A DNA stretch of 42,319 nt from Deltaproteobacteria bacterium (GTDB lineage: Bacteria > Desulfobacterota > Desulfobacteria > Desulfobacterales > B30-G6): positions 1-42,319 of the forward strand of contig JAHEIB010000005.1 of the NCBI GenBank assembly GCA_024639645.1. The letters are read 5' to 3'. How positions within the stretch are numbered: position 1 is the stretch's first letter; each line of letters opens with the position of its first letter. Below the pieces are notes generated by a model. It was given only the letters and a program-made list of their open reading frames with translations, did no database searches and was not told where the DNA came from. The position numbers and the translations under genes were made by a program. Positions 1 through 42,319 of the stretch are shown here, piece after piece.

Positions 1-1976
1 TAACTTTCGCTGAATGAGGATGTTTCATAGTGCTCATCCAGAAGGTTGTTGACGCCGATAAAAACCTTGAAACCATTTTTGTTGTAGGTCGCTTTGGTGT
101 CAAACACCTGGTATGCATCCAGTTTCTCATAGCGGTCGTTGTCCACATCGTTGCCATCATATCTCGAACCGACGTATGTGCCGGTTGCAGAAAGGGTCAA
201 ACCATGCACGGCTTCCCACTCGACGCCTAAAGAACCCTTGTGACGGGGCACCAGGGGCACGTTTGCATCGTCCCCTTCAAATTTGGCTTCGGTATAACTG
301 TAGTTGCCCCAAACAAACAAAGATGCTTTGGGGTACCATTTTAGATCGGTTTCAATACCGTTTCGAACCGTGTTTCGGTCATAATTACGGTTGATTTCAC
401 TGAAGTATATTTCATCCTCGATGGTAATCCTGAACAGGGTGACGGTGGCCTCCATGCTGTCATTGAATTGCATGCGTCCACCGCCTTCCAGCTGGGTTCC
501 TTCCTGGGGCTTCAGGCCGGGCTCGGCCTCGGCAAGCTCATCAACGTTGGGAACCCTGAAGTGGGTGGCATAATTCGCATACATCATCAGTGCAGACGAT
601 AAGCGGTATGTTAAACCCACATCGTAGGCTGTGTTCCGCCAGTCTGGGCGATCGGTGTCTCCATTGACCCAGCGCTGAACCGTCCCGAACGAAACCCGTT
701 CATCGGTGCGGAATTTGCCATCGACCCGATTCACCCGGTAGCCCCATTGCACGTTTGCCTTTTCGGAAATTGACCAGTGGTTGTTGGTAAAAAAGCCCAG
801 CGAAGTCATCTGGCTGTTCTGTCTTGGACCTCCGGGATTCTCCTCCCGTACATAATCGGTGAAAGCGTAGTCCAAACCGAACTGAAAGGTATGCGCCCGT
901 TCAAAAAGAGAATAGTTTTTGTCATAGACCAGGGTCATGCTCTCGGTTTTTTCCTCAATCTCGTCTGTCTGGTCGGATTTCGATAGCAGAGGGGTGTAAC
1001 CCACGATATAGTCATTGTCCCGCCAGCGGTACCCTCCATGAAGCCTCAGGCTTCCCCAATGATCTGTTTCCATATCGAATCCACCGGAAACACGTTTATC
1101 AATGGTTGAGCCCTCATCTTTTGGAAAATTCGTTTTGGTTCGGTCCTTTCTTGAATCGACATCCTCCTCTCCCACGGGCCCCGGCAGCCCATATTCATCT
1201 TTGTGGTAGGCTCCGGAAAGGTTCAAGGTGATCACGTCCGTGAGGAAATAGTCAAAAACACCGGCCACATCCTTTTTGATGTATTCACCATTGTCCCGGT
1301 AACCCTCGGTATCATAATACCCGGCAGTGAGATGAAAGCCTAGGTCGTGAACACTGCCGCTCAAGCCAGAGCGTGCATCTTTGGTATCATAACTGCCATA
1401 CGCGCCATAAAGTCGTGTCTCTGCATGAGGGGTGCCTTTTCGGGTAACGATGTTGATCACACCGCCCACCGCACCGCTGCCGTATATAACCGATCCGGCT
1501 CCCCGAACAATTTCGATACGCTCGATCATCTCCAGGGGAATCGTTGAAAAATCGACACCGGACATATCCGGTGAATTCATGCGTATGCCGTCCACCATGA
1601 CAATGACATCGCTGGCCGCAGTTGCCCCCATACCGCGCATGTCGATAACCGCCTGTTTGTCATTACCGAAAAGACTGCGCATATTGATACCGGCCTCACG
1701 ATTCAACAGATCCACAATATTCTTGCTGGGGGCCTGTTCGATGTCCTCCCGTGTAACCACGGTTATATTTCTGGGAACGGTATAGAGGGGCTCTTCCATG
1801 GCACTGGCGGTCACCACGATTTCATCCAGCTCGAAACGCGACGGGGTTTCACCTGTTTCAGACACGGTACCCTCTTCTTGCGTCTCTTGTGCGTTTAGCA
1901 CCGGAACCCATGCAAGGAGAAACAGGCATATGCAGAGCATGCCAAGAAAGCTTTTTATTTTTCGATGTCGTATCAT
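1..1976 (-). CDS. btuB: TonB-dependent outer-membrane receptor, BtuB-like (3' end beyond window)
   Basis: Reading the minus strand from an ATG at 1976 gives about 658 residues with no stop before the window edge. Residues 1-29 are a signal peptide (hydrophobic core LCICLFLLAW). A TonB-box-like DEIVVTA lies at about 51-57. A plug domain follows to about 180, with VVTREDIE, DMRGMG, VMVDGIRMN and RGAGSVIYGSGAVGGVINI. The rest is a 22-strand-type barrel rich in aromatic and charged residues, ending near GVNNLLDEHYE, so only roughly 20-30 residues are missing. It would import a ligand across the outer membrane using TonB energy. The B12 call rests on context: it is the second gene behind a cobalamin riboswitch and lies beside btuFCD. 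A different corrinoid or siderophore ligand cannot be excluded. No clear Shine-Dalgarno sequence precedes the start, but the signal peptide supports it. Confidence 0.9.
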   Translation of the reverse strand, partial: MIRHRKIKSFLGMLCICLFLLAWVPVLNAQETQEEGTVSETGETPSRFELDEIVVTASAMEEPLYTVPRNITVVTREDIEQAPSKNIVDLLNREAGINMRSLFGNDKQAVIDMRGMGATAASDVIVMVDGIRMNSPDMSGVDFSTIPLEMIERIEIVRGAGSVIYGSGAVGGVINIVTRKGTPHAETRLYGAYGSYDTKDARSGLSGSVHDLGFHLTAGYYDTEGYRDNGEYIKKDVAGVFDYFLTDVITLNLSGAYHKDEYGLPGPVGEEDVDSRKDRTKTNFPKDEGSTIDKRVSGGFDMETDHWGSLRLHGGYRWRDNDYIVGYTPLLSKSDQTDEIEEKTESMTLVYDKNYSLFERAHTFQFGLDYAFTDYVREENPGGPRQNSQMTSLGFFTNNHWSISEKANVQWGYRVNRVDGKFRTDERVSFGTVQRWVNGDTDRPDWRNTAYDVGLTYRLSSALMMYANYATHFRVPNVDELAEAEPGLKPQEGTQLEGGGRMQFNDSMEATVTLFRITIEDEIYFSEINRNYDRNTVRNGIETDLKWYPKASLFVWGNYSYTEAKFEGDDANVPLVPRHKGSLGVEWEAVHGLTLSATGTYVGSRYDGNDVDNDRYEKLDAYQVFDTKATYNKNGFKVFIGVNNLLDEHYETSSFSES

Positions 1977-2269
1977 GGTTGTTGTTGCAAATAGCCGTAA
2001 GCTTTAAGGTATAAGGTGTAACTCAACTTTCGGAATTCAGGAAACGCGAATTGAATAATCCCCTGGCGCTTTGCGAACTCGCCGCAAGGGCTCCTAACAT
2101 CAGCGCCGGCCATATGGTTAAACAGACCTAGCTGCTAAATAACCGTTATTTTCAACTTGGATTGTTCATTGTTATGCGCTTATGTAAGCTGCCCTAATTG
2201 GCTCAAACAGCGCAAATCGCCATTGGATCATCCATTTCGCTCTATCTGATAAAACTTTAAAGTTGAGGT
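1977..2269. other. Intergenic stretch without a recognisable gene
   Basis: Roughly 290 bases lie between the heptamer repeat behind the DUF4465 gene and the TonB receptor start. I see no convincing ORF. A short relic of the heptamer repeat (TAAGCTTTAAGG) is at about 1998-2010. A long untranslated spacer between two genes presumed to share one riboswitch leaves open whether the receptor also has its own promoter. Confidence 0.5.
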
Positions 2270-2315
2270 GTAAGCTGTGAGCAGCTTACCGCTTATGGCT
2301 TGCAGCTTATAGCCT
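2270..2315. repeat. Heptanucleotide repeat, copy 1
   Basis: From about 2283 the plus strand reads AGCTTAC, CGCTTAT, GGCTTGC, AGCTTAT, AGCCTAT in a strict 7-base period, preceded by an inverted TAAGCTG unit. It sits at the 3' end of the DUF4465 gene, and that gene's TAA stop is formed by the repeat. Confidence 0.8.
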
Positions 2316-3098
2316 ATCACTACCCAACGAGCGTATAAAGCAAGTGCTGTCATTACCGCCATTACCACCATTGTCATCATCATCTTCGATAGCGATGCTG
2401 TCGATGGCAAAATAGGTGGGTGTGTTGATGCCAAAATCACCGGTATCCGATGAAGATACAGAAAACGCGAGTGTCTTGATCTTACCGAGGCTGCTAAGGT
2501 CTACGGCAGTCCAAGCGTCTATGATGTAATCCTGGGAATTGTCGCCAAAACGAAAGTCGGCCAAGTATAACGTGACATCACCCGTATTCATACCATCCGC
2601 ATCCTTTCCGGTAATCGTCAATAGATACCAGTCCGGGTCGTTTCCGGTGTCACCGCCAAATTTTTTAGCAGGCCCTTCCCCATCCTGCATAGCCAGAAAA
2701 GCATAGGTGGTATTTGTGATATGAGCCTCGGCAAGATTGATTTCATCGGCAAACGTTATGGTTGGAATAGTGCCGTTGAAGCCCTCCGCGTAACAAACGC
2801 CGTAATTGCTGGAACCATCAGCTCCCACACCGGTGATGACACTGTATTGGTTGGTAAATCCTGCTGTTGTCACATCGGTGGTGTTGGAATAGGCAAACCC
2901 TTCCCAGTAAGGCCCGAAGGTGTCGTCGTAAAAATTGTTAAACGTGACACCCGCGGTCGTGAACCCACCCGCATCATCCGAGCCATTGTAAAAAGTTTCC
3001 GGATCGAGCGTTAAATCATCAAATGTTACGATTTCAGCACCTGCAGAAGGGACCCCAATAATCAGCACCCCCATAAGAACCCACATCATCTTTTTCAT
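2307..3098 (-). CDS. Secreted DUF4465-family protein under cobalamin riboswitch control
   Basis: 263 residues. The signal peptide is residues 1-21 (MKKMMWVLMGVLIIG, cleavage after PSAGA). The body resembles DUF4465 proteins: an ITFDDL-like opening (IVTFDDLTL), a GVTFNNFYDD segment, NTTYAFLAMQDG, then LYLADFRFGD and DAWTAVDLSSLGKIKTLAF near the C-terminus. A DDDDNGGNGGND linker then leads to a short CFIRSLGSDRL tail. The start is fixed by the signal peptide and GGGGAAG a few bases upstream. As I recall, DUF4465 relatives in Bacteroidetes B12 loci bind cobalamin at the cell surface. With the riboswitch upstream and a TonB receptor downstream, a corrinoid-binding partner of that receptor is the natural inference, not proven. 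There is no lipobox, so it is periplasmic or surface-exposed rather than a lipoprotein. Confidence 0.8.
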   Translation of the reverse strand: MKKMMWVLMGVLIIGVPSAGAEIVTFDDLTLDPETFYNGSDDAGGFTTAGVTFNNFYDDTFGPYWEGFAYSNTTDVTTAGFTNQYSVITGVGADGSSNYGVCYAEGFNGTIPTITFADEINLAEAHITNTTYAFLAMQDGEGPAKKFGGDTGNDPDWYLLTITGKDADGMNTGDVTLYLADFRFGDNSQDYIIDAWTAVDLSSLGKIKTLAFSVSSSDTGDFGINTPTYFAIDSIAIEDDDDNGGNGGNDSTCFIRSLGSDRL

Positions 3099-3177
3099 GT
3101 CACTTCCCCGTTTCTAATTTCAAATTCATTGCAAGAATGATGTTCCAGACAGAACATCGACATCACACGGGTCCGGC

Positions 3178-3211
3178 ACAAAAAAACCCGGACCGATTGC
3201 ATCGATCCGGG
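3178..3211 (-). terminator. Rho-independent terminator of the cobalamin riboswitch
   Basis: On the minus strand CCCGGATCGATGCAATCGG then TCCGGG forms a strong hairpin (3187-3211), followed directly by a run of seven T. It lies after the aptamer and about 80 bases before the DUF4465 start, the arrangement expected for ligand-dependent premature termination. Confidence 0.85.
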
Positions 3212-3271
3212 ATTCCCCTTTTTTATCCACTGATCTGTCAATGGGTCCCTGGCCACGGGGACACCACTTGA

Positions 3272-3474
3272 GATTCAGGCAGGTCTTCTGACTCCCCCAC
3301 CCATTCAGCGGCCTTCCCATTCTTCTTGACAGAACAGTGGCTCGCAGAGACTGAAAGGGTTCCCTGTGATCAGGGAGGGGTTACAGCGGCGGGTCCGTCT
3401 CCGATTTTAACGGAGTTCCCTATTAAGCAATTAAAAATATCAGAGACATTTTTAATTTGAGCAGCACCTGAACC
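3272..3474 (-). promoter_or_regulatory. Cobalamin (B12) riboswitch
   Basis: Reading the minus strand, the hallmark segments occur in order: GGTTCAGGTGCTGC at the 5' end, GGGAACTCCGTTAAAATCGG, GACGGACCCGCCGCTGTAAC, the GAGCCACTG box, GGGAAGG, and GTCAGAAGACCTGCCTGAAT at the 3' end. P1 can form between GGTTCAGG (3467-3474) and CCTGAATC (3272-3279). These match the conserved core of AdoCbl-type cobalamin riboswitches. A terminator hairpin follows downstream, so high corrinoid should switch off the DUF4465 and TonB receptor genes. Confidence 0.95.
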
Positions 3475-3585
3475 TTAAGAAGCTGATAATGAATACGGGA
3501 AGCTTCGTCAAGCTATTTTATTTTTTTCGACTCATTTAGCCATTAAAAGCACACCAGGTGTGTCTGGAAATCTTGCACCGCGATA

Positions 3586-4383
3586 TCATTTGGGTACGAA
3601 TTTCCCCGGCACAAGGGTCACCCTGGGAACATCCCCCAGGGGGTTCTTGTCCACCAGAAGCGTACATCCATAGGATCTCTCCAGATTCTGATAGGTCAGA
3701 ACCTCCTGGGGCGGGCCAATTTTTGCAACACGGCCTTTATCGAGCAGCAGCAAGCGGTTGCCATACATGGCGGCCAGGTTTACATCATGCGATACCATGA
3801 CAATGGTAATCTGCTTTTCCGACTTTAATTTTTCCATCAAATCCATGATGCGGATCTGGTGAGAGAGATCGAGGGCTGCCGTTGGCTCGTCCAGGAGAAG
3901 TACGCTTGGTTCCTGACAGATGGCTCTGGCGATAAAAACCCGCTGGCACTCACCACCGCTCAACTGGTTCATCTTTCGATCGGCCAGATGGGCCAGACCC
4001 GTAAAAGTGATGGCCTGCTGCGTCTTTTCCATATCCTCTTTATTTTCCAGACCCAGCATCCCCTGGTAGGGTGATCGCCCCATCAGTACAACCTCTTTTA
4101 CGGTAAATGGAAAATCAATGGGAACCGACTGGGGTACAAAAGCGATTTGTCTTGCTAAATTCTTACGACGGTAGGAATGAACCGGGCGTTCAAGAATCTT
4201 CACCATACCCTTATCCGGTTGTGAAATGCCTGCAATCAGTTTCATCAGGGTGGATTTTCCGGAGCCGTTAGGGCCGATAACAATAAAAAAATCACCTGGG
4301 GTCACCGAAAAGGTAATATCCTGCAACACCGGTGCTCTGGCGTAGGAATACTGGATGTTTTCCAGGGTGATGGCGTGTTTCAT
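3586..4383 (-). CDS. btuD: B12/iron-chelate ABC importer, ATP-binding subunit
   Basis: 265 residues, the usual size for BtuD/FecE-type ATPases. Visible motifs are Walker A GPNGSGKST near residue 38, a Q-loop in FVPQSVPIDFPFTV, the signature LSGGECQR, Walker B VLLLDEPTAALD and a switch histidine in VSHDVNL. It powers uptake through BtuC from the BtuF-bound substrate at the inner membrane. Its ATG overlaps the btuC stop by four bases, so it is the last gene of btuF-btuC-btuD. Siderophore importers share this fold. The cobalamin assignment comes from the adjoining riboswitch, TonB receptor and corrinoid adenosyltransferase. Confidence 0.88.
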   Translation of the reverse strand: MKHAITLENIQYSYARAPVLQDITFSVTPGDFFIVIGPNGSGKSTLMKLIAGISQPDKGMVKILERPVHSYRRKNLARQIAFVPQSVPIDFPFTVKEVVLMGRSPYQGMLGLENKEDMEKTQQAITFTGLAHLADRKMNQLSGGECQRVFIARAICQEPSVLLLDEPTAALDLSHQIRIMDLMEKLKSEKQITIVMVSHDVNLAAMYGNRLLLLDKGRVAKIGPPQEVLTYQNLERSYGCTLLVDKNPLGDVPRVTLVPGKFVPK

Positions 4384-5390
4384 CGTCCGCTCCGTTTGAG
4401 AAGATAGATAAACAACGGTGCACCGATCAATGCAGTTATGACCCCTGCCGGCATTTCTCCGTGCTGGGGAAGGGTTCTTGCAAGCAAATCACAGACAACC
4501 ATGTAGGCGCCCCCTCCCATAACACAGGCAGGCAACAAAATCCGGTGATCAGATCCCAGTATCAAGCGGAAGAGATGGGGAATGACAAGCCCGACAAAAC
4601 CGATGAGTCCGCACTGACTGACGCAGGCGCTCACCATCAACGATGTGGTTATCAGCAGAATGACAGTGGCACGCTTGATATTCACCCCCATGCTCAAGGC
4701 CATCTCCTTTCCCATCAGCATGAGATTCATGGTGTTTGAAAACCAGAATATAATGACAAAACAGGGGATCAACGCCATGGCAAGAATTCCGGTATGCTGC
4801 ATATTCCCCAGTGAAAGATCCCCCATTAACCAGAAAATGATATTGTGAAGACGCGCGTCATGTGTCATGGAGACCAGAAACATGATCACGGCCGAACAAA
4901 AAGCGTTTACCATTACGCCGGACAGAAGCAGGGCATTTTTTTGAAGAATCGATTGCCCCGCGGAAATACCGATAATCAGCAGCAGCGTGGTAAGACTGCC
5001 GGCAAATGATGTCAGGGTGATTCCTGGAAATTGTGAAAGACCCAACAATATGCCTAAAATGGCGCCAATAGCAGACCCCCCGGATATGCCTAGAATGTAG
5101 GGTTCCGCCAAAGGGTTTCTCAAAAGAGCCTGAAAGACCAGCCCTCCAAGTGAGAGTGCCGCCCCCACCAAAGCAGCCAGCAATACCCTGGGCAAACGAA
5201 GTTTCCATATGATGGTGAAGAGCATGGGATCTGCCTGATCTTGATCCCGTACAATGTGCCACAGGGATGTGACCCCACTCCCGGAAGACCCGATGGAAAC
5301 ACCCAATAGCATCACCAACACCAGAACCATCAGCAGCAGTAAAGAAACCTTTGATAGGCGGTTTACAATATTGGAATGTTCTCTGGTCAT
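4380..5390 (-). CDS. btuC: B12/iron-chelate ABC importer, FecCD/BtuC permease
   Basis: 336 residues with about ten membrane segments, matching the BtuC/FecCD family. Family landmarks are LRLPRVLLAALVGAALSLGG near residue 65, NPLAEPYILGISGGSAIGA near 92-110, the coupling-helix region MNLMLMGKEMALSMGVN, and GLIGFVGLVIPHLFRLILG in the last third. It forms the homodimeric transmembrane channel that takes substrate from BtuF. It overlaps btuF upstream and btuD downstream by four bases each, which implies translational coupling. Confidence 0.9.
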   Translation of the reverse strand: MTREHSNIVNRLSKVSLLLLMVLVLVMLLGVSIGSSGSGVTSLWHIVRDQDQADPMLFTIIWKLRLPRVLLAALVGAALSLGGLVFQALLRNPLAEPYILGISGGSAIGAILGILLGLSQFPGITLTSFAGSLTTLLLIIGISAGQSILQKNALLLSGVMVNAFCSAVIMFLVSMTHDARLHNIIFWLMGDLSLGNMQHTGILAMALIPCFVIIFWFSNTMNLMLMGKEMALSMGVNIKRATVILLITTSLMVSACVSQCGLIGFVGLVIPHLFRLILGSDHRILLPACVMGGGAYMVVCDLLARTLPQHGEMPAGVITALIGAPLFIYLLKRSGR

Positions 5391-6313
5391 GATCCTTCCT
5401 CAAACATTTCCGGGTGGACCAGTCGCACCATAATTTCTAGCGCATCCACAAGCCTGGGTGAAGGCCGATCAAAAAGACTCGAATCCTTGAAATAAATTCG
5501 ATTGTTCTTAACAGCCGGCAGATTCGCCCATTGGTACCAATCTTGTTTAATCTTTTCGAATACGGCTTTGCGGGCCATGGAGGTGATAATAATGATATCG
5601 GGTGACATGCCCAGTACCTGCTCCTTGCTGAATCTGGGATATGGGATATTTCCCGCAGCCAGGTTCCGGGCACCGGCCCGTAAGATCAGTTCATGGATGA
5701 AGGTGTTGGTCCCTACCGAAACGATGGGCGATACGCCGATTTGAAAAAACAGACCCGGTCGTTTGACTGTTTTTGCCACAATTTTTTCCACGACCTGAAT
5801 CCGGTGCCGCATGCCCTGTACAAGCGTGTCAGCCTCTTTGTCGGCTTGTAAAAGTCCGCCGATTCTGGATAGGGTATCCATGACACTCTCAAGATCCCTT
5901 GGATCCACAGCATATACGGCAATACCTAAAGATTCCAGACGTGATATTACTGCGATGGGATTGCCATCCTTGATGGCCAGACATAAATCCGGGGCCAGAG
6001 ATACGATGCGCTCCAGGTCGAGATGGACATATGAACCGACTTTGGGAAGCGTTTCAGCCGCTGCCGGGTAATCGCTGTAGGTCGTTGCGCCCACCAGGCG
6101 ATGTGACTGCCCCAACGCAAAGACGATCTCCGTAATGTTTGGCGCCAGAGATACCACCCGTCTCGGATCCTTGGGCACAACCATGTTTCGCCCCAGCAGA
6201 TCCGTAACATGAATGCTTTGCGCAAAGACCGGCAACACAAAAAGCGCTCCCCCAATTATCAAAAAAAGAATCGATAAAAAGGGGATTCTGTCTGTTTTGG
6301 ATTTGCGGTTCAT
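5387..6313 (-). CDS. btuF: B12/iron-chelate ABC importer, periplasmic binding protein
   Basis: 308 residues. It has an N-terminal signal peptide (hydrophobic FLSILFLIIGGALFVLPVFA, residues 12-31) and no lipobox, so it is a soluble periplasmic protein. The fold is the two-lobed BtuF/FhuD type: VTDLLGRNMVVP, then RRVVSLAPNITEIVFALG, the GATTYSDYP region, then LLGMSPDIIII-like text (VLGMSPDIIII). The linker helix around 150-180 is typical of cluster A-II binding proteins. It is first of the btuFCD operon, divergent from the U32 gene across 233 AT-rich bases that must hold both promoters. CGAATAAATTCG at about 6448 is a short palindrome there that could be an operator. I see no second riboswitch. 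Confidence 0.88.
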   Translation of the reverse strand: MNRKSKTDRIPFLSILFLIIGGALFVLPVFAQSIHVTDLLGRNMVVPKDPRRVVSLAPNITEIVFALGQSHRLVGATTYSDYPAAAETLPKVGSYVHLDLERIVSLAPDLCLAIKDGNPIAVISRLESLGIAVYAVDPRDLESVMDTLSRIGGLLQADKEADTLVQGMRHRIQVVEKIVAKTVKRPGLFFQIGVSPIVSVGTNTFIHELILRAGARNLAAGNIPYPRFSKEQVLGMSPDIIIITSMARKAVFEKIKQDWYQWANLPAVKNNRIYFKDSSLFDRPSPRLVDALEIMVRLVHPEMFEEGS

Positions 6314-6546
6314 GGTCTTTTTTGTAAATTCGGGCTTTTTTATTTTTGTGATAAAATATCGTTTTCTTTTCCAGTTTCTCTGGTTTTGATGGGGTTGTCG
6401 GGTTTTTTTGGACAGGTATTAATATAAAAAATGACAATAAGCAAACGCGAATAAATTCGTTTCTCGAATTTTTATTGTGTAGCAGGCAGCAAAACAACCT
6501 TCAACTTTTTCTTGAATATTTACCGGAAGCCCCTTAAAGTTATTGC

Positions 6547-7773
6547 ATGAAACATCAGGCGAATCCAAAACCGGAGCTCCTAGCCCCTGCCGGAAATTTC
6601 GAAAAACTCGAGATCGCCGTTCATTTTGGTGCAGACGCTGTCTATCTGTCTGGAAAGGATTTCAGTCTGCGAAATTTTTCCGGGAATTTTACCATAGATG
6701 AAATGCGGGAAGCTATCGCCTTTGCCCATGCAAACAAAGTCAAGGTGTATGTGGCCTGCAACACCTTTCCACGCAATCAAGAGCAGGCAGCCATTGCTGA
6801 CTTCTTGACATCCCTGGGGAATATGGATCCAGACGCCATCATTATTTCGGACCCCGGTATCCTGGTCATGGCCAGGCAACGAATACCACAGACACCCATA
6901 CACCTCAGCACCCAAGCCAATACGACCAACTACAATGCCGCCCGTTTCTGGGAATCACAGGGTGTCACCAGGGTCAACGTGGCTAGAGAGTTAACCCTTG
7001 CCGAGATCGAAATCATCGCGCGGCAAACCACCCTCGAAGTGGAAGCCTTTATACACGGCGCCATGTGCATGGCCTATTCCGGCCGCTGTCTTTTGAGCAG
7101 TTTCATGGCCCTCCGTGATAGCAATCGTGGCATGTGCTGCCACCCCTGCCGCTTCCAATACGCTGTTGTGGAAGCCAAAAGACCGGGGCAGTATTATGAC
7201 CTATCGGAAGATAGCCGGGGGACCTATATCATGAATTCCAGAGATCTCTGTATGATCGAATATATCCCTGAAATGATTGCCGCCGGCATTTCATCTATGA
7301 AAATCGAAGGTCGCATGAAGGGCATCCACTATCTGGCCTCCGTCGTTCAGGTCTATCGCCAAGCCATCGATGCTTATGCCTTGGATGCGGAAGCCTACCA
7401 TGCCCGACCTGAGTGGATCATGGAACTCGCCAAAGTCACTCACCGGGAATACTGTACAGGGTTCTACCTGGGTGACCCAGAACAGGTGTCCCCCAATCTA
7501 GATGGCAGGGTTAGGGCTGGACTGTTATTTCTGGCTAAGGTTGTAAAAGCAAACGGGAACGGGCAGATGGTTATCGATGTTCGTAACCAGCTGTGCAGAA
7601 ACGATAAAATCGAAATTATTTCCGCCGGGAGCCCTGTCCGAACAGACACCATTTTAAAAATTGTTAATGAAGACCAGCAGGAAGTGAATGTGGTCAACCC
7701 CGGCAGTCTTGCCGAAATTACTCTTGGAGGTGATGCTTCCCCCAACGACATCATCAGAAAGGCGACACCATGA
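6547..7773 (+). CDS. U32 peptidase-family protein (TrhP/YegQ-like tRNA hydroxylation factor)
   Basis: 408 residues. The family opening is PELLAPAGNFEKLEIAVHFG with GADAVYLSG. The U32 signature lies around residues 175-193 as EAFIHGAMCMAYSGRC, followed by a second cysteine group RGMCCHPCRF. The clustered cysteines fit the Fe-S cluster proposed for U32 proteins. Then come NSRDLCMIEYIPEM and GISSMKIEGRMK, and a C-terminal beta-barrel-like domain. The length and these motifs resemble TrhP/YegQ, which makes 5-hydroxyuridine at tRNA position 34, rather than longer RlhA or shorter UbiU/UbiV. The ATGA overlap with the downstream adenosyltransferase implies co-transcription, although no functional link is obvious. 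Confidence 0.82.
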   Translation: MKHQANPKPELLAPAGNFEKLEIAVHFGADAVYLSGKDFSLRNFSGNFTIDEMREAIAFAHANKVKVYVACNTFPRNQEQAAIADFLTSLGNMDPDAIIISDPGILVMARQRIPQTPIHLSTQANTTNYNAARFWESQGVTRVNVARELTLAEIEIIARQTTLEVEAFIHGAMCMAYSGRCLLSSFMALRDSNRGMCCHPCRFQYAVVEAKRPGQYYDLSEDSRGTYIMNSRDLCMIEYIPEMIAAGISSMKIEGRMKGIHYLASVVQVYRQAIDAYALDAEAYHARPEWIMELAKVTHREYCTGFYLGDPEQVSPNLDGRVRAGLLFLAKVVKANGNGQMVIDVRNQLCRNDKIEIISAGSPVRTDTILKIVNEDQQEVNVVNPGSLAEITLGGDASPNDIIRKATP

Positions 7774-8285
7774 AAGGATATATTCAAGTCTACACCGGTG
7801 ATGGGAAAGGAAAAACAACGGCTGCCCTGGGACTATCCCTGCGAGCGGCAGGTGCCGGTAAGAAAGTCTACATTGCCCAGTTTTTAAAACAGGGAGACTA
7901 TAGCGAAATCAAAGCGCTGAAACAGTTTTCAGGTGTCATTGTCCTGGAGCAATTCGGTCTGGGACAGTTTGTCAAGGGGCAGCCAACCCAGGCAGAAATA
8001 AATGCCGCCCGGGACGGTCTTGAAAAAGCACGGCAAGTGCTATCCTCTGGTGACTACGACGTGGTTATCCTGGAAGAGGCCAACGTGGCTGTGGCGATCG
8101 GTCTTTTTCCCGTGGAAGATCTCATGGATATTATCCGGCAAAAACCCGAGCATGTAGAACTGGTAATTACAGGAAGAGGTGCCGCGCCGGAAGTGATGGA
8201 AAAAGCTGATCTTGTAACGGAAATGAAAGCCGTCAAGCATTATTATGACAAAGGGGTGCAGGCGAGAATTGGTATAGAAAAATAA
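7770..8285 (+). CDS. cobO: Corrinoid adenosyltransferase, CobO/BtuR type
   Basis: 171 residues, the normal size for CobA/CobO/BtuR enzymes that transfer the adenosyl group of ATP to Co(I) corrinoids. The P-loop GDGKGKTTAALG is at about 10-21. AQFLKQGDYSE and YDVVILEEANVAVAIGL follow, then ELVITGRGAAPEVMEKADLV and a short tail. The usual VLDEIN-type Walker B region is here ILEEAN, a conservative variant. The start overlaps the U32 stop (ATGA). It completes the neighbouring uptake genes by converting imported corrinoid to the adenosyl form, which is also the ligand type sensed by many cobalamin riboswitches. Confidence 0.88.
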   Translation: MKGYIQVYTGDGKGKTTAALGLSLRAAGAGKKVYIAQFLKQGDYSEIKALKQFSGVIVLEQFGLGQFVKGQPTQAEINAARDGLEKARQVLSSGDYDVVILEEANVAVAIGLFPVEDLMDIIRQKPEHVELVITGRGAAPEVMEKADLVTEMKAVKHYYDKGVQARIGIEK

Positions 8286-8322
8286 AGCCATAAGCTGCTT
8301 ACCGCTTACAACTTATGGCTTT
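8284..8322. terminator. Bidirectional terminator-like hairpin made of heptamer repeats (copy 2)
   Basis: AAAGCCATAAG (8284-8294) and CTTATGGCTTT (8312-8322) are perfect 11-base inverted arms. Between and within them lie TGCTTAC and CGCTTAC heptamers. It separates the convergent cobO and beta-barrel genes and overlaps the cobO stop. A function as terminator in both directions is inferred. Confidence 0.65.
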
Positions 8323-8326
8323 GTGT

Positions 8327-9079
8327 TCAAAAACCTATGGTAATGGCTCCGTATGGCCCGGCCGTCGTAAAACTGGCGTCCAGGTCATCCACATCCACAT
8401 TTACGGCAAAACTGCGGTATCCAGCATGGATGCCCACAAAGGGAAACGGGGTGTATGAAATGTCCCCAAAGTATTCCACCACGCTGTTGCCGCTGTAACC
8501 CATGCCGGTCACCTGGAATCGTGCTTCGATAATATCGGCCAGTATGCCCACATGCAGGTTGGCACCGAGCATGGGAATCGGACCACTGACATCTACTTCT
8601 TCACTCTCACCGCCCCCCTCTAACTTGGCCGAGGTAATATCCATATATTTAACTTTTCCCACGAGCCCTAGAGACGTACCGGCCAGAATATTTTCAAGAT
8701 CGATGGCATCCCACTGGTAAGCGAAGTCCATGACCGTGTATTCGAGATCGCTGTCCACATTGGCACCAGCCGGGAAGTCGCTGCCACCAAACTCAATCGT
8801 GTCCTTTAGTCTTTCGCTGCCACTGTAGTCGGCCTTGTAATAGGTAAACAACAAATGATGGTCACCAAAGCCGGCGAAGATGTCAACCATGGGGTATGAT
8901 TCCTTATCCATCCCCAGATCGTCTTCCAGATCGAGTTTTGTGCCTGAATCGTAGTTGATGTCTCCATCCAGTCCAGGCATCCAATAGTATGCCCGGACAC
9001 CCAAATCCATTGCAGTTGCAGGTACTGCTACAAGCACGAGAGATATTGCCATTACCAGGAGTATCAGACTTTTATACAT
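8327..9079 (-). CDS. Outer-membrane beta-barrel protein of unknown function
   Basis: 250 residues. It has a signal peptide (LILLVMAISLVLVAVPATA, cleavage near residue 23). Alternating hydrophobic and polar strands follow, and the C-terminal residue is phenylalanine (GAITIGF), as expected for BAM-recognised outer-membrane proteins. Candidate strands include VRAYYWMPGLDG, HHLLFTYYKADYSG, LEYTVMDFAYQWD, LGLVGKVKYMDI and VGIHAGYRSFAVNVD. The size suggests an 8- to 12-strand barrel. I do not recognise a specific family. It is a single gene with a good ribosome-binding site (GGAGGGG region) and an AT-rich upstream region of about 270 bases, and it faces cobO convergently. Confidence 0.72.
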   Translation of the reverse strand: MYKSLILLVMAISLVLVAVPATAMDLGVRAYYWMPGLDGDINYDSGTKLDLEDDLGMDKESYPMVDIFAGFGDHHLLFTYYKADYSGSERLKDTIEFGGSDFPAGANVDSDLEYTVMDFAYQWDAIDLENILAGTSLGLVGKVKYMDITSAKLEGGGESEEVDVSGPIPMLGANLHVGILADIIEARFQVTGMGYSGNSVVEYFGDISYTPFPFVGIHAGYRSFAVNVDVDDLDASFTTAGPYGAITIGF

Positions 9080-9348
9080 ACCGACCCCTCCTTTATCGCA
9101 CTGTAAAAAAGTTTAACAAAGGTGGTGTTTCAAGTTATAGGTCCTAAAATAATAACAAAGAGACTGTTTGATGTCAAAATAAATTTACGGAACAATAACC
9201 AAAAATAAAGATCCCTTGGATATTCATTGTTATTAACATTATAAATTCAAATAGTTAGAATGTTTAGTGCTGACGTATTGTTAAAAATTTTCTTCACGGT
9301 TTTAAGGCCTATAAATGGATCGTGATAAAAGATATTCTTGAGATGCGT

Positions 9349-11541
9349 TTATGCGAACCCGAGCAGTCGCCCTCCTTGATACACCAGAAAGGACATAATC
9401 CAGGCTACCGTTGTTGTATAGACGATACTGAAAAGCATCCACCGCATGGAGCGGGTCTCTCGCCTTATTGCGGCTACCGTGGCGAGACACGGTAGGTAAA
9501 GGAGCACAAAGATCATCATCGCAAAGGCAGACAGGGGGGAAACGTCGGAAGCCAAAAGCGCTTTTTTCAGAGCATCGGGTTCTGCGGCATCGTCTGCAGC
9601 ATACAAAACCCCAAGGGTGCTGACCACGATCTCTTTGGCAACAAAACCGGTCAAAAGAGCCACCCCTCCTTTCCAGTCAATGCCAAGGGGTTGAAAAAAA
9701 GGTGCGACGGCGGTACCGATGCGACCCATATAGGATTTTTCCGCCTTTTCAGCAGCCTGGGCCATTCTCAACTGCTGTATCTCCTGATCTTTTTTCTCCT
9801 GAATTGTCGCCATCAGCTCCATTTCCGGGGCGGGTTGAAAGGCCTGATAGGTCTGTTCGATTCTTTGGATCTCCGCATCATAATCCATGGTATAGGATAC
9901 CTGCTGCGGGAAGGCGGTCAGACACCAAACCACCACCGATCCTACCAGAATAATTCCCCCCATTTTTTTTAAAAAAATCTTGCTGCGGTCCCACATATGA
10001 ATCATGAGGCTCTTGAGCATCGGCACCCGGTACGGTGGCAATTCCATAACGAACGGTGCATCAGCGCCTTTGAGCAACACAGAACGAAACAACCTGCCGG
10101 TGACGATGGAAAGGACAATCCCTAAAAGATAGATGAGAAAAATGACAGTCCCTGCGCGCGGGCCGAAAAACGCGCCCGCCAGAACAATATAAACAGGCAG
10201 TTTTGCAGAACACGACATAAAGGGTGTAATCAGAATGGTAAGGATGCGGTCTTTTTCACTTTCCAGAGTTCGGGCAGCCATGATCGCCGGGACATTACAA
10301 CCAAAACCCATCAGCATGGGGATAAAAGATTTGCCGTGCAGACCGATCAGATGCATGATCTTATCCATCAGGAAAGCGGCCCTGGACATATATCCGGTAT
10401 CTTCGAAAATAGCGATACAGAAAAAAAGAATCAGGATGTTGGGCAAAAAGATGATCACACTGCCGACACCAGCAATGATTCCTTCCAGGAGCAGGTCCTT
10501 TACCAGGGAATCATGCAAGAAGTTGTCCACAAGTATGGAAAAACCGCCGATAGCGGATTCAATCCATTCCATAGGGTATTTACCAAAGGTAAAAGTGGAC
10601 TGGAACATGATCCAGATAAACAGAATAAAGATTGGGAATCCCACAAACCTGTTCGTCAGGACCAGGTCGATGTTTCGAGATATATCGACACGTTGCTGAA
10701 CCGCTGTGGTATGCACCTCCTTAACAATTCCGGCAATAAAACCGTAACGTTCGTCCGTGGTCAGAATTTCCGGTTCTTCATCAAACAGCCCCATTAGAGC
10801 ATCCCGCTGCGACTTAACGGATTCAAATATCTGTTTATCCCTGCTGCCTGCGACTTGTTGAACCCTTTTCTTAACAATAGCATCATCTTCGATTAATTTG
10901 ATGGCCGTCCATCTGGTATTGTAGGGAAGTGCCGATCCAAGTTCAGCCGTCAGGACCGATCCCAGCTCCTTGATCGCTTTTTCAATGTCTGCTCGATACC
11001 GGACCCTTCTTTTCTGGGGTGTCACACTGTCTGATTCAGCCAGCTCAATGGTAGTCTTTAACAGTGCATCAATGCCATCGTTTTTATTGCCCACCGTAAA
11101 AAGAACCGGCACATCCAGAAGTTCCGATAATTTTGCAGCATTTATTTTAATGCCCCTCGATTTTGCAACATCCGCCATGTTGAGGCAGAATAGCACCTTG
11201 CAATCCAACTCTCGAATCTGAGTCGCCAGGTAAAGACTCCTTTCCAGGTTTGACGAGTCGATGATGACCACAACCACATCCGGAGATTCTTCGAGAATAA
11301 AATCTCTGGCGATAATCTCTTCAATGGAAAACGGTGTAAGGCTGTAGGTACCCGGAAGGTCGACGATTCTGAGTTCATAGCCATACTTCCGGATGGTGCC
11401 CTCCTTTTTTTCTACCGTTACACCGGGCCAGTTTCCAACCTTCTGCCGAGTTCCCGTAAGATGATTGAAAATGGAGGTTTTTCCGGCGTTTGGGTTTCCG
11501 GAAAGAGCGATGGTGAGTGATTTCTTGGGCGTGGTTGGCAT
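9349..11541 (-). CDS. feoB: Ferrous iron transporter FeoB
   Basis: 730 residues from the ATG at 11541. A longer reading from a TTG at 11580 is possible, but the ATG has GAGG upstream and begins just before the G-domain. The cytosolic GTPase domain has G1 GNPNAGKTS at about 16-24, G3 VDLPGTYSL and G4 NMAD. The membrane part has two gate-like halves, with PMLMGFGCNVPAIMAARTL and FMSCSAKLPVYIVLA, and later VAKEIVVSTLGVLY. A predicted coiled or charged insert (EIQRIEQTYQAF to QAAEKAEKSYMG) lies between late helices. It moves Fe(II) across the inner membrane. It follows feoA on the same strand with a 151-base gap holding a dispersed repeat. Confidence 0.95.
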   Translation of the reverse strand: MPTTPKKSLTIALSGNPNAGKTSIFNHLTGTRQKVGNWPGVTVEKKEGTIRKYGYELRIVDLPGTYSLTPFSIEEIIARDFILEESPDVVVVIIDSSNLERSLYLATQIRELDCKVLFCLNMADVAKSRGIKINAAKLSELLDVPVLFTVGNKNDGIDALLKTTIELAESDSVTPQKRRVRYRADIEKAIKELGSVLTAELGSALPYNTRWTAIKLIEDDAIVKKRVQQVAGSRDKQIFESVKSQRDALMGLFDEEPEILTTDERYGFIAGIVKEVHTTAVQQRVDISRNIDLVLTNRFVGFPIFILFIWIMFQSTFTFGKYPMEWIESAIGGFSILVDNFLHDSLVKDLLLEGIIAGVGSVIIFLPNILILFFCIAIFEDTGYMSRAAFLMDKIMHLIGLHGKSFIPMLMGFGCNVPAIMAARTLESEKDRILTILITPFMSCSAKLPVYIVLAGAFFGPRAGTVIFLIYLLGIVLSIVTGRLFRSVLLKGADAPFVMELPPYRVPMLKSLMIHMWDRSKIFLKKMGGIILVGSVVVWCLTAFPQQVSYTMDYDAEIQRIEQTYQAFQPAPEMELMATIQEKKDQEIQQLRMAQAAEKAEKSYMGRIGTAVAPFFQPLGIDWKGGVALLTGFVAKEIVVSTLGVLYAADDAAEPDALKKALLASDVSPLSAFAMMIFVLLYLPCLATVAAIRRETRSMRWMLFSIVYTTTVAWIMSFLVYQGGRLLGFA

Positions 11542-11621
11542 CTTATTTAGCGCCTCAGGATTTCCATAACATAACAACAAAGTAACAGATTGGCAGTTTC
11601 GTCTTTTGAATAAACTTAGAG

Positions 11622-11706
11622 AATTGAAGAAGCTCGCAGCAAGCTACGAGGAATGTTCTGCCGTTCGGCAGAACCTACGGGGAACGCGCTCGCTATTGCC
11701 GTTCAA
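11622..11706. repeat. Dispersed ~85-bp palindromic repeat, copy A
   Basis: It begins ATTGAAGAAGCTCGCAGC and ends CGCTATTGCCGTTCAAC. The centre GTTCTGCCGTTCGGCAGAAC is a perfect palindromic hairpin. It lies between feoA and feoB, and the feoA stop codon (TAG) falls inside it. Related copies are at 16473, 16790 and 23424, and a shortened relative is at 41786. Confidence 0.8.
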
Positions 11707-11938
11707 CAAACACCCCCGTTTTCTCTACCGTAATCTGGGAGGCTTCATTGACTCTCAGGGATAAATGATACCCTTTTACGATCAATTCTATAGGATCTTT
11801 CAAGGGGGCGTATTTTTCCACATAGACCTCTGCGTTCTTGATAAGACCCATTTCAAGAATTCTTCGGCGAAGCGCTCCGTTTCCCCCGATCCGGACGATT
11901 ATTCCTGTTTCCCCTTCTTTCATATCACTGAGCAGCAT
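11693..11938 (-). CDS. feoA: Ferrous iron transport accessory protein FeoA
   Basis: 81 residues from the ATG at 11938, which has AGAGG seven bases upstream. An in-frame upstream start at 11998 would add 20 residues with no support. It is a small SH3-like FeoA domain: LLSDMKEGETGIIVRIGG, LRRRILEMGLIKNAEVYVEK, DPIELIVKGYHLSLRVNEA. It binds FeoB and supports Fe(II) uptake. Upstream on the minus strand, TTGACA at 12021-12026 with a weak -10 (TAGTTT) 17 bases away may be the feoAB promoter. I could not convince myself of a Fur box. The last codons run into the dispersed repeat. Confidence 0.9.
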   Translation of the reverse strand: MLLSDMKEGETGIIVRIGGNGALRRRILEMGLIKNAEVYVEKYAPLKDPIELIVKGYHLSLRVNEASQITVEKTGVFVERQ

Positions 11939-12103
11939 TGACAAACCTCTTTCACCTATAATCAATTTTCCAAGTTTTACGAATAGATGTCGTAACAAAA
12001 CTAATGCTCCGGTGGATTGATGTCAATGATCAGAGATCACCACCCGTCAAATAAAAAATTGAACCGAACATTTCTTCGAGGGTATAAGTAGCCCGAGCAT
12101 TTC

Positions 12104-12331
12104 ATGAAACTTGACGAAGTGCTCAGAAGAAATAACACAGAAGTCAGAAGGCAGGCATCAGGAGACCGAATACAGATTTTCGTAAAATTGAATGAAAAAG
12201 ACATCATCCAGGATGTCAAGGTCATCCTGCTATCGGGGACAGATATTATGTCACATTTTCCAGAGGCGTCTCTGAGCGACCGGAACGCTTCCATAGATGA
12301 AATTCAGGGTTGGTATGCACAACTGGATTGA
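12104..12331 (+). CDS. Small hypothetical protein
   Basis: 75 residues, acidic and basic mixed, with no membrane segment or signal peptide: MKLDEVLRRNNTEVRRQ, then IQIFVKLNEKDIIQDVKVIL, ending IDEIQGWYAQLD. Residue composition and heptad-free but plausible helix/strand alternation suggest a real cytoplasmic protein. The antisense ORF looks like its shadow. I do not recognise the family. A 9-base inverted pair TTCAGGGTT / AACCCTGAA (12303-12340) spans its end and could terminate transcription. It is divergent from feoA, with about 165 bases between the two starts. Confidence 0.5.
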   Translation: MKLDEVLRRNNTEVRRQASGDRIQIFVKLNEKDIIQDVKVILLSGTDIMSHFPEASLSDRNASIDEIQGWYAQLD

Positions 12332-12339
12332 AACCCTGA

Positions 12340-12375
12340 AGCAGCTTATCGCTTACTGCTTATTGCTTGTAGCTC
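12340..12375. repeat. Heptanucleotide repeat, copy 3
   Basis: The units AGCTTAT, CGCTTAC, TGCTTAT, TGCTTGT, AGCTCAA follow one another in a 7-base period. The repeat sits exactly between two convergent genes and abuts the stop of the His-rich protein gene. Confidence 0.8.
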
Positions 12376-12622
12376 AATGCCTGTGAATACTGTCGAGAGC
12401 CGCTTTGATCTTTTCATCGATGCCCCGGGTAATCTCTCCTATTTCATCAATCAAGGTACCGGTTTGCAGCAGGTCGTGCGCCCTGGCCCGCTCTGCCCAT
12501 TCTTGGTAGGTATGGGCGTGATCCTGATTATGTTTCAGCCAATGCTCGAGTATCTTGATCAATTTTTCGTCAAATGTTAGATTACTGGTTACATCGTGAC
12601 GATGGTCATGATGGTGTGTCAT
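12374..12622 (-). CDS. Small histidine-rich protein, possible metal binding
   Basis: 82 residues. The N-terminus MTHHHDHRHD carries five histidines in nine residues. A helical domain follows: LTFDEKLIKILEHWLKHNQDH, THYQEW-like HTYQEWAERARAHDLL, then IDEIGEITRGIDEKIKAAL and a closing HRH. I recall similar short proteins near metal-transport genes but cannot name the family with certainty. Its position about 430 bases from feoAB makes a metal-handling role plausible. Other evidence is lacking. The ATG at 12622 has GGAA upstream. Confidence 0.65.
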   Translation of the reverse strand: MTHHHDHRHDVTSNLTFDEKLIKILEHWLKHNQDHAHTYQEWAERARAHDLLQTGTLIDEIGEITRGIDEKIKAALDSIHRH

Positions 12623-12691
12623 GGTAATTCCTTTTTTCGAATTTTTTATGCCAATTTAATAGCTGGAAAAGCATAAGTCAAGCGACCTTCA

Positions 12692-14626
12692 TTGAAAGCC
12701 AATAGAAAATATATCACCTTGCTGCTGTTGATAGTGTTCGGCATCAGTTGCGGGGTGCTGGCCGGTGCCTTTTTTGGGTTGACCCATGATCTTCCTCAAA
12801 TCCAGGCATTGAAATCCTATGTCCCCTCGGCCATCACACGTATACATTCGGCCGACGGCGTAATCCTGTCCGAACTATTCATGGAAAAGAGAAGACCGGT
12901 CACCCTGGATGATATTCCCTATTTTCTGAAAGCAGGTCTTGTTGCCACGGAAGACAGAAACTTCTACCGGCACAGTGGGATCGATCTCAAAGGCATCTTG
13001 CGGGCGCTGATCAGGGACATCCAGGCACGTCAATTTGTCGAAGGTGCCAGCACCATTACCCAGCAGCTCGCCAAAACCCTTTTTCTAACCTCCAGTAAAA
13101 CACTGCCCAGAAAAATCAAGGAAGCGATACTTGCATTCCAGATCGAGCGCAGATACACAAAAAACGAAATACTGGCACTTTATCTCAATCAAATTTATCT
13201 GGGCTCCGGCGCTTATGGTGTTGAATCGGCAGCCAGAATTTTTTTCGACAAATCAGTAAAACATCTTAACCTGCCGGAGTGTGCCCTGCTTGCAGCCATG
13301 CCAAAAGCACCATCCCGTTTTTCCCCACTGGTGAACCGGGAACTGGCGGAAAAACGGAGAAATATTGTTTTAAGACAGATGCTCGCCACCGGTATTATTC
13401 AGGAGGACGAATATCAGAATGCGCTGAAAACACCCGTGGCAACGGCCGGCAACAAGAATACTGCCTCAAAGTCACCCGACTTTGTTGAATATGCTAAAAG
13501 AGAACTGGAAAAAAATCTGGGACCCTACCAGTTGTACAAAGGCGGTCTAAACATTTATTCGACACTCTCCTATGAAATGCAGTCTGCTGCCGAAAGTGCC
13601 ATCCAAAAAGGCCTGGCCGACCTGGAATCCCGTATGAAGACCCAGGGTGTTCCCGTATCCGCACTCCAAGCCGCCCTAATTGCCCTGCAGGTAGATTCTG
13701 GCGCAATTCTCGCCATGGTAGGGGGTAAAGATTATTATGAGAGTTCATACAATCGGGCCACCATGGCTAAAAGACAGCCGGGCTCCGCCTTCAAACCAAT
13801 TATTTATGCCTTGGCCGTGGAAAACGGATTTTCACAAAACCAAATGGTGCTCGATGCACCGGTTGCGTTTAAAAACAGCCCCTCTCAGGAACCCTGGCAG
13901 CCCCAGAATTTTTCCAAAACCTATTCCGGCGAGATAACCTTTCGGCATGCCCTGGCCAAATCAAAGAACATTCCAGCAGTAAGACTGATTCAAATGCTGG
14001 GTCCGTCAGCGGTTGTTCAGTTTGCCCGCACCATGGGAATTTCTTCTGGCTTGGCACCTGAACTGTCCCTGGCATTGGGCACAGCAGAAGTATCCCTTCT
14101 GGACCTTACCCGCAGCTACTCGGTATTTCCGAACAAAGGCAGCGCTGTAAAACCTCTCAGTATCATAGCGGTTGACGATTCAACGGGGCGGACAATCTGG
14201 CATCCCAAGGCTGAGAAAAAGGTTGTCATGTCTGAGGCTGGCGCAGCCATTGTCACGGACATGCTAGTGGCGGTTGTCCAGGAAGGAACCGGCAGAAAAG
14301 CAAAAAAGCTTCACAGACCCGTGGCCGGGAAAACCGGTACCACAGATGATTTCAAGGATGCGCTTTTTGTCGGCTTTTCTCCGGAAATTACCGTAGGTGT
14401 ATGGGTCGGCCAGGATAATTCCGAGTCTTTGGGAAAAGGGGAAACCGGCGCAAAAGCTGCCCTCCCCATTTGGACGGCATTCATGTCGGCGGTGCTGAAA
14501 GACCGGCCTTATCGACATTTCGGCATTCCAGACAGCGTTTCCCAGGTTTACATGGACCCGCGTACAGGTGATTTAACCACCGATGACAAGCCCGGCGCGG
14601 TAAAGATACTGGTGAGGAAGCCATAA
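12692..14626 (+). CDS. mrcA: Class A penicillin-binding protein 1A
   Basis: 644 residues from a TTG at 12692. No upstream ribosome-binding site is obvious, so the start is less sure. The membrane anchor is at about 7-28 (ITLLLLIVFGISCGVLAG). The glycosyltransferase domain shows ATEDRNFYRHSGID with the catalytic Glu, EGASTITQQLAKTLFL, and RRYTKNEILALYLNQIYLG. The transpeptidase domain has the serine motif in RQPGSAFKP, the SKN motif in AKSKNIPA and the KTG motif in VAGKTGTTDD. It polymerises and cross-links peptidoglycan in the periplasm. At 644 residues it is a compact PBP1A without the long inserted domain of enteric forms. Its TAA stop lies in a heptamer repeat. Confidence 0.92.
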   Translation: MKANRKYITLLLLIVFGISCGVLAGAFFGLTHDLPQIQALKSYVPSAITRIHSADGVILSELFMEKRRPVTLDDIPYFLKAGLVATEDRNFYRHSGIDLKGILRALIRDIQARQFVEGASTITQQLAKTLFLTSSKTLPRKIKEAILAFQIERRYTKNEILALYLNQIYLGSGAYGVESAARIFFDKSVKHLNLPECALLAAMPKAPSRFSPLVNRELAEKRRNIVLRQMLATGIIQEDEYQNALKTPVATAGNKNTASKSPDFVEYAKRELEKNLGPYQLYKGGLNIYSTLSYEMQSAAESAIQKGLADLESRMKTQGVPVSALQAALIALQVDSGAILAMVGGKDYYESSYNRATMAKRQPGSAFKPIIYALAVENGFSQNQMVLDAPVAFKNSPSQEPWQPQNFSKTYSGEITFRHALAKSKNIPAVRLIQMLGPSAVVQFARTMGISSGLAPELSLALGTAEVSLLDLTRSYSVFPNKGSAVKPLSIIAVDDSTGRTIWHPKAEKKVVMSEAGAAIVTDMLVAVVQEGTGRKAKKLHRPVAGKTGTTDDFKDALFVGFSPEITVGVWVGQDNSESLGKGETGAKAALPIWTAFMSAVLKDRPYRHFGIPDSVSQVYMDPRTGDLTTDDKPGAVKILVRKP

Positions 14627-14688
14627 GCTTTAGCCGTAAGCTGTAAGCTTTAAGCTTGCTTAGTGCTTAAAGCTTATAGCTTACAGCT
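14618..14688. repeat. Heptanucleotide repeat hairpin, copy 4
   Basis: The left arm (ATAAGCT, TTAGCCG, TAAGCTG, TAAGCTT) and right arm (TGCTTAG, TGCTTAA, AGCTTAT, AGCTTAC, AGCTCAT) are inverted versions of one 7-base unit and can pair as a long hairpin. It separates the convergent PBP1A and membrane-protein genes and supplies the PBP1A stop. Confidence 0.85.
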
Positions 14689-14694
14689 CATGAC

Positions 14695-15351
14695 TCAATA
14701 CCTCCACCCAAGCAGCCCCATCGCCACCCCATTCGCTATGATCGCTATGACATACAGCGAACTGATGGTAATCACTTTGCTCTTGTTGGTTTTCATACCG
14801 ATGACAAGCAGTGCCGCCACATAAAAATGAAAATAGCCGAATAAAAAGATAAGCCAGACTCCTTTGAAGGATCTGTGCCACCAGGGATATTCCCAGACCA
14901 GATGCCCGCCGGCATTCAACAGGCATTCCACGAATACGCAGAAAACCGAGTACCCAATCGCCCAGAACCAACGATTCGGTATACCCAATATTTTGTCTTC
15001 CTTTTTATTCAAGAGGGTGTTGTAGTAGATGATACCGGAAATGGCAAACATGAACATGATTTCGATATTCCAGCCCACCATGGTTCGCAAAGCCGTGTCT
15101 CCTGGCGCCGTCCATAGTGCTGAACGCTGTGTAAGATGAAAAACCCAGCCATTCCAGGTTTCATTGATAAAATCCATACCGAAAACAGTAAGACCTGCAA
15201 AGACAGCATCCCAACAACCGGTCTGTCGGGCTTTTTTTATCTCAGATGTGTATATGTAAAAGACGATTGCAAGCAAGGGTATCACGTACCATTCGAGCAT
15301 GGAAAGATCTCGCAGTCCAACCAGTGCCTGCTGTGATGCGGGTGTCGGCAT
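14695..15351 (-). CDS. Integral membrane protein of unknown function
   Basis: 218 residues from the ATG at 15351, with GGAG ten bases upstream. The longer reading from 15402 starts inside a heptamer repeat. About six hydrophobic segments are visible: WYVIPLLAIVFYIYTS, a FAGLTVFGMDFINE region, IEIMFMFAISGIIYYNTLL, FWAIGYSVFCVFVECLLNAGG, GVWLIFLFGYFHFYVAALLVIG, and VITISSLYVIAIIANGVAMG. Polar or aromatic residues in membrane-adjacent parts (DFINETWNGWVF, GGHLVWEYPWWHRS) look conserved-type, but I do not recognise the family. It stands alone between two heptamer-repeat arrays. Confidence 0.65.
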   Translation of the reverse strand: MPTPASQQALVGLRDLSMLEWYVIPLLAIVFYIYTSEIKKARQTGCWDAVFAGLTVFGMDFINETWNGWVFHLTQRSALWTAPGDTALRTMVGWNIEIMFMFAISGIIYYNTLLNKKEDKILGIPNRWFWAIGYSVFCVFVECLLNAGGHLVWEYPWWHRSFKGVWLIFLFGYFHFYVAALLVIGMKTNKSKVITISSLYVIAIIANGVAMGLLGWRY

Positions 15352-15390
15352 ATTGGGGCATCTCCTATGTTTGGGGGGATTTTGGGAGTA

Positions 15391-15453
15391 CGCGGTAAGC
15401 AATAAGCAGTAAGCGGTTAGCGGTTAACAAGCTCAAAGCTTACTGCTTAAGGC
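15391..15453. repeat. Heptanucleotide repeat hairpin, copy 5
   Basis: The left units GTAAGCA, ATAAGCA, GTAAGCG, GTTAGCG and right units AGCTCAA, AGCTTAC, TGCTTAA form imperfect inverted arms with a 7-base period. It lies between the PilZ gene, whose TAA stop it provides, and the next minus-strand gene. Confidence 0.8.
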
Positions 15454-15797
15454 TGCTCATCCAGAATAAGCAGACCGACCTGACAATGCCCTTTGAAACG
15501 TGTATCCGCATCCTTGGTGACATGGCGGATTTCCGTCTTGAGGGATTCCGTTGTACCCATGGATTCAGACAGGTAATACTTCATTTCGATGACATCGCCT
15601 GCTTTGAGATGGTTCAATACTTCTGAGTTCTCATCCACCAGGATACAAAGCCCATCAGACGAGACATCTCGTATTTTGAACTGATAAATGTAGGCTAGGT
15701 CTTTAACGGAAAATTGAACACTGTAATACCTGTCAGGCGCTATCCTCTGCTCAGATCGTCGTTCCTGATCGTTCTTTTGATGATCCTGTTCATTCAT
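15447..15797 (-). CDS. PilZ-domain protein, putative c-di-GMP receptor
   Basis: 116 residues, a stand-alone PilZ domain. The arginine motif is RRSEQR (about 13-18) and the second binding motif is DVSSDG (about 44-49). Beta-strands then carry AGDVIEMKYYL and KGHCQVGLLIL. PilZ proteins bind cyclic di-GMP and relay it to motility, adhesion or polysaccharide systems. No partner gene is adjacent, so the output is unknown. Both binding motifs appear intact. It is an apparent single-gene unit. Confidence 0.82.
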   Translation of the reverse strand: MNEQDHQKNDQERRSEQRIAPDRYYSVQFSVKDLAYIYQFKIRDVSSDGLCILVDENSEVLNHLKAGDVIEMKYYLSESMGTTESLKTEIRHVTKDADTRFKGHCQVGLLILDEQP

Positions 15798-15974
15798 GGG
15801 AATGCTCTGTTTTCCGGTAAGATTTAGAAGATACGATCGCTAGTATCAGAAAAACGGCAGGAAAGCAACTTGATCTATTCGCCATCTTAAAAATAAGAAT
15901 TTGTTTCCCCGTCAAAAAAAAACGGGATGTTGGTCAGCCAATGCGATCTCGCGTTTCAACCCGCAGGATTTCTA

Positions 15975-16439
15975 TCACCAATCAACATAAGGATGCGTCA
16001 CAAGACTGGTGTTATAATACCTGGGGTCACCCGTCACTTCTTCGCCGATCCACTCCGGCTTTGCAAAATACTGATCCTCGTTTTCAAGCTCCACTTCCGC
16101 CATAATCAATCCCGTGTTTGCACCGAAGAACTCATCGACCTCCCATACAAGTCCAGCAAATTCGATTTTATGTCTTTTCTTTTCGATGATAGGCTTCTCG
16201 CAAAGATCTTCCAACATGGATATTGCATCACTTTCAGGAATGGCATATTCATATTCGATCCGGGTGACTCCTTTTTCGGGCCCCTTAATGGTTAAATAAC
16301 CACTGCCGTTTGTGGTGCGAATCCTTACGGTACACTCTTTTGACCTATTCAAATATCCTTGTCTGACCCTGGTCCCTCCGGCCATAGATCGCCATGTGTC
16401 GTTCTTCAGTAGAAACTTTCTTTCGATTTCTGTTCCCAT
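15975..16439 (-). CDS. CYTH-domain phosphohydrolase/cyclase-like protein
   Basis: 154 residues, a complete CYTH (triphosphate tunnel) domain. It opens with the signature EIERKFLL at residues 4-11. RVRQGYL, TVRIRTTNGSGYLTIKGP, RIEYEYAIP, EKKRHKIEFAGLVWEVDEF and MAEVELENED follow, which are the alternating Lys/Arg and Glu strands that line the tunnel. Most bacterial short CYTH proteins hydrolyse inorganic triphosphate and a few are class IV adenylate cyclases. Sequence alone does not separate these. The start has GGAGAG eight bases upstream. It is monocistronic. Confidence 0.85.
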   Translation of the reverse strand: MGTEIERKFLLKNDTWRSMAGGTRVRQGYLNRSKECTVRIRTTNGSGYLTIKGPEKGVTRIEYEYAIPESDAISMLEDLCEKPIIEKKRHKIEFAGLVWEVDEFFGANTGLIMAEVELENEDQYFAKPEWIGEEVTGDPRYYNTSLVTHPYVDW

Positions 16440-16472
16440 TTTCTGTCTCTCCCTGACCCGCTATCGCAAAAC

Positions 16473-16550
16473 AATTGAAGAACCTCGCAGTATGCGAAGC
16501 ACAGCCGAACGGTAGAACTTAGGGGGAATGCGTTCCCTGTTTCGTTTCAA
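16473..16550. repeat. Dispersed ~85-bp palindromic repeat, copy B
   Basis: It starts ATTGAAGAACCTCGCAG, shares GCCGAACGG and GGGGAATGCG with the other copies, and ends GTTTCAAG. It is more diverged than copy A, and its middle part matches copy D at 23424 in reverse orientation. Confidence 0.7.
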
Positions 16551-16603
16551 GTTATAGTAGCGCACTGCGTGAAGTCCATCGTTTAAACCCTGTCTTCTTT
16601 TAT

Positions 16604-16657
16604 AGGGGTTGTCAGAAAAACGTTCCGATTAGGGGCCGTTTTTCTGCTGCAAACCCT
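16604..16657. repeat. Imperfect inverted repeat, 54 bp
   Basis: CAGAAAAACG (16613-16622) and CGTTTTTCTG (16637-16646) are perfect arms. Outer bases AGGGGTTGT and CTGCAAACCCT extend the symmetry. It could be a hairpin or a short mobile-element relic. There is no T-run on either side to make it a standard terminator. Confidence 0.5.
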
Positions 16658-16789
16658 TATGCCGCCATCCTATTTTCGGAATATTATTATGACAAGCGGT
16701 ATAACAGCTCCTCGATATCATTTTCAAGGGTATAAAAAAACTTGTGATTGACCGTTAAAAGAGATATCCTCTCCCAAAACACATAAACA

Positions 16790-16874
16790 ATTGAAGAACC
16801 TCGCAGAAAGCTATGAGGAATATTCTATCGTTTGGCAGTACCTACGGGAAATAGGCTCACTATTTCGGTTCAAT
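16790..16874. repeat. Dispersed ~85-bp palindromic repeat, copy C
   Basis: It runs from ATTGAAGAACCTCGCAG to CGGTTCAAT. Its reading frame happens to be open and in frame with the next gene, producing a spurious 32-residue N-terminal extension. Confidence 0.75.
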
Positions 16875-16886
16875 TTGAGGAAAAGG

Positions 16887-17153
16887 ATGGAATCAGTCAA
16901 AAGCAATCTACGTTATGAGTGGAAAAAATACCTGATCGCGCTCTGGATGATATGCGTCACCGCTTTTGTGTTCCACATGGATATAAAAGTCAGACAACTG
17001 GTGACAAAAGTCCAGAACATGGAAGCAACCATGGGATCCATCGAAGGCGTTGTGAGCGGGTCAGATTACACACTCGGGAGTATCGAAAAAAAGGTTGTCG
17101 CGCTTGAAAAATCGGTAGCCATCATCAGTAGAAGGGTCAAACGTTTGAAATAA
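16887..17153 (+). CDS. Small membrane-anchored coiled-coil protein
   Basis: 88 residues from the ATG at 16887, preceded by GAGG at six bases. The longer frame from a TTG at 16791 is translated repeat DNA and is not accepted. It has a single membrane segment at about 14-31 (YLIALWMICVTAFVFHMD). A helical tail with hydrophobic heptad spacing follows (VRQLVTKVQNMEATMGSIEG, then IEKKVVALEKSVAIISRRVK), which probably forms a coiled coil. I do not recognise a family. It lies 38 bases before rarD on the same strand and may be co-transcribed. Confidence 0.6.
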   Translation: MESVKSNLRYEWKKYLIALWMICVTAFVFHMDIKVRQLVTKVQNMEATMGSIEGVVSGSDYTLGSIEKKVVALEKSVAIISRRVKRLK

Positions 17154-17191
17154 CTGCGTCACCATATGCCGAAAGCAGCCGACAACCTCTC

Positions 17192-18127
17192 ATGAAAGCC
17201 CCATCTCCAGATAAAATTATTCCTCGATCCATTTCAGGTGCTATTTTCGGTGTTGCGGCTTTTCTCATCTGGGGCATCAGCCCACTTTATTGGAAAACAT
17301 TGACGGCAGTACCTGCCCTTGAAATCGTCTCTCACAGAGTGGTCTGGTCCTTTCTGCTCCTCATACCCTTGATTCTGATCAGAAAGCGCTGGAAAGAATT
17401 CTTGCTGGTTTTGAAAAACTGGCGCTCCATTGGCATCCTGGCAGCAACATCCCTGTTTGTCTCCTGCAACTGGCTTGTCTATATCTGGGCCATCAACAAT
17501 GGCTTTCTCCTGCAGGCCAGTCTCGGTTACTACATCAACCCCCTCGTCAATGTGTTGCTGGGCACTCTTTTTTTGAAGGAACGCCTTAGATCTTTCCAGG
17601 GCCTTGCGGTACTGCTTGCCGGGACAGGTGTGCTTTATCTCACTGTCTTCTATGGGCAGTTTCCCTGGATCGCGTGCATTCTAGCATTTACATTCGGATT
17701 ATATGGATTGGTCCGCAAAGTTATTGCGGTGGGTTCTCTGGTGGGGCTGACCATGGAAACCTTACTGTTGGCATTGCCCGCCCTGGGATATCTGATCTAT
17801 CTGGGTATGAACGGCTCAGCCGCATTTTCTGTGGTGTCGCTTCAAATTGACCTGCTTCTTGTGGGAACGTCGGTTGTCACCGCCCTGCCCCTGCTTTTGT
17901 TTGCCATGAGTGCCAGAAGAGTCAGACTGACAACGCTGGGCTTTCTGCAATACATTGCACCCAGTTGCATGTTTGTAATGGCAGTCTTTATTTATCTGGA
18001 GCCCTTTACATCGGAACAGCTCATCAGCTTCATCCTGATCTGGACAGCCCTCGCCGTCTACTCCATGGACTCCGTTATTTATTATCGCAAGTCCGGAACA
18101 GCCGAAATAGCATCGCAAGCAGATTAA
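17192..18127 (+). CDS. rarD: EamA-family transporter RarD
   Basis: 311 residues with about ten membrane helices, the standard RarD length. Family markers are GAIFGVAAFLIWGISPLYWK near residue 17, EIVSHRVVWSFLLL, LLGTLFLKERL, and LGFLQYIAPSCMFVMAVFIY in the second half. The two repeated EamA halves are visible. RarD belongs to the drug/metabolite transporter superfamily, and the substrate is unclear in most bacteria. Its last bases overlap the end of the convergent FmdB-like gene by four bases. Confidence 0.85.
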   Translation: MKAPSPDKIIPRSISGAIFGVAAFLIWGISPLYWKTLTAVPALEIVSHRVVWSFLLLIPLILIRKRWKEFLLVLKNWRSIGILAATSLFVSCNWLVYIWAINNGFLLQASLGYYINPLVNVLLGTLFLKERLRSFQGLAVLLAGTGVLYLTVFYGQFPWIACILAFTFGLYGLVRKVIAVGSLVGLTMETLLLALPALGYLIYLGMNGSAAFSVVSLQIDLLLVGTSVVTALPLLLFAMSARRVRLTTLGFLQYIAPSCMFVMAVFIYLEPFTSEQLISFILIWTALAVYSMDSVIYYRKSGTAEIASQAD

Positions 18128-18375
18128 ATATTCTTACCGCAGCAGCTTCCCGGTCCGGCACAATTTGCCTGACCCGGTGACGATCCACAGCAGGCGGTAT
18201 CACCGGGACCGGGGTGGTTTAATGCTGACGATCCGGAAACCGCCGCATGAGCGGAAAGCAGCTTCTTAAGTTTACCACCGCCACAGGATGTGCATTTGAC
18301 ACGATTGGTCGTGGAAGCAAGAAGGATTTCGCTGGTTTTACCGCAATCACTGCACAGGTACTCGAAAATGGGCAT
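18124..18375 (-). CDS. FmdB-like zinc-ribbon protein with Cys-rich tail
   Basis: 83 residues from MPIFEYLC at 18375. An ATG two codons upstream is also possible. The N-terminal FmdB/CxxC zinc ribbon has YLCSDCG and VKCTSCGGGKLKKLLS. The tail is unusual, with CCGSSPGQANC and GSCCGKNI, so five further cysteines could hold metal. FmdB-type proteins are small putative regulators often found next to metabolic genes. Here it is the last gene behind NifX- and NifU-like genes. A metal or sulfur/selenium handling role is only inference. Confidence 0.75.
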   Translation of the reverse strand: MPIFEYLCSDCGKTSEILLASTTNRVKCTSCGGGKLKKLLSAHAAVSGSSALNHPGPGDTACCGSSPGQANCAGPGSCCGKNI

Positions 18376-18426
18376 ATCCATTATCCCTTTTGGCGTGTAT
18401 TATCTTCTATCCCCTATTGTGTAGAA

Positions 18427-18885
18427 TCATTTGAAGCTTGTGTCTTGGGTTTTTGGGTTTTGTGATTGTTGATACGCATCAATTGTAAGGTGGAGCGCCT
18501 TGACCGCCAGTTGAATGCAATGATGCTTTTTAACGGGAATGTCCTGCAAAACGCGAAAAATGTCACCATCTTCAAGATTCCGTGCATCTTCGATATTTTT
18601 ACCTTTGACCAGGTCCACGGCTGCCATGGCGGCGGATATGGCACCGGCACAACCCATCACCTGATACATGACATCCGTAACCTTTCCATGAGCCACCTTG
18701 AGATACACAGCCATGGTGTCACCACAGGTGCCGGTCATCTCAGACACCTGGTCTGCATCCGAAAGAACACCCATATAGGGTTTTTCCAAGTAATATTGAA
18801 TGGCCTTGTCAGAATACCCTGCATTTGACAGCATTTCCCTGACGCCATTGGAAGCACCGATGGTTTCAATAATTTCCTCAGACAT
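18427..18885 (-). CDS. NifU/IscU-like iron-sulfur scaffold protein
   Basis: 152 residues from the ATG at 18885, which has AAGGAA upstream. The three cysteines of the IscU/NifU-N scaffold fold are recognisable in TGTCGDT, VMGCAGA and KKHHCIQLA. Such proteins assemble or carry Fe-S clusters. The order differs slightly from housekeeping IscU: there is an extra N-terminal helix and no IscS, so this looks like a dedicated or donor-type scaffold. It overlaps the NifX-like gene by eight bases (18878-18885), implying translational coupling, and precedes the FmdB-like gene. Confidence 0.75.
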   Translation of the reverse strand: MSEEIIETIGASNGVREMLSNAGYSDKAIQYYLEKPYMGVLSDADQVSEMTGTCGDTMAVYLKVAHGKVTDVMYQVMGCAGAISAAMAAVDLVKGKNIEDARNLEDGDIFRVLQDIPVKKHHCIQLAVKALHLTIDAYQQSQNPKTQDTSFK

Positions 18886-19279
18886 CTTCAATTCCTTTTG
18901 AGTGAACACAATCTCCGATTCCCTGGTGCCCGCGGCATGTCTGATCCATGGTAAATGCAGGCAACTTGTTCTCTTTTATGAGTGAAAGATTCTCAGAAAC
19001 GCTTCCTTCAACGGCCCGATATGCCTGAACGCCGGCATCCAACAGCTTTTTTAACGCACCACCGCCGATGCCGCCGACAACAACCGCGTCCACGGGCGTT
19101 CCACCAAGGGCGGTCAAGGGCTGGCAATTCCCATGCTCATGAACCAGATCCTGATTGTTAAGAATCTCCAGTTTACCATTCTCTGAAGCCACAACAACAA
19201 AAAACGGCGCTGACCCAAAATGGTTGTGCACCGTGCTTTCTAAACCCTTGTTTTCCTGTATTGGAAAAGCGATCTTCAT
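18878..19279 (-). CDS. NifX/NafY-type dinitrogenase cofactor-family protein
   Basis: 133 residues. It is a single NifX-like domain: MKIAFPIQENKGLESTVHNH, then FGSAPFFVVV, then GTPVDAVVVGGIGGGALKKL with a C-terminal QAYRAVEGSVSENL. Members bind metal clusters such as FeMo-co precursors or act as metallocluster carriers. No nitrogenase genes are in this window. With the coupled NifU-like gene it is better viewed as a carrier for a different Mo- or Fe-S-containing cofactor, which is inference. The late CRGHQGIGDC motif may supply cysteine or histidine ligands. Confidence 0.82.
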   Translation of the reverse strand: MKIAFPIQENKGLESTVHNHFGSAPFFVVVASENGKLEILNNQDLVHEHGNCQPLTALGGTPVDAVVVGGIGGGALKKLLDAGVQAYRAVEGSVSENLSLIKENKLPAFTMDQTCRGHQGIGDCVHSKGIEDV

Positions 19280-19336
19280 GTTTTTATTCTCCTGTTTGCG
19301 TTCATTTTTCAGCAGTAATAAATAGACACGATAAGG

Positions 19337-19409
19337 GAAGCTGTCAAGCTATAAGCTTTAAGCTATAAGCCATAAGCTGCTTACCGCTTAAAGCTTAAAG
19401 CTCCTAAGC
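19337..19409. repeat. Heptanucleotide repeat hairpin, copy 6
   Basis: The left units CAAGCTA, TAAGCTT, TAAGCTA, TAAGCCA, TAAGCTG are followed by inverted units GCTTACC, GCTTAAA, GCTTAAA, GCTCCTA. The stop of the metallo-beta-lactamase-fold gene lies within the array. The array falls between two genes of the same strand and may split the transcript. Confidence 0.85.
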
Positions 19410-20354
19410 AAAGGTCATTTTTGTGCCTGCCATATTCAACAAAAACGCATCCGGCATCTCCCTTTCAATATGCATGACAGCATCCCGACCGGTACAATGA
19501 GCTGGAATAATGTAATGGGGATCGATCTCTTTTAATCCTGATGTGGTGGGAGATATGACACCCTCAAAATCAGCCCCTGACAAATGAAATCCCCCCATGA
19601 CCGCCCATACATCCGTCACCCCCGTAACATGCTGTGCATATTTAATTGTGTTCACGATACCTGCATGGGCACAGCCAGATATGATCACGAGGCCCTTATC
19701 CCTGATATTGAAAACAATACCCGAGTCATCGTGAAAAGGGTCTTGCTTCTCTTTGCCTTCAGCTTCGTAAAACATATCGGGCATTCCCTTCTCAAAATCA
19801 GTAAGCCGTGGTATTTCTCCCAGAAATATCCCATCACCATCCAGGAATGGATAGGGTTCCCGGGTTTCGACTAGATTCACACCGGCCTTATTTGATTTTT
19901 CCCGGGATAATGATGGCACAATTACGCGTAATTCTTCTGTAATCTTCCGATATCTGGGTTTGACAAAAACGCCTGGATGTACCACCAGATCAAGATCCTT
20001 TTTCCCCACTGCTGCGACCAGGCTTTCAAGGCCTCCAAGGTGATCCACGTGGCCATGGGAAAGAACCAGAACTTCCACCTGAGAAAGGTCAGCGTTCAAA
20101 GCTTTGGCATTCAAAGCGGCCCCATCTTCTGAAAAACCAAAATCGAACAACATATGACGGGCTGTCCCCTTTTTTGTGATAGTGATCCATGTGGAAAATC
20201 CGTGCTCTGCGCGAATACTTTTACGAAATTCATCTCTCTTTAATGGCATGGCTCGCTGCACAATTTCGTTGCTGTCCTGGGCAACAAGGTCAATATAGTT
20301 GTCCTGCAGCGTCGTTACTACCACCTTTTCTACCTGGTTCAGTTGTGCATTCAT
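19404..20354 (-). CDS. Metallo-beta-lactamase-fold hydrolase (COG1237-like)
   Basis: 316 residues from the ATG at 20354, with GGAGG five bases upstream. The metal site is SHGHVDHLGG at about 100. Supporting motifs are HDDSGIVFNI, VIISGCAHAGIVNTIKYA, AVMGGFHLSG and YIIPAHCTGRDA. This pattern resembles the group annotated as 7,8-dihydropterin-6-yl-methyl-aminobenzene-phosphate synthase-like hydrolases. It sits 34 bases downstream of the nucleotidyltransferase-HD gene in the Mo-hydroxylase accessory island. A pterin-related role in cofactor maturation is attractive but unproved. Confidence 0.75.
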   Translation of the reverse strand: MNAQLNQVEKVVVTTLQDNYIDLVAQDSNEIVQRAMPLKRDEFRKSIRAEHGFSTWITITKKGTARHMLFDFGFSEDGAALNAKALNADLSQVEVLVLSHGHVDHLGGLESLVAAVGKKDLDLVVHPGVFVKPRYRKITEELRVIVPSLSREKSNKAGVNLVETREPYPFLDGDGIFLGEIPRLTDFEKGMPDMFYEAEGKEKQDPFHDDSGIVFNIRDKGLVIISGCAHAGIVNTIKYAQHVTGVTDVWAVMGGFHLSGADFEGVISPTTSGLKEIDPHYIIPAHCTGRDAVMHIEREMPDAFLLNMAGTKMTFA

Positions 20355-20388
20355 GACCACCTCCATATGATTCGCTCACTGTTTCGGT

Positions 20389-21504
20389 TCAGCAGATGAT
20401 CTTCTCCCCTGTAATCCGTTCAATCGACTTCTGGATCTTCATAGCGGTCCGGATACGCTTTTCAGCTGCTATTTGCCCTTCTGGATGACCCGAAAGCTGT
20501 TCCAGTTTTGATTCCAGGCGTTTTTCAAGAGGCATGATTTCCTTGCCGTAAGACAGTTTGTCAGCCAGATAAATAACTTCCTTTTCCGTAATTTTCCCCT
20601 TACTTGCAAAAGACAGATCCATGTGACACACCACGATGTCGGCAATATGTGGATATCCCATACTTTTCAGAATTTCAGTTCCGAATCCAGCATGATTTCT
20701 CGTACCTTTTCCGATATCATGCAGATATCCGCAAGCTTCCATCAGATCGACGTTCACCAGGCATCCAGCCCGCACAAGTTTTGTCCCGATATCCCGGGCA
20801 ATCTGTGCGACAGTTTTGCTATGCCTTACAACGGGATGATTTTCTGAAAACCGGGTTGCCATCATGGCCATACATTCGCTTTTCAATGGGATCTGAAGGT
20901 TTTCATATCGGGCAACGATCTGCCCGTATTGTTCGGACGTATCCATGTCCATCAGGATGCCCTGGTCAAATACCGGCACGTCAAGAGAGCTGTGGTCGTA
21001 CTGTTTCAGAAACACTTTCAGGCCACCAGTGCCTGACCAATGGGAAAGTTTTTCTGCGTATTGACGGGGAATCAAAGGTGGATGCCCTCTTTTACCAAGA
21101 AATGTGGGGTATATAATTTGTGACCTGTCTTTTCCGGAGGACCCCATCAGCATCTGGAGTGTCTGTGGCCTTACCAGAGGAATATCCACCGGCAGAATAA
21201 AAAAAGACTTGGAATCATGCTTTAAACCACCGACTCCCACCTTAACGGACTTAAACATTTCCGATTGATAGTCGTCGTTGATGCTCCAGGAAACCGCCAA
21301 ATTTTCCAGCACGGCTATCACATTGCGGGCTTTGTGTCCTAAGACGACCCGTATATCACAAACACCGACGCTTAAAAATGTCGCCACAACCTGCTCGATC
21401 ACGGTTTTATTGCCCAGCGGCAGAAGGGGCTTGAATTTTTCCATGCGGGAAGATACTCCCGCAGCAAGGACAATTGCAGCGACATTGGTGGGAATTATTG
21501 CCAT
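20389..21504 (-). CDS. MobA-like nucleotidyltransferase fused to HD domain (DVU_1551-type)
   Basis: 371 residues. N-terminal residues 1-200 form a nucleotidyltransferase domain with AAIVLAAGVSSRMEKFKPLL near residue 8, ILPVDIPLVRPQTL, and KRGHPPLI. The C-terminal half is an HD phosphohydrolase domain with VRHSKTVAQIA, ACGYLHDIGKG and VVCHMDLSF. As far as I recall, this fusion is known as the DVU_1551 family in Desulfovibrio, near aldehyde/xanthine oxidoreductase genes. It probably modifies molybdopterin with a nucleotide (CMP, as in MocA) for a hydroxylase-type Mo cofactor. The HD role is unknown. It heads the minus-strand run to the MBL gene. Confidence 0.82.
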   Translation of the reverse strand: MAIIPTNVAAIVLAAGVSSRMEKFKPLLPLGNKTVIEQVVATFLSVGVCDIRVVLGHKARNVIAVLENLAVSWSINDDYQSEMFKSVKVGVGGLKHDSKSFFILPVDIPLVRPQTLQMLMGSSGKDRSQIIYPTFLGKRGHPPLIPRQYAEKLSHWSGTGGLKVFLKQYDHSSLDVPVFDQGILMDMDTSEQYGQIVARYENLQIPLKSECMAMMATRFSENHPVVRHSKTVAQIARDIGTKLVRAGCLVNVDLMEACGYLHDIGKGTRNHAGFGTEILKSMGYPHIADIVVCHMDLSFASKGKITEKEVIYLADKLSYGKEIMPLEKRLESKLEQLSGHPEGQIAAEKRIRTAMKIQKSIERITGEKIIC

Positions 21505-21728
21505 GCATCGAAGATACCATGGCCGTAGGCCTTGTCAATAAAGGAATTGACCAAGACCTAAGATGATCTCAATAGAAATATGTGCCCCTCTCATCTACGA
21601 GCCGAAAAAGGATTAAACGCTGATCTTATCCTTTTTGTTGGGTTGATATTCTCCTGGTAATGTGCTTTTAAACAATGCTTAATTAAAGATGTTAAATAGT
21701 ATTTTCCACGATTTTATTGAGAAAGCCT
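21505..21728. promoter_or_regulatory. Divergent promoter region of the Mo accessory island
   Basis: 224 bases between divergent starts. CTTGTCAAT and ATTGACCAAG at about 21532-21556 form an imperfect inverted pair that could be an operator or a hairpin. The remainder is AT-rich near the plus-strand start. I can define no promoter with confidence. Confidence 0.3.
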
Positions 21729-22748
21729 ATGAAAAGTATACGCGTGCAAGACGCTGCCGGCATGGTTCTCTGCCATGATATCACGGAAATCGTCCCCGGG
21801 AAATTCAAGGGACCATCCTTTCGCAAAGGTCATGTCATCCAAAATTCCGATATCGAGAAATTACGCGACCTTGGCAAACGATTTATTTATGTCTTTGAAT
21901 TGACAAAAAACCAGATACATGAAAATGAAGCCGCCAAACGCATCGCCAAAGCAGCCACAGGTCCCGGCATCTTTCTGAGCGAACCCGCCGAGGGGAAAGT
22001 CACTCTCTCTGCTGCCCCAGAAGGTCTGTTGAAAGTCGATGGTCCGGCCTTGACCCTGATCAACCAGATCGAGGACGTCATGTTTGCAACGCTCCACAGC
22101 AACCAGCCGGTTGCGGACAAACAGCCGGTGGGGGGAACACGGATCATACCACTTGTGACCGATGAAGCGCGTATCCAGCGTGTGGAAGCCATCTGCAAAG
22201 ACCATTTTCCGATTCTGCAGGTAAAGCCCTTCGTACCGCATAAAATAGGCTTGATCGTAACAGGCAGCGAGGTATTTGAGGGTCGTATCGAAGACGGGTT
22301 TGGACCGGTGGTTGAAAAAAAGTTCAACGACCTGGGCAGTCGCGTGGTGGGGTATGAAAAGGTGTCGGATGATATCGACATGACCATAAAAGCCATCCAT
22401 GGTTTCATCCGCAAGGGTGTCGATATGATCGCCCTTACCGGCGGTATGTCGGTGGACCCGGATGACCAGACACCTGCCAGCATTCGCGCTGCCGGCGGGA
22501 AGGTCGTTGTCTATGGTGCCCCGGTCTTGCCGGGAGCCATGTTTATGTTGGCCTATATTCAGAATACCCCGGTGATTGGTCTCCCCGGATGTGTCATGTA
22601 CCACCAGACCTCAATTTTCGACCTGGTGGTGCCAAGACTCCTGGCCGGCGAATCCGTAACAAGGGACGATATCGTTGCCATGGGGCATGGTGGCTTCTGC
22701 TCCAATTGCGACACCTGCCGATTCCCTGTCTGTCCATTCGGCAAATAA
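21729..22748 (+). CDS. MoeA-like molybdopterin-binding protein with Cys-rich C-terminus
   Basis: 339 residues from the ATG at 21729. An upstream in-frame TTG is less likely. The N-terminal part opens with SIRVQDAAGMVLCHDITEI. The molybdopterin-binding (MoCF) domain shows PHKIGLIVTGSEVFEGRI, then DMIALTGGMSVDPDDQTPAS, and VIGLPGCVMYHQTS. The C-terminus ends in a compact cysteine cluster, CSNCDTC and VCPFGK. MoeA proteins insert molybdenum into molybdopterin. This shorter relative lies beside MocA-, YqeC- and YqeB-like genes, so it may be the maturation variant dedicated to the hydroxylase. The four cysteines could bind zinc or an Fe-S cluster. Confidence 0.82.
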   Translation: MKSIRVQDAAGMVLCHDITEIVPGKFKGPSFRKGHVIQNSDIEKLRDLGKRFIYVFELTKNQIHENEAAKRIAKAATGPGIFLSEPAEGKVTLSAAPEGLLKVDGPALTLINQIEDVMFATLHSNQPVADKQPVGGTRIIPLVTDEARIQRVEAICKDHFPILQVKPFVPHKIGLIVTGSEVFEGRIEDGFGPVVEKKFNDLGSRVVGYEKVSDDIDMTIKAIHGFIRKGVDMIALTGGMSVDPDDQTPASIRAAGGKVVVYGAPVLPGAMFMLAYIQNTPVIGLPGCVMYHQTSIFDLVVPRLLAGESVTRDDIVAMGHGGFCSNCDTCRFPVCPFGK

Positions 22749-22753
22749 TTGTC

Positions 22754-23380
22754 TTAACCATCCTTGAGCATGATCAATGACTGCGCTTTTTCAAAATCTT
22801 TCTTCGTATCAATATCGTGGAAAAATGATGGCCGCATCACTGGAACCCTGAGGATATGATCCGGATGATCTTCTATGATTCCCCTGGCACCGATATCCCC
22901 CCTTATGTTGTTTATCTTGTCATAAAACAGGGCGTTGAAAATCACCGGATTGCCTCTTTTTTTTTGAAAAAAAGGTACACAAATATTTTTTTCTGAAGCC
23001 CAAAAACATGCCAGTAGATGATTTATTGTCTTCGAATCAATAAAAGGCTGATCGCCTAAAATAAACATGGCGGAAGGATGGGTATTTCTAATTTCACGTA
23101 TGCCCGTTTGTAGTGAAGTGCTTTGGCCTTTACGATAATTTTGGTTAACAAGAATATTAAGGCGTGGATCTTTGATTTTCTCTGAGATAGTCTTTTTAAT
23201 TTCTTGGTACGCATAGCCAAGAATTAAATAAATGCTTTCGAGGCGAGAATCCAGACAGGCACTCAATATCCACTCAAGAACTGTTTTTCCCCCAAGTGCC
23301 ATAAGTTGCTTGGGTCTCCCGAAGCGTGAAGACATGCCGGCCGCCAAAACAATTCCAGCCGTTGGTTTTTTCCTTGTCAT
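22754..23380 (-). CDS. mocA: MocA-like molybdenum cofactor nucleotidyltransferase
   Basis: 208 residues from the ATG at 23380 (MTRKKPTAGIVLAAGMSS). The frame stays open upstream to 23506, but that part is dispersed-repeat DNA. The nucleotide-binding motif is GIVLAAGMSSRFGRPKQL, followed by SIYLILGYAYQEIKK, KGQSTSLQTGI, FILGDQPFID and KRGNPVIF. It matches the MocA family, which makes the CMP or related dinucleotide form of the Mo cofactor for xanthine-dehydrogenase-type enzymes. It ends within a few bases of the convergent molybdopterin-binding gene. This window therefore encodes two such nucleotidyltransferases. Confidence 0.85.
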   Translation of the reverse strand: MTRKKPTAGIVLAAGMSSRFGRPKQLMALGGKTVLEWILSACLDSRLESIYLILGYAYQEIKKTISEKIKDPRLNILVNQNYRKGQSTSLQTGIREIRNTHPSAMFILGDQPFIDSKTINHLLACFWASEKNICVPFFQKKRGNPVIFNALFYDKINNIRGDIGARGIIEDHPDHILRVPVMRPSFFHDIDTKKDFEKAQSLIMLKDG

Positions 23381-23423
23381 AGGGACTCTCTTAGATAATT
23401 TTTTCCAAATGGGCAGGGCTGCA

Positions 23424-23511
23424 TGAACGGCAATAGCGAGCGCATTCCCCGTAGGTTCTGCCGTTCGGCAGTGCTTCGCATGCTGCGGGGTTAGCGAGCG
23501 AATCAAATAGA
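23424..23511. repeat. Dispersed palindromic repeat, copy D (inverted)
   Basis: TGAACGGCAATAGCGAGCGC at the start matches the reverse complement of copy A closely for about 48 bases, including GTTCTGCCGTTCGGCAG. The rest resembles copy B. A second fragment (CAGCTTGCTGCAGGGAACG, about 23540) suggests nested or partial duplication. It occupies most of the 302-base gap before yqeC. Confidence 0.7.
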
Positions 23512-23682
23512 CAAAATCCTTACCGAGAAGAGTATCCTGCAGCTTGCTGCAGGGAACGCTTCAATTGCTGTTACCCAAAAAAACAAGTTCTATTACTGAT
23601 ATTGACTGAACTGGGTTGCTATTTCAATATTTTTTTGACGGCCTGATCTCTTTTCTGATATGAGACTATTTCACCATCTTCA

Positions 23683-24486
23683 ATGGATAAACAGATGACC
23701 TCTTTATGCCATGCGCTTGGGCTTACAAAAAAAGGTGTGATCAGCCTTGTAGGAGCGGGCGGCAAAACAAGCTTGATGTTCAGGCTGGCCCGAGAGTTTT
23801 CATCATCGGGACTATCGGTGTTGACAACGACAACCACAAAAATATTATCCCCAGCGACAGATCAGTCAACACACCTGATAATATCCCATAGCCCAGAAGA
23901 AATATTAAGCAGGGCAAAGGATATGATAGCGCATACCCCCCACATAACGGCAGTTTCCCATTACATGACGGAAACGGGAAAACTCATGGGATTTTCACCA
24001 GAAACGATTGAGCTGTTCCAGAAATCAAGTCTATTTCGCTGGATAATTGTCGAAGCGGATGGTGCGGCCGGATTGCCCCTGAAAGCACCTGCATCACACG
24101 AACCGGTCATACCGGATTGTACTGACTGGGTCATCGGCATCGTCGGCCTCAGTGCACTGGGAAAGCCCCTTGATAAACACACTGTATTCAGACCCGAGCT
24201 TGTTTCGAAAATTACCGGTTTATCCGAAGGTCGTGAGATTTTGGATAAGACCATATGCGATATACTATGCCACCGGCAGGGAATATTTCAAGGAACCCCC
24301 GGGAGTGCTCAAAAAATAGTATTTCTCAACCAGGCTGACATACCCCAAAAAGCACAAGCCGGACAATCCATCATTCGAGAATTAATCAGGATAAAAGCTA
24401 AAGGTATTTCACGTGTGGTTCTGGGGTGCACATCTGTTGAACCGCCGGTTCTTGAGCACCATACATTTCATCAACATTTGTCATGA
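23683..24486 (+). CDS. yqeC: Selenium-dependent hydroxylase accessory protein YqeC
   Basis: 267 residues. It has an N-terminal P-loop-like GAGGKTSLMFRLA near residues 24-36, then VLTTTTTKI, then IVEADGAAGLPLKAP at about 124-138. The middle carries TDWVIGIVGLSALGKPLD, and the C-terminal half IVFLNQADIP. This is the YqeC pattern, a GTPase/kinase-like protein found with YqeB and selenium-dependent molybdenum hydroxylases in comparative genomics studies. Its exact chemistry is unknown. It is transcribed toward yqeB (convergent), unlike the other accessory genes. Confidence 0.88.
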   Translation: MDKQMTSLCHALGLTKKGVISLVGAGGKTSLMFRLAREFSSSGLSVLTTTTTKILSPATDQSTHLIISHSPEEILSRAKDMIAHTPHITAVSHYMTETGKLMGFSPETIELFQKSSLFRWIIVEADGAAGLPLKAPASHEPVIPDCTDWVIGIVGLSALGKPLDKHTVFRPELVSKITGLSEGREILDKTICDILCHRQGIFQGTPGSAQKIVFLNQADIPQKAQAGQSIIRELIRIKAKGISRVVLGCTSVEPPVLEHHTFHQHLS

Positions 24487-24610
24487 AAGTTGAACTGAGT
24501 CCTTGGCTGTACTTTAAACCTAACACCTAAAACTTAAAACGGTCTGTTTCCCCTCGAAACCTCGAACCCTTCATTTGGATCAACTCTTTTGGAGATGATC
24601 CAAATAAATT

Positions 24611-25420
24611 TCATGCGTCTTGGCTTACCGGGATTACTCTTAAAATGGCCTCCAGTACTGAACCGCTGATGGCGCGCGCTTTATCGGAAATAGTATTACA
24701 GTACGTCTGTTCTCCCCTTGGATCGATATCACCAATTTTCAATCCGTTTCGAACATTGCTGTTTGGTCTGATGAGACCACGAAGAATACCACTTATGTGC
24801 GCCGCAACATCCGCATTGCCAACCCTGCCAAGCACTTCCCCCTTTTCCACACGGTCACCTATGGCCTTGTTCGATATAAATTGGCCTTCTGCCGGTGCTC
24901 TCAACACTCTCTGCTCGGTATAACCGCCTATGTTTCCCGGGATACCGGTATTGGGCGCCGCGGAACCCGAAATATAAATTCTTCCCAAATCATGCCCTCT
25001 ATTGGTTTCAACGACCATGTGGACGTCCTGTCCCGCAGTGAACCCCGGTCCCAAACCAATGACCAGCTGCGCATCATCCATGGTTGTTCCAAGGTTCTGC
25101 TTGGCCAACACAGCATCCACCACAACGTTGACTGGGAGTTGTTTCAGCAGTTGCCATGTGGGGTCTACCGCAACAGCAATCTTTTTCTTTTGCCAACATT
25201 GCTCGATCTCATTGACATTACGGCATAGAACGGCCTTGATGTTTTCCACTTCATGCGTAGCATTGTGCACAGCTTCGCAGAATGAGACATTACGCCTCAC
25301 AGCCAAAGGCCTGGAACACTCCATCATAAATATCTTTTGTATGTTTGCCATATATAGCCGCCAGGCGACTGCGCTGGCTATTTCGCCAGCTCCTTTGATA
25401 CCAATGATCATTTCGTTCAT
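24611..25420 (-). CDS. yqeB: Selenium-dependent molybdenum cofactor maturation protein YqeB
   Basis: 269 residues from the ATG at 25420. An alternative start at 25465 would add 15 residues with no better support. The N-terminal Rossmann-like segment is IGIKGAGEIASAVAWRLY, then MMECSRPLAVRRNVSFCEAV, then VVDAVLAKQNLGTTMDDAQL, VIGLGPGFTAGQDVH and VVETNRGHDLG. GSAAPNTGIPG follows. A C-terminal biotinyl-lipoyl-like segment contains VLRAPAEGQFIS. This is the EF2563/YqeB family that marks selenium-dependent molybdenum hydroxylase loci. Its presence suggests the hydroxylase encoded at 32839-36454, or another in the cell, has a labile selenium ligand. Confidence 0.9.
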   Translation of the reverse strand: MNEMIIGIKGAGEIASAVAWRLYMANIQKIFMMECSRPLAVRRNVSFCEAVHNATHEVENIKAVLCRNVNEIEQCWQKKKIAVAVDPTWQLLKQLPVNVVVDAVLAKQNLGTTMDDAQLVIGLGPGFTAGQDVHMVVETNRGHDLGRIYISGSAAPNTGIPGNIGGYTEQRVLRAPAEGQFISNKAIGDRVEKGEVLGRVGNADVAAHISGILRGLIRPNSNVRNGLKIGDIDPRGEQTYCNTISDKARAISGSVLEAILRVIPVSQDA

Positions 25421-25628
25421 TCCAATACCCGAAGGATGTAAAAACAGTATAAGCGATAAGCACAAATATTCAGTTGCTTAAGCATGGGAAAATCTCTATA
25501 TATCGATAGGTATTTCCATTAAAAAGTATCTTTGGAAGCCTTTTATTTTATATAACAAAACTATCAAAGCTGAGATGAGAAAACAAGCCAAGAATCGGCT
25601 TCTTTTTGTTCAATATACTGGGGTGATT

Positions 25629-26429
25629 ATGATCCTGATAAAACGATGGCAATTGCTTTTTACCTTATTTGTGGGTTTTCTTACTATCGCATGTGTGAAT
25701 GTTGTCAGTCCTGACCGCAATCATGACACCGGACAGAAAACAGATCAAAAAGCCCTAAGTCCAATGGGTGCTACCGAGGGTTCAGATGCTTTGTATCATC
25801 GGTGGTACGAAAACGGTGTTCTGGCCGAAGAAACCGTGTTTGCTCACGGGAAAAAAAATGGTGTACACCGGCTGTGGTACGAAAACGGAAACCGGAAATT
25901 GGCCAGTCGTTTTGTTGAAGATCGTCTGGACGGTGCATGTCTGGCCTGGTTCGAAAACGGCAAATCGCGTCTCAGCATCCGGTTTGATCAGGGAAAACGA
26001 ACAGGCGAGTGGATCCGCACAGGAGAAAAAGTTGGGGTTGTCGCCCGGGTTTCTTTCAAGGAAAATCGCCTGGACGGCCCTCTGGCCGTATTGGTCAATC
26101 GGGGTTACGGAAACGGGAGCGGCCGCTCTCTTGAAATTGAGGCCAAATTTTACCGGGGGCAACTTGTCTCGTCTTTTCGTTTCAAAGAGGCTGACGCTTC
26201 AGGGAATAACTTGCACCTGACCGGTATGATCCTGACAGACGGCCGACTTCAGGTGCACAAAATAAAAAACATGGTTTTTCATCCCAATGGCGGGCTGACA
26301 TGCCATATGGGTGATATTGAAACGAACTATAACGATATAGATCATTTCTTTTCATCCAAAATAGCAAACCGTGTCATGCCTATGTTTACCCTCGGATTCT
26401 GTGGAATTCAAATTGAAATGACACTTTGA
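25629..26429 (+). CDS. YwqK/MORN-repeat lipoprotein
   Basis: 266 residues from the ATG at 25629, with GGGGTG upstream. The frame extends upstream to 25575. The lipoprotein signal is at about 1-23 (LLFTLFVGFLTIAC with the cysteine lipobox). The core has MORN-like WYENG repeats: HRWYENGVLAEETVF, RLWYENGNRKLASRF and AWFENGKSRLSIRF, each about 23 residues apart, then a beta-rich C-terminal domain that I do not recognise. YwqK-like proteins are commonly annotated as antitoxin-family, but no toxin is adjacent. A periplasmic or outer-membrane structural role is equally likely. Confidence 0.72.
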   Translation: MILIKRWQLLFTLFVGFLTIACVNVVSPDRNHDTGQKTDQKALSPMGATEGSDALYHRWYENGVLAEETVFAHGKKNGVHRLWYENGNRKLASRFVEDRLDGACLAWFENGKSRLSIRFDQGKRTGEWIRTGEKVGVVARVSFKENRLDGPLAVLVNRGYGNGSGRSLEIEAKFYRGQLVSSFRFKEADASGNNLHLTGMILTDGRLQVHKIKNMVFHPNGGLTCHMGDIETNYNDIDHFFSSKIANRVMPMFTLGFCGIQIEMTL

Positions 26430-26485
26430 AACAATGGGCGGATACTGAAACAGAGCTGTCTTAAAAATGACGGGGGAAATTGATA

Positions 26486-27826
26486 ATGACCTTGGCCGAC
26501 AAAAAAACCGTTAAAAATAAAATCTGCGACATTATCGACGAAAGGAAAGAAGATATCACGTCCATAGGTGACGCCATACGCAAAAATCCCGAACTCGGCT
26601 ATAAAGAGTTTAAAACTGCGGACCTCTCAGCGCGCATCATGAAATCAGCGGGTTTGCCTGTTGAATCCGGGCTGGCGGTAACCGGCGTCAAGGGGCGGCT
26701 TGCGGGGGAACATCCCGGTCCGACGATTGCCCTCATTGGTGAAATGGATGCCCTGCCTGCACCGGGTCATCCCGGGGCTGACCCGGAGACCGGGGTGTCG
26801 CACAACTGTGGTCACGACGCACAGATCGCCGGACTCTTGGGGGCTCTTTTCGGTCTGACAGCAGTCGGGATAGGGCAAAATATATCTGGAACAATCATCT
26901 TTCTTTGCGTACCCGCTGAAGAATACGTAGATATCGATTTCCGGGAACGTCTGGTAAAAGAGGGAATGATTACCTATCTGGGCGGAAAACAGGAACTCAT
27001 CAGGTTGGGCCATTTTGATGACGTGGATCTTTCCCTGATGATACACATACACAGCCGTGCCGACTATCCCACCGTGGCCGTGGCCGATTCATCTAACGGC
27101 TTTATCGTGAAAAAGGTCCGTTTCCTGGGAAAAGCCGCCCATGCCGGTGTTGCGCCTCACCAGGGCATCAATGCCTTAAATGCAGCACATCTGGCAATAG
27201 CGGCTATTCACGCTCAAAGAGAGACGTTTCAAGACGCGGATGCCGTACGCGTGCACCCCATCATCACCCGTGGCGGCGATAGTGTTAACGTGGTACCCTC
27301 AGAAGTATGGTTGGAAACGTTTGTGCGTGCCCGTACTGCTGAAGCCATGCAGGACGCATCGGATAAGGTGGACAGGTCGATCCGGGCAGGCGCCATGGCC
27401 ATAGGAGCCGGTGTTGAAATCAAAACGATGCCTGGCTATCTGCCCATGGGGAACAATCCAGACTTGAGGGAAATATTGGGTGAAAACAGTCGTACACTTT
27501 TCGGCAAGGACGCGTTTGGGCGCGTACCGCACAGAAGCGGGTCAACAGACATGGGCGATCTATCACAGATCATGCCTGCTCTCCACCCTTATCTTGCCGG
27601 CGCCACCGGATCTCCTCACAGTGACAATTGGCAGCTTGATGACAGATCGCTTGTTTACATCAGACATGCAAAATTGATGGCACTGACCGCGGTGGACCTT
27701 TTGTGGGGCAAAGCTGAAGCTGCACGATCTATTGTAAAACGCCATCGGCCAACATTTACGCGTGAGCAATATGCCACGCTGCTGAATAGCTGGTCCAAAA
27801 CCGATACATACAACACGCCCAAATGA
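26486..27826 (+). CDS. M20-family amidohydrolase (AbgB/IAA-hydrolase-like)
   Basis: 446 residues from the ATG at 26486, with GGGGGA eight bases upstream. An earlier TTG at 26480 is not needed. It is a metal-dependent amidohydrolase: IALIGEMDALPAPGHPG at about 86-102, HNCGHDAQIAGLLG at about 114, VPAEEYVDIDF, then the dimerisation domain AAHAGVAPHQGINALNA and RVHPIITRGGDSVNVVP. Such enzymes hydrolyse amides or N-acyl groups, for example aminobenzoyl-glutamate. Here a ring-opened N-heterocycle or an N-carbamoyl intermediate is imaginable. It converges on the BMP transporter gene with an 87-base gap. The substrate is unknown. Confidence 0.85.
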   Translation: MTLADKKTVKNKICDIIDERKEDITSIGDAIRKNPELGYKEFKTADLSARIMKSAGLPVESGLAVTGVKGRLAGEHPGPTIALIGEMDALPAPGHPGADPETGVSHNCGHDAQIAGLLGALFGLTAVGIGQNISGTIIFLCVPAEEYVDIDFRERLVKEGMITYLGGKQELIRLGHFDDVDLSLMIHIHSRADYPTVAVADSSNGFIVKKVRFLGKAAHAGVAPHQGINALNAAHLAIAAIHAQRETFQDADAVRVHPIITRGGDSVNVVPSEVWLETFVRARTAEAMQDASDKVDRSIRAGAMAIGAGVEIKTMPGYLPMGNNPDLREILGENSRTLFGKDAFGRVPHRSGSTDMGDLSQIMPALHPYLAGATGSPHSDNWQLDDRSLVYIRHAKLMALTAVDLLWGKAEAARSIVKRHRPTFTREQYATLLNSWSKTDTYNTPK

Positions 27827-27867
27827 CGACCACAATCTGAAAAAAACAAAAATCCCATGATATTTTT

Positions 27868-27895
27868 CCGGATGGGGCGATGGACTCGCCCCCCG
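27868..27895. terminator. Hairpin between convergent genes
   Basis: GGGGCGA and TCGCCCC pair around a five-base loop and are bracketed by CCGG bases on both sides. It lies between the convergent M20 and BMP genes. There is no long T-run on either strand, so intrinsic termination is only probable. Confidence 0.5.
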
Positions 27896-27913
27896 GATTC
27901 TAGCATCGATCGA

Positions 27914-28951
27914 TTATTTTGGGAAATGTTCGTTTAGGAACTTGTGAAGGTCGGCAGCCACCGGAATGTCCACCACAGCGATGGCACCCGATTTCAGCTT
28001 TGCTTCCAAATCCTTTATTTCCTTGCGTACATCGCTTGGAACAGCCTTGTTCGGTTCCAGAAGGCGGATGGCGCCGTTATCCATGGCAACCCAATGCTGC
28101 TTGCCAAAAGAGCCGTCCTTCCAACTCTGGATGATCTCGTCGTAGACAACCGACATATCCCACAGCACGGAGCTCAGCAGAACGTCAGCCCTGTCAATGG
28201 AACTCTTGTCGCCGATGACATCGATAAACCAAACCTTACCACCATCTTTTGCTTTCTTGCTCGAACAGGCCTGGAGCATACCAAAGGAAGCGCCATCACC
28301 CATTCCGAAAATGACATCCGCACCCACGGCGATCTGATCCTCTGAATTCCGTTTTGCACCGGCCGCATCTGCATAAGCTGCTTCGCCGATAAGGCTGTAC
28401 AGAAGTTTGGCACCGGGGTTTGACGCCTTGAGTCCCTGCGCAAAACCTGCCGACATCCGATTCCATGTGGGTGGTTCGCCTGAAGTAACGATACCGACGA
28501 TGTTCGAACGTGTCATCTTGCCAGCCAGATAACCAGCCATATAACAACCGCCCTGGGGCTGGGTGTCGATGTCGCTAATCAGTCCCGGGGTAACGTCTTT
28601 GTGGTTTTCAGTGGTGACGACCCGTACGCCTGTTTCCCGGGCGATTTCAGGTGCCACAGTCTGATAACCGGAAGCATGACAGATGATCAAATCACTCCCC
28701 TTTTTGACCATGTCACGCAGGGTTGGTTTGATATCGCCATAACCCAGGGCCTCCCCCAGCTCCATTTTAAAACCGTATTTGGCGGCAATCGCTTCGAGCC
28801 CCACCTTACCTTGTTCGTTCCACCCTTTATCCGTGCCCGCCTCGGGAATGGTCAGGCCCACCAGTTTCGGCAGATCGGCTGCCAGGACAAGGCTGGTTGA
28901 AAAGCAAATCACAATCGCCAGGGTCATCGCTGTTCCTATGATTCTTCTCAT
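27914..28951 (-). CDS. BMP-family ABC transporter substrate-binding protein
   Basis: 345 residues. The signal peptide is at about 1-24 (MTLAIVICFSTSLVLAAD), cleaved by signal peptidase I because no lipobox cysteine is present. The family features are VGLTIPEAGTDKGWNEQG, LIICHASGYQTVAPEIA, GGCYMAGYLAGKMTRSNIVG, GADVIFGMGDGASFGM and IDVIGDKSS. BMP/Med proteins bind purine nucleosides or related heterocycles. It is the terminal gene of the long minus-strand cluster, separated by 133 bases from the permease gene, and has AAGGAGC upstream of its ATG. The ligand would be the presumed heterocyclic substrate. Confidence 0.85.
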   Translation of the reverse strand: MRRIIGTAMTLAIVICFSTSLVLAADLPKLVGLTIPEAGTDKGWNEQGKVGLEAIAAKYGFKMELGEALGYGDIKPTLRDMVKKGSDLIICHASGYQTVAPEIARETGVRVVTTENHKDVTPGLISDIDTQPQGGCYMAGYLAGKMTRSNIVGIVTSGEPPTWNRMSAGFAQGLKASNPGAKLLYSLIGEAAYADAAGAKRNSEDQIAVGADVIFGMGDGASFGMLQACSSKKAKDGGKVWFIDVIGDKSSIDRADVLLSSVLWDMSVVYDEIIQSWKDGSFGKQHWVAMDNGAIRLLEPNKAVPSDVRKEIKDLEAKLKSGAIAVVDIPVAADLHKFLNEHFPK

Positions 28952-29084
28952 GTTGTCGCTCCTTCTTTTGTGGATTTAGAAAATGTTGATGCACTTTCAA
29001 TTAAAATTGTTTCATTCTGGTTTCGTGCTGTCTTGCCATCACCCCCTTTCAGTGATCGATTTCCGCAATAGATACCAATGCTGC

Positions 29085-30023
29085 TTATTTTTGACCCCTT
29101 TCATACGGGACACACAACGCTGCCGGCAGGTTTGTGGATCGTGCAAATATCAGCAGCGTGGCGATAACGACAAGATAGGGCGTCATGAGGATAAAATCGG
29201 GGCTGACCTTTACTCCGGCCACCTGCAGTGCACTGGTCAGGGACATGGAGAATCCAAATAAAAGAGCACCAAGAAATACTTTTAACGGATCCCATTTCCC
29301 AAGCATGACCACAACGATGGCGATGTATCCCCGACCCATGATCATATTGGGCACAAAAAAAGCCAGGTCACCGAGAGACATGAAGGCACCGGCCAATCCT
29401 CCCATGATGCCGCCAAAAAGGATCGCTATATAGCGGGTTTTTAACACGTTGACACCAGACGAATCCGCTGCCCAGGGTGTTTCTCCAACGGCTTGAATTC
29501 TCAGCCCCAGACTGGTCTTGTACATGATGAAATAGAGCACAGGGACGCTCAAAAATGTCAGGTACAGCAACCAGTGCTGATTGAACAAAGGCTGGCCAAT
29601 CAAGGGTATCTTGGACAGAAGAGGAACTTCATGCGTCTGTCCCGCAGTGAACATAATAGGGAATTGATTCCCGAATATAACACGGTGCAGAAAACTGCAA
29701 CTGGCATGTGCAAAAATCGTTATACCGAGTCCCACAACGATCTGGTTCACCCTGAGGGTGATGGTCATAAATCCAAAAAGAAGACCCAGAATCATCCCGA
29801 CAGCGGCTGCGGCCACAAAACCAAGCATTAGGCTGTCCAGCTTGAATCCCACCAAAAAGGATGCAAAGGCCCCCGCCACCATCATCCCTTCCAGACCCAG
29901 GTTCAACAGACCTGAGCGCTCCACAAAGGTTTCGCCCAAGGCCCCCAAAAGAATGGGTGTGGTCCCCCTGAGGGTAGATGCCATAACCGCACCGATCAAA
30001 GCCATGTCCATTAGAGAACTCAT
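29085..30023 (-). CDS. ABC transporter permease of the BMP/nucleoside type (second)
   Basis: 312 residues with about eight to nine membrane helices. GTTPILLGALGETFVERSGL near residue 20 and LNLGLEGMMVAGAFASFL are diagnostic of the YufQ/NupQ branch of BPD_transp_2 permeases. QAVGETPWAADSSGVNV and GGIMGGLAGAFMSLGDLAFF follow in the second half. It starts at the overlapping TAATG of the preceding permease gene, so translation is coupled. It forms the membrane channel with the other permease, and the two-domain ATPase provides energy. Confidence 0.88.
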   Translation of the reverse strand: MSSLMDMALIGAVMASTLRGTTPILLGALGETFVERSGLLNLGLEGMMVAGAFASFLVGFKLDSLMLGFVAAAAVGMILGLLFGFMTITLRVNQIVVGLGITIFAHASCSFLHRVIFGNQFPIMFTAGQTHEVPLLSKIPLIGQPLFNQHWLLYLTFLSVPVLYFIMYKTSLGLRIQAVGETPWAADSSGVNVLKTRYIAILFGGIMGGLAGAFMSLGDLAFFVPNMIMGRGYIAIVVVMLGKWDPLKVFLGALLFGFSMSLTSALQVAGVKVSPDFILMTPYLVVIATLLIFARSTNLPAALCVPYERGQK

Positions 30024-31054
30024 TAAAAGGCCCTCCTTTTTTCTATATATTCAGAGGCAGCGAAAAACAGGAGGGTCAGTCCCTCCAGAATATGAACAAA
30101 AAATATCGGCACCCCCTGATCCCGGGCTACAAACTCTCCCCCTACACTTAAAAATGAAAAGAAAAATGCCAGCGGAACGACCGCCCACCCGTTAAATCTT
30201 GCCAAAAAAACAAGGGGAATGGCGGTCATACCGTACGCGGGGTTCCAGTCACCCTGAAACAGTCCTTTGATGGCAAGGACATCGCTAACACCGGCCAGGC
30301 CTGCAAAGCCACCGCTGATTAAAAGTCCCCAAATAGTAATTCGGGCGACATTCATGCCGGAGTGAAATGCTGCACGTTTGTTGGACAAAAGCACTCGAAA
30401 CTCATACCCGAGAGTGGTCTTTCGAATCACGTAATGCATGATAAAAAGACAGATGATCCCTACAATCAGACCGATGTGTATTGACGTAAAAGGGATCATG
30501 GAGAGACGGTGTTCCATTGGGATCAGCGCAGTCTGAGCCGGAACGGATGTGGGATCGTTGATGGGGCCCTTTACAAGCCATGTGACCAGGTTGATGGCCA
30601 CCCAGTTCATCATCATCGTGGTGATGATCTCATTCATGTCGTAGCGCGCTTTGAGAACGGCGGGCAGAAGGATCCAGAACATACCTCCCATCGCCCCCAG
30701 TGCAGCGACAGAAAGCAAGTATATGGGATATGGCAGCAGGCTGGCCAGTGTGGGCGCGCTCCACCCGGCCAGAACCGCTCCGATCAAGAACTGGCCTTCC
30801 ACACCGATATTCCACAAACCAGCTGAAAAACAAGCCAGAAGACCGGCCGAGATAATCAGGAGCGGTGCCATTTTGATAATGGATTCAACCAAACCCAGGG
30901 GGCTGAACATCCCCTGAAAAAAAAGCTGCCCAAAGTATAACAAAGGATTTTTACCGATAAAAATCAGAATGACAGCCCCGGTGATCAGGGCAAATACGAT
31001 GGAAAGTACAGAATAAAATGCAGGAGCGATATCGTTGAACTCAATTTTTTTCAC
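30023..31054 (-). CDS. ABC transporter permease of the BMP/nucleoside type (first)
   Basis: 343 residues, starting with GTG at 31054 and with AGAGGA six bases upstream. It has about nine to ten helices. The YufP/NupP pattern is visible: FSAGLWNIGVEGQFLIGAV near residue 75-93, RYDMNEIITTMMMNWVAINL, EFRVLLSNKRAAFHSGMN, and GGFAGLAGVSDVLAIKGLF. It is the heterodimeric partner of the permease downstream, with which it overlaps. It follows the ATPase gene by ten bases. Confidence 0.88.
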   Translation of the reverse strand: MKKIEFNDIAPAFYSVLSIVFALITGAVILIFIGKNPLLYFGQLFFQGMFSPLGLVESIIKMAPLLIISAGLLACFSAGLWNIGVEGQFLIGAVLAGWSAPTLASLLPYPIYLLSVAALGAMGGMFWILLPAVLKARYDMNEIITTMMMNWVAINLVTWLVKGPINDPTSVPAQTALIPMEHRLSMIPFTSIHIGLIVGIICLFIMHYVIRKTTLGYEFRVLLSNKRAAFHSGMNVARITIWGLLISGGFAGLAGVSDVLAIKGLFQGDWNPAYGMTAIPLVFLARFNGWAVVPLAFFFSFLSVGGEFVARDQGVPIFFVHILEGLTLLFFAASEYIEKRRAF

Positions 31055-31063
31055 GTTATTCCT

Positions 31064-32596
31064 CTATTCTTCAATGCCAAGCATAAGCTTGCCGATTTTT
31101 TCCGGTGTGGCATCGCATTTATCCAAAATAGCCATGATCTTACCGTTGAACAGGACCCCTATCCGGTCAGAGCAATTGATCAACTCATCCATTTCCGAAG
31201 TGATGAGCAGAACGGATGTACCCTGCTTGCTTTCTTCCAGAAGCAGTTCCTGGATGTAGTTCACGGTCCTGGCATCAAGCCCATAAGTGGGTTTGCTGCA
31301 GATAATCAATCCCGGCTCGGTGGAAAGCCCGCGGGCCAGGATGAATTTCTGGATATTACCGCCGCTGAGCGTTCCTGTCCGGACATACGGACCGGTTGCC
31401 TTGACATCAAAATCCATGATCAATTTATTGGCAAACCTGTCAACAACCGTATTATCGATAATGTTGAATCGTGAGTAGGGTGGCTGACAGTACCCCCTTA
31501 AAATGGCGTTTTCAGCGAGGCTCAAGTCGAGAACACAGCCCTCGTTCATACGGTCGTCCGTAATATATGAAATACCCATCTCGTGCCGCTTGGAGACGCT
31601 CTTACGCGAGATGTCCTCTCCCCTGAATCGTATTCGTCCGGATACGAGCTCCCGTTGACCGCCGATTGCTTCACACAGCGACTTCTGCCCGTTTCCATCC
31701 ACACCTGCGATCCCAAATATTTCTCCCCCGCGAATTTCAAAAGAAACCTTGTTCAGACCGACCACACCCCGGCTGTTCATCACTTCAACATCCTCGAGCT
31801 TTAAAACAACCTGGTCCGAGATCGTTTTTTCGACCAGGGAGCATTCGGGTATGGGCTTGCCTCCAAACATAATATTCAGAATTTTTTCGGTTGCATCTTT
31901 TTCATCCATGGACCGAAGCTCGTCACCGTTCAATTCCGCAATTTTGCGGCCCAGACTCAAAATACTGATACGGTCGGATATGGCTAACGCCTCGTTCAGT
32001 TTGTGAGTGATCAGGACCACACCCTTGCCTGCATTTTTTAGCGTTGTAATGGTCTGAAAAAGTTCTTCCGCTTCGATGGGTGTCAGAACCGAGGTGGGTT
32101 CGTCCAGAATCAGTGCCTCGGAACCACGAAAAAGTGTTTTGATGATTTCTGTCCGCTGGCGCTCGCCCACGGAAAGATTTTGGATCAGTTCATGCGGGTC
32201 AATGGCCTGCCCATATTCCTCGGAAATCCGCTTCAGTTTTTTTTCAGCATCTTTCATGTTCAATATGAAGCCGCCTTCAAACCCAAGAACAAGATTTTCA
32301 AGAACACTCAAGTTCGGAATCAAGGCGAAGTGCTGGTGTACCATGCCGATACCAAGCTTTAATGAATCATAGGGTGAACGAATCCGTGTTTTCTGCCCGC
32401 AAACCTCGATATGTCCCTCGTCAGGTTGATACAGGCCGTAAAGGATGTTCATCAGGGTTGTTTTTCCAGCGCCGTTTTCCCCTAAAAGCGTGTGGACCTC
32501 TCCAGGGAAAAGATCGAAGTCGATATGATCATTCGCCAGAACACCGGGAAAAGATTTGGTTATGCCAGCGGTTTTGATGAGTGGTGGAACGTTCAT
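31064..32596 (-). CDS. ABC transporter ATPase, double-domain (BMP/nucleoside type)
   Basis: 510 residues from the ATG at 32596, which has GAGG nine bases upstream. The frame is open to 32731 but that part is intergenic DNA. The first nucleotide-binding domain is canonical: Walker A GENGAGKTT, HQHFALIPNLSVLENLVLG, signature LSVGERQR and Walker B ALILDEPTSVLTP. The second is typically degenerate: GVDGNGQKS, signature LSGGNIQKF and Walker B LIICSKPTYGLDA, which lacks the usual acidic residue. This is the YufO/NupO architecture of nucleoside-type importers. It lies after the hydroxylase genes with a 242-base gap. Confidence 0.9.
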   Translation of the reverse strand: MNVPPLIKTAGITKSFPGVLANDHIDFDLFPGEVHTLLGENGAGKTTLMNILYGLYQPDEGHIEVCGQKTRIRSPYDSLKLGIGMVHQHFALIPNLSVLENLVLGFEGGFILNMKDAEKKLKRISEEYGQAIDPHELIQNLSVGERQRTEIIKTLFRGSEALILDEPTSVLTPIEAEELFQTITTLKNAGKGVVLITHKLNEALAISDRISILSLGRKIAELNGDELRSMDEKDATEKILNIMFGGKPIPECSLVEKTISDQVVLKLEDVEVMNSRGVVGLNKVSFEIRGGEIFGIAGVDGNGQKSLCEAIGGQRELVSGRIRFRGEDISRKSVSKRHEMGISYITDDRMNEGCVLDLSLAENAILRGYCQPPYSRFNIIDNTVVDRFANKLIMDFDVKATGPYVRTGTLSGGNIQKFILARGLSTEPGLIICSKPTYGLDARTVNYIQELLLEESKQGTSVLLITSEMDELINCSDRIGVLFNGKIMAILDKCDATPEKIGKLMLGIEE

Positions 32597-32729
32597 GTCA
32601 GTCAACCTCACAATCGATAACAGTCCAACCGGTTCAACGCATTTTCCGAAAATCGATTCTTGAGAAAAAACAATCGCCGATTGCGAATAACAAATTAAAC
32701 GAGATTTATTTAAAGCAGCCAAACAGTTC

Positions 32730-32763
32730 AATGGGTCCCCACGGGTAAACCCGTGGTCCCATT
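32730..32763 (-). repeat. Hairpin between hydroxylase and transporter genes
   Basis: AATGGGTCCCCACGGG and CCCGTGGTCCCATT are almost perfect arms around TAAA. In the mRNA this would be a strong hairpin between the Mo-subunit stop and the ATPase start. There is no U-run, so it may stabilise or process the transcript instead of terminating it. Confidence 0.6.
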
Positions 32764-32838
32764 TAAATACCCGTCTTCGCCTTCGGCTACGCCGCGGTTA
32801 TCCGCCTTTTCCATGGACCGAACGGGCTACGAAAACAT

Positions 32839-35109
32839 TTACTTTTCCCTGAGCGCATTGAGCATGAATTCACGAGTGATGGGCAATTCCGTCACCCGAA
32901 TTCCTGAGGCATTGTAGATAGCGTTGGCAAGTGCCGCAGCAGTGGGTACCAGTCCGGCTTCACCGATCCCTTTTGCTCCATATGGCCCATGGGGATCACC
33001 CGTCTCGATAAGCTGAACATCAATTTCAGGTTGTTCGCCAAACGTGGGGAGTTTGTAATCCAGAAATCCGTCATTGACCACCCGACCATTGTCCAGGGTC
33101 ATGGATTCCATAAGCGTAAAACCGATACCCTGCATCACCGCACCTTCAATCTGTCCTTCGGCGAGCATTTCGTTCATGGTGGTTCCGGTTTCATGTGCCG
33201 CTACAAACTTGAGAACCTTGACCTCTCCCGTGTCCTTGTCGATCTCAACTTCGCAAGTCTGCGTTGCAAAGGCAAAGCTTCTGACATTCTTTACAAATTC
33301 CGTTTTGATATCCCAATCTTCGGGAATATCATCCGCCCACTGCCCCTTGACCGAAATAGGCGCTTTCATATTGTTAATGGCGTAAGCTGCAAGCTTTCCC
33401 ATGCTCACGGATTTTTCCGGCATCCCCGGTCCCCGGGCAACCGCCATGCCATTTTCCAGATCGATAAATTCCGGTTTTGTATCGAGCATTTTGGCGGCTG
33501 TCTCAATGATGACAACCCGGGCTTCGCGGGCCGTTGCCAGCGCGGCATTGCCAACAACAAAGGTAGCCCTGCTACCCCAGGAACCCAGATCATAGGGTGT
33601 CAAGTCGGTGTCATTGGAGAGTACTTTGACGGATTTCATATCCAACCCAAGCTCTTCAGCCACGATCATCGCCACTACCGTGTGAACTCCCTGGCCCATT
33701 TCAAGACCCGGGGTAACAATGGAAACCGTGCCATCATCGGCAACCTTTATAAAGGAATCCGTCGCATTGTAGCCGTAGTAGCGGCCACCAGCTGCCGTGT
33801 GCACCATGTTGGCCACACCAACACCCCTGAGTTTGTCTTTGCGGTTGTATTTCTCTTTCCAGGCGATATTTTGAGCAGCCACCTCAATGCACTCCCTAAG
33901 TCCACAGGTGGGAACGACTGCGCCACATTGGAGTTTTTGTCCGGGAGTGTTTGCATTGATACGTCTGATTTCCACGGGATCCATGCCTATTTTTTCCGCC
34001 AGTTCATCCAGTTGAACTTCGCAGGCAAAGGTCAGTTGCGGGTTGCCAAAACCACGAAACGCGGTACTCATCTGCTTGTTGGTGTAGACCACCATACCCT
34101 CGTAGTGAATATTGGGTATATTGTACAAGGTTGCAAACATCATCGACGAGAAATTGAGAGTGGCCGGGCCCTTATCGTGATAGGCGCCATTGTCCGCAAT
34201 AACCCGGACAGTCCTTGCCTGTAAAGTGCCGTCTTTTTTGGCGCCGGTCTTGACATACATCGTGTAGCCATAACGGGTTTTGGCCGTTGAAAACTCTTCG
34301 GCTCTTGTGTTTTGGATCTTGACCGGCCGACCGGTTTTTTTTGATAAGACAGCGGCAATGGGCAGCTTCATGTCCATCACCAATTTTGAACCAAAGCCCC
34401 CACCCATGTGAGAATTAATAATCCGTACGTCTTGCAACGGTATTTCTAGTATGCGGGCCACTTCCTGCCTCTGCGTGTGCGGTGCTTGCGCGTTGGTCCA
34501 TATGGACAACCGCCCTTCCGGCGTCCACGAGGCCACACAATTGGATACCTCGAGACAACAATGGGCTACCCGGTCGGTTTTGTAGCAACCTTCGACCACA
34601 AAATCACACGATTCAAAAGCATTGTCCGGATCACCAAAATGCCGCTCGACCTTGAATCCGATATTGCTTTCCTGGTCATGTATCAGCGGTGCATCCGCTG
34701 TCATGGCTTCTTCAGTTTCAAAAACTGCCGGCAATGGATCGTAGTCGACCTGGATCAGTTCAATGGCTTTTTCGGCAGTATCCGCATCGATGGCTGCTAC
34801 CGCAGCCACCTCGTCACCCACATATCGAACCTTGTCGGACGAAAAAATAGTTTTGTCCGCCAGCCATTGAAAAAAACTGAACTTCCCCATGGGAACATCT
34901 GCAGCCGTAATAACGGCGCAAACACCAGGGAGTGCTTCGGCTGCAGACACATCCAGGGATTTAATCCGGGCGTGGGGCAACGGGCTTCGCAGAATTTTGC
35001 CGTAAATCATCCCCGGAAGCTTGAGATCCACGGTGTACTCGGCTGTGCCTGTGGCTTTTGGAACCGAGTCGATCCTCGGGATTCGCTTTCCAATGATATT
35101 ACCCTTCAT
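32839..35109 (-). CDS. Molybdenum hydroxylase, large molybdopterin-binding subunit
   Basis: 756 residues, the usual length for a separate XDH/CoxL-type Mo subunit. Visible motifs are GKRIPRIDSVPKATGTAEYT, VGDEVAAVAA, the MGGGFGSK substrate/cofactor loop near 240, TAFRGFGNPQ near 375 (the XDH-type sequence, not the CO-dehydrogenase AYRCSF loop), EMGQGVHT, and the C-terminal catalytic-glutamate motif GAKGIGEAG. It should hydroxylate a carbon of a heterocycle or aldehyde using water. The ATG overlaps the [2Fe-2S] gene stop by four bases. Given YqeB/YqeC upstream, a selenium-containing Mo centre is plausible. The substrate (purine, nicotinate-like or other) is not deducible. Confidence 0.9.
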   Translation of the reverse strand: MKGNIIGKRIPRIDSVPKATGTAEYTVDLKLPGMIYGKILRSPLPHARIKSLDVSAAEALPGVCAVITAADVPMGKFSFFQWLADKTIFSSDKVRYVGDEVAAVAAIDADTAEKAIELIQVDYDPLPAVFETEEAMTADAPLIHDQESNIGFKVERHFGDPDNAFESCDFVVEGCYKTDRVAHCCLEVSNCVASWTPEGRLSIWTNAQAPHTQRQEVARILEIPLQDVRIINSHMGGGFGSKLVMDMKLPIAAVLSKKTGRPVKIQNTRAEEFSTAKTRYGYTMYVKTGAKKDGTLQARTVRVIADNGAYHDKGPATLNFSSMMFATLYNIPNIHYEGMVVYTNKQMSTAFRGFGNPQLTFACEVQLDELAEKIGMDPVEIRRINANTPGQKLQCGAVVPTCGLRECIEVAAQNIAWKEKYNRKDKLRGVGVANMVHTAAGGRYYGYNATDSFIKVADDGTVSIVTPGLEMGQGVHTVVAMIVAEELGLDMKSVKVLSNDTDLTPYDLGSWGSRATFVVGNAALATAREARVVIIETAAKMLDTKPEFIDLENGMAVARGPGMPEKSVSMGKLAAYAINNMKAPISVKGQWADDIPEDWDIKTEFVKNVRSFAFATQTCEVEIDKDTGEVKVLKFVAAHETGTTMNEMLAEGQIEGAVMQGIGFTLMESMTLDNGRVVNDGFLDYKLPTFGEQPEIDVQLIETGDPHGPYGAKGIGEAGLVPTAAALANAIYNASGIRVTELPITREFMLNALREK

Positions 35110-35576
35110 TTGTCACCTCCATCCCTGACGGCTTCAATGGCCTCGACGATCTTGACGTATCCTGTACAACGGCAAAGATTACCCCGCATTTCCGACCTGA
35201 TTTCATCCTCCCCGGGATTGGGGTTCTTTTCCAAAAGACCTTTGGTTGACATGATCATACCCGATGTACAGAAACCGCACTGTATGGCACCGTGCTCTAC
35301 GAATGATTCTTGGATAGGATGCAGTTTCCCATCTTCGGTAAGGTCTTCGATGGTCTGCACCTCACAGCCCTCTGCCTCGTGGGCCAGCACCAGGCAAGAA
35401 TTAACAGTCCTGCCATCCATGATTACCGTGCATGCGCCACACTCCCCCATCTCACAACCCACCTTGGTACCGGTCAGATCAAGATCGTCGCGAATGACTT
35501 CAAGAAGGGTGCGGTGGGTACTCACAAAAAGGTTGTAAGGCTGTCCGTTGATGGTTATATTGAGTTCCCGTTTCAC
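35106..35576 (-). CDS. Molybdenum hydroxylase, [2Fe-2S] subunit
   Basis: 156 residues starting with GTG at 35576, four bases inside the FAD-subunit gene and with GGGAGG upstream. The N-terminal plant-ferredoxin-type cluster is at CEMGECGACT with a further cysteine at NSCLVLA. The C-terminal helical domain has GAIQCGFCTSGM and GNLCRCTGY. The full set of eight cysteines for two [2Fe-2S] clusters is present. It passes electrons from the Mo centre to the FAD subunit. Confidence 0.93.
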   Translation of the reverse strand: MKRELNITINGQPYNLFVSTHRTLLEVIRDDLDLTGTKVGCEMGECGACTVIMDGRTVNSCLVLAHEAEGCEVQTIEDLTEDGKLHPIQESFVEHGAIQCGFCTSGMIMSTKGLLEKNPNPGEDEIRSEMRGNLCRCTGYVKIVEAIEAVRDGGDK

Positions 35577-36454
35577 AGCACACCTCCCTTTTCAATCCAG
35601 GACCTGGCCGCTTCCAGCGCCTGCCTGGTGTGAGTTTCAACCAATGTGTCCCGATAGCCTTCGGTTGTCCGGATATCAGTTATGGAGCAGGCATCGGTGC
35701 AGGATTCCACGACGGCTTTCTCGATGATCGTGTCATCGAGCTTGTTTCCGATAACGATGCGTTCCATTTGCCTGGATCGAACCGGTGTCGGCGCCACGGC
35801 TGCCAAGGCTACTTTCAGGTCTTTGACCACCCGATCGGCAGGATCAAATACAGCCAGAAGAGCAACCCCCACAAGAGCAATATCAAGGGCAGATCTGGCT
35901 GCCTTAATGTAAATAGCAAAAATATTTTGAGGCGGCGCAGGAACGACAATCTGTTTGACGATTTCCCCCACCCGGAGCACTGTCTCTCCGGGACCGGTAA
36001 AAAAATCCTCTAATAGAACTTCGCGTTCATTTTTTCCATCTCCAATAACAACGGAAGCTCCGTAAGCCATGAGGATCGGCGGTGAATCCGCCGATGGCGC
36101 CGCGTTGCAAATGTTGCCACCGATCGTCGCCCGGTTTCGAACCTGCGTGGATCCGATGGTTGCGACTGCCGCGGCAAGAGCCGGGTATTGTGTTTTCACA
36201 GCGTCAGCCGTTTCAACGTCGGAAAGTCGTAGCATGGGACCTATAAACAGGCCTTTCTCGGGGTCAAATGAAATATCCGATAGCCCGGGGACATCTTTGA
36301 GACTGACCACTCCTTCCGGAGCCATCACCTTGTGTCTGGTTTTGACGATAAGATCCGTCCCTCCCGCCAGGACTTTTTTGCTGCCCCCAGCAGCATGCAG
36401 TATCCGACAGGCGTCCTCGAAAGTCGAGGGACGTTCATAATCAAAGGCTTTCAT
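35573..36454 (-). CDS. Molybdenum hydroxylase, FAD-binding subunit
   Basis: 293 residues, the standard CoxM/XdhB size without the extra 4Fe-4S loop of 4-hydroxybenzoyl-CoA reductase. FAD-binding motifs are KVLAGGTDLIVKTRHK at about 30-45 and ATIGSTQVRNRATIGGNICN at about 100-118. LRVGEIVKQIVVP and a CO_deh_flav_C-like end follow. It collects electrons from the Fe-S subunit and hands them to NAD+ or another acceptor. First of the three overlapping hydroxylase genes, it has AGGGAGAG just upstream of its ATG. Confidence 0.92.
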   Translation of the reverse strand: MKAFDYERPSTFEDACRILHAAGGSKKVLAGGTDLIVKTRHKVMAPEGVVSLKDVPGLSDISFDPEKGLFIGPMLRLSDVETADAVKTQYPALAAAVATIGSTQVRNRATIGGNICNAAPSADSPPILMAYGASVVIGDGKNEREVLLEDFFTGPGETVLRVGEIVKQIVVPAPPQNIFAIYIKAARSALDIALVGVALLAVFDPADRVVKDLKVALAAVAPTPVRSRQMERIVIGNKLDDTIIEKAVVESCTDACSITDIRTTEGYRDTLVETHTRQALEAARSWIEKGGVL

Positions 36455-36526
36455 AAAACTCTCCCTGATAAAGCGGTTGTGTCCGGACCAAAAGCGACGG
36501 CCCGTCGCCTTCGGAATTACGGACGG

Positions 36527-36889
36527 TTATTCCTTATGTGTAGGAGGATAGTCAGGCCAGGAGAATCCGAAAACCATTTCTACGTCTTCGTCCCCTTCGT
36601 TGACCACGCTGTGCGCCACCCCAGGGGGGATGTAGATACCGTCACCTGCTTCGTAGGTCACATCTGAACCGTCCTTGAGGCGCAGGATCCCCTTTCCCTT
36701 GAGCACGTATGCCAGTTCCTCTTCTTCGTGAATCAACATGTCCGTCACCACCCCGGGAGCAAATTTCGATACGCCCATGCACATCTTCCCAGCGCCGACG
36801 GTTTCTGCGGTCAGTACTTTTTTTGACCAGCTGTCATTGGGTAGCGGAATGGCCTCTGTTTCGGATAATTTGACAATTTTTATACGCAT
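36527..36889 (-). CDS. Small single-domain cupin
   Basis: 120 residues. The metal-binding cupin motifs are seen as HEEEELAYVLKGKGILRLKDG (about 53-73) and YIPPGVAHSVVNEGD (about 86-100). GVSKFAPGV precedes them. The typical three-histidine/glutamate site seems to keep H53, E57 and H94, with an acidic cluster (EEEE) in between. Such proteins can be isomerases, decarboxylases, dioxygenase-like or sensor proteins. Here it lies between the NicX-like and hydroxylase genes and probably acts on a pathway intermediate. This is inference. Confidence 0.75.
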   Translation of the reverse strand: MRIKIVKLSETEAIPLPNDSWSKKVLTAETVGAGKMCMGVSKFAPGVVTDMLIHEEEELAYVLKGKGILRLKDGSDVTYEAGDGIYIPPGVAHSVVNEGDEDVEMVFGFSWPDYPPTHKE

Positions 36890-36910
36890 TGCATTCCTCT
36901 CTTTCTTAGA

Positions 36911-37057
36911 TAGTGCCCATCCACAAATGATCTTTTCACGCCCTGCCAGCGTTGGGCGACATGATTTAACTCCTCAAAATAGTACACTATTCCTGCGGTT
37001 TAAATCTGTCCTCCGCCTTGGCATAACGCGAAAATCCCTATTTCTGGACGGACACTA
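36911..37057. mobile_element. MITE-like element with terminal inverted repeats
   Basis: The left end TAGTGCCCATCCACAAAT and the reverse complement of the right end TAGTGTCCGTCCAGAAAT match at 15 of 18 bases, with symmetry continuing (TTTTCACG versus TTTTCGCG). The 147-base element carries no ORF and lies between the cupin and NicX-like genes. Its right end supplies the NicX-like gene's TAG stop. This looks like a non-autonomous transposon. I did not find the parent transposase. Confidence 0.7.
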
Positions 37058-38056
37058 GATAATGAGTTGGCCGTCTTTCATGATGGGTTTACCGTCCACT
37101 TCGATGCTTACATCCCGAACACTGCCATCGAGATGAACACTGCACCAACTCTGCCCCCCTGGGTAGCAGTGGGCATTGTCCCCCAGGGCAAAGTGGACTG
37201 TGCCCATCATGCCTTTTTCAGAAGGGCTACCGAATATCTCCTTATGGCTGGTACCGATGGCAAATTCAGCGATGGTATTGGCGTTTTCCTCGGCATCGGC
37301 AACAACTTTTTGTAGTTTTTGTGCCGCCTCGCCGCCGGATATATCCACCGCGCGACCGTTCTCGATGGTCCACGTCATGTGTTCCGGTAGGGTACCACTG
37401 ACCCCGACACCCAGCATGATGCCGTCAACCACAATCTTACCGTGGGTTTTGTCCTCAACAGCAGCATATGCGACCTCACCCCACAGCGGGATGGGGCCCA
37501 TCATGACACCCGGCTCCTTTACCGGAACCACTTTCAAGGGAGGCCGGTTTTCGATGCAAATGTTGACATCGGTCCCTGCCGGGTTGCTCACGTGAGCCCA
37601 CTTGGCGCCTTCCATGGCGGCAATGATCTTCTCCGCCCTTTGGGTGATCAGATCGATGTCGCTGATCTCTAGATCCCACGTTCCCAGCCCCTCCTCAACG
37701 GAAGCTATCTTGGCACCGCGCTCGACGCTCGCTTTGACCGGGTCGACATGGGCAAAACGGTTGGCCCATTCCAGGTTGGTGGTGATGATGATCTCGTCGG
37801 CGTGCAGCATGGCCTGAGCCAGGTGCGCCGGAGGCTCCATGGGTACAGCCATGGAAGCCAGGGCGGCGCTGACATGATGGGTTACGTTTGCAATCATGGG
37901 GTATGCACCCAGGGAATATGCCACGCCGGCAATGCTTTGCGCTTCCGGCATGTGCTCATCGTCGGCAATGATCAGGACTTTGTCGTCTGCCTTGACCGTC
38001 ATGCAGTGTTCCACGATCAATCGAGCGCCCTTGATCAGTGTGATAGTCGATTTCAT
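37055..38056 (-). CDS. M29 aminopeptidase / NicX-like metalloprotein
   Basis: 333 residues from the ATG at 38056, which has GGAGG seven bases upstream. A weaker upstream ATG at 38071 is possible. It belongs to the M29/AmpT-like fold that also contains 2,5-dihydroxypyridine 5,6-dioxygenase (NicX): KADDKVLIIADDEH, GAYPMIANVTHH, HADEIIITTN, HVSNPAGTDVNI, WGEVAYAA, ENANTIAEFAIG, GTVHFALGDNAH and WCSVHLDGSV. Candidate metal ligands are E264, H288, H308 and D310. In an anaerobe an oxygen-dependent reaction is unlikely, so a hydrolytic ring-opening or peptidase-like role is more probable. The TAG stop is formed by the right end of the MITE-like element. It follows the dehydrogenase gene by about 40 bases. 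Confidence 0.75.
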   Translation of the reverse strand: MKSTITLIKGARLIVEHCMTVKADDKVLIIADDEHMPEAQSIAGVAYSLGAYPMIANVTHHVSAALASMAVPMEPPAHLAQAMLHADEIIITTNLEWANRFAHVDPVKASVERGAKIASVEEGLGTWDLEISDIDLITQRAEKIIAAMEGAKWAHVSNPAGTDVNICIENRPPLKVVPVKEPGVMMGPIPLWGEVAYAAVEDKTHGKIVVDGIMLGVGVSGTLPEHMTWTIENGRAVDISGGEAAQKLQKVVADAEENANTIAEFAIGTSHKEIFGSPSEKGMMGTVHFALGDNAHCYPGGQSWCSVHLDGSVRDVSIEVDGKPIMKDGQLII

Positions 38057-38096
38057 TTTTGCCTCCTTCATCTTAAAAACAGGTGCAGTTAAAACG

Positions 38097-39047
38097 CTAT
38101 TTCACGTATCCCAACTCTTTCAGCAGAAGGAGAAGTTTCTGAATCCTTCCACCCATCAATGCCTTGATGTCCTGGTTTGAATAATCGTAAAAACCTTTGC
38201 CGCTTTTTAGGCCAAGATCGCCCTGTTCAACCATCTTGGCTACGATGGGTGCGGCACCTTCAGACTTGTCCAAATCTTTATTCAGGTACTGGGACACGCG
38301 GTAGTATATGTCCAGACCGGCCATGTCGATTGTTTCCAAAGGTCCCATAATGGGAAATTTGAAACCAATTCCGGATTTGATCATGGTATCGATGTCTTCC
38401 GCGCTAGCGACACCCTCGTTCAGGAGCGCTATCGCTTCTCGCATGAGGGCATACTGGAGCCGGTTGCCCAAAAAGCCTGGCACGTCTTTTTTGACCAGAA
38501 CCGGTACTTTATCTATTTTACGGATCAGATTGTCCATTGTTTGTAGAACATCCTCGCCCGTTGACTCACCCTTGACGATTTCGATAACCGGGATGATTAT
38601 GGGCGGGTTCCACCAGTGCATGCCCACGACCTTTTCTGGACGCCGGGTGGCTTGGGCCATCTTGGTAATACTGAGCCCCGAGGTGTTGCTGGCCAGGATG
38701 GTGTCCGGCCCACAGATTTCATCCAGTTCACCCAAAAGCTTGGTCTTGAGGTCCATCACTTCGGGGATGACCTCGAGTACCAGATCGGCATCCAAGACAG
38801 CGTCCGCCAGACTGGCGGCGTCCTGAATTCGGTTCTGGATTTTTGCCGCTCCGGTATCAGAAAGCATACCGGCCTGCTCCACCAGACTCAGGTTCGCCCC
38901 AAGGGTTTCCCGTGCTTTTTGTAACTGTTCAGGGTCGATGTCGAATATCTGCACCGCAATCTCGTGTTGAGCAAACACCTGGGCGATACCCGGGCCCATG
39001 GTTCCAGTGCCGATAACCGCCACTTTTTTTATATCAAAAGTCTTCAT
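38097..39047 (-). CDS. 3-hydroxyacyl-CoA dehydrogenase (3-hydroxybutyryl-CoA type)
   Basis: 316 residues from the ATG at 39047, which has a perfect AAGGAGG upstream. A longer reading from 39086 is unnecessary. NAD-binding motif VAVIGTGTMGPGIAQVFA at about 9-26, VLEVIPEVMDLK, ASNTSGLSITKMA, GMHWWNPPIIIPVIEIV (with the catalytic His, and WW instead of the common FF), and PGFLGNRLQYALMREA follow. GLKSGKGFYDY is near the end. It oxidises a 3-hydroxyacyl-CoA. In this cluster it would handle a ring-cleavage product. It lies 14 bases after the UbiD stop. Confidence 0.9.
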   Translation of the reverse strand: MKTFDIKKVAVIGTGTMGPGIAQVFAQHEIAVQIFDIDPEQLQKARETLGANLSLVEQAGMLSDTGAAKIQNRIQDAASLADAVLDADLVLEVIPEVMDLKTKLLGELDEICGPDTILASNTSGLSITKMAQATRRPEKVVGMHWWNPPIIIPVIEIVKGESTGEDVLQTMDNLIRKIDKVPVLVKKDVPGFLGNRLQYALMREAIALLNEGVASAEDIDTMIKSGIGFKFPIMGPLETIDMAGLDIYYRVSQYLNKDLDKSEGAAPIVAKMVEQGDLGLKSGKGFYDYSNQDIKALMGGRIQKLLLLLKELGYVK

Positions 39048-39061
39048 AAAATCCTCCTTGA

Positions 39062-40480
39062 TCAATCCAATTCGTATTTTTCCCACTGGTCAGCCGCTTG
39101 GTCCAGATACTTCTGGGGCGGCAAGGCTATTTCCGGATATTCCCAGTTCTGGGTAGCATCAATCAGCACTTTCGAGGAGCGCCGATCCCATAGTGGTACC
39201 TCAGGGGGGTCTGAGGAGGGATCCAGGAGTATGGGGGCTGTGTTTGGCATAAATGTGATATCTTTTTCAGGCTCCACCCTAAAGGCCAGTATCCATTCCC
39301 GTACAAAGGGATCGCGAATGTCAACGTCGTCATCGGTGACCACGATCCATTTGGCAAATGTGGGGTGGTGGGTCCAGGCTGCGGACATGACTTGCTGCAC
39401 GTGTCCAGGGAAGGCGGTTTTCATGCTGATCCAGCAGATAGAGTAGCTCCCGCCCGCCTCGGGTAGATGAACATCTTTTATCCCCGGTATTTTCAGATAA
39501 CCGGTTAGATGTTGATAGACATTGGCCTCTTCGGGCAACTGCCGCATCAGGCTGCTCTCGCTTGGCGGCATCTGGCTGAACAGCGCATGGTATACTGGTT
39601 TTTTGCGATGGGTAATACACTTGACATAAAATTTGGGCATCATATATGGGCCACCCATGTACCCGGTGTATTCTCCAAAAGGACCTTCAACCACACTCTC
39701 ACCAGGCAAGACAACGCCTTCCAGGACGATTTCCGAGGTGGCCGGTACGTAGATGTCGCAGGTTTCACATTTGACCACCTCCACGGGTTTGCCACGCAGC
39801 CCTCCGGCAATGCAAATTTCATCTACCCCTAACGGAACTTTGCTTACCGATGACATGATGATGGTCGGGTCTGCTCCGATTACAACCGCCATGGGCATGG
39901 GTTGATTCCGTTTTTCCCATGAGGCATAGTGAACGGCACCATGTTGGCTTGGAAGATCCCATAACACACCTGTTTCATTTTTCGCCTTTATTTCCATTCG
40001 ATAAGTCCCGATGTTTCCAACGCCTGTCTCTGCATGCTGTGTGAACAGACAAGGGGCTGTCAGAAATGGCGCTGGATCCTTTTCCGGTGTCCATGTGGGA
40101 ATGGGAAAGCGATGCAAATCAACCTCATCACCGGTTAGAATGACATCCTTACACGGACCGCTATCAACCACCACCGGATCGATAGGGTTTGCCAGAGCAC
40201 CGGACAAGGTCTCCTTGATACTGTTGAACCCTGGGTCTGTTTCGATGGCAAGACCATATACTTTTCTGGATGCCCCGATGGCTCCAAGAACCACGGGTAT
40301 GTCGGACCCTTTCACGTTTCGAAAGCCCAATGCACAACGTTCACTTTCCTTGGTTTTCCGGAAGTAATTACGAGCCACACTCGTGATTTCCCAATCCTTA
40401 TCCACTTCTTTCTCGATCCACTTGACACAGCCATTTTTTTCAAGCGTCTCTATATAATGCTGAAAGCTATCATAGGGCAT
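39062..40480 (-). CDS. UbiD-family prenyl-FMN-dependent decarboxylase
   Basis: 472 residues from the ATG at 40480, which has GGAGG nine bases upstream. The UbiD pattern is continuous: GNIGTYRMEIKAKNETGVLW around 176, MPMAVVIGADP, ICIAGGLRGKPVEVVKCET, VPATSEIVLEGVVLPGE, and EGPFGEYTGYMGG with the catalytic E-x5-E pair. ITHRKKPVYHALF and GWVVTDDDVDIRD-type text (WIVVTDDDVDIRD) close it. It should (de)carboxylate an aromatic or heteroaromatic acid using prenylated FMN. No UbiX flavin prenyltransferase is in this window. It lies between the PreA-like and dehydrogenase genes. Confidence 0.92.
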   Translation of the reverse strand: MPYDSFQHYIETLEKNGCVKWIEKEVDKDWEITSVARNYFRKTKESERCALGFRNVKGSDIPVVLGAIGASRKVYGLAIETDPGFNSIKETLSGALANPIDPVVVDSGPCKDVILTGDEVDLHRFPIPTWTPEKDPAPFLTAPCLFTQHAETGVGNIGTYRMEIKAKNETGVLWDLPSQHGAVHYASWEKRNQPMPMAVVIGADPTIIMSSVSKVPLGVDEICIAGGLRGKPVEVVKCETCDIYVPATSEIVLEGVVLPGESVVEGPFGEYTGYMGGPYMMPKFYVKCITHRKKPVYHALFSQMPPSESSLMRQLPEEANVYQHLTGYLKIPGIKDVHLPEAGGSYSICWISMKTAFPGHVQQVMSAAWTHHPTFAKWIVVTDDDVDIRDPFVREWILAFRVEPEKDITFMPNTAPILLDPSSDPPEVPLWDRRSSKVLIDATQNWEYPEIALPPQKYLDQAADQWEKYELD

Positions 40481-40571
40481 GTTAAAGAACCTCCATTTTC
40501 TCAACCACGGTGGTACATCGGTTGCGATAAAATATTATGTGTCGATTTTTTTTGGGCGACTGAGATGGATT

Positions 40572-41762
40572 CTAGACAGCTTCCATGGTAATGGCCTTGC
40601 GCTTGCAGAGCCAGTAGCAGACACCGCACATATAGCACTTGTCCTTTAGTTGGACATGGGCTTTTTTGCTTTTTTCGTCAAAAGACATTACTTCGCAATG
40701 ACCCAGATCTACACACACCTTGCAGCCATTACATTTCTCTTCATCGATGACCGGGTAAGCGTCAAAATAATCGACCTTTTGCGGGGTGACGATATGTTCG
40801 AGTGCAATGTTGCGAAAATCATCCAGCGTTTCGTGGCCCATCTCTTCCATCCATTCCCGCATACCTTTTTCAATTTTGGGCAGGGCCTTGTATCCATCGG
40901 TGTAAAACAAGGTACAATATGTCAGGACGGTGGCACCATACATGACCATCTGGACGGATTGCTGCCAGTTTGAAATGCCGCCCCCACCGGCAATGGGCAG
41001 ATCAGGGCACTTCATACGCATCTGGGCAACATGCCGGAAAGCAAGGGGCCGAATCCACGGTCCGCAAATTCCGGCAAAAGACTGGTTATGTGTGCTGGGG
41101 TAGAGCGGTTTTCCACCATCGTAAATATCGCATCCCGGCAATGACATGGGGCAGTTAATACCGGATACTGCAGCCGCACCGCCTTGCTGGCAACCTTCGG
41201 CCACAACGTCACAAGGTCCTTCCGGTGTCATTTTAGCCATGACCGGGATGGTAATGCCGTCTGAAATTGCCCGGCATACCTCACGCGCCAGGGTGGGATT
41301 CTTGCCCAGATGGGCACCCAGTTCGTCAGTGACATCAACGTTCATCTTTTTTGCCATCAGACCGACGTTGGGACAGGACATATTGAGTTCTACCATGTCT
41401 GAACCGGCTTCTTCGAGCATCTGGGCCAGCTTGACCCATCCATCGAGATTTTCCCCAGGGCCCATCATGTTGGCGATTACCTTCAGATCAGTCTGTTCTT
41501 TGGTCTTTCGAATCAGTTCCTGGGCTTCTTCCACACCGAGACGGTGCCCCGACGGAGAGTAAAACCCCCCTCCCTTTTCAAATATATGATATGGGCGCGC
41601 ATAAAAAGGCACTTCCAGGAACGCCAGCTTGGTACAAATGGCGCTGGCGCCGAAATCTTCTGCCCATCGGATTTTATCGAACTCATCGGTCAACTCGGAA
41701 GATGCCGCGATAAACGGGTTCTTCAGCTCCAAGCCTGCGAAATTAACATTGAGATTTACCAT
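40572..41762 (-). CDS. PreA/dihydroorotate-dehydrogenase-like flavoprotein with 2[4Fe-4S] domain
   Basis: 396 residues. The N-terminal 300 residues form a DHOD/dihydropyrimidine-dehydrogenase TIM-barrel: NVNFAGLELKNPFIAAS, VELNMSCPNVGLMAKKMNV, TIPVMAKMTPEG, GICGPWIRPLAFRHVAQM, and LPIAGGGGISNWQQ. The C-terminus has two ferredoxin clusters, CNGCKVCVDLGHC and CYMCGVCYWLC. The active-loop stretch around 150 differs from DPD (ELGAHLGKNP where GLACGQDP is familiar). It probably reduces a C=C or C=N bond of a pyrimidine- or pyridine-like ring with ferredoxin electrons. It lies 74 bases after the AOR gene. Confidence 0.88.
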   Translation of the reverse strand: MVNLNVNFAGLELKNPFIAASSELTDEFDKIRWAEDFGASAICTKLAFLEVPFYARPYHIFEKGGGFYSPSGHRLGVEEAQELIRKTKEQTDLKVIANMMGPGENLDGWVKLAQMLEEAGSDMVELNMSCPNVGLMAKKMNVDVTDELGAHLGKNPTLAREVCRAISDGITIPVMAKMTPEGPCDVVAEGCQQGGAAAVSGINCPMSLPGCDIYDGGKPLYPSTHNQSFAGICGPWIRPLAFRHVAQMRMKCPDLPIAGGGGISNWQQSVQMVMYGATVLTYCTLFYTDGYKALPKIEKGMREWMEEMGHETLDDFRNIALEHIVTPQKVDYFDAYPVIDEEKCNGCKVCVDLGHCEVMSFDEKSKKAHVQLKDKCYMCGVCYWLCKRKAITMEAV

Positions 41763-41785
41763 GAAATTTATCCTTTCGTTTTATT

Positions 41786-41837
41786 ATTGAAGAACGTCAC
41801 AGCAAGCAGGGAAGGCACTCACTGTGACGTTCAATAT
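41786..41837 (-). repeat. Short palindrome between AOR and PreA-like genes
   Basis: GAACGTCACAG (41792-41802) and CTGTGACGTTC (41822-41832) are a perfect 11-base inverted pair with outer ATTGAA and TTCAAT arms. It begins ATTGAAGAAC and ends GTTCAAT, as in the ~85-bp palindromic family, so it may be a shortened member. It overlaps the AOR stop. Confidence 0.6.
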
Positions 41838-42319
41838 TAGGCGTCAATACCGAGTTTTTTGAGATGCCCGGGTGTCGGCACGCCGTTTTTATCCCACCCT
41901 CTAAGTTCGTAATATTCCGGAATCATCCTGGATACGTCCACCACATGTCCATCTGGGTCAGAGCCGGGCTCCGTGTTAAACCGCTCGGGCAGTCTATCCT
42001 GGTCTGAATTGATACCTTCACGCTGATTGAACAGACGTTCAAGCGTGTTGACACGGTCGCCGATGGTATAAACATCATCAGCGCTGATGTTCATACCCGT
42101 TGCAAGATTGACGGCTCTGGCATACAGGTCCACGCTTATTCCCAGATCCACCGTGAACATGCACATGATAATCGAGTCGATGATGACGGTTGAATCCTGC
42201 ATCCGTTTTACCAACTCGGCTTTACCTTCATAAGCAAACCGGTCGTAGTCGCCCAAAACGCCGAGAAATTCAGCAGCGATGGTAAAGGCCTTATTGTGGT
42301 CAGCTCCACGGGCGGTTGT
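41837..42319 (-). CDS. aor: Aldehyde:ferredoxin oxidoreductase, C-terminal part (5' end beyond window)
   Basis: The frame remains open to the right edge, giving the last 160 residues. TARGADHNKAFTIAAEFLG, YDRFAYEGKAELVKRMQDST, IIMCMFTVDLGI (cysteine at the position of the fourth cluster ligand), ATGMNISADDVYTIGDRVN and LERLFNQREGI are all AOR-family landmarks. The gene ends in GVPTPGHLKKLGIDA. It uses a tungsten or molybdenum bispterin to interconvert aldehydes and acids with ferredoxin. It is the most upstream visible gene of the catabolic cluster, so the cluster promoter lies outside the window. Confidence 0.93.
   Translation of the reverse strand, partial: TTARGADHNKAFTIAAEFLGVLGDYDRFAYEGKAELVKRMQDSTVIIDSIIMCMFTVDLGISVDLYARAVNLATGMNISADDVYTIGDRVNTLERLFNQREGINSDQDRLPERFNTEPGSDPDGHVVDVSRMIPEYYELRGWDKNGVPTPGHLKKLGIDA

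Follow-up and report, generated by a model that had tools for sequence, protein, structure and literature searches.

The window analysed here (42,319 nucleotides of DNA from a Deltaproteobacteria bacterium) encodes a molybdenum hydroxylase at 32839–36454, and the question it raises is whether this enzyme is a client of the selenium-cofactor genes found about 7 kb away in a separate operon. We know of few molybdenum hydroxylases with labile selenium. The first-pass annotation had proposed such a ligand for this enzyme, treating 18124–25420 as one maturation island and the lack of an XdhC gene as support. The proposal still appears quite probable as a prediction from sequence, but its arguments from DVU_1551 and from XdhC absence have given way to in-operon linkage in Thermoleophilia, co-occurrence within a clade, and selD.

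Both marker genes named in that annotation are present. YqeB (24611–25465, reverse strand), a short form without an XdhC fusion, scores 361.2 bits against the TIGR03309 equivalog cut-off of 220 in an NCBIfam search, while YqeC (23683–24486, forward strand) scores 195.9 bits against 73 for the equivalog TIGR03172, also matches PF19842, and contains a Walker-A-like GAGGKTS motif. The structure model of YqeB (pLDDT 51) is too poor for a structure search, and a sequence search returned no related solved structure. The neighbouring MocA/YgfJ-like nucleotidyltransferase gene (22754–23506, reverse strand), whose counterparts adjoin YqeB in relatives, has TIGR03310 as its top-scoring NCBIfam family, yet its 158.5 bits fall below the cut-off of 186 (186.45), and the MocA assignment stands at the level of best family. 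Its real start probably lies near residue 45, and its product is the probable maker of MCD. The MoeA-like protein (21717–22748, forward strand), also noted at first pass, has a MoCF domain (PF00994, 78 bits) as its sole domain and a Cys-rich tail with a CxxCxxCx4C pattern that is invariant in an alignment. Of 10 relatives in the class, 7 have its gene beside YqeB; in genome G070 the gene is present without YqeB. The MocA-like and MoeA-like genes belong with YqeB and YqeC. A selD gene, which the first-pass annotation had suggested seeking elsewhere in the genome, is located on another contig (374 bits, cut-off 125); its own coding sequence uses selenocysteine, the Sec position being a TGA in frame. 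The genome contains selD, yqeB and yqeC together, as expected where there are selenium-dependent molybdenum hydroxylases (SDMH). Profiling of selD is uninformative, because 111 of the 117 genomes of the class carry it.

The remainder of the proposed island is a different module. At 18427–21504 (reverse strand) lie NifU-like, NifX-like, MBL-fold and DVU_1551 genes, the last being the DVU_1551-type nucleotidyltransferase already recognised at first pass (NF045665, 418 bits against a cut-off of 315; NCBIfam). The two gene blocks adjoin in the window, and NifU-like proteins are sulfur-handling scaffolds, which would favour a single island with the DVU_1551, NifU-like, NifX-like and MBL-fold proteins as selenium or sulfur carriers. 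Across 117 genomes, however, DVU_1551 is independent of YqeB (both in 7, alone in 19 and 21, respectively; Fisher p = 0.79), and lies within 20 kb of it in this genome only. It always co-occurs with XdhC (26/26; less than 4 kb apart in 17), and genome G062, of the same family and without YqeB, still has DVU_1551 about 5 kb from NifX/NifU genes. On this evidence a single island is very improbable, and these four genes, of which DVU_1551 was itself profiled and NifU, NifX and MBL were judged by neighbourhood, were ruled out as selenium carriers; they form a separate, YqeB-independent module adjoining the selenium system. XdhC is indeed absent from the window, but a gene for it occurs on contig C29 (NF045664, 428 bits, cut-off 350), and of 28 genomes with YqeB, 27 also have XdhC; lack of XdhC was accordingly dropped as evidence for selenium.

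The hydroxylase has the Pfam domains expected from its first-pass description. Its subunits are all encoded on the reverse strand: a molybdenum-binding subunit of a predicted selenium-dependent hydroxylase (32839–35109; PF02738 and PF20256), which is one 756-aa chain with orthologs at 59–68%, a [2Fe-2S] subunit (35106–35576; Fer2_2, 115 bits) and an FAD subunit (35573–36454; FAD_binding_5, 168 bits). It scores below the cut-offs for Se_dep_XDH (TIGR03311, 408/830 bits) and Se_sel_red (TIGR03313, 353/1102 bits), models that describe particular subfamilies rather than every SDMH and do not define the whole class. The XdhA cut-off is likewise not reached (NF043082, 588/780 bits). The 4-hydroxybenzoyl-CoA reductase model TIGR03194 is the top NCBIfam model by score and 1RM6 the best single-chain PDB match (452 bits), but the score of 645 bits is below the curated cut-off of 995, the beta model TIGR03195 gives 97/405 bits, and the operon lacks benzoyl-CoA genes. 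Among the nearest solved structures is the selenium enzyme nicotinate dehydrogenase of Eubacterium barkeri (3HRD), a pyridine-type hydroxylase matched at 303 + 176 bits over both molybdenum subunits and sharing the FRGFG and GGGFG.KL motifs. Its molybdenum subunit is split into two chains (L and M), unlike the single chain of the window enzyme, and no enamidase or 6-hydroxynicotinate genes were seen in the window operon.

The clearest link between hydroxylase and maturation genes comes from another phylum. Two Thermoleophilia MAGs (L128 and L129) encode orthologs of the molybdenum subunit at 59–60% identity; these were located by an alignment scan, a single-protein scan of the genome contigs having given no match. 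In both, the gene is followed by YqeC, MocA, XdhC and YqeB and then by a NicX-fold gene and a cupin, in a single direction and as a tight operon, with 4 bp overlaps at MoL/YqeC, YqeC/MocA and XdhC/YqeB in L128. The in-operon YqeB (341 bits) and YqeC (145–156 bits) all exceed their cut-offs. The presence of this gene set in the ortholog operons strengthens the case that the window enzyme is a client. In the tree, support is 100/100 for the window clade, whose other members come from G252, G385, SAR324 and Thermoleophilia; its joining with the clade that holds a second hydroxylase of the window's own genome, on contig C104, has moderate support (89/34 and 89/90). The class has 17 genomes with a member of this wider clade; YqeB exceeds its cut-off in 16 of them and is cut by a contig end in the last, whereas 12 of the 100 remaining genomes of the class have an over-cut-off YqeB (Fisher p = 2e-11). 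YqeB is present in all five other genomes of the phylum that have a homolog at E ≤ 1e-195, the overall figure being 81 of 297, although other hydroxylases in many of these genomes could account for its presence.

The C104 hydroxylase must nevertheless be considered, since its clade neighbours YqeB, 6–18 kb away, in many relatives, and it could therefore be the main client. The YqeB/YqeC genes would then serve that enzyme, the window enzyme would be an ordinary sulfido hydroxylase matured by the C29 XdhC, and the 7-kb proximity would be chance. The existence of that XdhC is compatible with this, and so are G252 and G385, of the same phylum as the window, where the orthologous operon and YqeB lie on different contigs. 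These two genomes mean that adjacency in the window may be fortuitous, and proximity by itself was dropped as proof of client status. The Thermoleophilia operons containing YqeC-MocA-XdhC-YqeB, and the occurrence of YqeB in every genome with a homolog at E ≤ 1e-195, make it unlikely that the C104 enzyme is the one served instead. In the favoured reading, that the window hydroxylase receives selenium, the genes at 21717–25465 would form the maturation set for a labile-selenium molybdenum cofactor, in which YqeB and YqeC would have their SDMH roles and which would act together with SelD and XdhC, whose genes lie outside the window. The MCD-type window hydroxylase would be one client, its cofactor given a terminal selenium ligand derived from selenophosphate and then inserted, and the C104 enzyme is likely a second. 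Described SDMH systems with SelD/YqeB/YqeC share the marker genes, nearby MocA-like and MoCF genes, selD in the genome and a three-subunit hydroxylase (Haft & Self 2008 PMC2276186; Zhang 2008 PMC2432076; C. difficile 2024 PMC11448449). The window clade and operon differ from these in not being of the purine/xanthine type, in that selenium is here predicted, and in having selD on a separate contig.

Upstream of the hydroxylase, and likewise on the reverse strand, lie a Cupin_2 protein (36527–36889; 41–73% in orthologous operons) and an M29/NicX-fold protein (37055–38071; 64–84% in five orthologous operons). The structure model of the latter, of moderate confidence, matches 2,5-dihydroxypyridine dioxygenase (7CN3/7CUP; E ~1e-15, TM ~0.59) at 17–18% identity, and a (dihydro)hydroxypyridine is its predicted substrate; dioxygenase chemistry is unlikely, since the setting looks anaerobic. 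Next are an FHMPC-dehydrogenase-like member of the 3-hydroxyacyl-CoA dehydrogenase superfamily (38097–39086), for which NF042925 is the best family yet below cut-off (329 against 500 bits) and 4OM8 the top PDB match, and a UbiD-family decarboxylase (39062–40504; TIGR00148, 316 bits, cut-off 245). A PreA-like ring reductase with DHO_dh and ferredoxin parts (40572–41762) has PRK08318 as best family, yet below cut-off (208 against 335 bits), and dihydropyrimidine dehydrogenase as top PDB match. The C-terminal end of an aldehyde:ferredoxin oxidoreductase (AOR; 41837–42256), cut by the contig end, shows 77% identity to L103:8104–9915, which has AFOR_N and AFOR_C domains. On the other side of the hydroxylase, a reverse-strand ABC transporter resembles the putative B6 families: its ATPase (31064–32731; NF047930, 572 bits), permease 2 (30023–31054; NF047929, 337) and BMP-type substrate-binding protein (27914–28951; NF047927, 342) fall below cut-offs of 670, 400 and 400, which are exceeded by the L130 (690), L130 (414) and L104 (402.6) counterparts, respectively, while permease 1 (29085–30023; NF047928) scores 285, below 465. 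An M20 amidohydrolase (26480–27826; TIGR01891, 204 bits, cut-off 154) and a MORN-repeat-like protein (25575–26429; 39% to its L130 counterpart), both on the forward strand, also sit beside the operon in L130. Judged by sequence, the operon of AOR, PreA-like, UbiD, FHMPC-dehydrogenase-like, NicX-fold, cupin and 'B6' transporter genes is conserved across phyla, and it looks like a previously undescribed one.

Anaerobic catabolism of a B6-like hydroxypyridine is a plausible, if not quite favoured, reading of these genes. More tentatively, the operon might serve anaerobic degradation of vitamin B6 (pyridoxal/4-pyridoxate) in several phyla, with ring attack by a selenium-dependent molybdenum hydroxylase followed by the PreA-type reductase and the NicX-fold protein. 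A B6-like substrate would be imported, its 4′-aldehyde oxidised to the acid by AOR and its 5′-group oxidised by the FHMPC-dehydrogenase-like enzyme; UbiD decarboxylation, ring hydroxylation by the (seleno)molybdenum hydroxylase and ring reduction by the PreA-like enzyme would follow, and the NicX-fold protein and amidohydrolase would process the ring. Aerobic vitamin B6 degradation (4OM8) shares an FHMPC-dehydrogenase-like gene, a decarboxylase and a B6-type transporter; no monooxygenase was found in the window operon, where AOR, the molybdenum hydroxylase and the PreA-like reductase take its place, a replacement that would be expected in anaerobes. The resemblances to FHMPC dehydrogenase and B6 transporters could equally be at superfamily level, and the chances are close to even that another N-heteroaromatic (nicotinate, pyridine dicarboxylate or similar) is degraded: the FHMPC_DH and window transporter scores are under their cut-offs, the G252 operon has other transporters, and no FHMPC-dehydrogenase homolog occurs within the stretch read of the Thermoleophilia operon. 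Against such a substrate stand the top PDB match to FHMPC dehydrogenase itself, the linked transporters of SAR324 and G385, which exceed the B6 cut-offs (ATPase, permease 2 and substrate-binding protein), and the fit of 4-pyridoxate chemistry to the set of AOR, FHMPC dehydrogenase, decarboxylase and ring hydroxylase. A non-B6 substrate would concern the substrate alone, and is compatible with selenium in the hydroxylase.

We know of no earlier anaerobic B6 pathway, and the literature searched, which took in few subscription journals, yielded no description of one. The operon hints at an undescribed oxygen-free route for the degradation of B6-like pyridines; if the B6 reading is true, this would be the first anaerobic B6 pathway known to us, and selenium hydroxylases would gain a new class of substrate. 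The translational coupling of yqeC-mocA-xdhC-yqeB to one hydroxylase offers a compact, expressible system for studying selenium insertion.

The window is the entire contig C280 of an assembly of 302 contigs (completeness 84%). YqeC (23683–24486, forward strand; 195.9 bits, cut-off 73), YqeB (24611–25465, reverse strand; 361.2 bits, cut-off 220) and a DVU_1551 transferase (418 bits, cut-off 315), all named by the first-pass annotation, are found above their respective cut-offs. The MocA-like and MoeA-like genes of the same annotation are also present, but the former scores 158.5 bits, under its cut-off of 186, and MoCF is the sole domain detected in the latter. The MoeA-like gene adjoins YqeB in 7/10 YqeB loci of the class sample, and is common to YqeB and DVU_1551 settings, since a 62% relative lies beside DVU_1551 in G070, a genome without YqeB. 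The MoeA-like protein (21717–22748) has a C-terminal CxxCxxCx4C tail, a possible metal, Fe-S or selenium site, whose four cysteines are invariant in 9/9 relatives, one of them YqeB-less.

DVU_1551 had been counted as part of the selenium island. In the 117-genome class sample, however, it is independent of YqeB (both in seven genomes; Fisher p = 0.79) and restricted to genomes with XdhC (26/26); in 17 of the 26 the two genes are no more than 4 kb apart, and this window is the sole case in which DVU_1551 comes within 20 kb of YqeB. NifX and NifU genes are found approximately 5 kb from DVU_1551 in G062, which belongs to the same family and lacks YqeB. We therefore read 18427–21504 as a module apart from the selenium set. 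At 18427–19279, NifU-N and NifX-like genes overlap by approximately 30 bases and adjoin an MBL-fold gene and DVU_1551. Elsewhere in the window, a cobalamin riboswitch (3261–3486, reverse strand; 91 bits) is located upstream of a DUF4465 gene (2307–3098), in a region adjoining a corrinoid/heme-type ABC transporter.

The lack of selD was to have told against a selenium ligand; the gene is present on contig C266, above cut-off. Its N-terminal motif, SGAG-TGA-ASK, has an in-frame TGA at what we take to be the position of the catalytic Cys or Sec of SelD proteins. Selenophosphate is therefore made in this genome, and selenocysteine is very probably decoded. As selD is near universal in the class (111/117 genomes), its presence carries little weight for the selenium reading. 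Nor does a missing XdhC support that reading, as had been proposed: one XdhC gene is located on contig C29 (XdhC_rel_AOR model, 428; cut-off 350), and XdhC accompanies YqeB in 27/28 YqeB-positive genomes of the 117. The selenium loci of Enterococcus faecalis and E. coli include XdhC, as genes or as fusions (PMC2432076, PMC2276186). XdhC accompanies the selenium system and is not a sign against it. On contig C29, the gene directly beside XdhC encodes a HAD phosphatase with a fused HypE/SelD-like AIR-synthase domain (L011:7266–8909).

The window hydroxylase is likely a client of the selenium maturation set. Proximity is weak evidence for this, because YqeB is divergent from two forward-strand genes and the hydroxylase (32839–36454) is a separate reverse-strand unit. 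The genome encodes four hydroxylases. In trees, the one on contig C104 belongs to a clade located 6–18 kb from YqeB in many relatives, and is likely another selenium client, while the clade of the C249 hydroxylase also occurs in YqeB-negative genomes (G062, G095, G110). The C104 locus (L014, 7484–11298) also contains HyuA/HyuB-like genes, identified by eye, and a putative TRAP-type transporter. The strongest evidence that YqeB and YqeC serve the window hydroxylase, as first proposed, comes from two Thermoleophilia MAGs (DDYF01000027, CAIYOD010000025). In both, an ortholog at 59–60% leads into a co-directional series of YqeC, MocA, XdhC and YqeB, after which come the NicX-fold protein and cupin of the same operon; YqeB (341) and YqeC (145–156) are above cut-offs. 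In one (L128), the MoL/YqeC, YqeC/MocA and XdhC/YqeB boundaries are 4-base overlaps. Were the hydroxylase not its client, the occurrence of a full selenium set inside this same operon in another phylum would be difficult to account for. A SAR324 MAG has the operon with the window-like transporter type and MORN and M20 neighbours.

Within the phylum, orthologs occur in G252 (68%) and G385 (66%), both with YqeB on a different contig from the operon. The G385 order is AOR-PreA-UbiD-FHMPC-DH-M29-cupin-FAD-FeS-MoL, and that of G252 is nearly the same. Another G385 hydroxylase (L125, contig C29 of G385, 2469–9769) lies beside XdhC, YqeC and a B6-type ABC transporter relative. Phylogenetic profiling also associates the hydroxylase with YqeB, which is found in 5/5 further genomes that encode a homolog at E ≤ 1e-195 (three from one genus, hence about three independent cases) vs. 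81/297 across the phylum sample. In the wider hydroxylase clade, YqeB exceeds its cut-off in 16/17 class genomes (p = 2e-11, uncorrected for kinship).

By analogy with known selenium-dependent molybdenum hydroxylases (SDMH), SelD would supply selenophosphate, MocA would form MCD, and YqeB/YqeC with XdhC would place selenium on molybdenum ahead of insertion. A Walker-A-like motif in YqeC and two relatives with YqeB-MeaB-type GTPase fusions hint that cofactor hand-over may be nucleotide-driven. These C-terminal fusions (L076:4955–6652, reverse strand, PF03308 237 bits; L080:10653–12338, forward strand, 262 bits) may bear on the mechanism of YqeB. In Clostridioides difficile, xanthine and urate use requires yqeB, and yqeC not clearly (PMC11448449).

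The operon comprises an aldehyde:ferredoxin oxidoreductase gene interrupted by the contig end, a PreA-like reductase, UbiD, a cupin, a BMP-type transporter, an FHMPC-dehydrogenase-like enzyme (best PDB match, 4om8) and a NicX-fold protein, whose predicted model (pTM 0.61) matches the 2,5-dihydroxypyridine dioxygenase NicX (E ~1e-15, TM 0.59). Transporter parts in relatives exceed the "putative B6" cut-offs, and some relatives have extra iron-dependent alcohol dehydrogenases. A search of accessible papers found no description of an oxygen-free B6-like hydroxypyridine pathway. The window hydroxylase is probably an SDMH. Its operon is unusual, and the gene content is as expected for such a breakdown, with the substrate a hypothesis because the window family scores fall under equivalog cut-offs.
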